A DNA stretch of 46,258 nt from a virus, in the IMG/VR virus record IMGVR_UViG_3300028610_000318, positions 1 to 46,258 of that record. The stretch is one strand, 5' to 3'. Made by a program: the position numbers and the translations under genes. Position 1 is the stretch's first letter; each line of letters begins with the position of its first letter. Below are positions 1-46,258 of this stretch, piece by piece. The notes under the pieces were generated by a model. It worked only from the letters and a program-made list of their open reading frames with translations. It was not told the origin of the DNA and made no database searches.

Positions 1-144
1 TACAGCGGCAGAGTTCATGGTTAAAACCTCACCGACTGAGCCTGTTACGTTACCGGATACAGTCGCTACGCTTGCAACTTCATCGGCGCCAAAAAGGAAA
101 TAAGCTGCTGCCGCAAGCGTTCTCGTTTCTATATAATCCGTATA
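1..144. repeat. Terminal direct repeat, left copy (circular contig join)
   Basis: Bases 1-144 are identical to bases 46115-46258. The repeat lies inside one continuous minus-strand reading frame, so it marks the point where a circular or circularly permuted genome was opened. A genuine packaged terminal repeat is less likely because T7-type repeats normally lie outside genes. The unique genome length is 46,114 bp. Confidence 0.97.
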
Positions 145-873
145 ATCGGTGCTTTCGGCTGTTACTACGTCCACTTTAACATCGTCCGCAACCACTGCAT
201 CGGTTATAGCTGCCCCATCGAAGCTTGCTGTTACAATTGAACCTGCACCTAAAGCATTTACCACTTGAACAGTTCCTACCGTATCAGAGCCAAATAAGAA
301 ATAATCCGCTGCCAGTAAAGTTCTGTTCGTTATTAACGTATCGGTTGTGGAATGTAGACTTGCCGCCGTTCCCGACGCGTCCGGGACGGTGGTATTCGCT
401 CCGTCAGTACCCACCATATCCGTATTTGTCGTGGTTGTAGCGACTAGAACCACTCCGTCAATATCGCCACCCGTAACATTTATAGCCCCACCGTCGTCTG
501 TTGTAGCAGTATTCTCCGGATGGCTTATTGTGGTGCGTATCTCCATTGTTTGGGTTTTTGCATTTGTACCATTTATCCTGACGATCACGTATTGATGATT
601 GACTTCTCCTGCCGTAAGTACAAGGTAATAAATCCCTGTCGAACCTATTTCAGTAGCCTCATTTGTACAATCGGCAAAGCCGTCCGGATTATCCGCTGAG
701 TCGCTCCATTCGTCAATCTCACTGTCCAAAGCCGCGACACTTGAAAGATGATCACCATTTGAATCCAGCAATGGAAATGTTATCACTGTAGCGGCATTCC
801 TCTGTCTTACAAGTTCAAGCCCGAAAGCCTGTGAAACACACATTAACAATATTAATAAGATATATTTTTTCAT
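1..873 (-). CDS. Signal-peptide-bearing tail/fibre-like protein (5' part; gene continues at 46114)
   Basis: Translating from ATG at 873 down to base 1 and continuing at 46114 to a TAA at 45884 gives one open frame of 367 residues. It starts with Lys-Lys and a hydrophobic run ending near an Ala-Phe-Gly site, a Sec-type signal peptide. Residues 20-110 resemble the N-terminal beta domain of phage fibre or baseplate-upper proteins (a 'pure FPLLD...GIYYLVLTAGE' pattern). Two copies of a short repeat containing YFLFG follow near residues 195-205 and 265-275. It starts one base after the stop of the beta-helix gene at 875, so the two are probably co-translated. Function in the tail is inferred; secretion of such a protein would be unusual. 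Confidence 0.85.
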   Translation of the reverse strand, partial: MKKYILLILLMCVSQAFGLELVRQRNAATVITFPLLDSNGDHLSSVAALDSEIDEWSDSADNPDGFADCTNEATEIGSTGIYYLVLTAGEVNHQYVIVRINGTNAKTQTMEIRTTISHPENTATTDDGGAINVTGGDIDGVVLVATTTTNTDMVGTDGANTTVPDASGTAASLHSTTDTLITNRTLLAADYFLFGSDTVGTVQVVNALGAGSIVTASFDGAAITDAVVADDVKVDVVTAESTDYTDYIETRTLAAAAYFLFGADEVASVATVSGNVTGSVGEVLTMNSAAV

Positions 874-874
874 T

Positions 875-2416
875 TTAACCACCTATTCCCATGCCTATTC
901 CTGATCGTGGTTCACCGCCAGCGCCACCTGCTGTTGCACATAACGCACCTATCGTATCACCTGTACCGCCAACACCGGCATCGATGAGCGGACTGCTGCT
1001 TGTTGGTATGAAATTGTCGGCTCCCGGATTTGTAAACAACGGATCGCCTGAGAAATTATCTCCCTGCCCAAACACCTGGAACAACGCAAGTGTAGATGTT
1101 TCAGAGCAATGACTTGTTGCACTGTTGGGTGTTCCGCCTGAATCGTTGTTAAAACTGTGATTGTTAGAAAAGACATTTATAGCGCCCGGTACAAGCCCGG
1201 CCAGATTATAGCCAAAGCCGACATTTGCCACACTGGTATTATTATATATTTTAACGCTAAAATCGCCACCAGCCCCCGCAGTAAGCTCTATACCATCGCC
1301 ACCATTACCGTAAATGGTATTATTTGTTATTAAGTGTCGGACTGTATCATCTGATATGAAGCAACCACTATCTCCGTTGCCATAAATTTGACATCCAACA
1401 ACTTCCATCGGCTGCCCTGCTGATAACCCAAAATCGGCATTATCATAAACCTTACAACCAAAAGCAGATAGCCTGCCTCTCGCTGCAATTCTTCCTGCTA
1501 TGCCAGAACCCACAGGGCCTTGGCCATTGTCGTATATCTCGCAACTAACAAAAAGCCATTGATCCGCGTCAGTTGTGCCGCCAATTAAAGCGCCGCTATT
1601 ATCAGCGTTATGAATGAGGCAATTCTTGAAAACTATTTCCCCCTCGGTGTCTGTATTATTGTAAATACAATGCTCCGCCAAACCGACACCGCCACCGTTA
1701 AAATCTATATTACTTATGTTGTGATGGACAACACCGTTAGAAAAATCGACTAAGCCAGTTGCGATATTTCCCGTTGTAGTAATGATCACCGTGGCCTCTG
1801 CCGTCAGTGTAGCATTATAGCCTGTAGTATAAATTACTGTCGTTACAGAGCCGCTATTCGTGTCATTGTCAATCGGCACTGCCCCAATATCAACACTCGC
1901 CACATTGTTGTATATGTTTCTTTTGAAAGCTGTCCCGTCATTGACTGGATTATCCCATGCCTCTTGCAGAGTATCTAAGGCCCCGCCGACATTAACCGTT
2001 AAATTTACGTCATTTGTACCGTCGTCGTCAATTTGCAGACAGATTATATTATCATTGTCTGTGACTGTAGTTACTTCATAAATTCCAAGCGTGACATGAG
2101 AACCATCACCGCCTACAGTTACCTGTAACAAAGTCCCTACGACTACGTTTAACCCGATATTAACAGCGCTTAGATTCTTCGTCGCAGTCGTGAAAGTCAC
2201 TGCCGCCGATGTTGAAATCGGTGCGCCATTTGTTCCTATGAAATCCGCCGGAGTGCCAGCGTCCCAAACAGCTTTAGTTGCTCCGCCTCCGTTATTGTCG
2301 CTTGCGCTGGCTTGAGTTCCCAAACCCCCGACTATAATCACAGTTTCTTCATTCGGGGCTACATATTGAGCAAGTACGGAGAAGCACAAAAGCAGGAATA
2401 TTAAGCTATATCTCAT
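875..2416 (-). CDS. Secreted-type right-handed beta-helix protein, possible tail spike/depolymerase
   Basis: A 513-residue protein. A hydrophobic N-terminus (residues 2-16) ending Val-Leu-Ala-Gln looks like a signal peptide. The central part (about 140-430) carries many short Asn/Gly-rich rungs of the IYxNxxxG or VxNCxIYxNG type, typical of parallel beta-helix (pectate-lyase-like) folds. The C-terminus has the 'NP..DNF.P...SPLIDAG' ending common in beta-helix repeat proteins. Such folds bind or cleave polysaccharide. I see no catalytic residues I can name. It overlaps the upstream gene by 11 bp. It may be a tail spike or a secreted glycan-active protein. Confidence 0.8.
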   Translation of the reverse strand: MRYSLIFLLLCFSVLAQYVAPNEETVIIVGGLGTQASASDNNGGGATKAVWDAGTPADFIGTNGAPISTSAAVTFTTATKNLSAVNIGLNVVVGTLLQVTVGGDGSHVTLGIYEVTTVTDNDNIICLQIDDDGTNDVNLTVNVGGALDTLQEAWDNPVNDGTAFKRNIYNNVASVDIGAVPIDNDTNSGSVTTVIYTTGYNATLTAEATVIITTTGNIATGLVDFSNGVVHHNISNIDFNGGGVGLAEHCIYNNTDTEGEIVFKNCLIHNADNSGALIGGTTDADQWLFVSCEIYDNGQGPVGSGIAGRIAARGRLSAFGCKVYDNADFGLSAGQPMEVVGCQIYGNGDSGCFISDDTVRHLITNNTIYGNGGDGIELTAGAGGDFSVKIYNNTSVANVGFGYNLAGLVPGAINVFSNNHSFNNDSGGTPNSATSHCSETSTLALFQVFGQGDNFSGDPLFTNPGADNFIPTSSSPLIDAGVGGTGDTIGALCATAGGAGGEPRSGIGMGIGG

Positions 2417-2825
2417 TCGGATCGCCCCCAGCCTTAATAAACCAGACTTTGCGGATTAACTCCTGTGAGTTTTCATGTCTCCAGTCACCGTTCGGCATTT
2501 CAGATTCAAACTGCAATGTCATAAGCTCAACTCTGAGCGACTCCACCCTTTTATCTGCATCGGCAATAATAAACTTGTGTATGCCCGTCCAGTATTTTTC
2601 CGCTTCTTTTAGTTTGTCGGCAGGTAAGTTAGGATAATAAGTTGTTAACTCATTATACGCTTGGTTCATAGTGCGGTTTCTGGCTTGCTGTGGGGTTAAA
2701 TCCAGCATTTTAGCGATTTGCCTGATACGGATAACCGCCGCCCTTTGGCCGAGTGCGTGAGAATCCTGCACCATCGCACCTATCGCCATCACTGTCAAAA
2801 CCACATATATTAAAATCTTTTTCAT
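2406..2825 (-). CDS. Small secreted helical protein, unknown function
   Basis: A 139-residue protein starting with two lysines and a hydrophobic segment to about residue 22, then Ser-His-Ala-Leu, a plausible signal peptidase I site. The mature part is predicted mostly helical, with a 'QIAKMLDLTPQQARNRT' type segment and an acidic C-terminus. No family recognised. Its start overlaps the last base of the upstream stop (TAATG-type coupling). It lies among four other signal-peptide genes. Confidence 0.8.
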   Translation of the reverse strand: MKKILIYVVLTVMAIGAMVQDSHALGQRAAVIRIRQIAKMLDLTPQQARNRTMNQAYNELTTYYPNLPADKLKEAEKYWTGIHKFIIADADKRVESLRVELMTLQFESEMPNGDWRHENSQELIRKVWFIKAGGDPNEI

Positions 2826-4048
2826 TACAACCTCGATCTGTAAACTCCTTCGTACCTGCCCCTGCGCCCCTCTGCTTCGTCCGGGGCGTTAAAACTTATA
2901 GCATCACCTGAAGCATTCCCTTGCGGACTGAATGTTAAATTAGATGGATTGTCCTGGGCGGTTGTGGCCGTCCAGAAACTGTCACCCTCCACGCTTTCTT
3001 CGTCGCTAATCACCCAATCGGTTCCATCATACCATATTACCCATGTAACAGTCTCCACCTCGCAATCTTCGAGTTGAAACGTTGATTCCCATGTATTGAT
3101 ACCACTTACAAGATTCAAAGTTTTGCGAAACCTCCCTGTTGGCCCTGCTTTTTCCGGATCACAAATAAGAATGTTCCCCGATACTATGATTTCATCCGTA
3201 CTTGAACCGGGCGTTACCTGCTCAACATTCACATTACTTAAATCAAGCGAATCCCCTGCTGTCGTCGGGAGTATAAACCATTCCACGCCCCTGCTTGCTG
3301 ATCCGTCCCCTGCCGTAAGGTATAAAGTATAAGTACCATCAGCCGATACCCTGCTAGCCTCTCCACCACCTACCCGACACCTCAACGTAGTTCCGGCTGC
3401 AAAGCTCCAGTTTGCTATTGTGAAAGTTACCGCGTAAAGTCTATTCTCTACATCCCCGAAGTCTTGATATAGCAGGCCGTTATCGGTGTCGGTTATTATA
3501 AGCAGAGACGCTACCCCGTCCGTCCACAAATCCCACCCCTCTTCAAATACCCACGGAGAAGCGAGTCTTACTTGTACATCATCTATTACCAAGTCCGTTG
3601 GATCAGGCGTTGGGGCCATAGAAATTCTTTGAGGCGTACCAACATCATAAGTGAAGTTTTTCACACCCGCCGTAGTATAAGTAAATGCTGTAACTCCGTG
3701 TGACCCAATATTCAACCCCCCTATTGTCACTGTCGTCATATTCAGTTTTATATTAACATTGTCTTCCTCGTTTACGTCCAAATCTTGTAGGAGAGAGGGA
3801 GTTGCGTCTGCGCGAACCATACTGCACTTACCAGAATCCTCAGTTATTACATTACCATCGTCCCAATTGAATAAATCCCAATCATCTGGCGCATCATCAG
3901 GCGGAGTACCTGTCCAATCCGTAAAATCCCCATTAGTAATTAAATCAGGGAAATCATCACTGAGTTGAAATGTACCGTACAATATCAAATTCGCAGAGCA
4001 AACTTGACTGAAAATCAAGAGCATTATTGCTAAAAATCCCTTTTTCAT
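2825..4048 (-). CDS. Secreted beta-sandwich (carbohydrate-binding-like) protein, possible fibre component
   Basis: A 407-residue protein. Residues 1-20 form a Sec-type signal peptide (two lysines, hydrophobic core, Cys-Ser-Ala-Asn). Residues 35-160 contain the 'LITNGDFTDWTG..PDDWD' pattern seen in carbohydrate-binding-like beta-sandwich modules. A second similar module lies around 165-275, and the C-terminus is also beta-rich. It is the first gene of the five-gene signal-peptide block. A role in virion adsorption or in modifying the cell surface is inferred from context. Confidence 0.8.
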   Translation of the reverse strand: MKKGFLAIMLLIFSQVCSANLILYGTFQLSDDFPDLITNGDFTDWTGTPPDDAPDDWDLFNWDDGNVITEDSGKCSMVRADATPSLLQDLDVNEEDNVNIKLNMTTVTIGGLNIGSHGVTAFTYTTAGVKNFTYDVGTPQRISMAPTPDPTDLVIDDVQVRLASPWVFEEGWDLWTDGVASLLIITDTDNGLLYQDFGDVENRLYAVTFTIANWSFAAGTTLRCRVGGGEASRVSADGTYTLYLTAGDGSASRGVEWFILPTTAGDSLDLSNVNVEQVTPGSSTDEIIVSGNILICDPEKAGPTGRFRKTLNLVSGINTWESTFQLEDCEVETVTWVIWYDGTDWVISDEESVEGDSFWTATTAQDNPSNLTFSPQGNASGDAISFNAPDEAEGRRGRYEGVYRSRL

Positions 4049-4107
4049 GCCTGCATAATACGGGTTTATTTGGAAATGTCAAGTAAAAAGTGGCTTATGT
4101 GGAATTT

Positions 4108-4422
4108 TTATATCGCCGGAACTACAACAATCCCGTCCTTCACCACCTTAATGCTATTAGGATCGGGCCATTGATCTCTTGAACCGATAGCGTAGTGCCG
4201 ATACCCTTGCTCATCCTCGATTACTACCTCGGCGTCCTGCATACTGGATTTCATCAAAAATTCATAATCAGTGAATGCTGTATAGCTTACAAGCCCGTTG
4301 GGATTGACTACTATCCTCTTGAGAGCGGTTTTCGTACAGCCATTGCCCATGAAAAGAAACACCATTAGCACAAGCAATGCAATAAGAATCCCTATACTTA
4401 AACTATTATAACCATCATTCAT
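4108..4422 (-). CDS. Membrane-anchored or lipoprotein-like small protein
   Basis: A 104-residue protein with one hydrophobic segment (residues 9-27) followed at once by Gly-Asn-Gly-Cys, a weak lipobox. The remaining soluble part is beta-rich and holds a 'DPNSIKVVKDG' stretch. ATGA overlap with the upstream 45-codon gene. Function unknown; it precedes the block of exported proteins. Confidence 0.7.
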   Translation of the reverse strand: MNDGYNSLSIGILIALLVLMVFLFMGNGCTKTALKRIVVNPNGLVSYTAFTDYEFLMKSSMQDAEVVIEDEQGYRHYAIGSRDQWPDPNSIKVVKDGIVVVPAI

Positions 4423-4556
4423 TCTTCATCCTCGTCTTCCTCGTGAAAATCAGGGCAAATAGCGCCCTCGATAAATCTCTTAGTGTTTCCCTCTTCTTCG
4501 CAATAATCAAAATTACTGCATTTATCACTACAATTTCCTGCTTTGCCTGGACTCAT
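4419..4556 (-). CDS. Cys-rich microprotein (45 aa)
   Basis: A 45-codon frame from ATG at 4556 to TGA at 4419, overlapping both neighbours by four bases (ATGA coupling). It has four cysteines (C9, C13, C19, C34) and a very acidic tail. It is probably a metal-binding phage accessory protein. No family recognised. Confidence 0.65.
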   Translation of the reverse strand: MSPGKAGNCSDKCSNFDYCEEEGNTKRFIEGAICPDFHEEDEDEE

Positions 4557-4900
4557 TCTTCTACTCCTTTATGTTCTGGGTTGTCGTGAATTGTGCCGAT
4601 TATTTCTAAATCTCCTTCTGTCCTGAATTCATAAGTAATCCCTGAATCTGATTTGAACCCGTAACTTAATCGATGTGAGCAATAAACTATCACGCCAATT
4701 CTTCCGTCATCATGGTTCTTAATTTTATCCCCCTCATATACTTCTACTCCGTTCTTATCTTTGAGGCCGGTGTATTGCTCGACAATGAACCTCGGATTAT
4801 TCAGGAACTCTCGAAACAGAAAGCCTGGCCTTGATTGGGCATCATAAAACATTGTCTTTCCGTCTATATCCCATGCCCTGAATTTAAATTCTCTACTCAT
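4553..4900 (-). CDS. YopX-family protein
   Basis: A 115-residue protein with the family hallmarks: an N-terminal 'REFKFRAWD' motif, then 'EQYTGLKDKNG..VYEGDKI', an SH3-like beta-barrel region, and the closing 'EIIGTIHDNPE' segment. YopX proteins are common phage accessory proteins of unknown biochemical role. Overlaps both neighbours by four bases within the minus-strand operon. Confidence 0.93.
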   Translation of the reverse strand: MSREFKFRAWDIDGKTMFYDAQSRPGFLFREFLNNPRFIVEQYTGLKDKNGVEVYEGDKIKNHDDGRIGVIVYCSHRLSYGFKSDSGITYEFRTEGDLEIIGTIHDNPEHKGVEE

Positions 4901-5352
4901 TTCTCTAACCTTTCCACAAGTTCAATCCACATAACCCGTTTATCGGGAGGCAGGTTATTTATTGTTTCTAGCAATAATTCCCGTGAATTTGGATCGGGGG
5001 GTTGATCTTTAGTGTACTGCAACACTATCTCTACAGTTTGTTTTTGCAAGCCCTTGCCAACAATATATTCACTGGTAGTAACGGCTTTCTGGCTGTATTC
5101 TCCGTTAGTTGATTCTGTTCTGCTTATTACTGTTAGCCCGTTGAGGGGTTTAGTCTCCAATCCTTGCACAAACCGGTAAGTGTTTCTTTCGCCGTATTCG
5201 ACAATCCATCCCGTTTCATTTGGCTCAGGAGGCTCCCACGTCTCCGCTAGTATAGCTAAGTCCTTACCTGTGTACTTTGTTACCCAGCCCTCTTGTATGT
5301 CTTTGAGCGTGGGCTGAGAGGCTATTAGCAGGAGGATTAGTAGTTGTTTCAT
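4897..5352 (-). CDS. Hypothetical protein with short hydrophobic N-terminus
   Basis: A 151-residue protein. Residues 4-12 are hydrophobic and may be a short signal sequence or anchor. The rest contains Pro-Glu-Pro-Asn and Pro-Asp-Pro-Asn stretches and a beta-rich middle. No family recognised. ATGA-type overlaps with both neighbours. Confidence 0.7.
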   Translation of the reverse strand: MKQLLILLLIASQPTLKDIQEGWVTKYTGKDLAILAETWEPPEPNETGWIVEYGERNTYRFVQGLETKPLNGLTVISRTESTNGEYSQKAVTTSEYIVGKGLQKQTVEIVLQYTKDQPPDPNSRELLLETINNLPPDKRVMWIELVERLEK

Positions 5353-5567
5353 TCGATCACTTCTTCTGTCATGGGCGATCCATCAAACCGGCAAAGGTTT
5401 TTTTTAGCTTCTTCTATCGATCCAAACGAGTCCTGACAGTTTGCCCCGCATATACTATTGATCGATGCGTCTACCCACCACCACCTGAAGAGAGAATGCT
5501 TCTGCTGAATGACATAGCTTACTCGATTTTCATAGGGTATTGTTCTTTTGATTATTATCGTTTTCAT
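5349..5567 (-). CDS. Small hypothetical protein (72 aa)
   Basis: The start at 5567 is chosen because AAGGA lies eight bases upstream and the ATG overlaps the upstream stop. The product is basic at the N-terminus with a Trp-Trp-Trp motif near residue 29 and three cysteines. Unknown function. Confidence 0.7.
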   Translation of the reverse strand: MKTIIIKRTIPYENRVSYVIQQKHSLFRWWWVDASINSICGANCQDSFGSIEEAKKNLCRFDGSPMTEEVIE

Positions 5568-5779
5568 TTCAACGATCCTTGCTGCCACAGCATTACAGCC
5601 AAAGATATTGCCTGCGACGATCTTAAAGAATAGTCTTCTCGATTTCCAAAGCTCATACCATTAGCGTCTTTAATTCGCTCGTCGAGCCTTTCAATAGTGT
5701 CCACTAAGCCTGTCGGAATAGCCTTTATATCAGCATAGCCACCAGCCAGTGCCACCATTTCCCATTGTTCATTTCCCAT
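5564..5779 (-). CDS. Small hypothetical protein (71 aa)
   Basis: A soluble 71-residue protein with a DTIERLDERIKDANG helical segment and a Ser/Ala-rich C-terminus. Position and overlap with the downstream gene support expression. No family recognised. Confidence 0.65.
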   Translation of the reverse strand: MGNEQWEMVALAGGYADIKAIPTGLVDTIERLDERIKDANGMSFGNREDYSLRSSQAISLAVMLWQQGSLK

Positions 5780-5830
5780 CTTAGCCCTTTCTTGTCATGT
5801 ACTTAGTATCTATTAGCCCTTGGACTAAAT

Positions 5831-6211
5831 TTAGCCCTTGCTTTCTATTAAAGTGATCTCGTCTCCATCTTCCATCTCGAAAATCCACTGGATACCTTCG
5901 TTTTCCAAGATGACACAATACGCCATCGGAGCTACTGAGTAGCATATCTCCCCAATTCCTCTGTTCACTTTTACTCTATCCCCCGCAAATACCTTAACTG
6001 ATTTGCCTGATTCATCTACTGCATCACAGACATAGCGGCGGTTCCATCGCTCTGCCGTCCCCATCATAACGCCACCACAGCTTAAGCATTGTATTGCTGC
6101 ATGAACATAGCCATTAGATATATCGCAATCAAAACATCCCGTGTGCATTCGGTAATTTGTAACATGCGCCGCCTCACCTCCGCAGAACGGGCATTTTTCA
6201 AGATTATCCAT
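5831..6211 (-). CDS. Lar-like zinc-ribbon protein with C-terminal beta-barrel extension
   Basis: A 126-residue protein. The N-terminal half has a CPFCGG motif, a second Cys pair (CLSCGG) and a closing WNRR, the pattern of the Lar restriction-alleviation family. Residues 70-125 add an SH3-like segment (VKVFAGDRVKVNRG), absent from classical Lar. A role in countering host restriction is inferred from the family only. The fusion may equally be a generic metal-binding phage protein. Confidence 0.75.
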   Translation of the reverse strand: MDNLEKCPFCGGEAAHVTNYRMHTGCFDCDISNGYVHAAIQCLSCGGVMMGTAERWNRRYVCDAVDESGKSVKVFAGDRVKVNRGIGEICYSVAPMAYCVILENEGIQWIFEMEDGDEITLIESKG

Positions 6212-6219
6212 TTCTTACC

Positions 6220-6606
6220 TCATAATAAATTATATTTAGCTATACATTCAGAACTGCTACATCTTGCGCCTTGCCCGTCAAGTCTGAATGTAGCAGGTTT
6301 GGGGCAGAATTGGCACCTGTCAATGCGTATCGCCGATTTTATCACCGGCACTTCCAATGTCCAGTATTGATTATTGGGGTGTAGCCATGATTTGAAATCT
6401 TTCCACTCTGCGTGCCACATCTTCTCTTTCTTACAAGCTTTCCTGTAAGCTATTTGCGTTTCAATGGCGGGAACCAATAGAGGTATTATCTCTACTATTT
6501 TCATGCCGTAATTCTTCCTGAAATTTCTCCACTCCGGAGCGAACCCTGCCACTCTGCCAGGATACAGTTTCCGGGCCTTTTCAAATTCAGTCTCGGCTTT
6601 TGTCAT
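6220..6606 (-). CDS. Zinc-ribbon hypothetical protein
   Basis: A 128-residue protein with a helical N-terminus rich in Trp/Lys (a 'LYPGR...W.NF' pattern seen in phage DNA-associated proteins) and a C-terminal Cys cluster (CQFC and a later Cys near ARCSSSEC). Its ATGA start overlaps the stop of the 49-codon gene upstream. Nucleic-acid binding is possible; no family named. Confidence 0.7.
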   Translation of the reverse strand: MTKAETEFEKARKLYPGRVAGFAPEWRNFRKNYGMKIVEIIPLLVPAIETQIAYRKACKKEKMWHAEWKDFKSWLHPNNQYWTLEVPVIKSAIRIDRCQFCPKPATFRLDGQGARCSSSECIAKYNLL

Positions 6607-6752
6607 TGGTTATTCTCCTCGAACTCTACTATATAAATCTCATAGCACTTTGTACAGAATATAGCAAGCTTAGATTCGTCTCCATAAATCGGTTGTTTAA
6701 CCTCATTTTCGGCCTGACATTTCGGGCAAATAGAAGATGTCGAAAGTTTCAT
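6603..6752 (-). CDS. Zinc-ribbon microprotein (49 aa)
   Basis: A 49-codon frame from ATG at 6752 to TGA at 6603. Two CxxC pairs (residues 9/12 and 33/36) give a complete four-Cys zinc ribbon. A GGAGAATAA Shine-Dalgarno region precedes it. It fills the gap between two larger genes with overlaps, supporting reality. Unknown function. Confidence 0.75.
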   Translation of the reverse strand: MKLSTSSICPKCQAENEVKQPIYGDESKLAIFCTKCYEIYIVEFEENNQ

Positions 6753-6755
6753 TGG

Positions 6756-7058
6756 TTATTCTCCTAGCAGAGTAGAATTGAACGCTATTTGTTTTTTCAA
6801 TGCAATCTGTCTTTCATCATGGAGCCACGGGGTGACGGTTTTCATCCGATTGGACGAGTTCTTAAGCTCCCGCCTCAATCTCTTTATCTCTGCGATCTGC
6901 AACTCAGCAGCAGCCTCATAGACTTTTTTGGAAGCGTTTAGTAGTTTTATCTCAGCGATTAGGGCAAGCGGTACGTCTGGATTCATATTTGTCCATGAGC
7001 CGCCTTTTTTGATTTCCAGACACCTTGCCTCAATCTCTGATAGTTTTTTTTCGTTCAT
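6756..7058 (-). CDS. Phage Ea22-like hypothetical protein
   Basis: A 100-residue protein starting with a 'LSEIEARCLEIKKG' segment followed by 'DVPLALIAEIKLL', the pattern of small phage accessory proteins of the Ea22/ead type. The middle is a basic amphipathic helix. Function unknown. Confidence 0.7.
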   Translation of the reverse strand: MNEKKLSEIEARCLEIKKGGSWTNMNPDVPLALIAEIKLLNASKKVYEAAAELQIAEIKRLRRELKNSSNRMKTVTPWLHDERQIALKKQIAFNSTLLGE

Positions 7059-7240
7059 TATTCCTCCATAGCTAGAGATAATATTACATCAAGGGGCGTC
7101 ATCGATAGGAACTCAAGCTTTTCGCCGGAATAACCTAACCCGTGCCTTATCATGTTGTGCTTTGCCTCGCCCAGCATGAATCCCTCTTTGATCGTTTCAG
7201 GGATGAATCTTATATTGCCTTCTTTTAGTTCTGCTTTCAT
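7058..7240 (-). CDS. Small hypothetical protein (60 aa)
   Basis: A 60-residue soluble protein whose start and stop overlap both neighbours. It has no recognised motif. Translational coupling supports it as real. Confidence 0.65.
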   Translation of the reverse strand: MKAELKEGNIRFIPETIKEGFMLGEAKHNMIRHGLGYSGEKLEFLSMTPLDVILSLAMEE

Positions 7241-7686
7241 GGTTTTGCTCCTGTTCTGGAATGCCTTAATTTAAAAGCCCACAATCTCCGCCTCAAGACT
7301 TCATGGGGGACAACGTTGTTATAGGTTGAATAGATTATAATTCCGATACAGCCATTAAGCCATGTTAAGAGGCCAACGCCCGCATCTTTAAAATTCTGTA
7401 ACGATTGCGGCCGCATTTTCAGAATAAAATCCTGTGGCATCACACAATAAGATAGATTGGCGTGGTAATGGTTTCCTTTTGCCTGCATAATAACACCTTG
7501 TATATCTCTCATTTTAAGCTCTATCGCAATCGTTTCCAGTAAATCGGGTGGCTTTCTGCCAACACGTTCATCCCATTTACATCCAATCACATCACAATAA
7601 CCACCTAAAAGACATTCATGCGCGTCGTCGTAATCGTTCCTGTTAAGCCATTGTGTCACTGCTGGCCTCATTTCATTTTCGATCAT
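7237..7686 (-). CDS. PD-(D/E)XK-like nuclease-fold protein
   Basis: ATG at 7686 is preferred over a TTG at 7701 because an AAGGCG lies just upstream. Of about 149 residues, the 'GYCDVIGC' strand followed by 'ETIAIELKMRD' gives the Asp...Glu-x-Lys spacing of the PD-(D/E)XK fold, and a helix with Gln-Ala-Lys follows. This suggests a nuclease or VRR-type protein acting on DNA. Catalytic activity is unproven. Confidence 0.65.
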   Translation of the reverse strand: MIENEMRPAVTQWLNRNDYDDAHECLLGGYCDVIGCKWDERVGRKPPDLLETIAIELKMRDIQGVIMQAKGNHYHANLSYCVMPQDFILKMRPQSLQNFKDAGVGLLTWLNGCIGIIIYSTYNNVVPHEVLRRRLWAFKLRHSRTGAKP

Positions 7687-7697
7687 TCTACGCCTTA

Positions 7698-7979
7698 TCA
7701 ATAAGTTTTGGTTATCAACTTTTTCTCTAATTGCCTAATTTTTCGCCTCAATTTGCGATTTTCCTTAATGAGATTGGTGACAGTTCTCTTTTCTTCTAGG
7801 TGAAGATTCTTCAATGCAAGGAATTCTTCTACATCCTCGTCTGGAATATCAGTGCCTATCAGCTTTCTGCGCCAGCCTGAGTTGTTCTGGACATTAACAC
7901 CTAAACATTTCAGTTGCTTGTAACTCCATGCGCCATTGTCACTTGCGCCCTGTTCCAATATTTCATCAGTTATTATCAT
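7698..7979 (-). CDS. Phage protein with N-terminal SKGG-type domain and C-terminal coiled coil
   Basis: A 93-residue protein. The N-terminus (ITDEILEQG...GAWSYKQLKCLGV...GWRRKLIG) matches a small domain recurrent in phage nucleases and accessory proteins. Residues 60-93 form a basic coiled coil. Preceded by AAAGGAAC. Function unknown. Confidence 0.65.
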   Translation of the reverse strand: MIITDEILEQGASDNGAWSYKQLKCLGVNVQNNSGWRRKLIGTDIPDEDVEEFLALKNLHLEEKRTVTNLIKENRKLRRKIRQLEKKLITKTY

Positions 7980-8212
7980 ATTCTTGTTCCTTTCTGGTAA
8001 TTAGCTTTTTGGTGAAAGTTTGGCGCATACCCCCCTCATAAAGAGGGAAGATTTTTAAAGACTAGCTTTTATGGAGCCAAGCCCGTATGAAACCCAACAC
8101 GTTTCTTTCACTATTTAATCGCCTTTTTTTAACGTGGTGGCAGGTCAGAACGTGTCAAATATGCCTATGCTACAAAGGTAGCAGGACGTACCGGGGGGTC
8201 TAATACGCCACG

Positions 8213-8349
8213 AGAACCACGATATGTTAACTTCTGCCCGTTAACGAGGCTTTACGGGTTTGCGGTTAAACCACGGTTCCGCCAGTGCTATGCACCTGAA
8301 TCAATTTTGCTTGCCATGTGTCCAGTAAAGCTTTTGATGTCTTAACGGG
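8213..8349 (-). ncRNA. Pseudoknot-type structured RNA, copy L6
   Basis: This is the core of a 380-bp gap without genes (7980-8358). CCCGTTAA (8342-8349) pairs with TTAACGGG (8238-8245), and GCTTTAC (8325-8331) with GTAAAGC (8250-8256). Together they form a 15-bp interrupted stem. GGAACC (8276-8281), inside that stem's loop, pairs with GGTTCT (8213-8218) beyond it, giving A-B-A'-B' order. No promoter was recognised; the RNA probably arises by read-through from the gene at 8359-8688. The rest of the gap holds a small GCTAC/GTAGC hairpin and no convincing gene. Confidence 0.55.
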
Positions 8350-8358
8350 GTTCATAAT

Positions 8359-8688
8359 TTAGTCTTCTATAAAAATAACTGGCTTATCCAATTCTCTGGC
8401 GATTTCAATCTCAGCGCTTACACCAGTCGATTCTTTCCATCCTTCTTGCATAAACACCTGTACTTCATCGCACCAATCTATAAATGTTCTGTCGTACTCT
8501 TTCCAGAATTCCCACCCCTTCGGCAAATCCCCTGCCAATGCTATAGGGTGTGTATGTGATATCGGGGAAAACACCAGATTGCCTTCACGCATCAGGGCGG
8601 CGGCAACTCTATTGATTTTTTTAAATCTCGCTTTTCTGATTTCTGGATTATCGTGCGAATAAGGAGTTGCTAGATATATTTTCTTCAT
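8359..8688 (-). CDS. DUF1937 / nucleoside 2-deoxyribosyltransferase-like protein
   Basis: A 109-residue protein starting with KKIYLATPYSH, followed by 'RFKKINRVAAALMREG..VFSPISHTHP', a central Trp-rich segment and a C-terminal 'SAEIEIARELDKPV.FIE'. This is the Rossmann-like pattern of DUF1937 and related deoxyribosyltransferase-fold phage proteins, which act on nucleotides or their glycosidic bonds. ATG at 8688 follows a strong GGGGGTGGG ribosome-binding site that sits directly behind a terminator hairpin (8701-8735), so expression may depend on attenuation in the leader L2. Confidence 0.85.
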   Translation of the reverse strand: MKKIYLATPYSHDNPEIRKARFKKINRVAAALMREGNLVFSPISHTHPIALAGDLPKGWEFWKEYDRTFIDWCDEVQVFMQEGWKESTGVSAEIEIARELDKPVIFIED

Positions 8689-8700
8689 TCCCACCCCCTA

Positions 8701-8825
8701 CACAAAAGGCCCAAGTGCAATGAAGCACCTGAGCCGGATAAACCAGAACTCGCAATAGGGTAACTGGCAAGAAAACCTTCGCGAGCCGATATGTTAAAGT
8801 CTGATTGTATTTGCCAGTTAATCAT
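8701..8825 (-). ncRNA. Pseudoknot-type leader RNA, copy L2, with terminator hairpin
   Basis: The predicted transcript start is the A of an ATG at 8825. TAACTGGCAA (8811-8820) is perfectly complementary to TTGCCAGTTA (8761-8770). GGCTCGC (8781-8787), within that loop, pairs with GCGAGTT (8747-8753) outside it (A-B-A'-B'). A hairpin at 8708-8735 followed by TTTTG then stands immediately before the GGGGGTGGG ribosome-binding site of the DUF1937 gene. A 46-codon frame opens at +1 and its TGA overlaps the downstream ATG. Confidence 0.65.
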
Positions 8826-8831
8826 TATGGT

Positions 8832-8859
8832 ATTATACCCCATCACTTACATATTGCAA
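8832..8859 (-). promoter_or_regulatory. Sigma70-type promoter for L2 / DUF1937 gene
   Basis: TTGCAA at 8854-8859 and TATAAT at 8832-8837, spacer 16 bp. The predicted start lies six bases downstream of the -10, exactly at an ATG. Confidence 0.75.
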
Positions 8860-8898
8860 GGAAAATCTTTTTATTTTTTTAGTTTGGTTCATTGGTTT

Positions 8899-9168
8899 TT
8901 AGCTGTTTGCTTTCTGGTTGTCACTAATGTTTAGGTAATGCTTACCCTCCCACAGCGAATACGGCTCAGGCTCCGCTTGTGATTGAGGCTCTTTAACGCA
9001 TTTTATCAAGGGTTCTTCCGCACCTTTAAAGCCCCATTCCGTAAGCACTCTGGCGCTAAACCGGGAATTATTCTCAAGGTTGGTGAAAGTGCCAAAAACA
9101 GTAAACTTGTCAATATATCTATTATATATTTCGCCATAAGCTACCGAAGATATTTCAATCCAATTCAT
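8899..9168 (-). CDS. Small hypothetical protein (89 aa)
   Basis: ATG at 9168 directly follows a GGGGGTGGG ribosome-binding site, which itself follows a terminator-like hairpin with TTTTAAT. The same order precedes the DUF1937 gene. The soluble product has an aromatic N-terminal half and a polar tail. No family recognised. Expression is probably governed by the L3 leader. Confidence 0.7.
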   Translation of the reverse strand: MNWIEISSVAYGEIYNRYIDKFTVFGTFTNLENNSRFSARVLTEWGFKGAEEPLIKCVKEPQSQAEPEPYSLWEGKHYLNISDNQKANS

Positions 9169-9171
9169 CCC

Positions 9172-9679
9172 ACCCCCAATTAAAAGACTGGCCCAGCCTG
9201 CAAGCCAAGCCAGTCCGCTTACGGCACATCGTGGCCACTGATGAGTGCTGGGTATTAAAAGACTCCATCGATACCGATGGAGCCGTAGATTTAAGGTGGG
9301 CATGGAAAGCCTTGCTAACCACAGAAGCACCTACGGTATCAGCGCCAGTTGCATGGCGGCAACCTGATAACGGACGGTGTTGCTCCGCCATTGGCGAACT
9401 ATCGGCATCTTCTGTCTTTATGCCCATAAAAAGGCCTACCCCAAGTAAATGAGATAGGCCTAATATAAATACGAGGGTCCAATCCTGCGTATTCAATACT
9501 GCACCAATTGGCGCTGTCTGCTTGTTTTCAAGAAAGGCCCCAGTCATACTTAAACGACTGAGGCCATATTTGACAAAACTTACAAGAAGAGAACCGGCAG
9601 GAACATCCCTGTAAGTTATTGTACTTCCAATTTGTATCTGCCGATTCGTCATATAAACCTTAAATTATTAAGTATCCAT
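9172..9679 (-). ncRNA. Long structured leader RNA, copy L3, with four terminator-like hairpins
   Basis: Behind a consensus promoter, the RNA 5' end ATACTTAA (9668-9675) is complementary to TTAAGTAT (9546-9553). The latter is the loop of a 10-bp hairpin (GGCCTCAGTC 9556-9565 with GACTGGGGCC 9536-9545). A second pseudoknot is nested between them: CGGCAG 9638-9643 with CTGCCG 9595-9600, and AACTTACA 9610-9617 with TGTAAGTT 9577-9584. Three further hairpins ending in T-runs lie around 9430-9460, 9263-9290 and 9183-9215. A 165-codon frame (9155-9652) spans the region but reads through all four hairpins; I treat it as leader or chance. Confidence 0.6.
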
Positions 9680-9685
9680 GCTCAT

Positions 9686-9713
9686 ATTATACCCTATTGG
9701 TTGGGGTTGTCAA
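9686..9713 (-). promoter_or_regulatory. Consensus sigma70 promoter for L3
   Basis: TTGACA (9708-9713) and TATAAT (9686-9691) with a 16-bp spacer. The predicted +1 at 9679 is again an ATG. Confidence 0.85.
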
Positions 9714-9721
9714 GGGAAAAC

Positions 9722-9856
9722 TCAAATTTTATCATAAATTAAATAATCATACTTATCTCTGCACACTTGGCAATCGTTACATTCGGCACAAACGCATACT
9801 GAATGACACTTTTCACAATCGCCGCAGCATTGGCAGTATTCGGTTTCTTTACTCAT
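9722..9856 (-). CDS. Ten-cysteine microprotein (44 aa)
   Basis: ATG at 9856 follows a perfect GGAGGTAGT. Ten of 44 residues are Cys, within residues 8-32, mostly spaced CxxC, CxC and CC. This density suggests a metallothionein-like or multinuclear zinc/iron cluster. Its stop is upstream of the L3 promoter. No family recognised. Confidence 0.7.
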   Translation of the reverse strand: MSKETEYCQCCGDCEKCHSVCVCAECNDCQVCRDKYDYLIYDKI

Positions 9857-10023
9857 ACTACCTCCAATAATAGGGCATCCTTAATCTGTTCATCAGTAGG
9901 AATCGCCTTCTGGTTGGGAATGCGGACAATATGGTAACAATCTTTGTATAAACACATAAGCACTTTTGCACGTCCATCCCACTCCATGCAGATACGATTA
10001 CATTTTGGGCACTCATACAGCAT
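9853..10023 (-). CDS. Zinc-ribbon microprotein (56 aa)
   Basis: A 56-codon frame from ATG at 10023, with CxxC at residues 5/8 and further cysteines at 12, 24 and 29. ATGA overlap with the ten-Cys gene. It follows the structured RNA L4 directly. Unknown function. Confidence 0.7.
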   Translation of the reverse strand: MLYECPKCNRICMEWDGRAKVLMCLYKDCYHIVRIPNQKAIPTDEQIKDALLLEVV

Positions 10024-10048
10024 TTTAATTCCTTAATAATAGGGCAGG

Positions 10049-10409
10049 GCTGCGACTTAGGCGCATAGTCAACCTCGCAGCTAGTGGTAATTGGGTTTGA
10101 AAGGTAGTTGGCAATGCGCCAAAGACTTGTATACCCGCTATGCTTACGTTACGGACTCTGCCTGTAAATCTCCCCCGGCAGGACTCGAACCTGCAAAGAT
10201 TCCGGACGCTATCCAGTGCTTTTCCAGTTAAGCTACAGGGGCATAAAAAAAGTCTACTCAGCGAGGGGAGAGTATCAGACAACCCCTCACGGCAGACTTT
10301 GGAAATGCTATTCAATTGTTTCGATACTCTTTTAGTCATCTTATTCTTTCTACATGCCCTCCTAATTTAACCCAATTACCATCAGTTAACTCAAAAGTGC
10401 CATGTTCTT
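10049..10409 (-). ncRNA. Large structured RNA, copy L4, enclosing a tRNA-like gene
   Basis: TGGTAATTGGGTT (10369-10381) is perfectly complementary, over 13 bases, to AACCCAATTACCA (10085-10097), 270 nt downstream. Between them lies an inner pseudoknot: AGAGTATC 10323-10330 with GATACTCT 10269-10276, the latter inside a hairpin closed by AAGTCT/AGACTT and GAGGGG/CCCCTC. That hairpin ends in seven Ts. The tRNA-like sequence follows. Downstream, GGCGCAT (10114-10120) pairs with ATGCGCC (10060-10066) across the outer stem, and GCTGCGA (10075-10081) with TCGCAGC (10049-10055), again interleaved. The architecture recalls large phage ncRNAs found near tRNAs. Confidence 0.55.
10171..10242 (-). tRNA. 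tRNA-like gene with aberrant anticodon arm
   Basis: Acceptor GCCCCTG pairs with CGGGGGA except at the terminal G-A. The D-arm GCTT/AAGC has a GG-containing loop, and the T-arm is a perfect GCAGG-TTCGAGT-CCTGC. The anticodon arm is odd: only CTGG/CCGG pair, around a seven-base loop ATAGCGT. This would give anticodon AGC, one base out of register with standard numbering. There is no encoded CCA. It could be a non-decoding tRNA-like domain. A terminator-like hairpin with seven Ts ends three bases before it. Confidence 0.7.
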
Positions 10410-10415
10410 GCTTAA

Positions 10416-10443
10416 AGTATATACTATATTTTGGCCGTGTCAA
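10416..10443 (-). promoter_or_regulatory. Sigma70-type promoter for L4 / tRNA-like region
   Basis: TTGACA (10438-10443) and TATACT (10416-10421), spacer 16 bp, just downstream of the stop of the gene at 10459-10860. Confidence 0.65.
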
Positions 10444-10458
10444 TTAAAATCTGAAAAT

Positions 10459-10860
10459 TTATTTGCCGTGATCGAATCGCCCCTCTTCCAGTATCGCTAT
10501 TGCCTTCCCGATTCTCTCATTTAGATTTTTAGCTACAACATCTCTTTTTACTTCCGTTCTAGTAAATAAATACTTACCGTCATTATATCTTATTTTCTTA
10601 TTGTACAAAGTGAAATCGATTTTGATTTCATTGCTGTCTTCGGCCAAAAACAGAGCCATAGAGAAATCTTTGAAAGCATCCAGATATAAGTAAAGCTGGT
10701 CAAGGTTGATTATTTCCAGGTCAACCCAATCATCATCATCTTCGTCATCGGCCCGGTTAAGGATGTCGGGTAGATTGTCATGGAATTCCTTGCTTATATG
10801 CTCATGCCCTGCTGATGCGATATCCACCCAATATTCTTCAATTCTTAATGTCATATTCAT
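10459..10860 (-). CDS. Acidic hypothetical protein (133 aa)
   Basis: Start ATG at 10860 lies eight bases after a GGAG. Residues 38-46 form an Asp/Glu cluster; the C-terminal half is basic and helical. No family recognised. It is the last gene before the L4 structured RNA. Confidence 0.7.
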   Translation of the reverse strand: MNMTLRIEEYWVDIASAGHEHISKEFHDNLPDILNRADDEDDDDWVDLEIINLDQLYLYLDAFKDFSMALFLAEDSNEIKIDFTLYNKKIRYNDGKYLFTRTEVKRDVVAKNLNERIGKAIAILEEGRFDHGK

Positions 10861-11024
10861 TTCAAACTCTCCAATAATTCCCTTATTTCCTTAACTTCCG
10901 GCGAATCCGGCGAGCCACTACCTTCAATGCCTCCTATACCAGTTTGCTCGTTGCGGAAGTCCATTTCTTCAAGCATCCAGGTTAAATGGAATGCGAGTTT
11001 TTTGATGATTTCCTTGTCAGTCAT
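10857..11024 (-). CDS. Small hypothetical protein (55 aa)
   Basis: ATG at 11024 overlaps the upstream TGA (ATGA), which favours it over a GTG at 11039. It has a helical N-terminus, a Gly/Ser-rich middle and a charged C-terminal helix. Unknown function. Confidence 0.6.
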   Translation of the reverse strand: MTDKEIIKKLAFHLTWMLEEMDFRNEQTGIGGIEGSGSPDSPEVKEIRELLESLK

Positions 11025-11239
11025 TTCTTTTTTGTACACCTTTTCTCGTAACCACTAAGCACTTCCCGCAACTTTTGGTAGACAACCACATTCATAAAGC
11101 TTTCGCAGCCGCCGACAATTTTCCTTATCTTTTCAAGTTCCTTACCGCGTTCCCAGCTTTCCCGCTCAGATTCTTCCAATAGGGACTCAAGCTTCTGTTT
11201 CCTTGCTATACAGCTTTCTCTTGTGCATCTTGCTGACAT
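11021..11239 (-). CDS. Basic coiled-coil small protein (72 aa)
   Basis: Preceded by GAGGA six bases before ATG. Glu/Lys/Arg-rich helices with four cysteines (residues 5, 10, 45, 68). No family recognised. Confidence 0.6.
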   Translation of the reverse strand: MSARCTRESCIARKQKLESLLEESERESWERGKELEKIRKIVGGCESFMNVVVYQKLREVLSGYEKRCTKKK

Positions 11240-11432
11240 TGTTTTTCCTCGAAACTATTCCTTTTAATCTGCTTAACTGGTGGGCCGTGAAGCCGTGGTT
11301 CTGGCTTTGGGCCTTACGTACCAATATACGCTCGCTCGGCGACATATCAAAGCCCTGCTCGCTTATTTGGGCTAATAGAGCCTTAGCCTCGTCGTCGGGC
11401 GCGAAAGCGTCTGTGCTGGTTGTGTAGTCCAT
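11187..11432 (-). CDS. Small hypothetical protein (81 aa)
   Basis: TAATG overlap with the upstream gene supports coupled translation. It has an acidic N-terminus and a basic C-terminus with a possible helix-turn segment (SPSERILVRKAQSQNHG). It overlaps the next gene by 53 bp, so one of the two boundaries may differ. Confidence 0.55.
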   Translation of the reverse strand: MDYTTSTDAFAPDDEAKALLAQISEQGFDMSPSERILVRKAQSQNHGFTAHQLSRLKGIVSRKNNVSKMHKRKLYSKETEA

Positions 11433-11644
11433 TATTGATCTCCGAACAGGGGCATTTCAGGTTCTCTTCTGTCAAGTCCTAACTGTTTCCTTACTTCTGA
11501 ACACCATACTTTATAAGGCCACATTTTACGCTCGCCATAAGGATAGGCTTCTCTCAGAGCCTTGCGCAGTTTCTTCATATCATCGCGTCCGGTTTCTGCG
11601 ATTACTTTAACTATAATCAGCCTGCAATGATCACGCCATTTCAT
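11432..11644 (-). CDS. Conserved phage protein next to ASCH gene
   Basis: A 70-residue protein with a 'LRKALREAYPYGERKMWPYKVWCSEV' type core, a pattern that recurs in phage genomes. Many positively charged residues suggest nucleic-acid contact. Function unknown. It overlaps the ASCH gene stop. Confidence 0.75.
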   Translation of the reverse strand: MKWRDHCRLIIVKVIAETGRDDMKKLRKALREAYPYGERKMWPYKVWCSEVRKQLGLDRREPEMPLFGDQ

Positions 11645-12296
11645 AGCTCACCTTTTCAAATTCTACAACCCATACCCACGGATTTACATCCCAGCCGTAG
11701 CCACGTTTTTTGTTTATTTCGTTCCACAAAGAATGAAAAAAGGGAACTGCATGGGTTGCTTGTTGTGTTTTCATTCCCTCAGCCATAGCGTCCTGAAAGC
11801 TTATATCCTGCACCCGTTCAACTCGTACAGATTTAACTTTAAGCCATGTTTGGGCGAAGAATTTCGGCATGAACAAGGGGGATCGCTTATGATAGCCGAA
11901 GTGGAACTTATCGCGTGGAGGTATAGCTGTTGGCTTGAACAAAACTTCTCTGCCATCCTTCGGCAATGTAGGCGTGAACCGTACTTTATTCCTTTTCAGC
12001 TTCTTGCACATCTGGTAAGTATCTTGGTAAATTCCCCATTGCCAGAATACTTGTTTCACCCAGAGCAAGTCACCGGGCTTGCCGTAGGGACAATAGTCAC
12101 CCAAAACATTACGGAATACCATTTCGTTATGTCGCTCCAAATACCCACCTCGCGGTTTGTGCCAATGCCCTGAAAAATCTCTGCCACTCCCATGAATGTG
12201 AATTTCACCGGGTATTATTCTCCTCGTCTGCGTTTTCCTGCCATCAAGAATTGCTTGCACCATTTCGCCTTTGAAAAGGATTGGATGCTCTTTCAC
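11631..12296 (-). CDS. ASCH-domain-like phage protein
   Basis: A 221-residue protein starting at GTG 12296 (GTGA overlap with the upstream stop). The N-terminal 'PILFKGEMVQAILDGRKTQTRRII' type segment is the hallmark of the phage ASCH-like family, a PUA-related fold thought to bind RNA or modified nucleotides. Further support comes from a Trp-Val-Lys-Gln strand near residue 78 and a 'VKSVRVERVQDIS..DA.AEG' segment at about 155-175. Confidence 0.85.
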   Translation of the reverse strand: MKEHPILFKGEMVQAILDGRKTQTRRIIPGEIHIHGSGRDFSGHWHKPRGGYLERHNEMVFRNVLGDYCPYGKPGDLLWVKQVFWQWGIYQDTYQMCKKLKRNKVRFTPTLPKDGREVLFKPTAIPPRDKFHFGYHKRSPLFMPKFFAQTWLKVKSVRVERVQDISFQDAMAEGMKTQQATHAVPFFHSLWNEINKKRGYGWDVNPWVWVVEFEKVSYEMA

Positions 12297-12400
12297 TTCA
12301 ACACCTCCAGCAACTTCTCAATCGTCACCCGGAGAGCTTTAGGCCCTATCCTGAGATAGCTTGTTTTTTCCCGTGATGCTTTGATTTGGTTCATAGTCAT
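12293..12400 (-). CDS. Basic microprotein (35 aa)
   Basis: A 35-codon frame coupled to both neighbours by overlaps (ATG inside the HNH gene stop; TGA inside the GTGA of the ASCH gene). Basic and helical; unknown function. Confidence 0.5.
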   Translation of the reverse strand: MTMNQIKASREKTSYLRIGPKALRVTIEKLLEVLK

Positions 12401-12966
12401 AATAAGTCCTCGTATTTCTGCTTGATTGCCCTCAGTTGTTCTTTAGTTATTATCCCAGCCTCTGCTTTATCATGGCAGTCGCGGCATAGGGCAATAAGGT
12501 TTTCACTAACGTCTTTGTCTGGGTTGCCGCCCATGCCACGAGCTTCTATGTGGTGGATGTCACAGGCCACGGAGTTGCAGACTTCGCATAGAATTATGTC
12601 GGCTATTGTGTAACCGTGGTAGTCAAGATATACCCCAACATGTTTCTTCATCCCCATCTCTTTCGTGAATTTTACAATTTGCTGTTCATGTCTTTTCTTG
12701 TGACAGTCCTTACATAGAGGTACTTGAGGTACATTCAATAATCTATCAAATATCAGTTGTGTAATTCCAGTCCAGTTTATTTTCGGTTCGTGATGGACTT
12801 CCAGCTTAACTTCTTTGCCTTTTGCTGCGCTTTGTTTAACTCCACAATCTACACATTTATAGCCAGACTTCTTTAACGCCGCCGCCCTCTCCCTTGATCG
12901 CAGCCAGAGTTGCCGCAGGGCATTCTTGATTCTGCTTCTGGGCGTATTTGGTTTCTTCTTAGCCAT
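12397..12966 (-). CDS. Tandem HNH endonuclease-like protein
   Basis: A 189-residue protein with two HNH/zinc modules in one chain. The first (residues 37-90) reads CVDCG ... EVHHEPK ... LCKDCHKKRH. The second (125-175) reads CEVCN ... DIHHIEARGMGG ... NLIALCRDCHDKA. Each carries the metal-binding Cys pairs and the His-His pair; the second is the more complete. The basic N-terminus may contact DNA. It could act as a nicking enzyme in packaging or recombination, or be a homing-type nuclease. Its start overlaps the upstream stop. Confidence 0.85.
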   Translation of the reverse strand: MAKKKPNTPRSRIKNALRQLWLRSRERAAALKKSGYKCVDCGVKQSAAKGKEVKLEVHHEPKINWTGITQLIFDRLLNVPQVPLCKDCHKKRHEQQIVKFTKEMGMKKHVGVYLDYHGYTIADIILCEVCNSVACDIHHIEARGMGGNPDKDVSENLIALCRDCHDKAEAGIITKEQLRAIKQKYEDLL

Positions 12967-13198
12967 TCTTAATCTTCCCTATGCAATGCTCTTTGCAGCA
13001 AGCATACATTCCGGTTGTGTCGGCCTTGTCCGGCCAATGTATCGTGCCCTCCCTTTCAGTGTACCATGCACAATCGGTATTGCAGTAAAGAGCTTCTTTT
13101 TCATCGTGTGGGAAATTAAAGGTTTCAGGGCACAAAACCGGTATTCCATTCTTTGTGTTAACCAAAAATCCCGGTTTTCTTATTTCTACTTCTCTCAT
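12959..13198 (-). CDS. Cys-rich hypothetical protein (79 aa)
   Basis: ATG at 13198 is preferred over TTG at 13213 because AAAGGAA precedes it. CNTDC and CCKEHC motifs suggest metal binding. Immediately upstream is an 82-nt long-stem RNA (13215-13296) that could regulate it. Confidence 0.65.
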   Translation of the reverse strand: MREVEIRKPGFLVNTKNGIPVLCPETFNFPHDEKEALYCNTDCAWYTEREGTIHWPDKADTTGMYACCKEHCIGKIKNG

Positions 13199-13214
13199 TG
13201 CATTTCCTTTCAAA

Positions 13215-13296
13215 TATACGAGGGCGACGGCAACCAGTCTCCGATTTTAACGGTATCTGGCCACCACTCACAACCGCGTACCGCCGCTCTCGTATA
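13215..13296 (-). ncRNA. 82-nt long-stem structured RNA in a 5' leader
   Basis: A 16-position stem with one mismatch and one G-U joins 13281-13296 (TATACGAGAGCGGCGG, minus strand) with 13215-13230 (CCGTCGCCCTCGTATA). Inside, CCAG...CTGG and CCG...CGG form a second hairpin. The element ends about 17 nt before the ATG at 13198 and starts four nt after the tRNA-Leu-like RNA. No T-run follows, so it is not a simple terminator. A riboswitch-like or processing role is speculative. Confidence 0.6.
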
Positions 13297-13300
13297 AAAT

Positions 13301-13456
13301 GGGCAGGCAGAGATTTGCACCCTGCATGAGACTGGGGATATGCTTTTGCAGCCTCTCATTTTCATCGGTTCTTCCCCGATTCCAGCCCACCATTGATTGC
13401 ATATTAACCAATGGATTGTCCAGATTCATTAGCGTCTACCTATTCCGCCACTGCCC
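13301..13456 (-). ncRNA. tRNA-Leu-like RNA, 156 nt, with expanded central domain
   Basis: The 5' end GGGCAG pairs with the 3' end CTGCCC. The canonical leucine-type D-arm (GTGGCGGAATAGGTAGACGC) follows the 5' end, and a five-pair T-arm with loop TGCAAAT precedes the 3' end. Normal leucine tRNAs are about 85 nt. Here about 70 extra nt replace the anticodon and variable arms and contain hairpins CCATTG/CAATGG, ATCGG/CCGAT and ATGAGA/TCTCAT, plus an ATATGC/GCATAT pairing between loops. No standard anticodon arm can be drawn. It could be a tRNA-like domain of a larger RNA, a decayed tRNA with an insertion, or a tmRNA-like form. Confidence 0.6.
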
Positions 13457-13538
13457 ATTAACTTATTAAAGAACTGGGCTTCCTTGCCCTGCCTGCTTCC
13501 TACCGGCGTCATCCAGTCCGTCCTTGTGGAGATTGTAG

Positions 13539-13823
13539 TTAGAGGGGGACGATCTTGAGCGAGCCAGCCGTGTTAATTAACTCTCTATCGATGATCTTGT
13601 CTCCATCAAAGGCTGCGCTAAACAAGTTAGTCATAGGGTTTGGACTTATCCTGTCTATAGATATACCTCGCCTAATATAAACTCTTTTTCCCCAGCCCTG
13701 AAACGTAAACCTCGTCCCATCGCAAGGTACTCTGCCCGGATACCAGCCGTCACGCCCATGTTCCGAAGACGTATTTTCGGTAGGTGTCTTGGGGTTCGTA
13801 TGCGGCGGAAGCGATACAGACAC
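13539..13823 (-). CDS. Possible hypothetical protein (94 aa, weak start)
   Basis: An open frame from GTG at 13823 with no clear ribosome-binding site. The C-terminal two thirds (from about residue 26) read like real protein, with a 'RFTFQGWGKRVYIRRG' strand pattern. The first 25 residues are Pro/Thr/Ser-rich. It may be shorter than drawn or partly non-coding. It precedes the tRNA-Leu-like RNA. Confidence 0.4.
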   Translation of the reverse strand: MSVSLPPHTNPKTPTENTSSEHGRDGWYPGRVPCDGTRFTFQGWGKRVYIRRGISIDRISPNPMTNLFSAAFDGDKIIDRELINTAGSLKIVPL

Positions 13824-13840
13824 GCTTGAACCACTCGATA

Positions 13841-14479
13841 CTAGTTTCCCTGAAAAGGGCGGACTTTCACCTCTACCTCGTCCAAGTCCTTGATAGCCTT
13901 GACGCCTGTGATCTTGTTCGCGGCGATCAGAGCCTTAGCCTTGGCGTTGTTTTCGTCGAAAGCCGGAATGTCGAATGCCGAGTAGATTACACGCTTCTTG
14001 ACGGACTCGATATTCCCGTTTTCGTCTTTGATCTTTACGTTCTCTGTTACTACTGCTGCAAAAATCTCCTGTGTCTTCATGCTCATACTTCCTTTCTGAT
14101 TAGTGTTAGTTATTGGTTCGTTAGTTACTTGTTCTAATACGAAATAGGGATAATCATATCCACTTGACAAATGAATCCCACTACTCTCTAAAATCTCTGT
14201 GATATTGGCCTCAATCCCTACTTCCATCCGCTTAACCCAAGCGTTGTCCCATCCGCCTTCTCCCTCGATAGCTTCCCTCACAACCCTTACCATGTCCCCT
14301 ACCTTAAAGCCTGATTCAGCTTGTTTGCGGATATAATCGTCTTTGTCCATCTTAGGCTCCGTTTCTTTTGGTTCCCATTTGTCCCAGTTTCCGTCGTCAA
14401 CACAAGTGCAATTAGTGCAAGGCTCTTCTTTTTCCCAATCCAAATCTTGATATTTGCATGTATCACACTCTAATTCCAT
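13841..14479 (-). CDS. Fused two-part protein: Cys-rich/SH3-like module plus 81-aa C-terminal module
   Basis: A 212-residue frame. Residues 1-45 carry C5, C8, C20, C23 and C25. Residues 55-110 have a 'GFKVGDMVRVVREA...GWDNAWVKRM' SH3/KOW-like pattern found alone in other phage proteins. Residues 132-212 form a distinct alpha/beta module with its own in-frame ATG at 14086, preceded by AGAAAGGAAGT. The second module may be made both as a fusion and as a separate protein. Preceded by GGAGATAAGAC. Confidence 0.65.
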   Translation of the reverse strand: MELECDTCKYQDLDWEKEEPCTNCTCVDDGNWDKWEPKETEPKMDKDDYIRKQAESGFKVGDMVRVVREAIEGEGGWDNAWVKRMEVGIEANITEILESSGIHLSSGYDYPYFVLEQVTNEPITNTNQKGSMSMKTQEIFAAVVTENVKIKDENGNIESVKKRVIYSAFDIPAFDENNAKAKALIAANKITGVKAIKDLDEVEVKVRPFQGN

Positions 14480-14517
14480 GTCTTATCTCCAAATAAAACC
14501 CTTGCTTGATAGAAGAT

Positions 14518-14685
14518 TTAGTCTTGCAAGTCTATTTCAACATTGGCAATCAAGGGACTATCAGAAGCCTTGTCAATGCTCCGGTTCGCTTCCTCGAATA
14601 AGGCCAGTGCCACTCTCTCGGTTTCACCCTCTGGGACTATAAGGATTGTAGAAATTCTTTCTTTTAATACAAATCGTGCAATCAT
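14518..14685 (-). CDS. Small hypothetical protein (55 aa)
   Basis: ATG at 14685 lies seven bases after GGAG (an in-frame ATG at 14691 is too close). It is the first gene behind leader L1. The soluble product has an acidic C-terminal half. No family recognised. Confidence 0.65.
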   Translation of the reverse strand: MIARFVLKERISTILIVPEGETERVALALFEEANRSIDKASDSPLIANVEIDLQD

Positions 14686-14701
14686 AATCATTCTCCAATA
14701 A

Positions 14702-14789
14702 AAGTTAAGCCCCCGGACAGCTTCAACCGATCAAAGACAAAGGAGTGCCGGGGACTTGTTATGCTTGATTGTCTAAGATCGGTTTCCAT
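14702..14789 (-). ncRNA. Pseudoknot-type leader RNA, copy L1, with terminator helix
   Basis: The RNA starts with ATG at 14789. AACCGATC plus GACAA (14777-14784 and 14769-14773) pair with TTGTC plus GATCGGTT (14736-14740 and 14725-14732). The second strand lies inside the loop of a 10-bp helix, AAGTCCCCGG (14748-14757) with CCGGGGGCTT (14707-14716), which is followed by TTTT and then GGAG. A 33-codon frame opens at +1 and its TGA overlaps the next ATG. The two helices may compete, giving terminated and read-through states. Confidence 0.7.
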
Positions 14790-14795
14790 ATATAT

Positions 14796-14823
14796 ACTAT
14801 ACAACATTTTCAAGCTTTGTCAA
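14796..14823 (-). promoter_or_regulatory. Sigma70-type promoter for L1
   Basis: TTGACA (14818-14823), 16-bp spacer, TATAGT (14796-14801). The predicted +1 is the A of ATG at 14789. Confidence 0.75.
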
Positions 14824-14831
14824 TTAAATAA

Positions 14832-15041
14832 TTAAAATAAATCCGGGACAAGCCGCAACTCTGGACTTGTGAGGGAGCTTGCCCCGGTTGGCGGCGTTAT
14901 GGTGTCGTCACAACAACCACAATTTAAACAACATCTTACAACAAAGCATTTCAGCAAGCTTTCGATGGCGTTTACACGCTCCTCCAGCTTAGCTGGAACT
15001 GTAGTGTTCAAGACAATGAGTTTATGCCGCCAGTGGTTCAT
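14832..15041 (-). CDS. Cys-rich small protein (69 aa)
   Basis: ATG at 15041 shares a base with the upstream stop (TAATG). A helical middle is followed by a five-Cys cluster within residues 32-43. Unknown function; it is the last gene before the L1 promoter. Confidence 0.6.
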   Translation of the reverse strand: MNHWRHKLIVLNTTVPAKLEERVNAIESLLKCFVVRCCLNCGCCDDTITPPTGASSLTSPELRLVPDLF

Positions 15042-15457
15042 TATTCTACCTTTTCCGGTGGAGGCAATTGCACTTGCCATGTATCCATACACCAGTGATT
15101 GATATTGTTCAGCCATTCTACATATCCATCCCTGCCAATAGACTCAGACGATACAGGGTTGGGGACGAGTTTCCCGCCGATTTCTTTAGGCGTTCCGGGC
15201 AGAAACTCATCCCGTAACCACCTGTGCATACCTGCATTTGTATAAACTATCCCGCAATTAGATTTGAATTGCTCTATCATAAATTTAGTTACGGGGCCGT
15301 GCAGGTACTTGCGCATCTGGTCGTAATCCCATTCGATTCTCTTGCGAACCAATACCTCGCCATTCTTAATTTGGAGCATAGCTTTTTTGAGGCCGATCCA
15401 GTCAACATCAACTATGTGGTACGCTTCGCTTTTAAATGAGAATTTAGTCTGTATCAT
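15041..15457 (-). CDS. Conserved phage recombination/replication-associated protein
   Basis: ATG at 15457 is chosen because GGAG lies five bases upstream. The 138-residue protein has the recurrent phage pattern 'YLHGPV...IEQF... MHRWLRDEFLPG..G....P..SSES..RDGYVEWLNNINHW......LPPP', usually found near SSB or recombination genes and resembling NinB-type proteins. It lies directly behind the SSB-like gene, which supports a role on single-stranded DNA. Exact activity is not assignable. Confidence 0.6.
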   Translation of the reverse strand: MIQTKFSFKSEAYHIVDVDWIGLKKAMLQIKNGEVLVRKRIEWDYDQMRKYLHGPVTKFMIEQFKSNCGIVYTNAGMHRWLRDEFLPGTPKEIGGKLVPNPVSSESIGRDGYVEWLNNINHWCMDTWQVQLPPPEKVE

Positions 15458-15467
15458 TTCGTCTCCG

Positions 15468-15947
15468 CTAGAACGGGATATCGTCAACCGGCTTATTGTT
15501 CGGCGCGTTGCTTATGTCTGGATCGAATGGCTCGGCTGGCTGTTGTGTATTCGCTGCGTTTTGCCGAGCCATAGCATCATCGATAGTTTGTTTGTGGTTG
15601 GGATTGACTCCGACAACTTCCTCTTGCTTGATATAGACTCGTATCCCGCCCGTTCTCTTGTCGCCAAATTTCACGGTCTTATCGTTGAATAGTACAATAA
15701 CTGTCCCTATCCATTTATCGAAATCGTCTCCGCTCCCGACAATCTGGGCTATGGACTCGCCATTGACATTATTCAACACAAGAGGCTTGGGTGTTTCGTG
15801 GAAGTTGAGGATGTACTTTTCGTCGGCAGGCTCATTGTCCCTTGAGACATCCTCCAACTTCCATCCCGCGATAGTCACCTGAATAGCAGGTTCGCAATCC
15901 TCTTTTGTTAGGTACTTACTGTTCTTTAAATCTTTCAATCCTGGCAT
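15468..15947 (-). CDS. SSB-like single-strand DNA-binding protein with DDIPF tail
   Basis: A 159-residue protein (ATG 15947, eight bases after AAGGA). The 'YLTKEDC...V.IAGWKLEDV' start, central 'PLVLNNVNGESIAQIVGSGDDFDKW.G' and 'VKFGDKRTGGIRVYI' strands fit a widespread phage OB-fold-like family. The linker is Gln/Pro/Asn-rich, and the last residues DDIPF match the host-SSB tip that recruits repair and replication proteins. It probably coats ssDNA and taps the host replisome, which fits the absence of phage replication enzymes. Confidence 0.75.
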   Translation of the reverse strand: MPGLKDLKNSKYLTKEDCEPAIQVTIAGWKLEDVSRDNEPADEKYILNFHETPKPLVLNNVNGESIAQIVGSGDDFDKWIGTVIVLFNDKTVKFGDKRTGGIRVYIKQEEVVGVNPNHKQTIDDAMARQNAANTQQPAEPFDPDISNAPNNKPVDDIPF

Positions 15948-15989
15948 GTTCATGTTCCTTTCAATTCTTGTTCTTATTCGCGCCTGTGC

Positions 15990-16127
15990 CTACGTTGGCA
16001 GTGGCTTGTTATTATAGCATTCTTCACATATTCCGTCTTCGTCAACATCGACATCCTCCCTGCCACAGTTACCGCAATCACCGCCTGTTGTCCCTGTCGC
16101 TCTTGTGTGTGCGTCCCAGTCGTTCAT
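15990..16127 (-). CDS. Zinc-ribbon microprotein (45 aa)
   Basis: ATG at 16127 with GGAG seven bases upstream. CGNC and CEEC pairs form a minimal zinc ribbon. It overlaps the 3' end of the out-of-frame gene 16078-16242 by 50 bp. Confidence 0.65.
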   Translation of the reverse strand: MNDWDAHTRATGTTGGDCGNCGREDVDVDEDGICEECYNNKPLPT

Positions 16128-16242
16128 TTTCTAACTCCAATTCTGTCATAATTACAGGTTTTCTTGGGTTAAAGCCAGCACCTTGCCAGTGCTGCTCACG
16201 TTTGGTTTTAGGGTTTGGGGGTGAGATTCTCAAGTCTATCAT
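16078..16242 (-). CDS. Possible overlapping small basic protein (54 aa)
   Basis: An ATG at 16242 opens a 54-codon frame that spans the otherwise empty 80 bp between two genes and overlaps both. The product is strongly basic with a 'NPKTKREQHW' segment and an acidic helix. The ribosome-binding site (AAAGGG) abuts the ATG, which is too close, so the start is uncertain. Codon pattern in the gap looks protein-like. Confidence 0.4.
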   Translation of the reverse strand: MIDLRISPPNPKTKREQHWQGAGFNPRKPVIMTELELENERLGRTHKSDRDNRR

Positions 16243-16792
16243 CCCTTTCTTGTAAATGTTTTAATTTTCGTATAGCTCCAGATTCTAGTTGCCCTACTCT
16301 TGCTGGTGATAACTTCATAGCCTTTGCTGTCTCTATCAGGCTTAACCCAACTCTGTTTTCAAATCCGAATCGTAACTTTAGCACTCTGGTTTGGGCTTCT
16401 GTTAAATATTTAAAATGCTCTTTGATAATATGAGATACAGCATCTTCTATCAATATACTTTCGTCGGGGCTTGGAAGAATAAAGTTATGTTGCCTGCAAC
16501 CTGATTCGAGTAACACTTTTGGGGATATACTGAAAGTCTTTTCAATGGTTTCGGTTCGGTGCTTCACGAGTTCTGGCGTCATTATATCATCAGGTGATAC
16601 ACCCATTCTTGCAGACATCGAAAGAACTCTATCTTCATTGAACGAGGCAGGATAACAAAGTTTTTCTAGGGACATCCATGCGCTTTTTGGTATACCGACA
16701 GCCTCCGCAGCTTCGCCTTGTGTGTAATCTCTTTCTTGTCGCCAAGCCAGCATTGCATCATTCCGAAGACTTAGCCTTGCCTGCAACCTCAT
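16208..16792 (-). CDS. HTH (Xre-type) fused to sigma70 region 4: phage transcription regulator
   Basis: A 194-residue protein. Residues 12-75 form an Xre/Cro-type helix-turn-helix (LAWRQERDYTQGEAAEAVGI...). Residues 128-182 match sigma70 region 4 (LTEAQTRVLKLRFGF......SLIETAKAMKLSPARVGQLE..AIRKLKHL), the part that reads -35 boxes. Regions 2 and 3 of a full sigma factor are absent. A protein of this kind may redirect host RNA polymerase or act as an activator/repressor of phage promoters. The only obvious transcription regulator in the genome. Confidence 0.8.
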   Translation of the reverse strand: MRLQARLSLRNDAMLAWRQERDYTQGEAAEAVGIPKSAWMSLEKLCYPASFNEDRVLSMSARMGVSPDDIMTPELVKHRTETIEKTFSISPKVLLESGCRQHNFILPSPDESILIEDAVSHIIKEHFKYLTEAQTRVLKLRFGFENRVGLSLIETAKAMKLSPARVGQLESGAIRKLKHLQERDDRLENLTPKP

Positions 16793-16983
16793 TATTTCTC
16801 CTTTTCACATTCTACACAAAACCAGTTCTGTTCGCCACAAGGCCCTTTCCACCAATTCATTCTACCATGCTTGGCGCAGGTGGGTATGTCCTGGATTTCA
16901 TCGTCTTTCAGGCCTACAGTCCAATCCTTTGCCGATTCCCTGTCACGCTCTCTTGCGTAGCCTTGTTGTTCTATGAGGGCCAT
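16792..16983 (-). CDS. Zinc-ribbon small protein (63 aa)
   Basis: ATG at 16983 shares a base with the upstream TAA. A helical, charged N-terminus is followed by CxxH...C...CxxC, a zinc ribbon. It ends one base before the HTH-sigma4 gene start, so the two are probably co-expressed. Confidence 0.65.
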   Translation of the reverse strand: MALIEQQGYARERDRESAKDWTVGLKDDEIQDIPTCAKHGRMNWWKGPCGEQNWFCVECEKEK

Positions 16984-17444
16984 TATTTGCCGATTTTCCA
17001 GACAGGCTTGTCTATACAATTATAAGGTATTACGGTTTCGCCGTTGTTGATTCTGACGTTTCTATCAAATCCATCTTTCTTCGGAAGCTTCATTACGGTA
17101 GTGGATTCATCTAGGTAAGCCCTTGTAGAGAGAAATTCCCCCGGCTTCAATTCCTCGTACTTGCAGGGGGTGAGGGGGAGGCCCTCTTGTATCCGCTTGA
17201 GTTCAAAGCCAGCCGTTGACTCCACTTCAAATACTTTTCCGGCGAGACAATAGCCCAACATCTGCTTGCCGTCATTAAATAACAATCCATGCACTTTGCC
17301 TGACTTTCCTACCCAGAACTTAATGCCTGTCGGTGTGAGAAGTTGCGGTTTAGGCTTGTTTGCTTTCGCCATTTCCTCGCGTCCTATTTTATCACAGTGC
17401 CTTTGTAATTCATAAATCAGTTTTTGCATTGTTTCTGAGTTCAT
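16983..17444 (-). CDS. Hypothetical protein (153 aa)
   Basis: GGAG lies eight bases before ATG. N-terminal helix, then a beta-rich body with several Gly/Lys strands. No family recognised. Confidence 0.65.
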   Translation of the reverse strand: MNSETMQKLIYELQRHCDKIGREEMAKANKPKPQLLTPTGIKFWVGKSGKVHGLLFNDGKQMLGYCLAGKVFEVESTAGFELKRIQEGLPLTPCKYEELKPGEFLSTRAYLDESTTVMKLPKKDGFDRNVRINNGETVIPYNCIDKPVWKIGK

Positions 17445-17447
17445 TAT

Positions 17448-17756
17448 TCACTCCGGCCATAATTCTAATGCAACTTTATCTCTATTTTGCAAGGCTATTT
17501 TAGCCCTGTACTTTCTGTCGGTTTCAGGCCCCCAATACCCGTCCGGCTCTGCGCCACACCATATCTGCATTTCCTTGATAGTATGATATACGGGGTGCGG
17601 GCTGATCTGATTTAAGGAGGAGAAATTTGCACCGCACCCCGAGGAAGAAAACTCGCCCATTGCGGGCGTAGGAGACTGTCTTTCCGTAGATACACCAAGC
17701 CAAAACATCGCAAAAAAACAAAGGAATAAAATTACCATTTCTATTATCGTTTTCAT
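17448..17756 (-). CDS. Membrane-anchored protein with peptidoglycan-binding-like motif
   Basis: ATG at 17756 is preferred to the upstream start at 17774. Residues 4-24 form a hydrophobic segment (signal anchor). After a Ser/Pro linker, residues 60-85 carry 'IKEMQIW.GAEPDGYWGPETDRKY', resembling the core repeat of PG_binding_1 domains. It might tether a lysis or entry function to the cell wall. No catalytic domain is attached. Confidence 0.6.
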   Translation of the reverse strand: MKTIIEMVILFLCFFAMFWLGVSTERQSPTPAMGEFSSSGCGANFSSLNQISPHPVYHTIKEMQIWCGAEPDGYWGPETDRKYRAKIALQNRDKVALELWPE

Positions 17757-18241
17757 TTCCCGCTCCTGAAACATACCCAGCCGAGAGTAGCGGGCTTAAA
17801 ATCTCCTTCGTTCCGATGGTAGGCAGTAAATACACCGTGTTCGCTAACCCATCCCATAGGAGAATCCCGCATTTCTTCCAGCCTCTCTTTGAATACATAG
17901 CCGCAGCAACCGTACCGAGGAGCAAAATCGAGAACATACCAATTGTCGTCACGTTGAAATCGAAAGTGCCTTTCACTGTTTCCAAAATAATCAAATTTCA
18001 CCTCGCACAACTCATACCCCTCAAATACGGGCTTGTTTGGTTCTGGCTGGTAGTCTTTGTGGATGCGGTAGACGTCGGCTAGCCACAACGCATCGTTGTC
18101 TTTGCTGGCCCAACCAGTCTCCATGCGATAGATAATACTGGCAGGGTTTTCTTTAATAATCACCCGAATAAAATCCTGATCTTCCACCGATAAAGCATAA
18201 AATCCAAGATCGTTCTCTTTCAATCTGTCAATCTGGTTCAT
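17753..18241 (-). CDS. Hypothetical protein (162 aa)
   Basis: Well-formed ribosome-binding site (AAGGAGAAGAA). Soluble protein with many aromatic residues and a 'RYGCCGYVF' segment near the centre. Its stop overlaps the membrane-anchored gene start by four bases. No family recognised. Confidence 0.7.
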   Translation of the reverse strand: MNQIDRLKENDLGFYALSVEDQDFIRVIIKENPASIIYRMETGWASKDNDALWLADVYRIHKDYQPEPNKPVFEGYELCEVKFDYFGNSERHFRFQRDDNWYVLDFAPRYGCCGYVFKERLEEMRDSPMGWVSEHGVFTAYHRNEGDFKPATLGWVCFRSGK

Positions 18242-18274
18242 TTCTTCTCCTTACGATAAGCCCAATGCGGGTAG

Positions 18275-18676
18275 TTATCCTTTTACAACTGAAGACTTGT
18301 CTCTAAGGGATGGGCTAACAATTCTATCAGTAATATAGCAAATACAACCGCACGTTTCTTTGCCTATTTCTTTTATCCATGTTTTGCGAATCTGGAATTT
18401 AACCAATTCGCGGTAACTTGTAATCCACCCGCGACGGAATAATTTTTTGGCAGCACTTTTCGTTTTAAATGAATGAAAACCCCACAGGTTATCAACGTCG
18501 TATATATCCTGATTTCTTGCTGTATTGAGCCCAACCCTGAACCTTCCGCCATAACATAGAGGATGGTAGCTGCCCCTGTACTTGTTCACAACCTTATATA
18601 CCGTAATCAATCCATTCGGCAATTTTGATTTCATCCTTTTTTGAGTTTTCTTCTTAAATGTCATTCTTATACACAT
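18275..18676 (-). CDS. Basic hypothetical protein (133 aa)
   Basis: GGAG lies ten bases before ATG at 18676; an internal ATG at 18664 is also possible. Very Lys/Arg-rich N-terminus and a Tyr/Trp-rich beta segment. Possible nucleic-acid binding. No family recognised. Confidence 0.6.
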   Translation of the reverse strand: MCIRMTFKKKTQKRMKSKLPNGLITVYKVVNKYRGSYHPLCYGGRFRVGLNTARNQDIYDVDNLWGFHSFKTKSAAKKLFRRGWITSYRELVKFQIRKTWIKEIGKETCGCICYITDRIVSPSLRDKSSVVKG

Positions 18677-18745
18677 TTATCTCTTTCTCCTATAAATTAG
18701 CCCCTGCCCACAAAAATCTGCCAAGACGAGGAGCGGGTTTTCATT

Positions 18746-19402
18746 TTAATCTTCCGCTATAATAAAGCCAAAAGGAGGTACTCCGTCCGCAATTGACTGC
18801 CAATGTTCAAGTTGCCCTGCATGGTAGTAGGGTTTTTGCGGCGCAAACTCAAATCCAGACGCCTTTTTTTTGTCGAAAGCCTCCCATTCATCACCAGTGC
18901 CACAGCCGAGTCTTTCGTAATGCTTTGGCCGGTCGTGATAATCAGGATATTTTTCAACAAAGACAGCCAACAATTTTTCGTATTCTGCTATGTCCGCAAC
19001 ATATTGACTCGCCACCTTGTTATCTTCCATCAACAACCTATTCGCTTCTTTTTGGAGAGATTCAAACGTAGACTTGCTGATGGTTTTTTGGAATTTGTGC
19101 TCATATTGAGCATATAGCATATTATCATAGTCGGTAATTTTCATGCCAGTTTTATTGCTACGATAGTTCCATTGCCGTATAAACTCCCACATAACCGCCC
19201 CTGCTTGAAAACCGGTAATCCCAGCGTTGCCGTGTTTGTTTGCTGCCCACGCCGCCGCTACAGCGGATGCAGCTACACTACAGCATATAGAACCGTAGCC
19301 ATGAGATTCATCCATCATACCATTGATAAAATCTGGCAATTCTTCAATCGTGTGCTTATCAAGTTGGTTATAATACTTATCTCTGAATTCTTTTTCTTCC
19401 AT
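18746..19402 (-). CDS. Conserved phage protein with Ala-rich helix (218 aa)
   Basis: Residues 37-80 contain an Ala-rich helix followed by 'GITGFQAGAVMWEFIRQWNY', then 'YDNMLYAQYEHKFQKTIS', a pattern recurring in phage proteins of unknown role. Ribosome-binding GGAG lies before ATG at 19402. It is the first gene of the long minus-strand accessory operon and follows leader L5. Confidence 0.75.
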   Translation of the reverse strand: MEEKEFRDKYYNQLDKHTIEELPDFINGMMDESHGYGSICCSVAASAVAAAWAANKHGNAGITGFQAGAVMWEFIRQWNYRSNKTGMKITDYDNMLYAQYEHKFQKTISKSTFESLQKEANRLLMEDNKVASQYVADIAEYEKLLAVFVEKYPDYHDRPKHYERLGCGTGDEWEAFDKKKASGFEFAPQKPYYHAGQLEHWQSIADGVPPFGFIIAED

Positions 19403-19422
19403 CTTGCTATTCTCCTAATATA

Positions 19423-19511
19423 CAGCCCTTTCCCGCTCCGGTGACTGCTAAGGCATGGATTGGGTTGGGGCTGGTGTTTTGAAATTCGTAATGTACCTTA
19501 GCAGTGTTCAT
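19423..19511 (-). ncRNA. Pseudoknot-type leader RNA, copy L5
   Basis: The RNA would start at ATG 19511. ACTGCTAAGG (19496-19505) is perfectly complementary to CCTTAGCAGT (19444-19453). CAGCCC (19468-19473), in the loop, pairs with GGGCTG (19423-19428) beyond it (A-B-A'-B'). No T-run follows the B helix, so here the knot would act on translation rather than termination. A 34-codon frame opens at +1 and stops at the ribosome-binding site of the next gene. Confidence 0.65.
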
Positions 19512-19517
19512 GTATAT

Positions 19518-19546
19518 AGCTTACATCACGCTTGGGGGTTTGTCAA
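19518..19546 (-). promoter_or_regulatory. Sigma70-type promoter for the minus accessory operon
   Basis: TTGACA (19541-19546), 17-bp spacer, weak -10 TAAGCT (19518-19523). The predicted +1 is the ATG at 19511, matching the spacing in the other leaders. Divergent to the plus-strand promoter at 19599. Confidence 0.55.
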
Positions 19547-19578
19547 ATTAAATCTGAGAATAGCACGAATTTTTTATT

Positions 19579-19588
19579 CGTATGCGCT
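19579..19588 (+). promoter_or_regulatory. Putative operator CGTATGCGCT (copy 1)
   Basis: One of three exact copies of this 10-mer. The other two (41910-41919, 41974-41983) also lie at a promoter. This copy is eleven bases upstream of the -35 box of the methyltransferase promoter and between the two divergent promoters. Confidence 0.5.
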
Positions 19589-19598
19589 CGTTTTTGGC

Positions 19599-19626
19599 TT
19601 GACAAAGTTTCGGTAGGCACTATACT
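19599..19626 (+). promoter_or_regulatory. Sigma70 promoter for methyltransferase operon
   Basis: TTGACA (19599-19604), 16-bp spacer, TATACT (19621-19626). The predicted +1 at 19633 is an ATG. Confidence 0.85.
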
Positions 19627-19632
19627 ATAGTT

Positions 19633-19713
19633 ATGTTAGTACATGAAACAATCAGCCATTCAAGTCCCACGGGCGCACATTCTGTGCATACTAACATGCC
19701 TGTGGGACTTTTT
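19633..19713 (+). ncRNA. Pseudoknot-type leader RNA with terminator, copy L+
   Basis: The RNA begins ATGTTAGTA (19633-19641). This is the exact complement of TACTAACAT (19689-19697), which lies inside the loop of a 9-bp helix, AAGTCCCAC (19662-19670) with GTGGGACTT (19702-19710). That helix is followed by a T-run and then GAGGTG, the methyltransferase ribosome-binding site. A 30-codon frame starts at +1 and its TGA (19723-19725) overlaps the ribosome-binding site. This is the clearest terminator-type copy of the family. Confidence 0.75.
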
Positions 19714-19727
19714 ATGTTGAGGTGAAT

Positions 19728-20501
19728 ATGCTGGCAATAACTGAGATAAGTAAGCTATACGGTGAGATTCAAGACGGGCTTATGACGAGTCTCTGCAAAA
19801 TAATCCGCATTGGGGAGATATTGACAGAGCAAAAAACGCGGATAAGGCACGGCGAATGGATACGATGGGTTGAGGAAAATCTACCATTTGACAGAACACA
19901 GGCGTCAAGATACATGAAGGTTTACCACAACCGAGACAGGCTAAATGATGAGTCGCCTCAACATTTGACTGGGGCTATGGCCGCTCTTATAAGCCCCAAG
20001 AAAGCCCACGTATCCCATAATTCAGGCGAAAACGAATGGTACACGCCCCCTCGATTCATAGAGGCTGCGAGAAATGTAATGGGCCACATAGACACCGATC
20101 CAGCCAGTAGTCCGATAGCAAACGAAACTGTTGGGGCAGAAGAATATTTCACCGTTGACGATAACGGCCTCGAAGAAGAATGGGGCGAAAAAGTCTGGCT
20201 AAACCCGCCTTATTCACAACCAGAGATATCTCAGTTCTGCGATGCCTTGATAGCAAAGCTGGTATCAGGAGAAGTGAAAGAAGCTTGTGCATTAGTCAAT
20301 AACGCTACAGAGACAGTATTCGGGCAGCAACTACTTAGTTTATGTTCGGCGGTATGTTTTCCATCGGGCAGGATTAAGTTTCTTGATAAGCAAGGTGACG
20401 AAGGCGCACCGCTACAAGGGCAGATGGTAGTTTACTTCGGTGAAGAAAACGGTAAATTCTGTAGTGAATTCGCCGAATTTGGAGTATGCCTGAATGGTTG
20501 A
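19728..20501 (+). CDS. Phage Dam-type DNA N6-adenine methyltransferase with N-terminal DUF3102-like domain
   Basis: ATG at 19728 follows GAGG. About 257 residues. Residues 1-85 (a 'GEWIRWVEENLPFDRTQASRYM' type helix-turn) match the DUF3102-like DNA-binding module. Residues 95-235 form the phage Dam fold with EWYTPP near 103, DTDPAS near 122 and the catalytic NPPY at 159-162. It methylates adenine in DNA, presumably to protect phage DNA or regulate phage promoters. Overlaps the next gene by eight bp, so the two are coupled. Confidence 0.9.
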   Translation: MLAITEISKLYGEIQDGLMTSLCKIIRIGEILTEQKTRIRHGEWIRWVEENLPFDRTQASRYMKVYHNRDRLNDESPQHLTGAMAALISPKKAHVSHNSGENEWYTPPRFIEAARNVMGHIDTDPASSPIANETVGAEEYFTVDDNGLEEEWGEKVWLNPPYSQPEISQFCDALIAKLVSGEVKEACALVNNATETVFGQQLLSLCSAVCFPSGRIKFLDKQGDEGAPLQGQMVVYFGEENGKFCSEFAEFGVCLNG

Positions 20502-20871
20502 GCGGGGACAAATACGAGACAGGGCCAGATCTACACAAGTCATTGATTATAGTGGCTTGAGATATGGCAAAATCACACCTACGGATATCGATGGGTTAAT
20601 TGAATATAAAGACAAGGCTTATATTTTCATTGAATACAAATCAGGGAAAGCGGAAATGCCTTACGGCCAAAGGATAGCCTTGGAGCGACTTGTTGATAAC
20701 CTCAGGAAACCAGCCATCTTGATACACGCCAGCCACGAGCATCCCGAAACCGAAGATATAGACGGGGCAAACGCAATAGCAGAAAGTATATATTACAAAG
20801 GCAAATGGCATTTGAGGGGGTTTGTGACGGTGAAATCAGTAATCGATTCCTTCTTAGAAAGCATTGGATAA
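20494..20871 (+). CDS. PD-(D/E)XK-like nuclease-fold protein
   Basis: A 125-residue protein. 'ITPTDIDGLIEY' followed by 'YIFIEYKSGKAEMPYGQRIALERL' gives Asp...Glu-x-Lys plus a downstream Gln-containing helix, the PD-(D/E)XK arrangement. Its start lies inside the methyltransferase gene. It could be a resolvase or endonuclease. Together with the adenine methyltransferase it might form a restriction-modification-like pair, but no specificity domain is seen and the small size suits a structure-specific nuclease equally well. Confidence 0.65.
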   Translation: MVERGQIRDRARSTQVIDYSGLRYGKITPTDIDGLIEYKDKAYIFIEYKSGKAEMPYGQRIALERLVDNLRKPAILIHASHEHPETEDIDGANAIAESIYYKGKWHLRGFVTVKSVIDSFLESIG

Positions 20872-20903
20872 AAACCCGCCTGAGAGTGCCCCAGAGCGGG
20901 TTT
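20872..20903. terminator. Bidirectional terminator between convergent operons
   Basis: AAACCCGC (20872-20879) and GCGGGTTT (20896-20903) form an 8-bp stem with Ts on both sides, placed between the plus-strand nuclease gene and the minus-strand end of the virion operon. Confidence 0.8.
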
Positions 20904-20979
20904 CCTTGGAGGAGGGAGAAAATCTTACTTCTTTTTCAGTTTCTTCTTTCTTTTCTTCTTTAACTGGCTCTTGCGTTTT

Positions 20980-21348
20980 TTACGGAGTTTTCCCATCGTC
21001 TGGCTCCCATCTAATTACAGTGTCATATATTCTATTTACTTTTTCAGACTGCTTGATCTGTTCGGTTTGAAGGCTTTTAAGTAATCCGATCTGCTGTTGG
21101 TACAGAATTTCGTTTCGGTGCATTCGTTCTATAATGGCTATATGCTCCTTAGAGTTTTCGCCCTTATGTGTTTCCAGTTTATCCATAAACTTCTTGTCTG
21201 TGTCCGAGAGAACAACTACGGCATCTTCTGTGTGGGTAATCCTTGTGTCACGGGCGCTGTTCCCCTGCCCCACTGCATAGATAACTCCACCTGCCACTAC
21301 TATAAAACCTGCAAGTTTCAACCACTTATCCATTGCTTCTTTTGCCAT
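20980..21348 (-). CDS. Membrane-anchored coiled-coil protein (holin/spanin-like candidate)
   Basis: A 122-residue protein. Residues 10-27 form one transmembrane segment, followed by a long charged helix/coiled coil (30-105) and an acidic tail. The last gene of the virion operon often encodes lysis functions in podoviruses, so a holin or inner-membrane spanin role is plausible. An uncharacterised membrane protein is equally possible. Confidence 0.65.
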   Translation of the reverse strand: MAKEAMDKWLKLAGFIVVAGGVIYAVGQGNSARDTRITHTEDAVVVLSDTDKKFMDKLETHKGENSKEHIAIIERMHRNEILYQQQIGLLKSLQTEQIKQSEKVNRIYDTVIRWEPDDGKTP

Positions 21349-21374
21349 GATGGTTCTCCATAAGTAACTTATTT

Positions 21375-24300
21375 TTAGTCCGCAAAAGGACTTTTGTTTG
21401 CTTTTAATCTTTTTTTTGCATGTCTCACGGCTTTATCCACGATGCTTTGAGGGACAACGTCATTGAAGTCTTCGTCCAGCGGAATAGCCAAGAGAACATC
21501 CATCTCTTTAGGGGTAAGCGTCGGCACTATCAAGGGGATTTGCGTTTCTTTGCCATCAAAGCTAACTCCGATACTAATCTCTGTGGAAATAGTCCCATCT
21601 GGCCGCTTGAGTGGGCCTAGAAAACCCTGCCCTTTTCTCGTCTTGTCTGCCCGCCTCCCTAAATCCTGCCTGTTAGTGCTTTCTGGTTGGATAAAAAACA
21701 ATTCCGCCTTCGCGTCTTCCCTGGCATCATCTAAAATATCCTGCAACCATTGCCTTCTTATGAAATCATCCGGTTTCAATTGCTTTAGTGCGGGATATGC
21801 CTGTATTCCCCTTTTTATGAATTCTGCATAAGTGTCCTGCAATGCCTTATGTTGATCTGAATTGAGCTTTATGTCGCTGATATTCCTGCCAATTTCCCTT
21901 ACCGCTATATTACTATCTTCAAATAACGAATAATCCTTACCCAGCCCCTTCCTGAGTTGCCTGAATGCTTTATTTGCCCCTTTCTGAGTATTGGCAGCCA
22001 CTTTTCTAGTAGCCCTCGCAACACCCATTTCTTCTTTAAGGCGATCTGTTCTGTCTAAATCGTCGTTCTCTGCCTCCCACAAAACCTCTTCTTTACGATA
22101 TGGAACAAGATCCGCAAAATCCTTACTATATAATTCCTGCGCCTTATCGTTTACCATTAGTTCGTATTCTTTGCGGGCAGAGGGCGCGTAAGTCTGTATT
22201 CCGGCACCGGCAAAGCCCAGCACCATTGTACTAACTCCACCCTCAATCGCGTCGGCAAGGGTAATGCCCTCGGTTTCATACTCGCTAAACATTTTATCTT
22301 TTATATCCTGAAGGTAAAGGGGTATGAATTTGTTTTTAATTACTTTAGCCAAAACTTTGGGATCGTCAATATCCTCTCCCTCAAAAGTGCTGCCTGTAAC
22401 TTTGTCAATGGCCAGTGACCATAAAGGATTTAGTTTCCCCGTAGCATATCGTTTTGCTATTTCCAGCGCAGCAGCGTCTTTGACTAATCCTGTTGAAGTG
22501 TCTTTTGTTTCACCGGACACTATTCGTGCCAATAATACCTGTATTTGCACATCCCCGCCAAGTACGTCAAACCTTGTATCCCCTATTTTTAATTTCAGGA
22601 AATCGGCACTTCGCGGATCTTTTTCTATTTCGTATCCATTCAAAGACGCATAATGGGCAAGTCTCTCGTATCTCCTCCATTTGGCAACTGTATCGCTTGC
22701 CAGCATTCTCCTCATTGCATTGGGAGTTTCTCTGCCAAACATGAGTTTTGCGGCGGCGGAGTGCCTCCCCCATTTGGACGCAGTAAATCTTGGCGCAAAC
22801 ATAACCTTTTTAGCTGTTTCAGCCATTGATTTCATTGCCTTGTTACCAGCGGCTATATTATCTAAATCGGCTCTCCCTGTCATATTATTTACATAGGTTG
22901 CCCACTTCGACAGCAACTCATCGTCACCGCTTCTACCGGTTCGCTCGATTATCTTTAGCCCCTCATCGAACCAATCAACTCTTATCTGATTCAATCCCGT
23001 TACATATCCCCGTTCAAACGACTTCACAATCCTTCCCAGTACCGGAACCTTGTGAAGCCATTCGGCCATAAACACTTCTTCCCTGCCAACCATACCAACA
23101 TCGTCACCGAACTTACCAAGAAACAATCCATGCTCGACTCCAACTTTTCCGGCTTTTCTGAATCTAATAGCATCGTCCATGTGCCTTGCGTATTGCGGAG
23201 AGAATAACGATCTTGCAGCAACTGCGAAAGAACGCACGGCTTCGGATGGCCTCGACCATGCCCTGTAATTCGCCTGCCTTAAAAGAAACGACAGTTCGCC
23301 TGTAGTCATCATAGTTCTGGATGTTGCAGACAGGCCCCTCAAAATCTTACCACCTGCATCGAAAGCTTTTCCGGCTACACCCGTAGGCTTTGAAGTGAAT
23401 TTTACCAGGGAATTGGCAAAATCATTACCAAACACATCCCTTAATAACTCGACTTCCCCCGCCGTCAACAGTTCACCGTATTCATATAATTTAGCAAGGG
23501 CCTCGTGAGTATTGGCCTGTGTGTATATTTTGCCTGAAAAATTATGGTTAGCGATGACTTTGTTCATTGTAGTCAAATCATCAGCAGCGGACTCAGATAC
23601 TTCCAGTAATGGCTTAAATGCTTTTTCCGACACTTCCGTTCTTCCGGCAGCCCTCATTCTTGCCGCCATACCTGCACCGTACTCTCCCGTCTCGCTGGCC
23701 TTTCTCGCCGATGCGTGCATTCTCGCAGCACCTTGTCTTCTCTGGGCTGTTATAAATTCCTGCTTGGTTATTCTCGCATCGCCTGAGTCTTTTATATATT
23801 GAAAAGTCCTTTTAAGAGCATCGTCTATTTCCTGCTGAGCAGGTTTGGTTCCCAATACCCCCACCTGCCTGAAATTAACCGCGTCGTCAACAGCAGCCAG
23901 CTCCTCGTCCGTCATTTGTCCTAAGAAATTCTTAATGCCTTTTTTCTTTACAAGATCCTCACCCGCATCATACGCAGCACCAGTGAATCTCGACATAGCC
24001 TGGTGAGCCGTTCTTTTTACTGCACTTGACACATTAGCCTCTATTACCAACTCGCCAACTACATCGTACATCCACTCCTGCCCCTCTGGGGTATTAAAGA
24101 CATTAGTCACAACGGCACCGACAGACGGCAATGTTTCTTCCGGGACGGATGGTTTGGTAAGAATAGAAGGAATATCTTGGGATAGCTCTAGTGTCCTGTT
24201 CATTATATCGTCATTTACCGCTACGGGTGTTCCTGGCGACAGAGTAAATGTGAGATCGGCCATCGCTATCCAGAACCCCTGACTCTTGCGAATGTCTCCA

Positions 24301-24650
24301 AATCTTTCCGATCTCGCAGATATACCGGAGAGAGCCATAGCAGAACGAATCAATCTACTTGGATACCCAAGAACAAAGCTGGTGTTCTTTAGCATTTCTC
24401 TCGTTTGAGCCTGCCTTATAAGTGTTTGCTCCGATGGCTGCGGAACCGCAAAGGGATCGGCGGGGACAGAGGATGGATCTACTGGTTGATTTGCCGTATC
24501 ATTAAACCACGTCTCTATCCCTCTTTGCGCGACAATACCGCCAACATCCCTCCCGTCCTGCGCAAGCTCCTCAGTAGATGAAACCTCTGTTAAAGACAGA
24601 GGCGATATATCCAGTGATTTATTCAGTTTTCTCAGATCGTCGAAACTCAC
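21375..24650 (-). CDS. Large internal virion (ejection) protein, gp16-like position
   Basis: A 1091-residue, mostly helical protein. The C-terminal 100 residues contain 'GFLGPLKRPDGTISTEISIGVSFDGKE..IPLIVPTLTPKEMD', a module found at the end of many phage ejection proteins. I see no N-terminal lytic transglycosylase domain, unlike T7 gp16. Its place after the gp14/gp15-like genes supports a core ejection role, forming the channel for DNA entry. Start overlaps the upstream stop by four bases. Confidence 0.8.
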   Translation of the reverse strand: MSFDDLRKLNKSLDISPLSLTEVSSTEELAQDGRDVGGIVAQRGIETWFNDTANQPVDPSSVPADPFAVPQPSEQTLIRQAQTREMLKNTSFVLGYPSRLIRSAMALSGISARSERFGDIRKSQGFWIAMADLTFTLSPGTPVAVNDDIMNRTLELSQDIPSILTKPSVPEETLPSVGAVVTNVFNTPEGQEWMYDVVGELVIEANVSSAVKRTAHQAMSRFTGAAYDAGEDLVKKKGIKNFLGQMTDEELAAVDDAVNFRQVGVLGTKPAQQEIDDALKRTFQYIKDSGDARITKQEFITAQRRQGAARMHASARKASETGEYGAGMAARMRAAGRTEVSEKAFKPLLEVSESAADDLTTMNKVIANHNFSGKIYTQANTHEALAKLYEYGELLTAGEVELLRDVFGNDFANSLVKFTSKPTGVAGKAFDAGGKILRGLSATSRTMMTTGELSFLLRQANYRAWSRPSEAVRSFAVAARSLFSPQYARHMDDAIRFRKAGKVGVEHGLFLGKFGDDVGMVGREEVFMAEWLHKVPVLGRIVKSFERGYVTGLNQIRVDWFDEGLKIIERTGRSGDDELLSKWATYVNNMTGRADLDNIAAGNKAMKSMAETAKKVMFAPRFTASKWGRHSAAAKLMFGRETPNAMRRMLASDTVAKWRRYERLAHYASLNGYEIEKDPRSADFLKLKIGDTRFDVLGGDVQIQVLLARIVSGETKDTSTGLVKDAAALEIAKRYATGKLNPLWSLAIDKVTGSTFEGEDIDDPKVLAKVIKNKFIPLYLQDIKDKMFSEYETEGITLADAIEGGVSTMVLGFAGAGIQTYAPSARKEYELMVNDKAQELYSKDFADLVPYRKEEVLWEAENDDLDRTDRLKEEMGVARATRKVAANTQKGANKAFRQLRKGLGKDYSLFEDSNIAVREIGRNISDIKLNSDQHKALQDTYAEFIKRGIQAYPALKQLKPDDFIRRQWLQDILDDAREDAKAELFFIQPESTNRQDLGRRADKTRKGQGFLGPLKRPDGTISTEISIGVSFDGKETQIPLIVPTLTPKEMDVLLAIPLDEDFNDVVPQSIVDKAVRHAKKRLKANKSPFAD

Positions 24651-26281
24651 TTATTTATAACCTCGGCTATTTCCGCATTTGTCATTCCTCTACTGGAAGC
24701 CTCTACTATATCCGCTTTCTGTTGATTGCTGGCTCTGCTCCATACCGAGTCGGAAAAACCTTCCGGTTTCGGAATTCGCTCGCCGGAAAATTCCTTAAAA
24801 TCATTTATTTTTTCACCAAGCTTTTTCTTTCTGAACTTCTCCCATACCGTAGCGGTAATAGCCGTAGCTTCAACGCCGCTTATAACATCTTTGCCGGTGA
24901 GCCTCATTGTTCGATTTATCTCTCCCTCAATAAGAGATAACTGATGTTTGTTGACTTGCAACAGATAAGCATTGCTACTGGCCTCCCTTTGCTCTGCGGA
25001 TGTCATGGTTCCGGCCAGTTCCCTTACTTTAAATCTTGCCTCTCTGTCGGTGAACCTGCCAATAAGAGCATTGCCTATCTGATCCACACCGGCTTTTGTT
25101 GCAATATCAATAGCGTCCCTACCGCCATCTTTTGCCAATTTTCTTAATCTGCCTCTGGTTTCCCTTGTGATAAAACCATCGGTTGCAGCATTGTTTATCT
25201 GTTGGTACATTTGAGACGTATCTATTATTCCTGTTTCCAATGAAGACATTAAACTGTCAAGTCGCTGTATCGATAAATCATTGTCAACTAACGGCCAATC
25301 TTTTTCTATATCCCTCCTGTTGGACTCATCAATATCCCTCAAGAGCCTTCTTTTTGCTTCAACATCTAAATTACTTGCTCTTATATCAGTGACAGATGTT
25401 GTTCTTTTGGGGTCGTTAATGCCATCATGCAAATCATTCTCTATAGCCTTTTGCTCTGCCTCTTTTGCCGCGTTAGTATCTGCTTCTATCTGCGTTTCTC
25501 TCGAATTTGCGAGTCTTATAAGTGATTGTATATCAGAGCTTGGCAAATCCTCCTCTGGAATTTCACCCTCACCTTTTTTTCTATTCTTCAATTCGGTATC
25601 TAATAGTTCTCTGGATGCTGTTGGGGCAACAGCTATATCGTTACTCCATTGCTCGTTTTGTGTTTTTACCACATCTGCCTGCGCATCAGCCTCTATTTTT
25701 CTGAGCAATTCCTGAACTTCAAATTCGTCAAATCTCTGTCTTAGTCTCGCGGTAATTTCTTCTTTCGATTCCGCTATTTCGATTTCATCACCATCTTCTA
25801 TTGATCTGGCATACTGGGCGGATGCCGCAGCTATGTTATCGGTGAGTTTTTGCTGTAAGGCGGCGGAATTGATAATGAGCTTTTGTTTATCGCTCCATAT
25901 CTCACCCCTCGCCTCTTCCCTCTCTCTTTCTTTCTCACTTAAATCAAGTTTGGTAACTCTTTTTTCGTATGCCTGTAGTTCCATTTCAAACGCTCTTGGC
26001 CACTGTTCCGACTGAGGAGTATTTTCCATGAACGTTTTCATTCGTATATCACTGATATCCCTCATATTATCGGCACGCATCCGTCCCTCTGCATCCAGTT
26101 CATCCCTCCATTTCTTTTCCATAAGAACTTTAAGCTTTTCCTCCCGCCGCAGTTGAGCCCCAACCCGACTAACCGCAGCACCCAACTGTTGCAATCCCCG
26201 CCCACCTGGGCCTAAATCCACACCAAGGGGTGCTGTTACCGCTTGTTCAACCGGAACTGCTGCTTTACTTATTCTTGGCAT
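24647..26281 (-). CDS. Internal virion protein, gp15-like, coiled-coil rich
   Basis: ATG at 26281 is chosen because GGGAG lies nine bases upstream; an upstream start at 26299 is less likely. The 544-residue protein begins PRISKAAVPV and is almost entirely helical with long Glu/Lys/Arg coiled coils. Its C-terminus has a 'GFSDSVWSRASNQQKADIVEASSRGMT' segment. Size, position and composition match the second ejection protein of podoviruses. Confidence 0.8.
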   Translation of the reverse strand: MPRISKAAVPVEQAVTAPLGVDLGPGGRGLQQLGAAVSRVGAQLRREEKLKVLMEKKWRDELDAEGRMRADNMRDISDIRMKTFMENTPQSEQWPRAFEMELQAYEKRVTKLDLSEKEREREEARGEIWSDKQKLIINSAALQQKLTDNIAAASAQYARSIEDGDEIEIAESKEEITARLRQRFDEFEVQELLRKIEADAQADVVKTQNEQWSNDIAVAPTASRELLDTELKNRKKGEGEIPEEDLPSSDIQSLIRLANSRETQIEADTNAAKEAEQKAIENDLHDGINDPKRTTSVTDIRASNLDVEAKRRLLRDIDESNRRDIEKDWPLVDNDLSIQRLDSLMSSLETGIIDTSQMYQQINNAATDGFITRETRGRLRKLAKDGGRDAIDIATKAGVDQIGNALIGRFTDREARFKVRELAGTMTSAEQREASSNAYLLQVNKHQLSLIEGEINRTMRLTGKDVISGVEATAITATVWEKFRKKKLGEKINDFKEFSGERIPKPEGFSDSVWSRASNQQKADIVEASSRGMTNAEIAEVINK

Positions 26282-26759
26282 TTCTACTCCCGAATGCACC
26301 TAAGGCACTTGACGCTGCGCCTAAAATGGCTGATTGTTTTTGCGCCTTTGCTCTTGTTTTTGCGAAACTTCCCTGCAATCTCTGAACGTCTGCTGCCGCT
26401 CCTAATCTTTTTTCGTCAATTAAACCTTTCCTTGCAGTTAAAGCCTTGTCAATAGCAAACGATTCTGCAATATCGGCCAATACTCCAATAGGTGTTCCCT
26501 CACCCAACGCTACACCGCTTTTACCGAATCTTGCAATCTGCTGGCCGGATGTTATCTTTTCCTGTTTGGAAATTCGTTCAACTTCAATCTCAGCCGCTTC
26601 ACGCCTTGATCGGCCCTCTCTTTCAAGTTGTTGCGCATTATGTTCGGCAATAGCAGCAGAAGTTGTACTCTCCAACGCGGCAATTCTGCCTTGTTCGAGT
26701 TGTCCTTCCGCAGAAAGTGCCGCTCCGCCTGCTGTTAGTAATAGGGGCAGGAATGCCAT
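26265..26759 (-). CDS. Internal virion protein, gp14-like
   Basis: A 164-residue protein with a short hydrophobic N-terminus (FLPLLLTAGGAAL), then an Ala/Glu/Arg-rich helical body and a small hydrophobic C-terminal helix (ILGAASSALGAFG). This matches the small Ala-rich ejection protein of T7-like phages. Overlaps both neighbours. Confidence 0.75.
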   Translation of the reverse strand: MAFLPLLLTAGGAALSAEGQLEQGRIAALESTTSAAIAEHNAQQLEREGRSRREAAEIEVERISKQEKITSGQQIARFGKSGVALGEGTPIGVLADIAESFAIDKALTARKGLIDEKRLGAAADVQRLQGSFAKTRAKAQKQSAILGAASSALGAFGSRNAKNK

Positions 26760-27136
26760 ATTTCAAACCAATCGTAAATTACATTGTCGTATATTGCAGT
26801 TTCACCAGTAGGTATAAAGCCAAAAAACATTGCAGTTCTATGGCCCTCTTTAAAGTCTTTTCTAACCAATGCCGTCGCTTTTTCAACTCCAAGTTTTTCC
26901 ATAATAATTCTAATACCGGATTTTATAACCCTGACTAACCCAATCGTATGCCTCAAGTGTTTCTTAACCTGTATCCAGAACATAACCTCTTTACCAACTA
27001 ATGCCCCGCCTAACGCAACCACTTCGTCACCGTCAACTACTGTAATCCTGACACTATCCCTTCTTATACTGACAGCACCCAGTCCCTCTACCCATTCACC
27101 TTCTAAATCGCTTTCCCTGAATTCTCTTAATTTCAT
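26735..27136 (-). CDS. gp13-like internal virion / acetyltransferase-fold protein
   Basis: A 133-residue protein with a GNAT-like pattern: 'RESDLEGEW', beta strands around 'ALGGALVGKEVMFWIQV', a helix 'RVIKSGIRIIMEKLGVEKATALV' and 'GHRTAMFFGFIPTGE'. Proteins of this size and fold stand at the gp13 position in many podoviruses. Acetyl-CoA binding is not evident. It probably helps assemble or eject the internal proteins. Confidence 0.65.
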   Translation of the reverse strand: MKLREFRESDLEGEWVEGLGAVSIRRDSVRITVVDGDEVVALGGALVGKEVMFWIQVKKHLRHTIGLVRVIKSGIRIIMEKLGVEKATALVRKDFKEGHRTAMFFGFIPTGETAIYDNVIYDWFEIWHSCPYY

Positions 27137-27807
27137 CGTTTTTCCTCCACTTCAAAGGACGTGATTATCGCCAATACCGTCATTGGGAACGGTGTATCCG
27201 ATATCACAGTTTCGTAAGCGTCCGAAGTAAATCCACCTTTAGTGGAAATAGTCGCATCCTTTGAATCATTGGAAAAAACCGCACCCATTTCACTCAGGTA
27301 GGTATTATTGCCATATTCCTGTCCGGCCTTGCCGCCTTTTGTTCTTATATACCTTACAACAGTTTCATTTATTCTCTTTATTCGGGACTGCATGGTAGGC
27401 TGGGCCGGTAATTCCAGTCGTGGTGTGCGGACTTTAAAAGTATACGGTAAACCCACAGTGTAATCCGTCAATATTTCCGGCGCAACAATCTCTCCGCCTG
27501 ACACTGTTTGAGTCGTTACTACCCCGCCGCCGGATACTAAAGTGACAAGTTCACCCTCAAGATGATCGAGTCCCGTAATAATAGCCGAGCCGCCTGCCGG
27601 ATCGTCTACGAGTCTTACATACCCTTCAAATATCGACGTAGTAAATTGAACAAATTCAGTACCACTTGCAATAAAAGCAAGTCGATACGAATCGCCGCCG
27701 CCCGTCTCGCCAGTTCCGGCTATGAAAAAATTATCATCCAGCCACGAGACATATACAAAGTCATCGTCTGAGAATCCATGAGCGGGATGATATACATACA
27801 AATCCAT
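27133..27807 (-). CDS. Tail nozzle (gp12-like) protein, C-terminal part
   Basis: A 224-residue protein containing the 'GLDHLEGELVTLVSGG...VSGGEIVAP' segment and 'YTVGLPYTFKVRT.....PTMQSRIKRIN', normally found in the C-terminal third of the tail nozzle/tubular protein B. The N-terminal two thirds are encoded separately at 28443-30875, with two small genes between. The nozzle thus appears split into two chains. N-terminal residues 1-80 look like the strand-rich domain that precedes this segment in the full protein. Confidence 0.75.
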   Translation of the reverse strand: MDLYVYHPAHGFSDDDFVYVSWLDDNFFIAGTGETGGGDSYRLAFIASGTEFVQFTTSIFEGYVRLVDDPAGGSAIITGLDHLEGELVTLVSGGGVVTTQTVSGGEIVAPEILTDYTVGLPYTFKVRTPRLELPAQPTMQSRIKRINETVVRYIRTKGGKAGQEYGNNTYLSEMGAVFSNDSKDATISTKGGFTSDAYETVISDTPFPMTVLAIITSFEVEEKR

Positions 27808-28034
27808 TATATTCCAATCGCATCGAGTTTCTGTACCATGATAGTAGCGGCATCCTTCAATTCAAGAAGTTCGGCCTCTTTCGCATCGATCAAGTCCATC
27901 TTATTCTTAATGTTGGTAAGAGAAATATCCGTGCCGTCCGGTACATTTCCATAAGTCTCACCGGCAAGGAAATTAAACTCAGCCCTGCTCATATGAACGA
28001 TTACCTGTTCGCTTCCATATCCTACCTTAATCAT
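27807..28034 (-). CDS. Small virion-operon protein (75 aa)
   Basis: A 75-residue, helical C-terminus (KNKMDLIDAKEAELLELKDA) after a short beta segment. GGAAGG precedes ATG. It sits between the two halves of the nozzle gene. It may be an adaptor or chaperone; unknown. Confidence 0.65.
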   Translation of the reverse strand: MIKVGYGSEQVIVHMSRAEFNFLAGETYGNVPDGTDISLTNIKNKMDLIDAKEAELLELKDAATIMVQKLDAIGI

Positions 28035-28036
28035 AA

Positions 28037-28432
28037 TTACCTTCCTATTGCAAACCAGCGTATCCTTTGCTCGACTGCGCTGTCTTTGGCTATATCAAAT
28101 TCTGTACCGACTATATTGTGAACACTAACTTGTTGCGCTCCATCTATTCCAAGGATAGCATATGCCTGAAATGTTATAGTCCATCCACTATCAACGGCAC
28201 TGACATCTATAGTTTCTGACGAAGTTACTGTATTATCGCCCCATGCTATTCTTACTCCATTTGGAAATACGCAGAATCCATTAGATTCCGCTGCCGGTGT
28301 ACCTATCGCAGCCGGGTCCCACCCCATAACACTTAGCTTATGTGTACCGTCAGTCTTATCATGTTCTGTATCGAAAGCCGCCGCCATTGCATCGTTCCAA
28401 TTCGTTACGCCATTTCCAGGCCATGCAGTCAT
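28037..28432 (-). CDS. Fibre-like small protein inserted in the nozzle region
   Basis: A 131-residue protein. The N-terminus 'NWNDAMAAAFDTEHDKTDGTHK' resembles fibre shaft-joining segments. The C-terminal half is a beta domain ending 'RIRWFAIGR', as in phage fibre tip (gp53-like) domains. Likely a short side fibre subunit or tail tip. GGAG precedes ATG. Confidence 0.65.
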   Translation of the reverse strand: MTAWPGNGVTNWNDAMAAAFDTEHDKTDGTHKLSVMGWDPAAIGTPAAESNGFCVFPNGVRIAWGDNTVTSSETIDVSAVDSGWTITFQAYAILGIDGAQQVSVHNIVGTEFDIAKDSAVEQRIRWFAIGR

Positions 28433-28442
28433 AATTCACTCC

Positions 28443-30875
28443 TTAAACCAGAACCCCGCCACAGGGGCCGGAATTACATAAACCAAAATTACACCTGATT
28501 GTATCAGATGCACATACTATCTGTTGAGGATCGTTGCCGGATGTTACCTGGATAGACGAATCCATTAAAATAGACTCATCCATACTCGTAGTAGTTCTTA
28601 TAGCAAATTCCTCGATATATCTCACCGTGGAACTATCGATAGTCCTTCGGATTGAAAACGTCACCACATCCTCAGTGTCACCGCTTGTAACACACACGCT
28701 CTCAAAGAACCCGTCTACAGGAAAGAATCCTGCCTGACTCAATGTGCCTGTTATCAGCCTCGCCCAACCTGTTACCTCTTCCAGTGGTTCGTAAACCATC
28801 ATAGCTAAAGTACCGTCAGTTCTTATAAGATAAACCGCCCCTTCGGTAGTTTTCTGTACTGCTATATAGATTGGCGACGATTCGAGAATTGTATTATTCA
28901 ATCTATTGGAATCGAACGATCTTAACGAAGCGGACTGTAAATCGAACTGCATTCCCCTTAATCTTCTTTTTGCTCTTTGAACATAAAAAAGAGCGTCATT
29001 AAGTATTACCGGCTGTATACCGGAACTTCCGTAAGCAGACTGGTTTCTTACTTTCACGTCGTCGGGAATAATTGCATTATCGGGATCGGCTGCACTTAAC
29101 GAATATTCCTTACTTGCAGTTCCTATCAACAACATAGTCCTCGATGCCAGCCATTGAATCTGCGAAACATCGTTATCATTCAAAGTAAAAATTAAAGCAT
29201 CGTTTGCAAAAACACCTGCAAGATAGTTTTCATATTCGGAAGTCTTGCTTGCCCACATCGTCTGGGGATTATTCGTAGTTGAAGCCCACCACGATCTGTC
29301 TTCGTGGAAAGTAACTGTTCTCGGATAACCTCTCACACTTGACCATGAACCTTCCGCCCACATAGATGTAGTGGTAACGGAAGACAATTCCTGCACATTC
29401 CCCTCGTTCAGCACTTGCACTGCCGCTACCGTATCACCGCCAAGGCCATCGGTATCATCTACCGTAAACGTATCGACATCCGTAACAGTCACGAGAAACG
29501 TGATATCCTGTGTCCCGTCGTTATTAAGAAATAAGTAATTGGACAATGTTATACCGGAAAAAAATACTCTATCTCCAGTCGTGAAACCATGAGTTACCAG
29601 GTCTATACTTACATCGCCCGCTCCCGCGCCGGTACCGCCAAAATTGATTGTACCGGGATCGTCAACAAACGAAACCGCGTCTAAATGACTATGATAAACG
29701 TCATTTGTTACTGTCGCTTCGACAGAACTCGTATTTGTAAATGAATCTATATGAACTGCGCCTAATTGAATTTGTTCCTGTGCAGTTAATACGGCAGATG
29801 ATATAGCTGCACCAGCCAATACCAGTCTGTAACTTACATCGTCAAACAATTCTTCCGCTGTATATGCAACCGCTGACGTAAACGCTCTAAAGTCCTGCCA
29901 TTCACCGTTACCCTCTTTCCTTTGTAATGTCAAAGTAGCAAATGGCGAACCGGAAGGGAAACCAGAGGCATCTACGGAGAGTGTGCCTTTTATTGGTATA
30001 CCTTGAGATGTCCCTACAACAACCTGTGTAACTGTCACATCATCCGTCCTCGTACTTGCCAGTTGCCATATAGAACCGACATGCCCTGCAAGGAACGGAG
30101 TATGTCCGGTTGATATTAAAGTTCCCTGTGCGCCAACCAGATGGTAATGAGGGGAATCGAAAGCCACTTCATCATGCGTAAATGTTAATGTTAAATCATC
30201 GTCGGTATTTTCATCGAGAAACGGCCCGCCTGTAAATGGAACATCTATAATAGTCCAGTCCGTATCACCGAATCTCGATACCTTCTGAGGATGACTACCA
30301 TCGCTGGCAACATACATCACATCAGCAGACTGGGTTGTATGGAACGCTTTTATCTCTGCGATAGAACCGAATGGAGTGAAGAGTTCGTAAATCAAGTCCG
30401 TTCCGCTTGCTGTCATTGCTGTCCAATTTGCTAAATCGCCCGCATCGTCAATATCGGTACCGGCACTGGACGTATGTGCTGTGTTGCAATAGTAATAGTT
30501 TCCTGTTTCACTTCCGGTATCTTCCACCATATCATTAATAGAATATTCCGTACCACCGCCAGTATCCCAGTTAGCTAACCCGGCAGCGGGAATCACTGCC
30601 TGAACACCATCTTTGAATACTCGCATGTAATTGACACCAAATTCAAGTACATGAGTATCATCTGTAGAGAATTCAAATGCAACTACCCTGCATTCGGCTT
30701 TTGCGTCAGCACGATAAATTGTGCCCGGGCGTTTCTCGACTCCGCCATATGTCAGGACATTTCCATTTATCAGTTTGGAGCAACCCGTAAAATACTTGGC
30801 GAGATCGGTACGTCCTGTCAGATATTCAGACTGTTCGCCCGAATTGAACGAATTTTTAATCTGCTTCGTTGGCAT
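28443..30875 (-). CDS. Tail nozzle (tubular protein B, gp12-like), N-terminal part
   Basis: An 810-residue protein. The first 70 residues ('KNSFNSGEQSEYLTGRTDLAKYFTGCSKLINGNV..YGGVEKRPGT') are the standard start of podovirus nozzle proteins. A 'SVRGYPRTVTFHEDRSWWAST...QTMWASKTSEYENY' segment and 'RYIEEF' near the end match the same family. It stops before the conserved 'DHLEGE' region, which is found in the separate gene at 27133. Residues about 105-150 carry an inserted chitin-binding-like module (YYYCNTAHTSS...W). Confidence 0.85.
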   Translation of the reverse strand: MPTKQIKNSFNSGEQSEYLTGRTDLAKYFTGCSKLINGNVLTYGGVEKRPGTIYRADAKAECRVVAFEFSTDDTHVLEFGVNYMRVFKDGVQAVIPAAGLANWDTGGGTEYSINDMVEDTGSETGNYYYCNTAHTSSAGTDIDDAGDLANWTAMTASGTDLIYELFTPFGSIAEIKAFHTTQSADVMYVASDGSHPQKVSRFGDTDWTIIDVPFTGGPFLDENTDDDLTLTFTHDEVAFDSPHYHLVGAQGTLISTGHTPFLAGHVGSIWQLASTRTDDVTVTQVVVGTSQGIPIKGTLSVDASGFPSGSPFATLTLQRKEGNGEWQDFRAFTSAVAYTAEELFDDVSYRLVLAGAAISSAVLTAQEQIQLGAVHIDSFTNTSSVEATVTNDVYHSHLDAVSFVDDPGTINFGGTGAGAGDVSIDLVTHGFTTGDRVFFSGITLSNYLFLNNDGTQDITFLVTVTDVDTFTVDDTDGLGGDTVAAVQVLNEGNVQELSSVTTTSMWAEGSWSSVRGYPRTVTFHEDRSWWASTTNNPQTMWASKTSEYENYLAGVFANDALIFTLNDNDVSQIQWLASRTMLLIGTASKEYSLSAADPDNAIIPDDVKVRNQSAYGSSGIQPVILNDALFYVQRAKRRLRGMQFDLQSASLRSFDSNRLNNTILESSPIYIAVQKTTEGAVYLIRTDGTLAMMVYEPLEEVTGWARLITGTLSQAGFFPVDGFFESVCVTSGDTEDVVTFSIRRTIDSSTVRYIEEFAIRTTTSMDESILMDSSIQVTSGNDPQQIVCASDTIRCNFGLCNSGPCGGVLV

Positions 30876-31430
30876 TTAAAAGTATCTTGCCTCGATAGTA
30901 ATATCTTCCGCTCCGCTTTGCGCCGTAACATAGGGCCTTATGTATCTGAACCCTGTCATATCCCATTGAGTTCGGGCAACATCGTCATCATTAGCTCCGC
31001 CATCTTTTATAATTGATGTATGACTATCGGTGACAGTTGCGGTATCGGCCCATAGAATACCCGTCGAACGCACAGCGGTACCAAAAATGTAACTTATAGT
31101 ACAAATCTTCTCCAGTGGCCCACCGTCGGCTATACCCCAATATTCTATCGTGCAGGTATCGTTCTCTACTGCTTCTGCCGATACGATAACAACCAGCGCA
31201 TTTGCAGAAGTCTGCCCCGACGCCCCACCCATGTTCATTAGATCAAATGCGGCGGTTTGATCGGACGATCTTATTGCAAAATCGGTTGTGGCCGGTGACG
31301 TTTCGGTGGCGTCGTCTACAGTTGTTTGAATCGTTCTGTAGGAACCCATAGTCGTCCTGAGTTCACCTGCTCCCATGCAGAAATACGCAATTAACAATAT
31401 TGCCGCAATTGATACAATTAGTTTTTTCAT
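30876..31430 (-). CDS. Signal-peptide-bearing protein inside the tail-tube operon
   Basis: A 184-residue protein. Residues 1-21 form a Sec-type signal peptide (Lys-Lys, hydrophobic core, Met-Gly-Ala-Gly). The mature part is beta-rich and Thr/Asp-rich, like a small virion or decoration protein. It lies between tail tube A and nozzle B, with a clear GGAGAACAAA site and one base between stop and next start. Export signals on virion-operon proteins are uncommon. Confidence 0.75.
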   Translation of the reverse strand: MKKLIVSIAAILLIAYFCMGAGELRTTMGSYRTIQTTVDDATETSPATTDFAIRSSDQTAAFDLMNMGGASGQTSANALVVIVSAEAVENDTCTIEYWGIADGGPLEKICTISYIFGTAVRSTGILWADTATVTDSHTSIIKDGGANDDDVARTQWDMTGFRYIRPYVTAQSGAEDITIEARYF

Positions 31431-31439
31431 TTTGTTCTC

Positions 31440-32378
31440 CTAGAACCATCCCCAGCCACTCCACCTTGATCGACGGAATCTACTGGAAAATAACTTTTTC
31501 GGTTTACCCTGCTGCGCATCCATAGCCCTTGCCTGCGGTAAGAGCAGTTGTTCTATTTCATTCAACAGGGCTGTTTTTGCTTTCGGATCGTTATGTAAAG
31601 ACGTGATTATCATTGACGCCAACTGCATTGCCACTACATTTTTGAATAGTGGTGTAAATTTGTCAATATCCGTTAATTGCTTAACGTAAGTAACATTGAG
31701 AATACCTAAGTCGTCACCCTGCGAAGTCCATGTAGTCGTATCAGTCTGGGTATTGGGCCTTGTGCCACTGGCGGAGGTATGCGTAGTATTACATAAATAA
31801 GTTGAATTAGTTGTAGATTCTATTAAAGTCCATTTTCCGGCCGCTAAGTCCGTAGCGAACGTACCAGATGTATGAGCTTCTGCTGCTTTATATTGTGATC
31901 CACCACTGCTGACAGTCTGGTTTATCAAATATGCCGTACCGGTAATCCATGCAAGAATGGTATCTACTACATATTGACCTGCGACATATCGCCTGTCAGT
32001 CTGCCATGAAGGCGCACTTTCAACTAAATTCGTAAGAATAAAATCACCGGATACCTCCCACGGTAAAATATCACCGTTGCCGGGATTGCCCCATGTGTCC
32101 CTGTCACTAACAGACACTATTCTTAAACTATCGGACGGAACAGAGAATCTTGCGCCATATTCAAATAACGGGTTAGTGGAATCCTGTGTTATAATCACAC
32201 GCTCAATAGCTTCGTCCCAATTATGCCTCTTTAGCATAGTATCTCTTGCAAGAGGATAGAACCTGTTACATAAGCCATATTGCTTGGATAATCTTGAGTC
32301 GGCAGTATCCTCTATCTGGTACTCGCCTACATAACCCAGAGATATATTCCACAAAACTTCTTCATCTGACAAAGCCAT
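31440..32378 (-). CDS. Tail tubular protein A (gp11-like) with inserted binding module
   Basis: A 312-residue protein. Residues 1-120 and 225-295 match the adaptor/tubular protein A fold ('LCNRFYPLARDTMLKRHNW..A' near 37-57; 'FKNVVAMQLASMIITSL' near 245). Between them, residues 125-220 hold two CBM5/12-like repeats ('YVVDT...TAYLINQTVSSGGSQYKA', 'YLCNTTHTSASGT'). It forms the ring between portal and nozzle. The inserts may face outward and bind glycans. Confidence 0.8.
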   Translation of the reverse strand: MALSDEEVLWNISLGYVGEYQIEDTADSRLSKQYGLCNRFYPLARDTMLKRHNWDEAIERVIITQDSTNPLFEYGARFSVPSDSLRIVSVSDRDTWGNPGNGDILPWEVSGDFILTNLVESAPSWQTDRRYVAGQYVVDTILAWITGTAYLINQTVSSGGSQYKAAEAHTSGTFATDLAAGKWTLIESTTNSTYLCNTTHTSASGTRPNTQTDTTTWTSQGDDLGILNVTYVKQLTDIDKFTPLFKNVVAMQLASMIITSLHNDPKAKTALLNEIEQLLLPQARAMDAQQGKPKKLFSSRFRRSRWSGWGWF

Positions 32379-32420
32379 GATAACCTCAAAACAGGGCGGG
32401 CCGAAACCCGCCCCAATAAA

Positions 32421-32915
32421 TTATTCAACCGCATAAAGAACCGTCAGGTTAATACCTTCATCGGCTACGCCTTCGATTGCACCGCTGAGAAGAACAGATA
32501 TCTGCCTGTCCTCGTTTAGAGGTGTAACGCCGTCGTATACCGTTCCGTCCGGTGTCGGCGTTATAAGCTGAGCTGCAACTGCTGCCAGAGTTGTAAACGT
32601 CCCCAGCGCATTGAGATCGGCACTCTCTGAAGCCCCAACCAGAAACCCGATTGTCCCTGTAATTGCGTTTGTAGTTACTGTTGGCACACCTGTAGATGCA
32701 ATTGGCTCTATAATAGTCAATAAAGGCAATGCACCTTTTGGCAATATTCCAAAGGCCATCGTGCTATTCTGACCTAAATCCGTACCAGACCAAAAGGCCT
32801 GATCTTTGAGCATGCGTATCTTTCCAGTCCAGCCAGACGCTTCCAGATAAGTTGCGAGAGTTGGAGCGGCTTCTACGACACGCTTTGTACTGGTAAATGT
32901 ACCTGCGTCACTCAT
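32421..32915 (-). CDS. Minor capsid/decoration-like protein
   Basis: A 164-residue soluble, Thr/Ala/Gly-rich, beta-leaning protein directly downstream of the major capsid gene. Position suggests head decoration or a head-tail factor. No family recognised by motif. Confidence 0.6.
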   Translation of the reverse strand: MSDAGTFTSTKRVVEAAPTLATYLEASGWTGKIRMLKDQAFWSGTDLGQNSTMAFGILPKGALPLLTIIEPIASTGVPTVTTNAITGTIGFLVGASESADLNALGTFTTLAAVAAQLITPTPDGTVYDGVTPLNEDRQISVLLSGAIEGVADEGINLTVLYAVE

Positions 32916-32931
32916 AATAATGTCCTTTCAT

Positions 32932-33915
32932 TTAAACGTTGGCGCATTCGATTTTAACAACTTTATCCTCGTCCATCCGAATGGCATTGGCACCCATAAC
33001 GGCGTAAATCTGCCATATCTGCTTAGTAGGAAGAAAATCAAGTCTGAATCGCGGCATCAAATGGCGAGCCATCAGCATTCCTTCTTTTGTCCATACTGGG
33101 CATTCGTATACATTTGTATCCGAATTGATATCGTTATTCGTGCCGAGGGTAATCTGGTTTGTCTCGATGAATCTGAAACCCATATAGGTATCAATTTCAC
33201 CTGCAACAAGAGCCTTGACGTTACTCGTATCGGACGACTGCGTTTCAGCGGCCTCAAGAAGATCGGCCTTTTGCTTTGGACTGACAGCGATATAGAAAAT
33301 ATCGTCCGGATCGTTATTCAATTGAACCAGTGCCGTCCTTGCAATAATCATCTTCTGAATCGTAAGCCCCGAAGTTGTGCCGCCTACCGCACCTACCTTA
33401 TCAGCGTCATGGGGAATAGTTCTTCCGCCACTAAGAGCGGTAGTGCCGTCAATCGCAGTATTAGTAAATGTGTAAGTAATGGCGTTGCCATCCCTGTCGG
33501 CACCGGGGTTAATTCCGCCCCTGACAGAACCGAAGAACGCTGCGGTTCCAATACCATTCATCGTCCTGATAGAACCCTTCATAAGTGCCTCCATATAAGC
33601 ACTTGTAGGATCGGATTGCAAAGCGATTTGATCGAGATCGTCCCTGTAAATACCTTTTTCAAAGTATCTTGGAGAAATCCATCTACGATTATGAGTCATA
33701 TCCTCAATGGGTACATCTGCAAATCGTTCGCTTTTCTCGGTAAGCTCGATGGACCCAACAAAATCATAAGATTTGTTTTCGCCTTCGAGCGGTTCCATTC
33801 TCATTGTACCATCCCAGAAGAATTTCTTCTCCTGGAGAATGGCCTCGTAACCAATCTTGTAAGCATTGTAAAATGCTTCTGTGTAACCGTCAACTGAGTT
33901 GGTATTCCCAGCCAT
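32932..33915 (-). CDS. Major capsid protein
   Basis: A 327-residue protein following the scaffold gene. It has the length and pattern of podovirus HK97-fold capsids: N-terminal helix 'AFYNAYKIGYEAILQEKKFFWDG', a long P-domain helix region, 'WISPRYFEKGIYRDDLDQIALQ', and 'GFRFIETNQITLG' near 250. Context (portal, scaffold, this gene) is decisive. A 145-bp hairpin-rich leader and AGGAG precede it, fitting high expression. Confidence 0.88.
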   Translation of the reverse strand: MAGNTNSVDGYTEAFYNAYKIGYEAILQEKKFFWDGTMRMEPLEGENKSYDFVGSIELTEKSERFADVPIEDMTHNRRWISPRYFEKGIYRDDLDQIALQSDPTSAYMEALMKGSIRTMNGIGTAAFFGSVRGGINPGADRDGNAITYTFTNTAIDGTTALSGGRTIPHDADKVGAVGGTTSGLTIQKMIIARTALVQLNNDPDDIFYIAVSPKQKADLLEAAETQSSDTSNVKALVAGEIDTYMGFRFIETNQITLGTNNDINSDTNVYECPVWTKEGMLMARHLMPRFRLDFLPTKQIWQIYAVMGANAIRMDEDKVVKIECANV

Positions 33916-34019
33916 GATAAACTCCTAGCCTAATTAAATTCTAATTCAGCGGCTAGGTCGTCCTTGCGGGCCTACCTGTATTTAACGTCTAGTGGACGAA
34001 TGGAATACCATTATTTTCA

Positions 34020-34066
34020 GGGCCTCTCGGTCATCCTGCTATCATTACCGGGCCTATCGGTCATCC
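34020..34066 (-). repeat. Duplicated scaffold-gene 3' end with stop codon
   Basis: Two 17-bp copies (34050-34066 and 34020-34036) with one mismatch lie 30 bp apart. The first contains the last codons and stop of the scaffold gene; the second lies in the capsid 5' leader. The leader also holds small hairpins (AATGG/CCATT and CGTC/GACG). Confidence 0.7.
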
Positions 34067-34789
34067 GGCCATTGTAGCAAGCCATTCCTCGACCACTTTT
34101 GCATGATCGGGATCCATCCTGTTCATAAGTGCGGGATTGGCTTCAAGTTTTTTTCTTAATTCCTCTTTAGTCGGTGGAGGATCACCCGTTGTTGATGTTT
34201 TCAGGACATCCTCACTGATTAGATTATTTACATTATTAAGTTTTTCCAGAACGTCTTTTCTGGCAATCAAACCTGTATCGTTCAAAATATCCAGCATACC
34301 TATCTTTTCAGCGGCCTTTATAGCACCATCGAGATAGGGCTGGAACTTATCGCCCATTTCCGCTTTCATTTCCTCTTCTGATTTTAGAGCGATATCGAGG
34401 ACTTCCTGCTGTTGCGCGTTACCTATTTCGTTTATTAACTCCACTCCCGCTTTTATCTGGGTTGAAGTCATCCCCTGTTCCAGTGCCATCTTCTTAATCG
34501 CTTCAAGTGCTTCCGGTTTCATAGTTCCGCCGGATTCACCTAAGTCATATCCGGTTATTTCTGAAGGAACGCCCATCCTCGTCCTCATTTCAGCAGTCAT
34601 TTCATCAGTGATTTCCGTCGGGATATTCAACTTTTCAGCAAAAGTTCCCTTAAAAGCTACCTCAGTTTTATAACCGTTAGCCAAATCCTCTACGGATTTG
34701 AAACCTTTCGATGCCACAAGACTGCTTATACTCTCTGGCGCGCCTGTCATATCGCCAAAATTACCACTCGTGTCCACAAACTCAACCAT
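34061..34789 (-). CDS. Capsid scaffolding protein
   Basis: A 242-residue, Glu/Lys/Met-rich helical protein between portal and capsid genes. It has the 'SLVASKGFKSVEDLANGYK' N-terminal pattern shared by podovirus scaffolds, a 'GYDL' motif near 82, and a basic C-terminal helix-turn-helix that would bind capsid protein. It directs procapsid assembly and leaves before maturation. Confidence 0.85.
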   Translation of the reverse strand: MVEFVDTSGNFGDMTGAPESISSLVASKGFKSVEDLANGYKTEVAFKGTFAEKLNIPTEITDEMTAEMRTRMGVPSEITGYDLGESGGTMKPEALEAIKKMALEQGMTSTQIKAGVELINEIGNAQQQEVLDIALKSEEEMKAEMGDKFQPYLDGAIKAAEKIGMLDILNDTGLIARKDVLEKLNNVNNLISEDVLKTSTTGDPPPTKEELRKKLEANPALMNRMDPDHAKVVEEWLATMAG

Positions 34790-35039
34790 TCTTTTCCCTT
34801 TCCAATAACCGTTTTATATATAAGAATGCACTTCGTTTCCCTTCAAAGAACAAAACCCTGTTCGGATCGAAGTTTTCCTGTCTTACACTTGAATAGTTAG
34901 CGCCAAATGCTCTTTCCATATCGCATAGAACTTTTTTACCGTTAGCAGACGCAAAAAGAGTTTTATACCTTTGCGCAAGTTTATCGATTTCTTTTTCTCT
35001 CTCTGCCAACTGATTGTCTTTTACTTCTTTTCTATCCAC
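34782..35039 (-). CDS. Bbp19-like small head protein
   Basis: An 85-residue protein from GTG at 35039. It shows the family pattern 'LFASANGKKVLCDMERAFG' followed by 'FDPNRVLFFEGKRSAFLYI'. Such proteins stand between portal and scaffold in related phages; the role is unknown. Overlaps both neighbours. Confidence 0.75.
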   Translation of the reverse strand: MDRKEVKDNQLAEREKEIDKLAQRYKTLFASANGKKVLCDMERAFGANYSSVRQENFDPNRVLFFEGKRSAFLYIKRLLEREKNG

Positions 35040-36651
35040 TTAACAACCCCGCTATACTGTCCGGTTCCACTGTCCCGGATACATTTTTAATTGCCTTGGA
35101 TGCAGTTTCGGCAAGTTGAACCTGTCGTTCTGCCTCTGCATCCTGTGCCCTTTTATTTCTTATTCCATCACGTTCTTCGACTGTTCTTAAAAGATCACCG
35201 GGCACACCTGAACTTAAACCCGATCTCCGTACTGCTTCGTCGAGATCGTAATTGTCGATAACCGGCCATATCTCTTCTAATGGGATTATTTTAGCCAGAT
35301 GGGTTTCCGTAGCATTAGCTTGAAGAGTTGCCATTGCCACCGCCAATCTTCCCTGGTATACTACGTCGTAATCGAACTCCTTCGGTGCAAGAGGAACAGA
35401 TTGTTTGGACTTCTCTTCAACCATTAAATTAAACACTCTCACCAGGAGAGGATCGAATAATTCTCTTTGCAGAGCATTTACCATCGGAGCCAGAATTACT
35501 AATTTCGATTGCTGTCTTATATCCGCTTCGGTAGCAGTCATATTCCTTTGATCTTCCAATGCGTCGAATAAGTCGTTGAAATAACCGTCTTTGACAATTC
35601 TCTGCTCTTCCTTAATAGCTTCCATACTCAGGGCTGCGTTAAACCCGGTGTTCCACGGCACCGGTGCAGGCGCATCTGGACGGAGGTTTATTATCCCTCT
35701 CGGCCCGGTGACTGGTTGCCCTACTACCGAATCGTCCCACATCAACATAGCCGGTGAAATGGCGTTTTCAGAACCTTCGATAAAAGTCAATTTCATATCG
35801 TTGAGCATTTTTATCTCAGGAAGCAGATCGAAAGACGGACACCTTCCAATAATCTCATTGGGCGCTATATCCAACCTTCCGACAAGATAAGGCATTTCAT
35901 TAAAACCCTTTACCTTGACACGTTTCTTTGCCATTACCTCGATGTAAACCGACTTGAACTTCTTACCGCTATCGTCAAGTTTTCCCGATTTCCTGTCGTC
36001 GTTAGGGAATACACAGTGAACGAATTCATACTTATTATCAAGTTCACCCTTATCGTAATCGCCCCGAATTTGTTTACTTACATTTCTTAAACCAAACTCC
36101 AGTACTGCCTGTCTTACGGTATACCTGATTCGCCTGAACACTACGTCGAGAACTTTCTTCTGGTTCTCTTCGTAAAATATATCGCCGTAATGATAATTCC
36201 TGAAAACTATATCCTTGGTATCGGAGTCCATTTCGACACTGATACAACCTGTTCCAAAAACTGTCATCGATCTTATCGTAGTGAACATTTCCCTTTGAAA
36301 GTTGCTTCGCCATATCTCCGACTGGACTGCTTGAGAAGCTATTGAAAGCCATGTCTCAATATTCGTATCTGCCTTGTCTACAGCGTCTTGCGCAACGAAC
36401 TGGAACCACTGAACGCCTATCGGCATCAGAAAACTGAATATGCCGGAGGCCATTCGCTGTGCAGCCATGATCGCAGTAGAATCGTAAATAGGCTGTGTGC
36501 GAATCTGGCCCTCCGGCTGATTGATATCATTGTACATATCCTGAGAGGCGGGCCATACGAATCGTCCTATATCTTCAAGGACGTTCGCGCTTTCGTCACG
36601 CTTCGTTTTAGCCTTCTGGTACCTGTCAAGTAATTGTTGTGTCGCATTCAC
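35032..36651 (-). CDS. Portal (head-tail connector) protein
   Basis: A 539-residue protein with T7-type connector hallmarks: 'RDESANVLEDIGRFVWPAS', 'PIYDSTAIMAAQRMASGIFSFLMP', 'RSMTVFGTGCISVE', and a helical C-terminal region 'DLFDALEDQRNMTATEADIRQQ'. It forms the dodecameric DNA channel at the capsid vertex. Length is usual for the family. Confidence 0.93.
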   Translation of the reverse strand: MNATQQLLDRYQKAKTKRDESANVLEDIGRFVWPASQDMYNDINQPEGQIRTQPIYDSTAIMAAQRMASGIFSFLMPIGVQWFQFVAQDAVDKADTNIETWLSIASQAVQSEIWRSNFQREMFTTIRSMTVFGTGCISVEMDSDTKDIVFRNYHYGDIFYEENQKKVLDVVFRRIRYTVRQAVLEFGLRNVSKQIRGDYDKGELDNKYEFVHCVFPNDDRKSGKLDDSGKKFKSVYIEVMAKKRVKVKGFNEMPYLVGRLDIAPNEIIGRCPSFDLLPEIKMLNDMKLTFIEGSENAISPAMLMWDDSVVGQPVTGPRGIINLRPDAPAPVPWNTGFNAALSMEAIKEEQRIVKDGYFNDLFDALEDQRNMTATEADIRQQSKLVILAPMVNALQRELFDPLLVRVFNLMVEEKSKQSVPLAPKEFDYDVVYQGRLAVAMATLQANATETHLAKIIPLEEIWPVIDNYDLDEAVRRSGLSSGVPGDLLRTVEERDGIRNKRAQDAEAERQVQLAETASKAIKNVSGTVEPDSIAGLLSG

Positions 36652-36950
36652 TGTCCTAATCTCGCTTTTAATGCCGTCTGAACACCTGTAAGAATAGTAG
36701 ACTGCCTGCCTGTTCCCTGTAGACTTCTGCCCTTGCGTCTTTTTGCAGCAGCGGCATCTTCCCTGATAGTCTTAACACTTTCAGGCGGTTCCTGAGATTT
36801 CTGAAAAGCAGCAAGTCTTGCTCTTTCCTTCTTAGTCGCCTCGTCGCGTTTTCTCTTGGCTTTAGCCTCTATAGGGTTGACTATCTTAAAAGCAGTCTTA
36901 CCCGTGATATCTTCCAGTATGTCGCCTGACTCTGCAAATATATTAGACAT
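36648..36950 (-). CDS. Small basic head protein with GRQSTILTG tail
   Basis: ATG at 36950 is chosen because it lies two bases after the upstream stop, with AGGCGAG upstream. The 100-residue protein has a highly Lys/Arg/Glu helical middle. Its C-terminal 'GRQSTILTG' motif is shared by small phage head-operon proteins located before the portal. Function unknown. Confidence 0.7.
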   Translation of the reverse strand: MSNIFAESGDILEDITGKTAFKIVNPIEAKAKRKRDEATKKERARLAAFQKSQEPPESVKTIREDAAAAKRRKGRSLQGTGRQSTILTGVQTALKARLGQ

Positions 36951-36952
36951 GG

Positions 36953-37801
36953 TTATCTCGCCTGATAGAACTTCCACCAATCGACTGTTAATGTTTCCGC
37001 ATCGTCGGTAGCAGCAAGAATAGCCATTACCGGAGCCATAAGAACATCGGCAGGGAAATCCGTCCCGGTAGCGTCGGGGATAGTCTTACTTCCGGCCTGC
37101 GTAGCACCGTTGATATAAAATGACAATACGTTATTTCTGGTATCGAATTTCATACCCAGCTTTATATAGGTATCGACTTCCAGCGTTCCCACGTTAGAGT
37201 TTACTTCAACCGCTGTTACATCGTTTGCTTTATAACTCGTATCGAACAGAGCCAGATTAGCCTGCGGTTTGTGAAAGCCTACGCAATTGATATTTGCTAT
37301 TGCGCCATCTGCGGTTAACGGAACTGCCGCTGTCTGCGGTGTAGCGTCCATCAGTCCAAGGAAGAAAGCCTGCTCAGCGGTAGTAATCGTAGAACTCTTA
37401 ATCCTTGTTTCCATCCAGAACGAACCTGCACCGGAAGTGATCTGGTATGGAAGTTGTTTGGTAGTGATAGAAGTAGCCTGATCTATATCGGTAAGGCCCA
37501 GAACGATACCTCCGCCCAGTGCAGCGTCGGGAACTATCGTAGAACCGGCTCCGCCGAATACCAGGTACCTGCCAAGGGCCGCATCGGTTATGATCGTCGT
37601 GATTGTGCCGATAAGCCCAATATCGTTAAAGTCGTCGTACAATCCATATCCCGCACCGGGGTTTGTCATAATTGCCGGGCAATCGTTCCAGAACGGACTA
37701 AGGCCTGCCCCTGACTTTACTGCCCTGCTTGCTCCTTTGATTGCATCAGGATCTAACGTACTCTTTCTAGCTCTTGAACCATCTGCGAAAAAATGTGCCA
37801 T
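36953..37801 (-). CDS. Structural protein, possible lectin-like (jelly-roll) head protein
   Basis: A 282-residue protein between TerL and portal. The body (60-280) is rich in beta strands with 'SGAGSFWMETRIK', 'IKLGMKFDTRNNVLSFYING' and 'ETLTVDWWKFYQ', a LamG/concanavalin-type pattern. The N-terminus 'AHFFADGSRARKST' is basic. Its strong hairpin-rich leader suggests high expression, so a head decoration protein is a fair guess. Confidence 0.65.
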   Translation of the reverse strand: MAHFFADGSRARKSTLDPDAIKGASRAVKSGAGLSPFWNDCPAIMTNPGAGYGLYDDFNDIGLIGTITTIITDAALGRYLVFGGAGSTIVPDAALGGGIVLGLTDIDQATSITTKQLPYQITSGAGSFWMETRIKSSTITTAEQAFFLGLMDATPQTAAVPLTADGAIANINCVGFHKPQANLALFDTSYKANDVTAVEVNSNVGTLEVDTYIKLGMKFDTRNNVLSFYINGATQAGSKTIPDATGTDFPADVLMAPVMAILAATDDAETLTVDWWKFYQAR

Positions 37802-37816
37802 TTTAAAACTCCTTTC

Positions 37817-37875
37817 GACTCTCGCGAGTCTAATAGTAATTGTCCTCTAGGGACATTCACAGGCGCTTTTGCGCC
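37817..37875 (-). promoter_or_regulatory. Three tandem hairpins in the leader of the structural gene
   Basis: GACTC-GCGA-GAGTC (37817-37830), GTCC-CTAGA-GGAC (37842-37854) and GGCGC-AAAA-GCGCC (37862-37875) lie in a row between TerL and the AGGAG site of the next gene. No T-run follows any of them, so they look like mRNA stability or processing structures. An 11-bp direct repeat AAGCAGAAATT lies just upstream. Confidence 0.6.
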
Positions 37876-37899
37876 AAGTTAATGTAAGCAGAAATTGCT

Positions 37900-39522
37900 C
37901 TATTTTAAGCAGAAATTACTTTTCTGCGTTGTAAACCTTTTTACCTGATCTGTTCCAAGTCGTTGCGCCATAGTCCTCGATGCCGCTAGTAACATATAAA
38001 GAGTCGAATGATAGTAATGATCTTCACCGCCACTCAGTTTAATCCAGCGAGGTTTCTTAATTCCCGTTTCAGGGTGTTCGATTACTGTCTTGGCAGTTTT
38101 AGTCATTTCCAGAGCGTACTCTTCGATTTCCTGAGAAATTCTAGGTACTCTTATTTGTTTCTTTGCAAATACTTCATGTACCCTGTCGCACCATTCGTTT
38201 CTATTGCATTTGATTACTCCGGTTTTCCTGTCCCAGTTAGGACGGCCTGCCATTGACTCTACATACTGACAGAGGAAAACGGTATACGGTTCGGCCTTTT
38301 GAAAACTTCTCGCAGCGTGAGTATCGGGCATGGAATCGATTACCATGAATCTGGTATTCATTTTCTTAGCTAAATCGTGAAGTTCTGCAAAATCTTTGAT
38401 TCTCGACATATTCAGAACTTCATACGACTCCCTGCCAACCTTTACCCCTGTGACACAATGAAGTGCATGTTTCCCCACATCTACTCCCATTACCGTCTCG
38501 ACAGAGGAATACATCTGCATTGCACTATGCGTGCAGGCGTCGTATACGTCCTGTTGGGACAGTTGGTTCTCCGCCTCGGTAGTAGCGATACCAAGAATAG
38601 ATCGCATGAACTCGCTCAATCTGGAGCCTTCTGAGTGATGGTAGCGGTGCATGTACTCTTCTAAATCGGCCATAGGAGAGATTAAACCCGACATCCATAA
38701 ACCTGCTTCGCGCCTGTCAGGGTACTCGGGTTCCCAATGGCCGTTTATTACGAAAATTTCCTTCTGGCAATGGACACAGGATCTTATCCATGTACCACCT
38801 ACCAGGATAATGGAATCGGGAAACGACTCTGCCAGGCAAGTGTACTTACCGCACGACTCACATTTAATCTGCCATTTACCCTGATCGGAATCCTCGTATA
38901 ATTGATCGATACCGTAACCGGGGAAAGTAGGCGAACCGAAATTCCGCTCTCTCCTGAACCTTGAATTATTAAGTCTCTGTTTGGACATATTTACCATGTC
39001 CATATCCATAAGATCAATCTCGTCCCTGTCAACTTCGTCACAGGCAATCGAACGAAGGTTAGTGGAATCTTTAGTAGTACCGCTTATTTTCTGGGGCTGG
39101 GCACCGACAAAGACTATACTCCTGCCGTTTATCTCTTTCTGACTGGCAGTGTTGGTTCCGACGTGTTTCTTCAACCACAGGTTGTATTCAAAAATGGGAT
39201 CGAAAGCTACTTTAGCCAGTTGTTCCACAGCCTTAACGGTAGGCATCATATAGATTATATTCTGATCGAACTTTCTATACAGACAGGCATGAACTTTCTC
39301 AAGGTACATGGAAGTAGTAGCGCCAATCTGGGTACCTTTCTTGACATTGACAATCCTTTTCTTCATAGCGGATAAATCAGCCAGATAAGGACGGCCCTTT
39401 AAAGAGAACTTTATCCCGTCACGGAGATTGATCTCCTTAACATGCGCCCAGAGTAAAGCGTCACTCTGTAAAAGTTTTTTAGTCTCGTTATTCAAAATCC
39501 GCACATGCTCCTTCAGCGGCAT
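37900..39522 (-). CDS. terL: Terminase large subunit (GpA-like)
   Basis: A 540-residue protein. Walker A-like KKGTQIGATT at 61-70; Walker B CDEVD at 161-165. A zinc-ribbon insertion with CESCG and CVHC lies around 215-260, and a C-terminal nuclease domain carries 'GVDVGKH' near 345, 'VIDSMPD' near 395 and 'GEDHYYHS' near 510. It translocates DNA into procapsids and cuts concatemers. The ATG at 39522 has a weak ribosome-binding site; a GTG at 39504 behind AAGGAG is an alternative. Confidence 0.93.
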   Translation of the reverse strand: MPLKEHVRILNNETKKLLQSDALLWAHVKEINLRDGIKFSLKGRPYLADLSAMKKRIVNVKKGTQIGATTSMYLEKVHACLYRKFDQNIIYMMPTVKAVEQLAKVAFDPIFEYNLWLKKHVGTNTASQKEINGRSIVFVGAQPQKISGTTKDSTNLRSIACDEVDRDEIDLMDMDMVNMSKQRLNNSRFRRERNFGSPTFPGYGIDQLYEDSDQGKWQIKCESCGKYTCLAESFPDSIILVGGTWIRSCVHCQKEIFVINGHWEPEYPDRREAGLWMSGLISPMADLEEYMHRYHHSEGSRLSEFMRSILGIATTEAENQLSQQDVYDACTHSAMQMYSSVETVMGVDVGKHALHCVTGVKVGRESYEVLNMSRIKDFAELHDLAKKMNTRFMVIDSMPDTHAARSFQKAEPYTVFLCQYVESMAGRPNWDRKTGVIKCNRNEWCDRVHEVFAKKQIRVPRISQEIEEYALEMTKTAKTVIEHPETGIKKPRWIKLSGGEDHYYHSTLYMLLAASRTMAQRLGTDQVKRFTTQKSNFCLK

Positions 39523-39685
39523 TGATTACAGGCCAGCCATTGATCGGCTCAGTCTTACTTTCAACGCCTGTACTCGATTGTTGCATAGTACGATGGGCTT
39601 CATGTTTCTTACAATGTCCTTTAGTGCCGTCTATATTTTCGTATACAAGACAGTCACTGCAAACTTTATCTATCGGGCGAGGCAT
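39488..39685 (-). CDS. Cys-containing small phage protein (65 aa)
   Basis: 'VCSDCLVYENIDGTKGHCKKH...GWPVINAAEGACADF' is a small four-Cys pattern common in phage genomes next to terminase genes. Overlaps the TerL start by 35 bp. Probably metal-binding; unknown role. Confidence 0.7.
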   Translation of the reverse strand: MPRPIDKVCSDCLVYENIDGTKGHCKKHEAHRTMQQSSTGVESKTEPINGWPVINAAEGACADFE

Positions 39686-39818
39686 CCTTATCTCCAGCTA
39701 AATTCCCAATCACAACAGCATTAAACATAGCAACTATCTCGTTAATTTTGTCGCGATTATCAATAATTTTCTCAAACGTAATATCTTCAATTTTAAGACT
39801 CGGCAATGGCTCTATCAT
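39666..39818 (-). CDS. Small hypothetical protein (50 aa)
   Basis: A 50-codon frame from ATG at 39818 to TAA at 39666, overlapping both neighbours by about 20-26 bp. Acidic helical N-terminus and hydrophobic middle. Fills a gap that has no other gene. Confidence 0.5.
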   Translation of the reverse strand: MIEPLPSLKIEDITFEKIIDNRDKINEIVAMFNAVVIGNLAGDKDASPDR

Positions 39819-39975
39819 GTTTCCAGTCCAAAAAACCCTGAGTTATCTTATATATAAAAAAAATACCACCAATCACAAGAGCGTAAGGCCACTTATCATC
39901 GGCACCGTCACTCAAACCTACAACAGCCTGAATAGCTACTACAGTTATGAATAGCTTTTTACTTACGCCGTTCAT
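39793..39975 (-). CDS. Two-TM small membrane protein (holin-like candidate)
   Basis: A 60-residue protein with two hydrophobic segments (residues 8-22 and 30-45) and a charged tail (DWKHDRAIAES). Size and topology fit a class II holin, although holins more often lie at the end of the late operon. ATGA overlap with the upstream gene. Confidence 0.55.
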   Translation of the reverse strand: MNGVSKKLFITVVAIQAVVGLSDGADDKWPYALVIGGIFFIYKITQGFLDWKHDRAIAES

Positions 39976-40106
39976 TTACTCTCCACAAATATAGGAAAAG
40001 CTTTCTTCGGCTTCAATCCCAACCGCCTGCGGCTATGAGCCTTCAAAGCTATCCAATCCCTGTTAAGGCGTTTCTTTATTTCAGGATGTATCTGTCTCGT
40101 GTCCAT
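39972..40106 (-). CDS. Very basic microprotein (44 aa)
   Basis: A 44-codon frame, ATG 40106 to TGA 39972, with many Arg/Lys residues (HSRRRLGLKPKK). ATGA overlap downstream. Nucleic-acid binding likely; unknown function. Confidence 0.55.
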   Translation of the reverse strand: MDTRQIHPEIKKRLNRDWIALKAHSRRRLGLKPKKAFPIFVESK

Positions 40107-40108
40107 AA

Positions 40109-40249
40109 TTAAGTGAATCTTGAAAATTCGTAATTCTTGTTAATCTCTCTCTCACACTCCCTGAGCCACCTGCGGCAAGATGGAGATAAATACATCCACC
40201 ATTTCTTGAAACTTAATTTGATATAAGGCTTATTCATTCCTGTTGCCAT
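40109..40249 (-). CDS. Basic microprotein (46 aa)
   Basis: A 46-codon frame with GAGG seven bases before ATG at 40249. Trp/Lys/Arg-rich. It ends two bases before the next start. The preceding 118 bp hold a G-rich stretch and no convincing gene. Confidence 0.55.
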   Translation of the reverse strand: MATGMNKPYIKLSFKKWWMYLSPSCRRWLRECEREINKNYEFSRFT

Positions 40250-40367
40250 TGGCTATACCTCGCGTCTTGAATTGACATCTTCCATAAAAACTTCGATAGG
40301 GACTATTGAACATGACAAGCTCGGCCCCCTTCCCCGATGCCCCCCTTGCCCTGTGGTTTATTTCGGT

Positions 40368-40823
40368 TCAACATGGTATTGCCTCTTGTTTAGGATCGGG
40401 CATTGCTTCTCTCCAACATGGTATGAAGTCCAGCTTATCCTTTGCCCAGTACAGTAAGCGATAGACAACCTCGGCATAGGCTTGTGTATGTTGCCATTCA
40501 GTCCTTGGCAGGGACGATTGCAACTGTTGGTTAGTCAAGCAATGGAGTATGCCCGTTGCTGATTGTGTAGGCTTGACTACCCCGACAGGTAATGAGCTGA
40601 TCCTGTCAAGCCAGTCGGCCGGGGCTTCGGGATTGATATGGAAGTTGTCTGTTGCTGCTATGGCTCGGTGCAAAGCCGTCACGCTCTCCATTGTGCTTGC
40701 GTCACGCTCGGTATTCGTCACGCTTTCGGCCGTCACGGCGTCACGTTTCGTCACGTTTTGCGCGTCACGCTCTCTCTTACCGTCACGATACGCCTTTGCT
40801 CGCTCTGCTGCTGTCTTTGCCAT
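40368..40823 (-). CDS. Phage protein with RAYRDGKR start, carrying the heptamer array
   Basis: ATG at 40823 is chosen with AAGGGA five bases upstream. The N-terminus 'AKTAAERAKAYRDGKRERDA' matches small basic phage/plasmid proteins. Residues 17-50 are a repetitive Arg-Asp / Val-Thr region encoded by eight CGTGACG heptamers. The C-terminal half is Trp-containing and helical. It sits between small and large terminase genes. Confidence 0.65.
   Translation of the reverse strand: MAKTAAERAKAYRDGKRERDAQNVTKRDAVTAESVTNTERDASTMESVTALHRAIAATDNFHINPEAPADWLDRISSLPVGVVKPTQSATGILHCLTNQQLQSSLPRTEWQHTQAYAEVVYRLLYWAKDKLDFIPCWREAMPDPKQEAIPC
40677..40787. repeat. Array of eight CGTCACG heptamers (pac/cos-binding or origin candidate)
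   Basis: Exact CGTCACG copies begin at 40677, 40700, 40716, 40731, 40739, 40749, 40763 and 40781, all in the same orientation, with start-to-start spacings of 8-23 bp. They lie just downstream of the small terminase gene, inside the next gene. Clustered short repeats here suit a terminase recognition site or replication iterons. Confidence 0.7.
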
Positions 40824-40898
40824 TCTAATCCCTTTTAATTTAACCCCTGCCAATGTACCTAATTATCGTTTTAACGCTTAGAATCCAATCCTACGGCC

Positions 40899-41420
40899 TT
40901 ATTCAGCCAGTTTAAGCTTGATCTCGCTTGCATGTTCGCTTAATACGCTTAAATCAGCTTCTGATAGCTTGCTTATTTCTTCTCGATTATCGTTTATATT
41001 GTCAGTAAAACCGCCTTTTCTTCTTGCCATTGAATCTAAACACCCTTTTGCGTTTGTTCTATCGTTGACTTCCGTGCTTAAACAAGTGTCCAATAGTTTC
41101 CTATACTGTGCGTCTATGTACTCTAAATCCCATTTTTGCTGTTCAATCAGCCTTTGTTTAGCTTCTGCCAGCATGTTTTCGGCTCTTTGCCATATCTTTG
41201 TACAGAATGCATCAGCGTACTTTGGGGAATAGCCTGCATCCTTTAATGCTCTTGTCCAGCAATACCCTGGCGTTAAGTCTACATAAACCCCTGTTACATA
41301 CTTATCTACAGCTAATTGTAGTTTGTCTCGTGTTGATGCTTTCTTTGTTGTTGGCTTAACTACAGTAACCTCTACTCTGGTTTGTCTTTGTGATTGTCCT
41401 ATTCTAACCCCGATACACAT
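40899..41420 (-). CDS. Terminase small subunit-like protein
   Basis: A 173-residue protein. Residues 30-95 contain 'LAVDKYVTGV...TPGYCWTRALKDAGYSPKYADAF', a helix-turn-helix pattern found in small terminases (repeated YSPKYA-type element). The C-terminal helices are charged. Position upstream of the repeat array and TerL supports the call. It would recognise the packaging site and load TerL. The start has a poor ribosome-binding site and may be internal. Confidence 0.7.
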   Translation of the reverse strand: MCIGVRIGQSQRQTRVEVTVVKPTTKKASTRDKLQLAVDKYVTGVYVDLTPGYCWTRALKDAGYSPKYADAFCTKIWQRAENMLAEAKQRLIEQQKWDLEYIDAQYRKLLDTCLSTEVNDRTNAKGCLDSMARRKGGFTDNINDNREEISKLSEADLSVLSEHASEIKLKLAE

Positions 41421-41584
41421 TTATTTAACATATCTTTGGTTAATGGCCCTGAAAAGGCTTTTTCCTTTATTGTTACCTTGCTTATATCCTCTGCTAATTG
41501 CCTGATTTGTTTTCTCGTGCTCTTTTGGGGCCTTTTTGTTACTCTGTCCGCTTTTATTGGATATATTAGCCTGAGTCTACCGAT
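41399..41584 (-). CDS. Possible small basic protein with non-standard start
   Basis: The gap between two genes is open in one frame to TAG at 41399 and encodes a plausible basic protein (a 'KRPQKSTRKQIRQLAEDISKVT' type helix, given here in part). No ATG, GTG or TTG is present at a suitable place; ATA 41587 or ATC 41584 behind GGAG would have to serve. It may be expressed by coupling or be a decayed gene. Confidence 0.4.
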   Translation of the reverse strand: MGRLRLIYPIKADRVTKRPQKSTRKQIRQLAEDISKVTIKEKAFSGPLTKDMLNKCVSGLE

Positions 41585-41745
41585 TATACTATCTCCATAA
41601 ATTGCTTAACTGCGTCCATTAAGTGAATTGCTAAGTCTTTGAGGTTTTCATTCTCTGCCTTTGTCTTTATCAGCATTACATCTTTTTGTACGTCGCTGGT
41701 ATGTTTGATTATTGACTGTCTGAGGGCTTCTTGTTCTTTGTCCAT
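41584..41745 (-). CDS. Small helical protein (53 aa)
   Basis: ATG at 41745 shares a base with the upstream TAA. A single long amphipathic, charged helix with heptad-like pattern. No family recognised. Confidence 0.6.
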   Translation of the reverse strand: MDKEQEALRQSIIKHTSDVQKDVMLIKTKAENENLKDLAIHLMDAVKQFMEIV

Positions 41746-41906
41746 TATACCGGTATCATCCTTTCTGGTGTCCACCCTCGCACTTTTTGAAGTAAGGTTT
41801 TCTTTTTGATTGGTGGTGATGTTGCAATTGTATTGGCTCTGAACCTTGCCCACGGGTGATTATCCTGTTGCTGGCTTATTCTGTCTGACACTGTAATCGT
41901 AGCCAT
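41745..41906 (-). CDS. Small basic protein, first gene of the virion operon (53 aa)
   Basis: ATG at 41906 lies 48 bp downstream of a consensus promoter, with GGAG eleven bases upstream. A CGTATGCGCT site overlaps the region between them. The N-terminal 'ATITVSDRISQ' is followed by a basic, Pro-containing tail. It could be a small regulator; unknown. Confidence 0.5.
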   Translation of the reverse strand: MATITVSDRISQQQDNHPWARFRANTIATSPPIKKKTLLQKVRGWTPERMIPV

Positions 41907-41909
41907 AAT

Positions 41910-41919
41910 CGTATGCGCT
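41910..41919 (-). promoter_or_regulatory. Putative operator CGTATGCGCT (copy 2)
   Basis: It lies between the ribosome-binding site and start of the first virion-operon gene. Identical to copies at 19579 and 41974. Confidence 0.5.
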
Positions 41920-41959
41920 CCACAAAATAGTTTAAACACATAATCTTGATTTCCTGTGT

Positions 41960-41988
41960 ATTATAACCGATTGCGTATGCGCTGTCAA
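41960..41988 (-). promoter_or_regulatory. Consensus sigma70 promoter of the virion operon
   Basis: TTGACA (41983-41988), 17-bp spacer, TATAAT (41960-41965). The spacer contains a putative operator copy, so repressor binding would block polymerase. Confidence 0.85.
41974..41983 (-). promoter_or_regulatory. Putative operator CGTATGCGCT (copy 3)
   Basis: It lies in the spacer and touches the -35 box of the virion-operon promoter. With copy 2 downstream it could form a two-site operator 64 bp apart. Confidence 0.55.
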
Positions 41989-42018
41989 GCTTCTTGTCAT
42001 ATTTATTTTATTTTTCCC

Positions 42019-42046
42019 TTGCTTCTTGCTCTACGTACTATATACT
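42019..42046 (+). promoter_or_regulatory. Sigma70-type promoter for the plus-strand small-gene operon
   Basis: TTGCTT (42019-42024), 16-bp spacer, TATACT (42041-42046), divergent from the virion promoter and upstream of the gene at 42087. Confidence 0.6.
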
Positions 42047-42086
42047 ATGTAGTGATAAGGTTAATGTTATTTTGAGAGGATAAGAA

Positions 42087-42395
42087 ATGAACTTTATGGA
42101 ACTATCACACAAGATTGCAGAATTGTATCAATTGGCAGGACTCACACTGGATAGACTTGACTGCGATATTACGCTGTCGAAAATGTCCGACTCTCAGGTT
42201 GCAGATATGTCGGCAATGATACATTATTTTGAGAACCACGGCCCTATCTGGCAACAAGAAGCCGGATATATTGTCTGTCAACTTCAACATGATCTGCAAG
42301 GCTTAAAGGCTTGTTTTCTTGAATTACCAGAAGGAGAGGGCTTTTCGCCCCGCTCTACAGGATACGCTGAACACCTCAAGAAACGTACTGCCTAA
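42087..42395 (+). CDS. Hypothetical protein (102 aa)
   Basis: GAGAGGATAAGAA precedes ATG. A helical, soluble protein with 'LSHKIAELYQLAGLTLDRLD' at the N-terminus. First gene of the plus-strand operon, so probably early. No family recognised. Confidence 0.75.
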   Translation: MNFMELSHKIAELYQLAGLTLDRLDCDITLSKMSDSQVADMSAMIHYFENHGPIWQQEAGYIVCQLQHDLQGLKACFLELPEGEGFSPRSTGYAEHLKKRTA

Positions 42396-42460
42396 ACCTT
42401 TAACCGGCTCTTGTGCGCAAGGGCTGCTTAAATGTTTTATTAACTTTATGAGGTGGAATT

Positions 42461-42781
42461 ATGAATCAGTTAATCAAGCAATACATACATTTTAAAGGCA
42501 AGTCTCGCAATGCTCTTGTTTTCATGCGCGTCGGTGATTTTTTTGAAACTTTCAATAATGACGCCGTTATTGCCAGTGAGGTTTGCGGTTTAACTATTAC
42601 GCACCGAGATAACATCCAAATAGCCGGTATTCCCTACCACTCAATCGATGGATATCTTAAAAAGCTTATTCAGGCAGGCTATCGCGTAGCTTTGTGTGAA
42701 CAGATTGAAAAGCCCACTGATAAAGTGATTAAGCGTGATATTGTAAGGATTACAGAACAATCGATAACACCTGTTATTTAA
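42461..42781 (+). CDS. Stand-alone MutS domain I (mismatch-recognition domain) protein
   Basis: A 106-residue protein matching only the N-terminal mismatch-reading domain of MutS. It has 'VFMRVGDFFETFNNDA' (family 'GDFYELF' motif, with the Phe-x-Glu at F27/E29 kept), 'CGLTITHRD', 'IAGIPYHSIDGYLKKLIQAGYRVALCEQ' and 'KRDIVRIT'. The connector, clamp, ATPase and dimerisation domains of MutS (about 850 aa) are absent. It may bind mismatches or lesions without ATP control, or interfere with host mismatch repair. Strong AGGTGG site before ATG. Confidence 0.9.
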   Translation: MNQLIKQYIHFKGKSRNALVFMRVGDFFETFNNDAVIASEVCGLTITHRDNIQIAGIPYHSIDGYLKKLIQAGYRVALCEQIEKPTDKVIKRDIVRITEQSITPVI

Positions 42782-42842
42782 AAGAACAGCCTAATTATAA
42801 CGTATAATGGGCATAAGTCAAGTTTTATTTAAGGGATGAGAC

Positions 42843-43139
42843 ATGAAAAAGTACACAGCAATCGTCATTAAATGGTTTGATAAAGTCAATGGAAACACTT
42901 ATCATTCCGTCCGTGTTATTCGCCACCGCGATAACAAAATCCTTTCCTGCCCATTTACCTATGGATATGATGAACAATACCGCCAAACCGCATTAGCCGC
43001 TATGATTAAAGCTCGCTGGATACGGGGCTATACTCGGGATAATGTCTATGGTAAATTCGAGCGAGAGCGCAACTATCCTATAATCTGGACGGTTTCCGAT
43101 GGCTTGAAACGTGAATGTGTTGCTAATGGGGAGGTGTAA
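42843..43139 (+). CDS. Hypothetical protein (98 aa)
   Basis: GGGATGAGAC precedes ATG. A beta-rich N-terminus with 'GNTYHSVRVIRHRDNKIL', then a helix and aromatic segments. Similar small proteins occur in phages; function unknown. Confidence 0.75.
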   Translation: MKKYTAIVIKWFDKVNGNTYHSVRVIRHRDNKILSCPFTYGYDEQYRQTALAAMIKARWIRGYTRDNVYGKFERERNYPIIWTVSDGLKRECVANGEV

Positions 43140-43141
43140 TT

Positions 43142-43444
43142 ATGACTATTCAAGAATTTGCAGAACTGGTACATAATGATACAGTCGAAAGATTCGAAAA
43201 GGATTATGAAAACTACCCGCCAAACATGCTCGAAAAAGCTACTACTGTTCATATCAGGCCGGGTAAGAAGTACACAAAGGTTGATCTTGACACAAGCGGA
43301 AAGTTTATGGTAGTCAATGACACGGGCGAAATATTCGGTATAAAAGCCTATGGCGTTATACATCGCGGCCATTACTTCGGTACGCTTGAAACTACCTCAG
43401 ATTGGTTCTGGGGTGATTACCAGCCGTCAAGGAAACCTAACTAG
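43142..43444 (+). CDS. Hypothetical protein (100 aa)
   Basis: Starts three bases after the previous stop with GGGGAGG upstream. N-terminal helix, central beta strands ('GKFMVVNDTGEIFGIKAYG') and a Trp-rich C-terminus. No family recognised. Confidence 0.75.
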   Translation: MTIQEFAELVHNDTVERFEKDYENYPPNMLEKATTVHIRPGKKYTKVDLDTSGKFMVVNDTGEIFGIKAYGVIHRGHYFGTLETTSDWFWGDYQPSRKPN

Positions 43445-43502
43445 CTTATCCCTCATCCCGTCCGCTTCCTCTATAGGGGCGGGAATTATTGGAGAAATTG
43501 AC

Positions 43503-43673
43503 ATGAAAGCTATCGATTATTATTGTGAAATGTATCTTGATGGTGTCGATTCTACCACTATCGGCCAAACCGTATCTGCCTTATTTGGTATTGACGGGCA
43601 GGAATTATCTAATGTTGCCGATGCAGGCGTAAAGAAAGCGAAGGCATATTATGCGGGTATTAGTGGCGTGTGA
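43503..43673 (+). CDS. Small hypothetical protein (56 aa)
   Basis: ATG at 43503 with GGAG seven bases upstream. An acidic N-terminal helix followed by a basic C-terminal helix. Its 3' end overlaps the methyltransferase-like gene by 23 bp. Confidence 0.65.
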   Translation: MKAIDYYCEMYLDGVDSTTIGQTVSALFGIDGQELSNVADAGVKKAKAYYAGISGV

Positions 43674-44274
43674 GTTCTCAGGTATCGTCCGTGACGCTTT
43701 TATTGCTCGCGGGCATGATGCTGTATCGTGTGATTTGTTGCCTACGGAGCGGGAAGGGCCTCATATTCAGGGCGATGTACTAAAAATTCTGGCCGATGGA
43801 TGGGATTTAATGATTGCACACCCACCCTGTACTCATTTGGCTGTATCGGGTGCGAGGTGGTGGAAGGAAAAACAGGCAGATGGTAGACAGGCAGCTGCGA
43901 TAGACTTTTTTATTAACCTTATGAAAGCTCCTATCGATAAAATTGCTGTCGAAAATCCAGTCGGTATTCTTTCTTCTGTCTATCGAGGCCCGGATCAATA
44001 TATTCAGCCTTTCTGGTTTGGGGATTCTGTCCAAAAGAAAACAGGCTTATGGCTTATAGGCTTACCACCCCTCAAGCCGACAAATATTGTTGATAGAGGC
44101 ATGGTTTACGTTGATCCAAGAGGCAATAAACATGGCGGAGTGCATACTACTCTCGCCAAAAGAGCGTATTCCCCGCTTATGTTGCTTCCCCGCAGCGAAG
44201 AACGCTGGAAAATCCGTAGCCGTACCTTTCCTGGAATTGCAGAAGCAATGTCTATCCAATGGGTAAACCTATGA
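43651..44274 (+). CDS. Cytosine-C5 methyltransferase-like protein
   Basis: A 207-residue protein. 'VLVACEFSGIVRDAFIARGHDAVSCD' is the AdoMet-binding FxGxG-type start. 'HPPCTHLAVSGARWW' (residues 54-68) is the Pro-Cys nucleophile loop, and 'ENPVG' near 98 is the ENV-type motif. It is shorter than full C5 methyltransferases and lacks a clear target-recognition domain. Such forms are frequent in phages. It may modify phage DNA bases. Starts inside the previous gene. Confidence 0.75.
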   Translation: MRVLVACEFSGIVRDAFIARGHDAVSCDLLPTEREGPHIQGDVLKILADGWDLMIAHPPCTHLAVSGARWWKEKQADGRQAAAIDFFINLMKAPIDKIAVENPVGILSSVYRGPDQYIQPFWFGDSVQKKTGLWLIGLPPLKPTNIVDRGMVYVDPRGNKHGGVHTTLAKRAYSPLMLLPRSEERWKIRSRTFPGIAEAMSIQWVNL

Positions 44275-44354
44275 AACTACTAATCAAATTCGGATTAAGC
44301 CTGCTCTGCGTATTGGCAGGTATGTTAATTTGTTTTTGGAGCTTAAAATGCTAA
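44271..44354 (+). CDS. Single-TM micropeptide (27 aa)
   Basis: ATGA overlap with the methyltransferase-like stop; one hydrophobic helix (residues 6-24). Its stop overlaps the next membrane-protein start. Coupled small membrane peptides; role unknown. Confidence 0.5.
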   Translation: MKLLIKFGLSLLCVLAGMLICFWSLKC

Positions 44355-44515
44355 AAATGCTCGCCATTGTGCTTATTGTTTTATTTGGCTTGTTTTTGCA
44401 GGTTGATCTTTTACTTTCACGGCCCGATCTAACCAAAATAGCCCGGATTATCTGGCTTATCCTTTGGAATTCGTGCTTAGCATTAATAATCTTTGGACTT
44501 ATTTTAGGAGTATGA
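44348..44515 (+). CDS. Two-TM small membrane protein (55 aa)
   Basis: Two hydrophobic helices (residues 4-22 and 33-53) with a short charged turn. ATG at 44348 overlaps the previous stop. Could be a host-membrane-targeting early protein; unknown. Confidence 0.6.
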   Translation: MLKMLAIVLIVLFGLFLQVDLLLSRPDLTKIARIIWLILWNSCLALIIFGLILGV

Positions 44516-44517
44516 TT

Positions 44518-44793
44518 ATGAGTAAACACACAAAAAACCTCAAGCTACCTTTTCATGCACAGGCTGGTGGCTTTATTGCCAACAACGAAGGTGATATTAT
44601 CGTCTATCCTCGTGGCGGGAATCATATAGAGCGTGCCGAGCTCATCGTCAAAGCCTGCAACTGTCACGCTGATTTACTGGAAGCGTGCAAGAGAACCAAA
44701 CATTTCCTCGAAGTTTGCCATCGGCCATCTATCGGGCGAAACGCTAAGATTAAAATGCTCGAAGCCGCTATCAAGAAAAGTGAAAGCAGGTGA
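44518..44793 (+). CDS. Conserved small phage protein (91 aa)
   Basis: ATG at 44518 with GGAG seven bases upstream. 'AELIVKACNCHADLLEACKRTKHFLE' matches a small helical family widespread in phages (IVxAxNxHxxLLEACK pattern). Function unknown. Confidence 0.75.
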   Translation: MSKHTKNLKLPFHAQAGGFIANNEGDIIVYPRGGNHIERAELIVKACNCHADLLEACKRTKHFLEVCHRPSIGRNAKIKMLEAAIKKSESR

Positions 44794-45069
44794 ATGATGC
44801 CAGTATTCAAAAACCGAGAAAACAAGAAAGATGCTATCTGGTTAAGCGAAGATCGTCATTCAGACGAAGCTATCGAAATCAAAGAACCGGAGGATTTGCG
44901 CCCTATGCTTGAGGTATGGCGACAAGTCAATATTGATCCTTGGTTCATTGACGAGGGAGTAAAAACCCTTGACAGTTTTCTCCGTGCTTTTTTAAAGAAA
45001 CCCAAAGTTTATTACGTCTGGATTTTCAATTCTGCTTTTAAGGAACCTGCCAATGCTAAGACTACTTAG
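44794..45069 (+). CDS. Hypothetical protein (91 aa)
   Basis: Starts directly after the previous stop. An acidic N-terminal part and a C-terminal Tyr/Trp-rich strand. No family recognised. Confidence 0.65.
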   Translation: MMPVFKNRENKKDAIWLSEDRHSDEAIEIKEPEDLRPMLEVWRQVNIDPWFIDEGVKTLDSFLRAFLKKPKVYYVWIFNSAFKEPANAKTT

Positions 45070-45133
45070 AATAATATGGGCCTGTGTCAAGGCTACTACT
45101 ATAAATGGTTATACTAAACAGTTTGGAGAATGA
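45053..45133 (+). CDS. Micropeptide (26 aa)
   Basis: A 26-codon basic, hydrophobic frame that overlaps the preceding gene by 17 bp and ends inside the ribosome-binding region of the next gene. Evidence is limited to tight packing. Confidence 0.35.
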   Translation: MLRLLRIIWACVKATTINGYTKQFGE

Positions 45134-45135
45134 AT

Positions 45136-45408
45136 ATGACTAAACAAAAAGAACATCTTATGAGAGCGTTTATAGCCGCAACTGCTAATACTCATGCTTC
45201 GCTTCCTCTTGGAGATTCTCGCAATACCGATGTCTTCGCAGGATTTGTGCTTGCTTCTTTACCAGACAATCATTCCCTGCTTTCTGTCCCGCCCACCAAA
45301 GGTATTGTAAACTGTTTTATGAAACTCTTGCTTGCTGAAGCGATGTCAACTTTGACAGATACGTTAGAAGACATAACCAAAGAAATAGAGGAACACCATG
45401 AAGATTGA
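45136..45408 (+). CDS. Hypothetical protein (90 aa)
   Basis: ATG at 45136 lies seven bases after GGAG; an upstream in-frame ATG at 45130 is too close. Helical, with an acidic C-terminus (DITKEIEEHHED). No family recognised. Confidence 0.65.
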   Translation: MTKQKEHLMRAFIAATANTHASLPLGDSRNTDVFAGFVLASLPDNHSLLSVPPTKGIVNCFMKLLLAEAMSTLTDTLEDITKEIEEHHED

Positions 45409-45580
45409 AGTTAAATACATCAATAAATACGGTACAAATTATATCTATCCAGTATGTGATAGAGCGAAATTGTTCCTGACTCTTATTTCACGGGCTAGAA
45501 CTAGGCCCCTGAAAACCTTTTCCGAGTTCGATATCAGGAATATTAAAGCGCTGGGGTATGAAGTAGAATTTGTCTTGTAA
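45398..45580 (+). CDS. Small hypothetical protein (60 aa)
   Basis: Starts within the previous gene and ends three bases before a terminator. A basic alpha/beta protein. Last gene of the plus-strand operon. Confidence 0.6.
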   Translation: MKIEVKYINKYGTNYIYPVCDRAKLFLTLISRARTRPLKTFSEFDIRNIKALGYEVEFVL

Positions 45581-45582
45581 GA

Positions 45583-45626
45583 TAGGGCGCAAACCATTTA
45601 TAGTTTTATCTGTCGTTTGCGCCCTA
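45583..45626. terminator. Bidirectional 12-bp stem between convergent operons
   Basis: TAGGGCGCAAAC (45583-45594) is perfectly complementary to GTTTGCGCCCTA (45615-45626), with a 20-nt AT-rich loop. It separates the convergent operons, and the minus-strand gene's stop codon lies inside the stem. T-tracts are weak. Confidence 0.75.
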
Positions 45627-45884
45627 ATACCTGTTTGCTTCATTGTATCTTCTTCGCTTATCGAGCCTGTCTGCTTCGGCTTCGTCATCTTCCGGCAATG
45701 GTTGGGCGTCGTCCGTGTCAGTGATATACAATCGTAAGAATGTAAATCTGCTTTTTATGTCTACTGCACCAACTTGGAACAGTTTTAGTGCTGCCCGTCG
45801 CTCCGGCTCAGTGTCAAGAGACGCATTGGATATCGGCGCAACCAATAAGATCAAAAACAATACTATGGTAATTACTTTCTTCAT
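45624..45884 (-). CDS. Small signal-peptide protein, last gene of the exported block
   Basis: An 86-residue protein starting with two lysines and a hydrophobic core to residue 19, then 'ISNA-SL', a signal peptidase site. The mature part is helical and acidic, ending in 'DRLDKRRRYNEANRY'. Its ATG shares a base with the upstream stop. Unknown function. Confidence 0.75.
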   Translation of the reverse strand: MKKVITIVLFLILLVAPISNASLDTEPERRAALKLFQVGAVDIKSRFTFLRLYITDTDDAQPLPEDDEAEADRLDKRRRYNEANRY

Positions 45885-46258
45885 TACGGCACTGTTCCTA
45901 CTTGAGCTTTCGTTGTTGTTCCCGCAGCATTACCAATCACCCTGTCATATATAGGCGTATCAGTGTGGTTGAATACTGTATCAAGTATGGCAGTCTGTTC
46001 ATGTTTAGCAAAGAACATCTCATAATACAAATATATCGAGGCTTGCAGTGCCGTTGGGCTTGATGGTGGCTGCCCTGCCGTTAAAGTACCCAGATTCTTA
46101 GCCCATATCTCATCTACAGCGGCAGAGTTCATGGTTAAAACCTCACCGACTGAGCCTGTTACGTTACCGGATACAGTCGCTACGCTTGCAACTTCATCGG
46201 CGCCAAAAAGGAAATAAGCTGCTGCCGCAAGCGTTCTCGTTTCTATATAATCCGTATA
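45884..46258 (-). CDS. Signal-peptide fibre-like protein (3' part; continues from base 1)
   Basis: The C-terminal 76 residues unique to this end (45884-46114), plus 48 codons repeated at 1-144. Read with 873-1 it gives a 367-residue protein. The C-terminus contains 'YLYYEMFFAKHEQTA' and 'IYDRVIGN', seen at the end of phage fibre-like proteins. Confidence 0.85.
   Translation of the reverse strand, partial: YTDYIETRTLAAAAYFLFGADEVASVATVSGNVTGSVGEVLTMNSAAVDEIWAKNLGTLTAGQPPSSPTALQASIYLYYEMFFAKHEQTAILDTVFNHTDTPIYDRVIGNAAGTTTKAQVGTVP
46115..46258. repeat. Terminal direct repeat, right copy
   Basis: 144 bases identical to 1-144; evidence of contig circularity. Confidence 0.97.

Follow-up and report, generated by a model that had tools for sequence, protein, structure and literature searches.

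The window, by which we mean the whole stretch of DNA analyzed, corresponds to one virus record in IMG/VR; it is 46258 bases long, and its two ends repeat each other. Its gene set includes terminase, portal, major head and tail proteins, the nearest annotated relatives of which are phage proteins that are about 20–35% identical; an IMG/VR search yielded no close relative of the virus itself (best portal 48%). At several places a gene is preceded by a leader, and every leader has a promoter-like sequence on its upstream side and, on the other, a gene equipped with a Shine-Dalgarno sequence of its own. As read from the sequence, the leader parts are (i) a sigma70-type promoter; (ii) an AUG at or near the predicted 5' end of the RNA; (iii) an H-type pseudoknot in the order A-B-(hairpin P3)-A'-B', with B' lying 6–20 nt upstream of the main Shine-Dalgarno sequence; and (iv) a short ORF.

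The leader on the plus strand, L+, has its promoter at 19599..19626 (TTGACA-16-TATACT) and a leader ORF of 30 codons (19633..19725), the AUG of which follows the -10 box by 6 nt and the stop of which precedes the main ATG by 2 nt. Its pseudoknot (19633..19710) is composed of A 19633-19641, B 19662-19674, A' 19689-19697 and B' 19698-19710, followed by TTT; an ACAATCA sequence (19648-19654) lies between A and B, and hairpin P3 (19675-19687) between B and A'. The main gene (19728..20501, plus strand) encodes a DUF3102 and Dam-type DNA methylase.

All remaining leaders of the window are on the minus strand. L5 has a leader ORF of 34 codons (19407..19511), which stops 4 nt before the main ATG (19402), and a pseudoknot at 19423..19505 (A 19505-19496, B 19473-19468, A' 19453-19444, B' 19428-19423). 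In L1, the promoter (14796..14823, TTGACA-16-TATAGT) precedes a 33-codon leader ORF (14688..14789), whose stop overlaps the main ATG (14691) as ATGA, and a pseudoknot at 14707..14784 (A 14784-14777, B 14757-14748, A' 14732-14725, B' 14716-14707). The promoter at 10416..10443 (TTGACA-16-TATACT) belongs to the transcript called L4, on which a leader ORF of 104 codons (10025..10339), ending 1 nt before the ATG at 10023, runs over two newly found elements: L7 (10249..10330; A 10330-10322, A' 10277-10269, B 10300-10294 with 10290-10283, B' 10268-10261 with 10255-10249, then T7) and L8, a probable pseudoknot (10049..10120; A 10120-10114, B 10081-10075, A' 10066-10060, B' 10055-10049). The L3 promoter (9686..9713, TTGACA-16-TATAAT) is followed by a leader ORF of 165 codons (9155..9652) that overlaps the next ATG (9168), contains four strong hairpin and T-run sites on the same strand, and encloses the pseudoknot at 9577..9647 (A 9647-9638, B 9617-9606, A' 9600-9591, B' 9588-9577). 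Finally, L2 consists of a promoter (8832..8859, TTGCAA-16-TATAAT), a pseudoknot at 8747..8820 (A 8820-8811, B 8787-8779, A' 8770-8761, B' 8755-8747) and a leader ORF of 46 codons (8685..8825), which also covers a terminator-like hairpin (8735-8708) and whose stop overlaps the ATG of a DUF1937 gene (8688) as ATGA. The original prediction had placed the elements in non-coding stretches; this description does not hold, as open short ORFs overlie the leaders and L3 lies inside ORF 9652-9155.

Seven A-B-A'-B' pseudoknots had been proposed from the sequence. For five of these (L+, L5, L1, L3, L2) we confirmed the interleaved helices at the places given above, and in none of 400 dinucleotide shuffles of each was the observed energy reached; the same was true of the new element at 10330-10261(-), while L8 (10120-10049(-)) was equaled by 4/400. 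The best interleaved helix pair was strong and balanced in L5, L1, L3 and L2; the two perfect helices of L+ overlap by one base and were trimmed. L6, with an A to A' distance of 105, is marginal (25/400), and a control promoter at 41960 gave 38/400. L4 as originally described was rejected, since 335/400 shuffles were equally good, and the transcript so named instead carries L7 further on. A weak element at 9252-9186 was likewise discarded (352/400). Minimum-energy folds contain only one helix per pseudoknot, as the folding program cannot draw pseudoknots.

Shuffled sequence yielding as many interleaved helices had been named as grounds for abandoning the family, and here the answer depends on geometry. 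When no geometry limits were set and G-U pairs were allowed, about 20 window sites reached -33 kcal/mol or lower, a modest excess over the 9.4 ± 3.2 found in shuffles. Because the unrestricted window holds many chance pairs, we restricted the scan to the range of the leaders (A to A' 45–58 nt, A to B 25–42 nt, A' to B' gap of at most 16 nt); applied to both strands of the whole window, it returned six sites, all of them leaders (L5, L1, L3, L2, 10330, 10120), against an average of 0.87 and at most 4 in 60 shuffled windows. L+ is missing from this set because of its one-base helix overlap. Since the geometry limits were chosen after the leaders had been seen, we consider promoter-like sites the fairest outside control: 4 of 114 such sites in the window reached -34 kcal/mol, compared with 0 of 5340 in 2.17 Mb of other viral DNA. 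We regard it as nearly certain that the pseudoknot structure of the leaders is real.

In the listed leaders, the AUG lies just 5' of helix A or inside it. It follows the assigned -10 box by 6 nt in seven of the ten leaders examined, and the predicted RNA start is at or beside the AUG in L+, L1, L2 and L5. An AUG occupies the same place in 11.8% of 610 strong promoters from other sequences, a background rate that in itself points to leaderless starts being common in those sequences. In L3 and L7 the leader AUG comes 33 and 76 nt after the promoter, so that their pseudoknots cannot be described as the front end of the RNA. In 11 of 14 leaders no stop interrupts the ORF between the 5' AUG and the main start, whereas shuffles predict 2.9; the long ORFs of L3 and L7 carry much of this statistic, and the other 12 leaders give 9 against 2.9 expected. 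Most leader ORFs stop between -4 and +4 nt from the main ATG. Among copies from other viruses, described below, the L026 leader ORF is short (10 codons), that of L347b ends within B', and that of L347a is in frame with the main gene. Programmed frameshifting was considered and rejected: relative to the leader ORF, the main genes occupy all three frames (0, 1, 2), so no single frameshift explains the leaders.

A T-tract directly follows B' in L+, L269, the three copies of the L310 virus and both copies of L347, and in L7 it is reached through an outer stem; overall, a stem with a T-tract is present in about eight copies. No T-tract follows B' in L5, L2 or L8, and a separate hairpin follows the L2 knot. 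The earlier reading had overlooked both the overlying ORFs and these terminator-like 3' ends, which point to a more specific mechanism.

The family had been described from one genome, yet the element is present on no fewer than five further IMG/VR contigs. Relatives picked by portal or DUF1937 had no leader in common with the window except at L002/L269 and L026, both fetched via their DUF1937 proteins. In L026 the same order of helices follows a promoter and precedes a Dam-type gene with 50% identity to its relative behind L+, and in L002/L269 ATACAATC lies between an A helix of 13 bp and a B helix of 16 bp. A scan for the pattern ATACAATC recovered L310, one copy in L347 and L337, and a second L347 copy was located on the same contig; the pattern-scan copies cannot prove the motif, because ATACAATC was itself the search pattern. 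A structural scan using neither promoter nor motif gave 11 sites, compared with 4 in reversed-sequence controls, and added two further copies in the L310 virus, L433 5445(+) and L433 12437(-). In L310, L347a and L347b, the element directly precedes endonuclease genes. Other searches were negative: promoter plus ACAATCA in viral contigs gave no member among the matches listed (at least 120), none of the 60 stretches with promoter plus AATACAATCA from bacterial genomes was convincing, and a strict knot scan of six named-phage or virus loci encoding HNH relatives of the L310 protein was without a match.

Two comparisons bear on the claim that pairing is kept while the sequence changes, and both uphold it. 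L310 and L347a, which precede related 149-amino-acid HNH-type endonucleases, align with few gaps; all 28 pairs of A, B and P3 (the latter a small extra hairpin with GNRA-type loops) are kept, with seven double compensatory changes and no pair broken, while slid controls pair at 32–48%. The paralogs L2 and L3, which do share sequence as originally noted, keep 19 of 19 pairs with five double compensatory changes. Shuffle figures for the two tests are modest (4/500 and 16/500) because each compares only two sequences. The leader peptides of L310 and L347a are not conserved, and therefore the RNA rather than the leader peptide appears to be what is kept.

In the best model, the leaders would act in cis on their mRNAs and form a phage-borne RNA family without an Rfam match; that the RNA regulates the accessory genes, as originally supposed, is a fair inference from the position of the leaders, and they seem to represent a novel type of built-in gene switch. 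As the mechanism, we favor a translation-gated attenuator or switch, to which we would give slightly less than an even chance. A ribosome that initiates at the 5' AUG before transcription reaches A' would keep A and B unpaired; with these held apart, RNA polymerase would pass the terminator-like B:B', and the ribosome could reinitiate on the main gene. If no ribosome arrives, A:A' would cover the start codon or close beside it, the pseudoknot would be completed, and transcription would stop, with a sealed RNA of about 90 nt as the product. Gating by the first ribosome fits a start codon that lies within or beside A:A', a B:B' helix that resembles a terminator and a leader ORF that ends at the main start. 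Control of a terminator by a leader peptide has been proven in another system (PMC3894217), and there is a broad proposal that translation reinitiates after leader ORFs (PMC4833913). In the window, the switch would govern accessory genes, including those for the Dam-type methylase and the DUF1937 protein. Against such gating, some copies lack one of the parts (the T-tract, the full leader ORF or the AUG at the RNA end). The full proposal is that a single 5'-end pseudoknot both hides a leaderless AUG and forms a terminator, the first ribosome deciding the fate of the downstream gene, and that this new class of phage cis-regulatory RNA is a portable module reused before unrelated accessory and endonuclease genes; taken jointly, we regard these statements as possible rather than probable.

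Other readings explain some of the same features. The placement of helix A at the predicted 5' end in L+, L1, L2, L5, L026, L310 and L347 would suit a 5'-terminal stability element that protects against decay enzymes, the leader ORF serving only to bring ribosomes to the main gene; this we consider unlikely, as a simple hairpin would suffice, the T-tract after B' is left unexplained, and the unpaired 5' part is longer in L3 and L7. The distance of about 90 nt from promoter to T-tract, with both ends base-paired, would also be expected of a small RNA acting in trans from its own promoter and terminator, with the downstream gene served by read-through. However, the main Shine-Dalgarno sequence and start come immediately afterwards, the leader ORF extends into both, and the freely varying helices leave no conserved antisense stretch, making this reading quite improbable.

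Two further explanations turn on the ACAATC motif, which is found 15–18 nt after the AUG in L+, L1, L2, L269 and L433 12437(-). The last two were identified without use of the motif; the L433 copy has ACAATCC 17 nt from its AUG. This recurrence would fit an operator for a phage or host repressor or activator protein, of the T4 gp32 kind, with ACAAUC in the first loop as the contact. We doubt this, given that the motif is missing from L5, L026, L347b and L433 5445, that the helices have no common sequence and that no candidate binder was identified. In lambda Q-type regulation, promoter-proximal pausing at a -10-like site is followed by antitermination. ATACAATC resembles a -10 box and in several leaders occurs near the beginning of the predicted transcript, so that TACAAT at about +16 might be a pause site before the terminator; this possibility is very remote, as the motif is not universal and both helix A and the leader ORF would be unexplained.

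The original statement that no named family with this arrangement is known agrees with our searches. Among 4227 Rfam families at gathering thresholds, only a tRNA was matched in the window and nothing in five loci with members, permissive searches gave chance-level matches only, and the arrangement was not described in the open-access literature that we searched. A leader RNA with a leader peptide is of a known kind, while the RNA family itself is unmatched: it adds to the known RNAs a family absent from Rfam, reused several times in one phage and common to distant phages. If the mechanism is true, it would be a compact and testable switch that reads leaderless translation initiation.

The topology led us to consider an HDV-like ribozyme (P1-P2-P3-P1'-P4-P2', with a short J1/2 and a catalytic J4/2). 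The A-B-P3-A'-B' order resembles this, but in most cases 0–8 nt separate A' from B', there is no P4, A and B are 14–22 nt apart, and Rfam gave no match; this assignment was rejected. As in leader-peptide attenuators, a translatable leader ORF (open in 11/14) lies between promoter and gene and overlaps terminator-like features. The leaders of IncI-alpha (ColIb-P9) repZ and of IncB and IncL/M repA combine features differently: their pseudoknot, which is not at the RNA 5' end, activates the main gene, antisense RNA controls it, and no terminator-like 3' helix is known in them. What they share with the present leaders is leader peptide translation, an RNA pseudoknot and coupling of the next gene's translation. 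Titles on these repZ and repA leaders are cited in PMC10724649. In the S. gallolyticus pil1 attenuation system (PMC3894217), a leader ORF also lies between promoter and gene, and transcription continues when this ORF is translated across a stem-loop terminator that has a T-run; however, pil1 has no pseudoknot, its leader ORF has its own ribosome site, regulation involves repeat-driven phase variation, and single genes are concerned rather than a family reused within one phage. Like the endonuclease genes of L310, L347a and L347b, T4-type homing endonuclease genes have RNA structures directly ahead of them; in the T4-type genes these are hairpins, most of which hide the ribosome site (PMC2988022).

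The leaders do not belong to the T4 gene 32-type class, in which a single-strand binding protein acts on the leader of its own gene, their main genes encoding Dam-type methylase, DUF1937, HNH-type and unknown proteins, and the helices of the gene 32 pseudoknot are much smaller than theirs. The pseudoknot of T4, T2 and RB69 gene 32 is likewise a coaxial H-type structure in a phage mRNA leader upstream of the ribosome site, but it serves one gene only, the repressor is that gene's own product, and there is neither a leader ORF nor a T-tract (PMC3014915). According to that 2010 review, the T4-type gene 32 pseudoknot was perhaps still the sole viral one in translational autoregulation; a pseudoknot leader that is present in several copies and overlain by a leader ORF would broaden this view.

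Among 610 strong promoters in other viral loci, 11.8% have a -10 box that is followed by an ATG at a spacing of exactly 6 nt. Because the frequency of ATG at this position far exceeds that at the adjacent offsets, leaderless starts, as read from the sequence, seem to be common in phages.

The ORF at 9652-9155(-), which belongs to the leader L3, is a single open frame of 165 codons that spans four sites at which a strong hairpin is followed by a T-run, all on the (-) strand (9565-9536, 9461-9432, 9284-9261 and 9216-9185).

At 10243-10169(-), directly 3' of the T-tract of the interleaved pseudoknot at 10330, is a tRNA-Ala whose anticodon, AGC, is unusual; the leader ORF at 10339-10025(-) stays open across this tRNA. 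A tRNA-Leu-like sequence, GGGCAGTGGCGGAATAGGTAGACGC ... GGTGCAAATCTCTGCCTGCCCA, with approximately 70 additional internal bases, is found at 13450-13300(-); neither ARAGORN nor Rfam made a call for it, and its 3' half is overlapped by an interleaved helix pair (13335-13224(-)).

The repeat GCGCATACG / CGTATGCGC, a possible operator, occurs at 41978, 41917 and 19583, that is, at the 41960(-) promoter, 3' of that promoter, and immediately 5' of the promoter of the leader L+, respectively. Furthermore, TTAACATATCG is common to the leader stretches L2 (at 8795) and L6 (at about 8223) on the (-) strand.

The encoded proteins include a 106-aa protein that consists of a stand-alone MutS domain I (42461-42781(+)) and a single protein in which an Xre-type helix-turn-helix is fused to sigma70 region 4 (16208-16792(-)). 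The two ends of the record (1-143 and 46115-46258) are repeats of each other, an arrangement that, at the sequence level, is consistent with a genome that is circular or terminally redundant.
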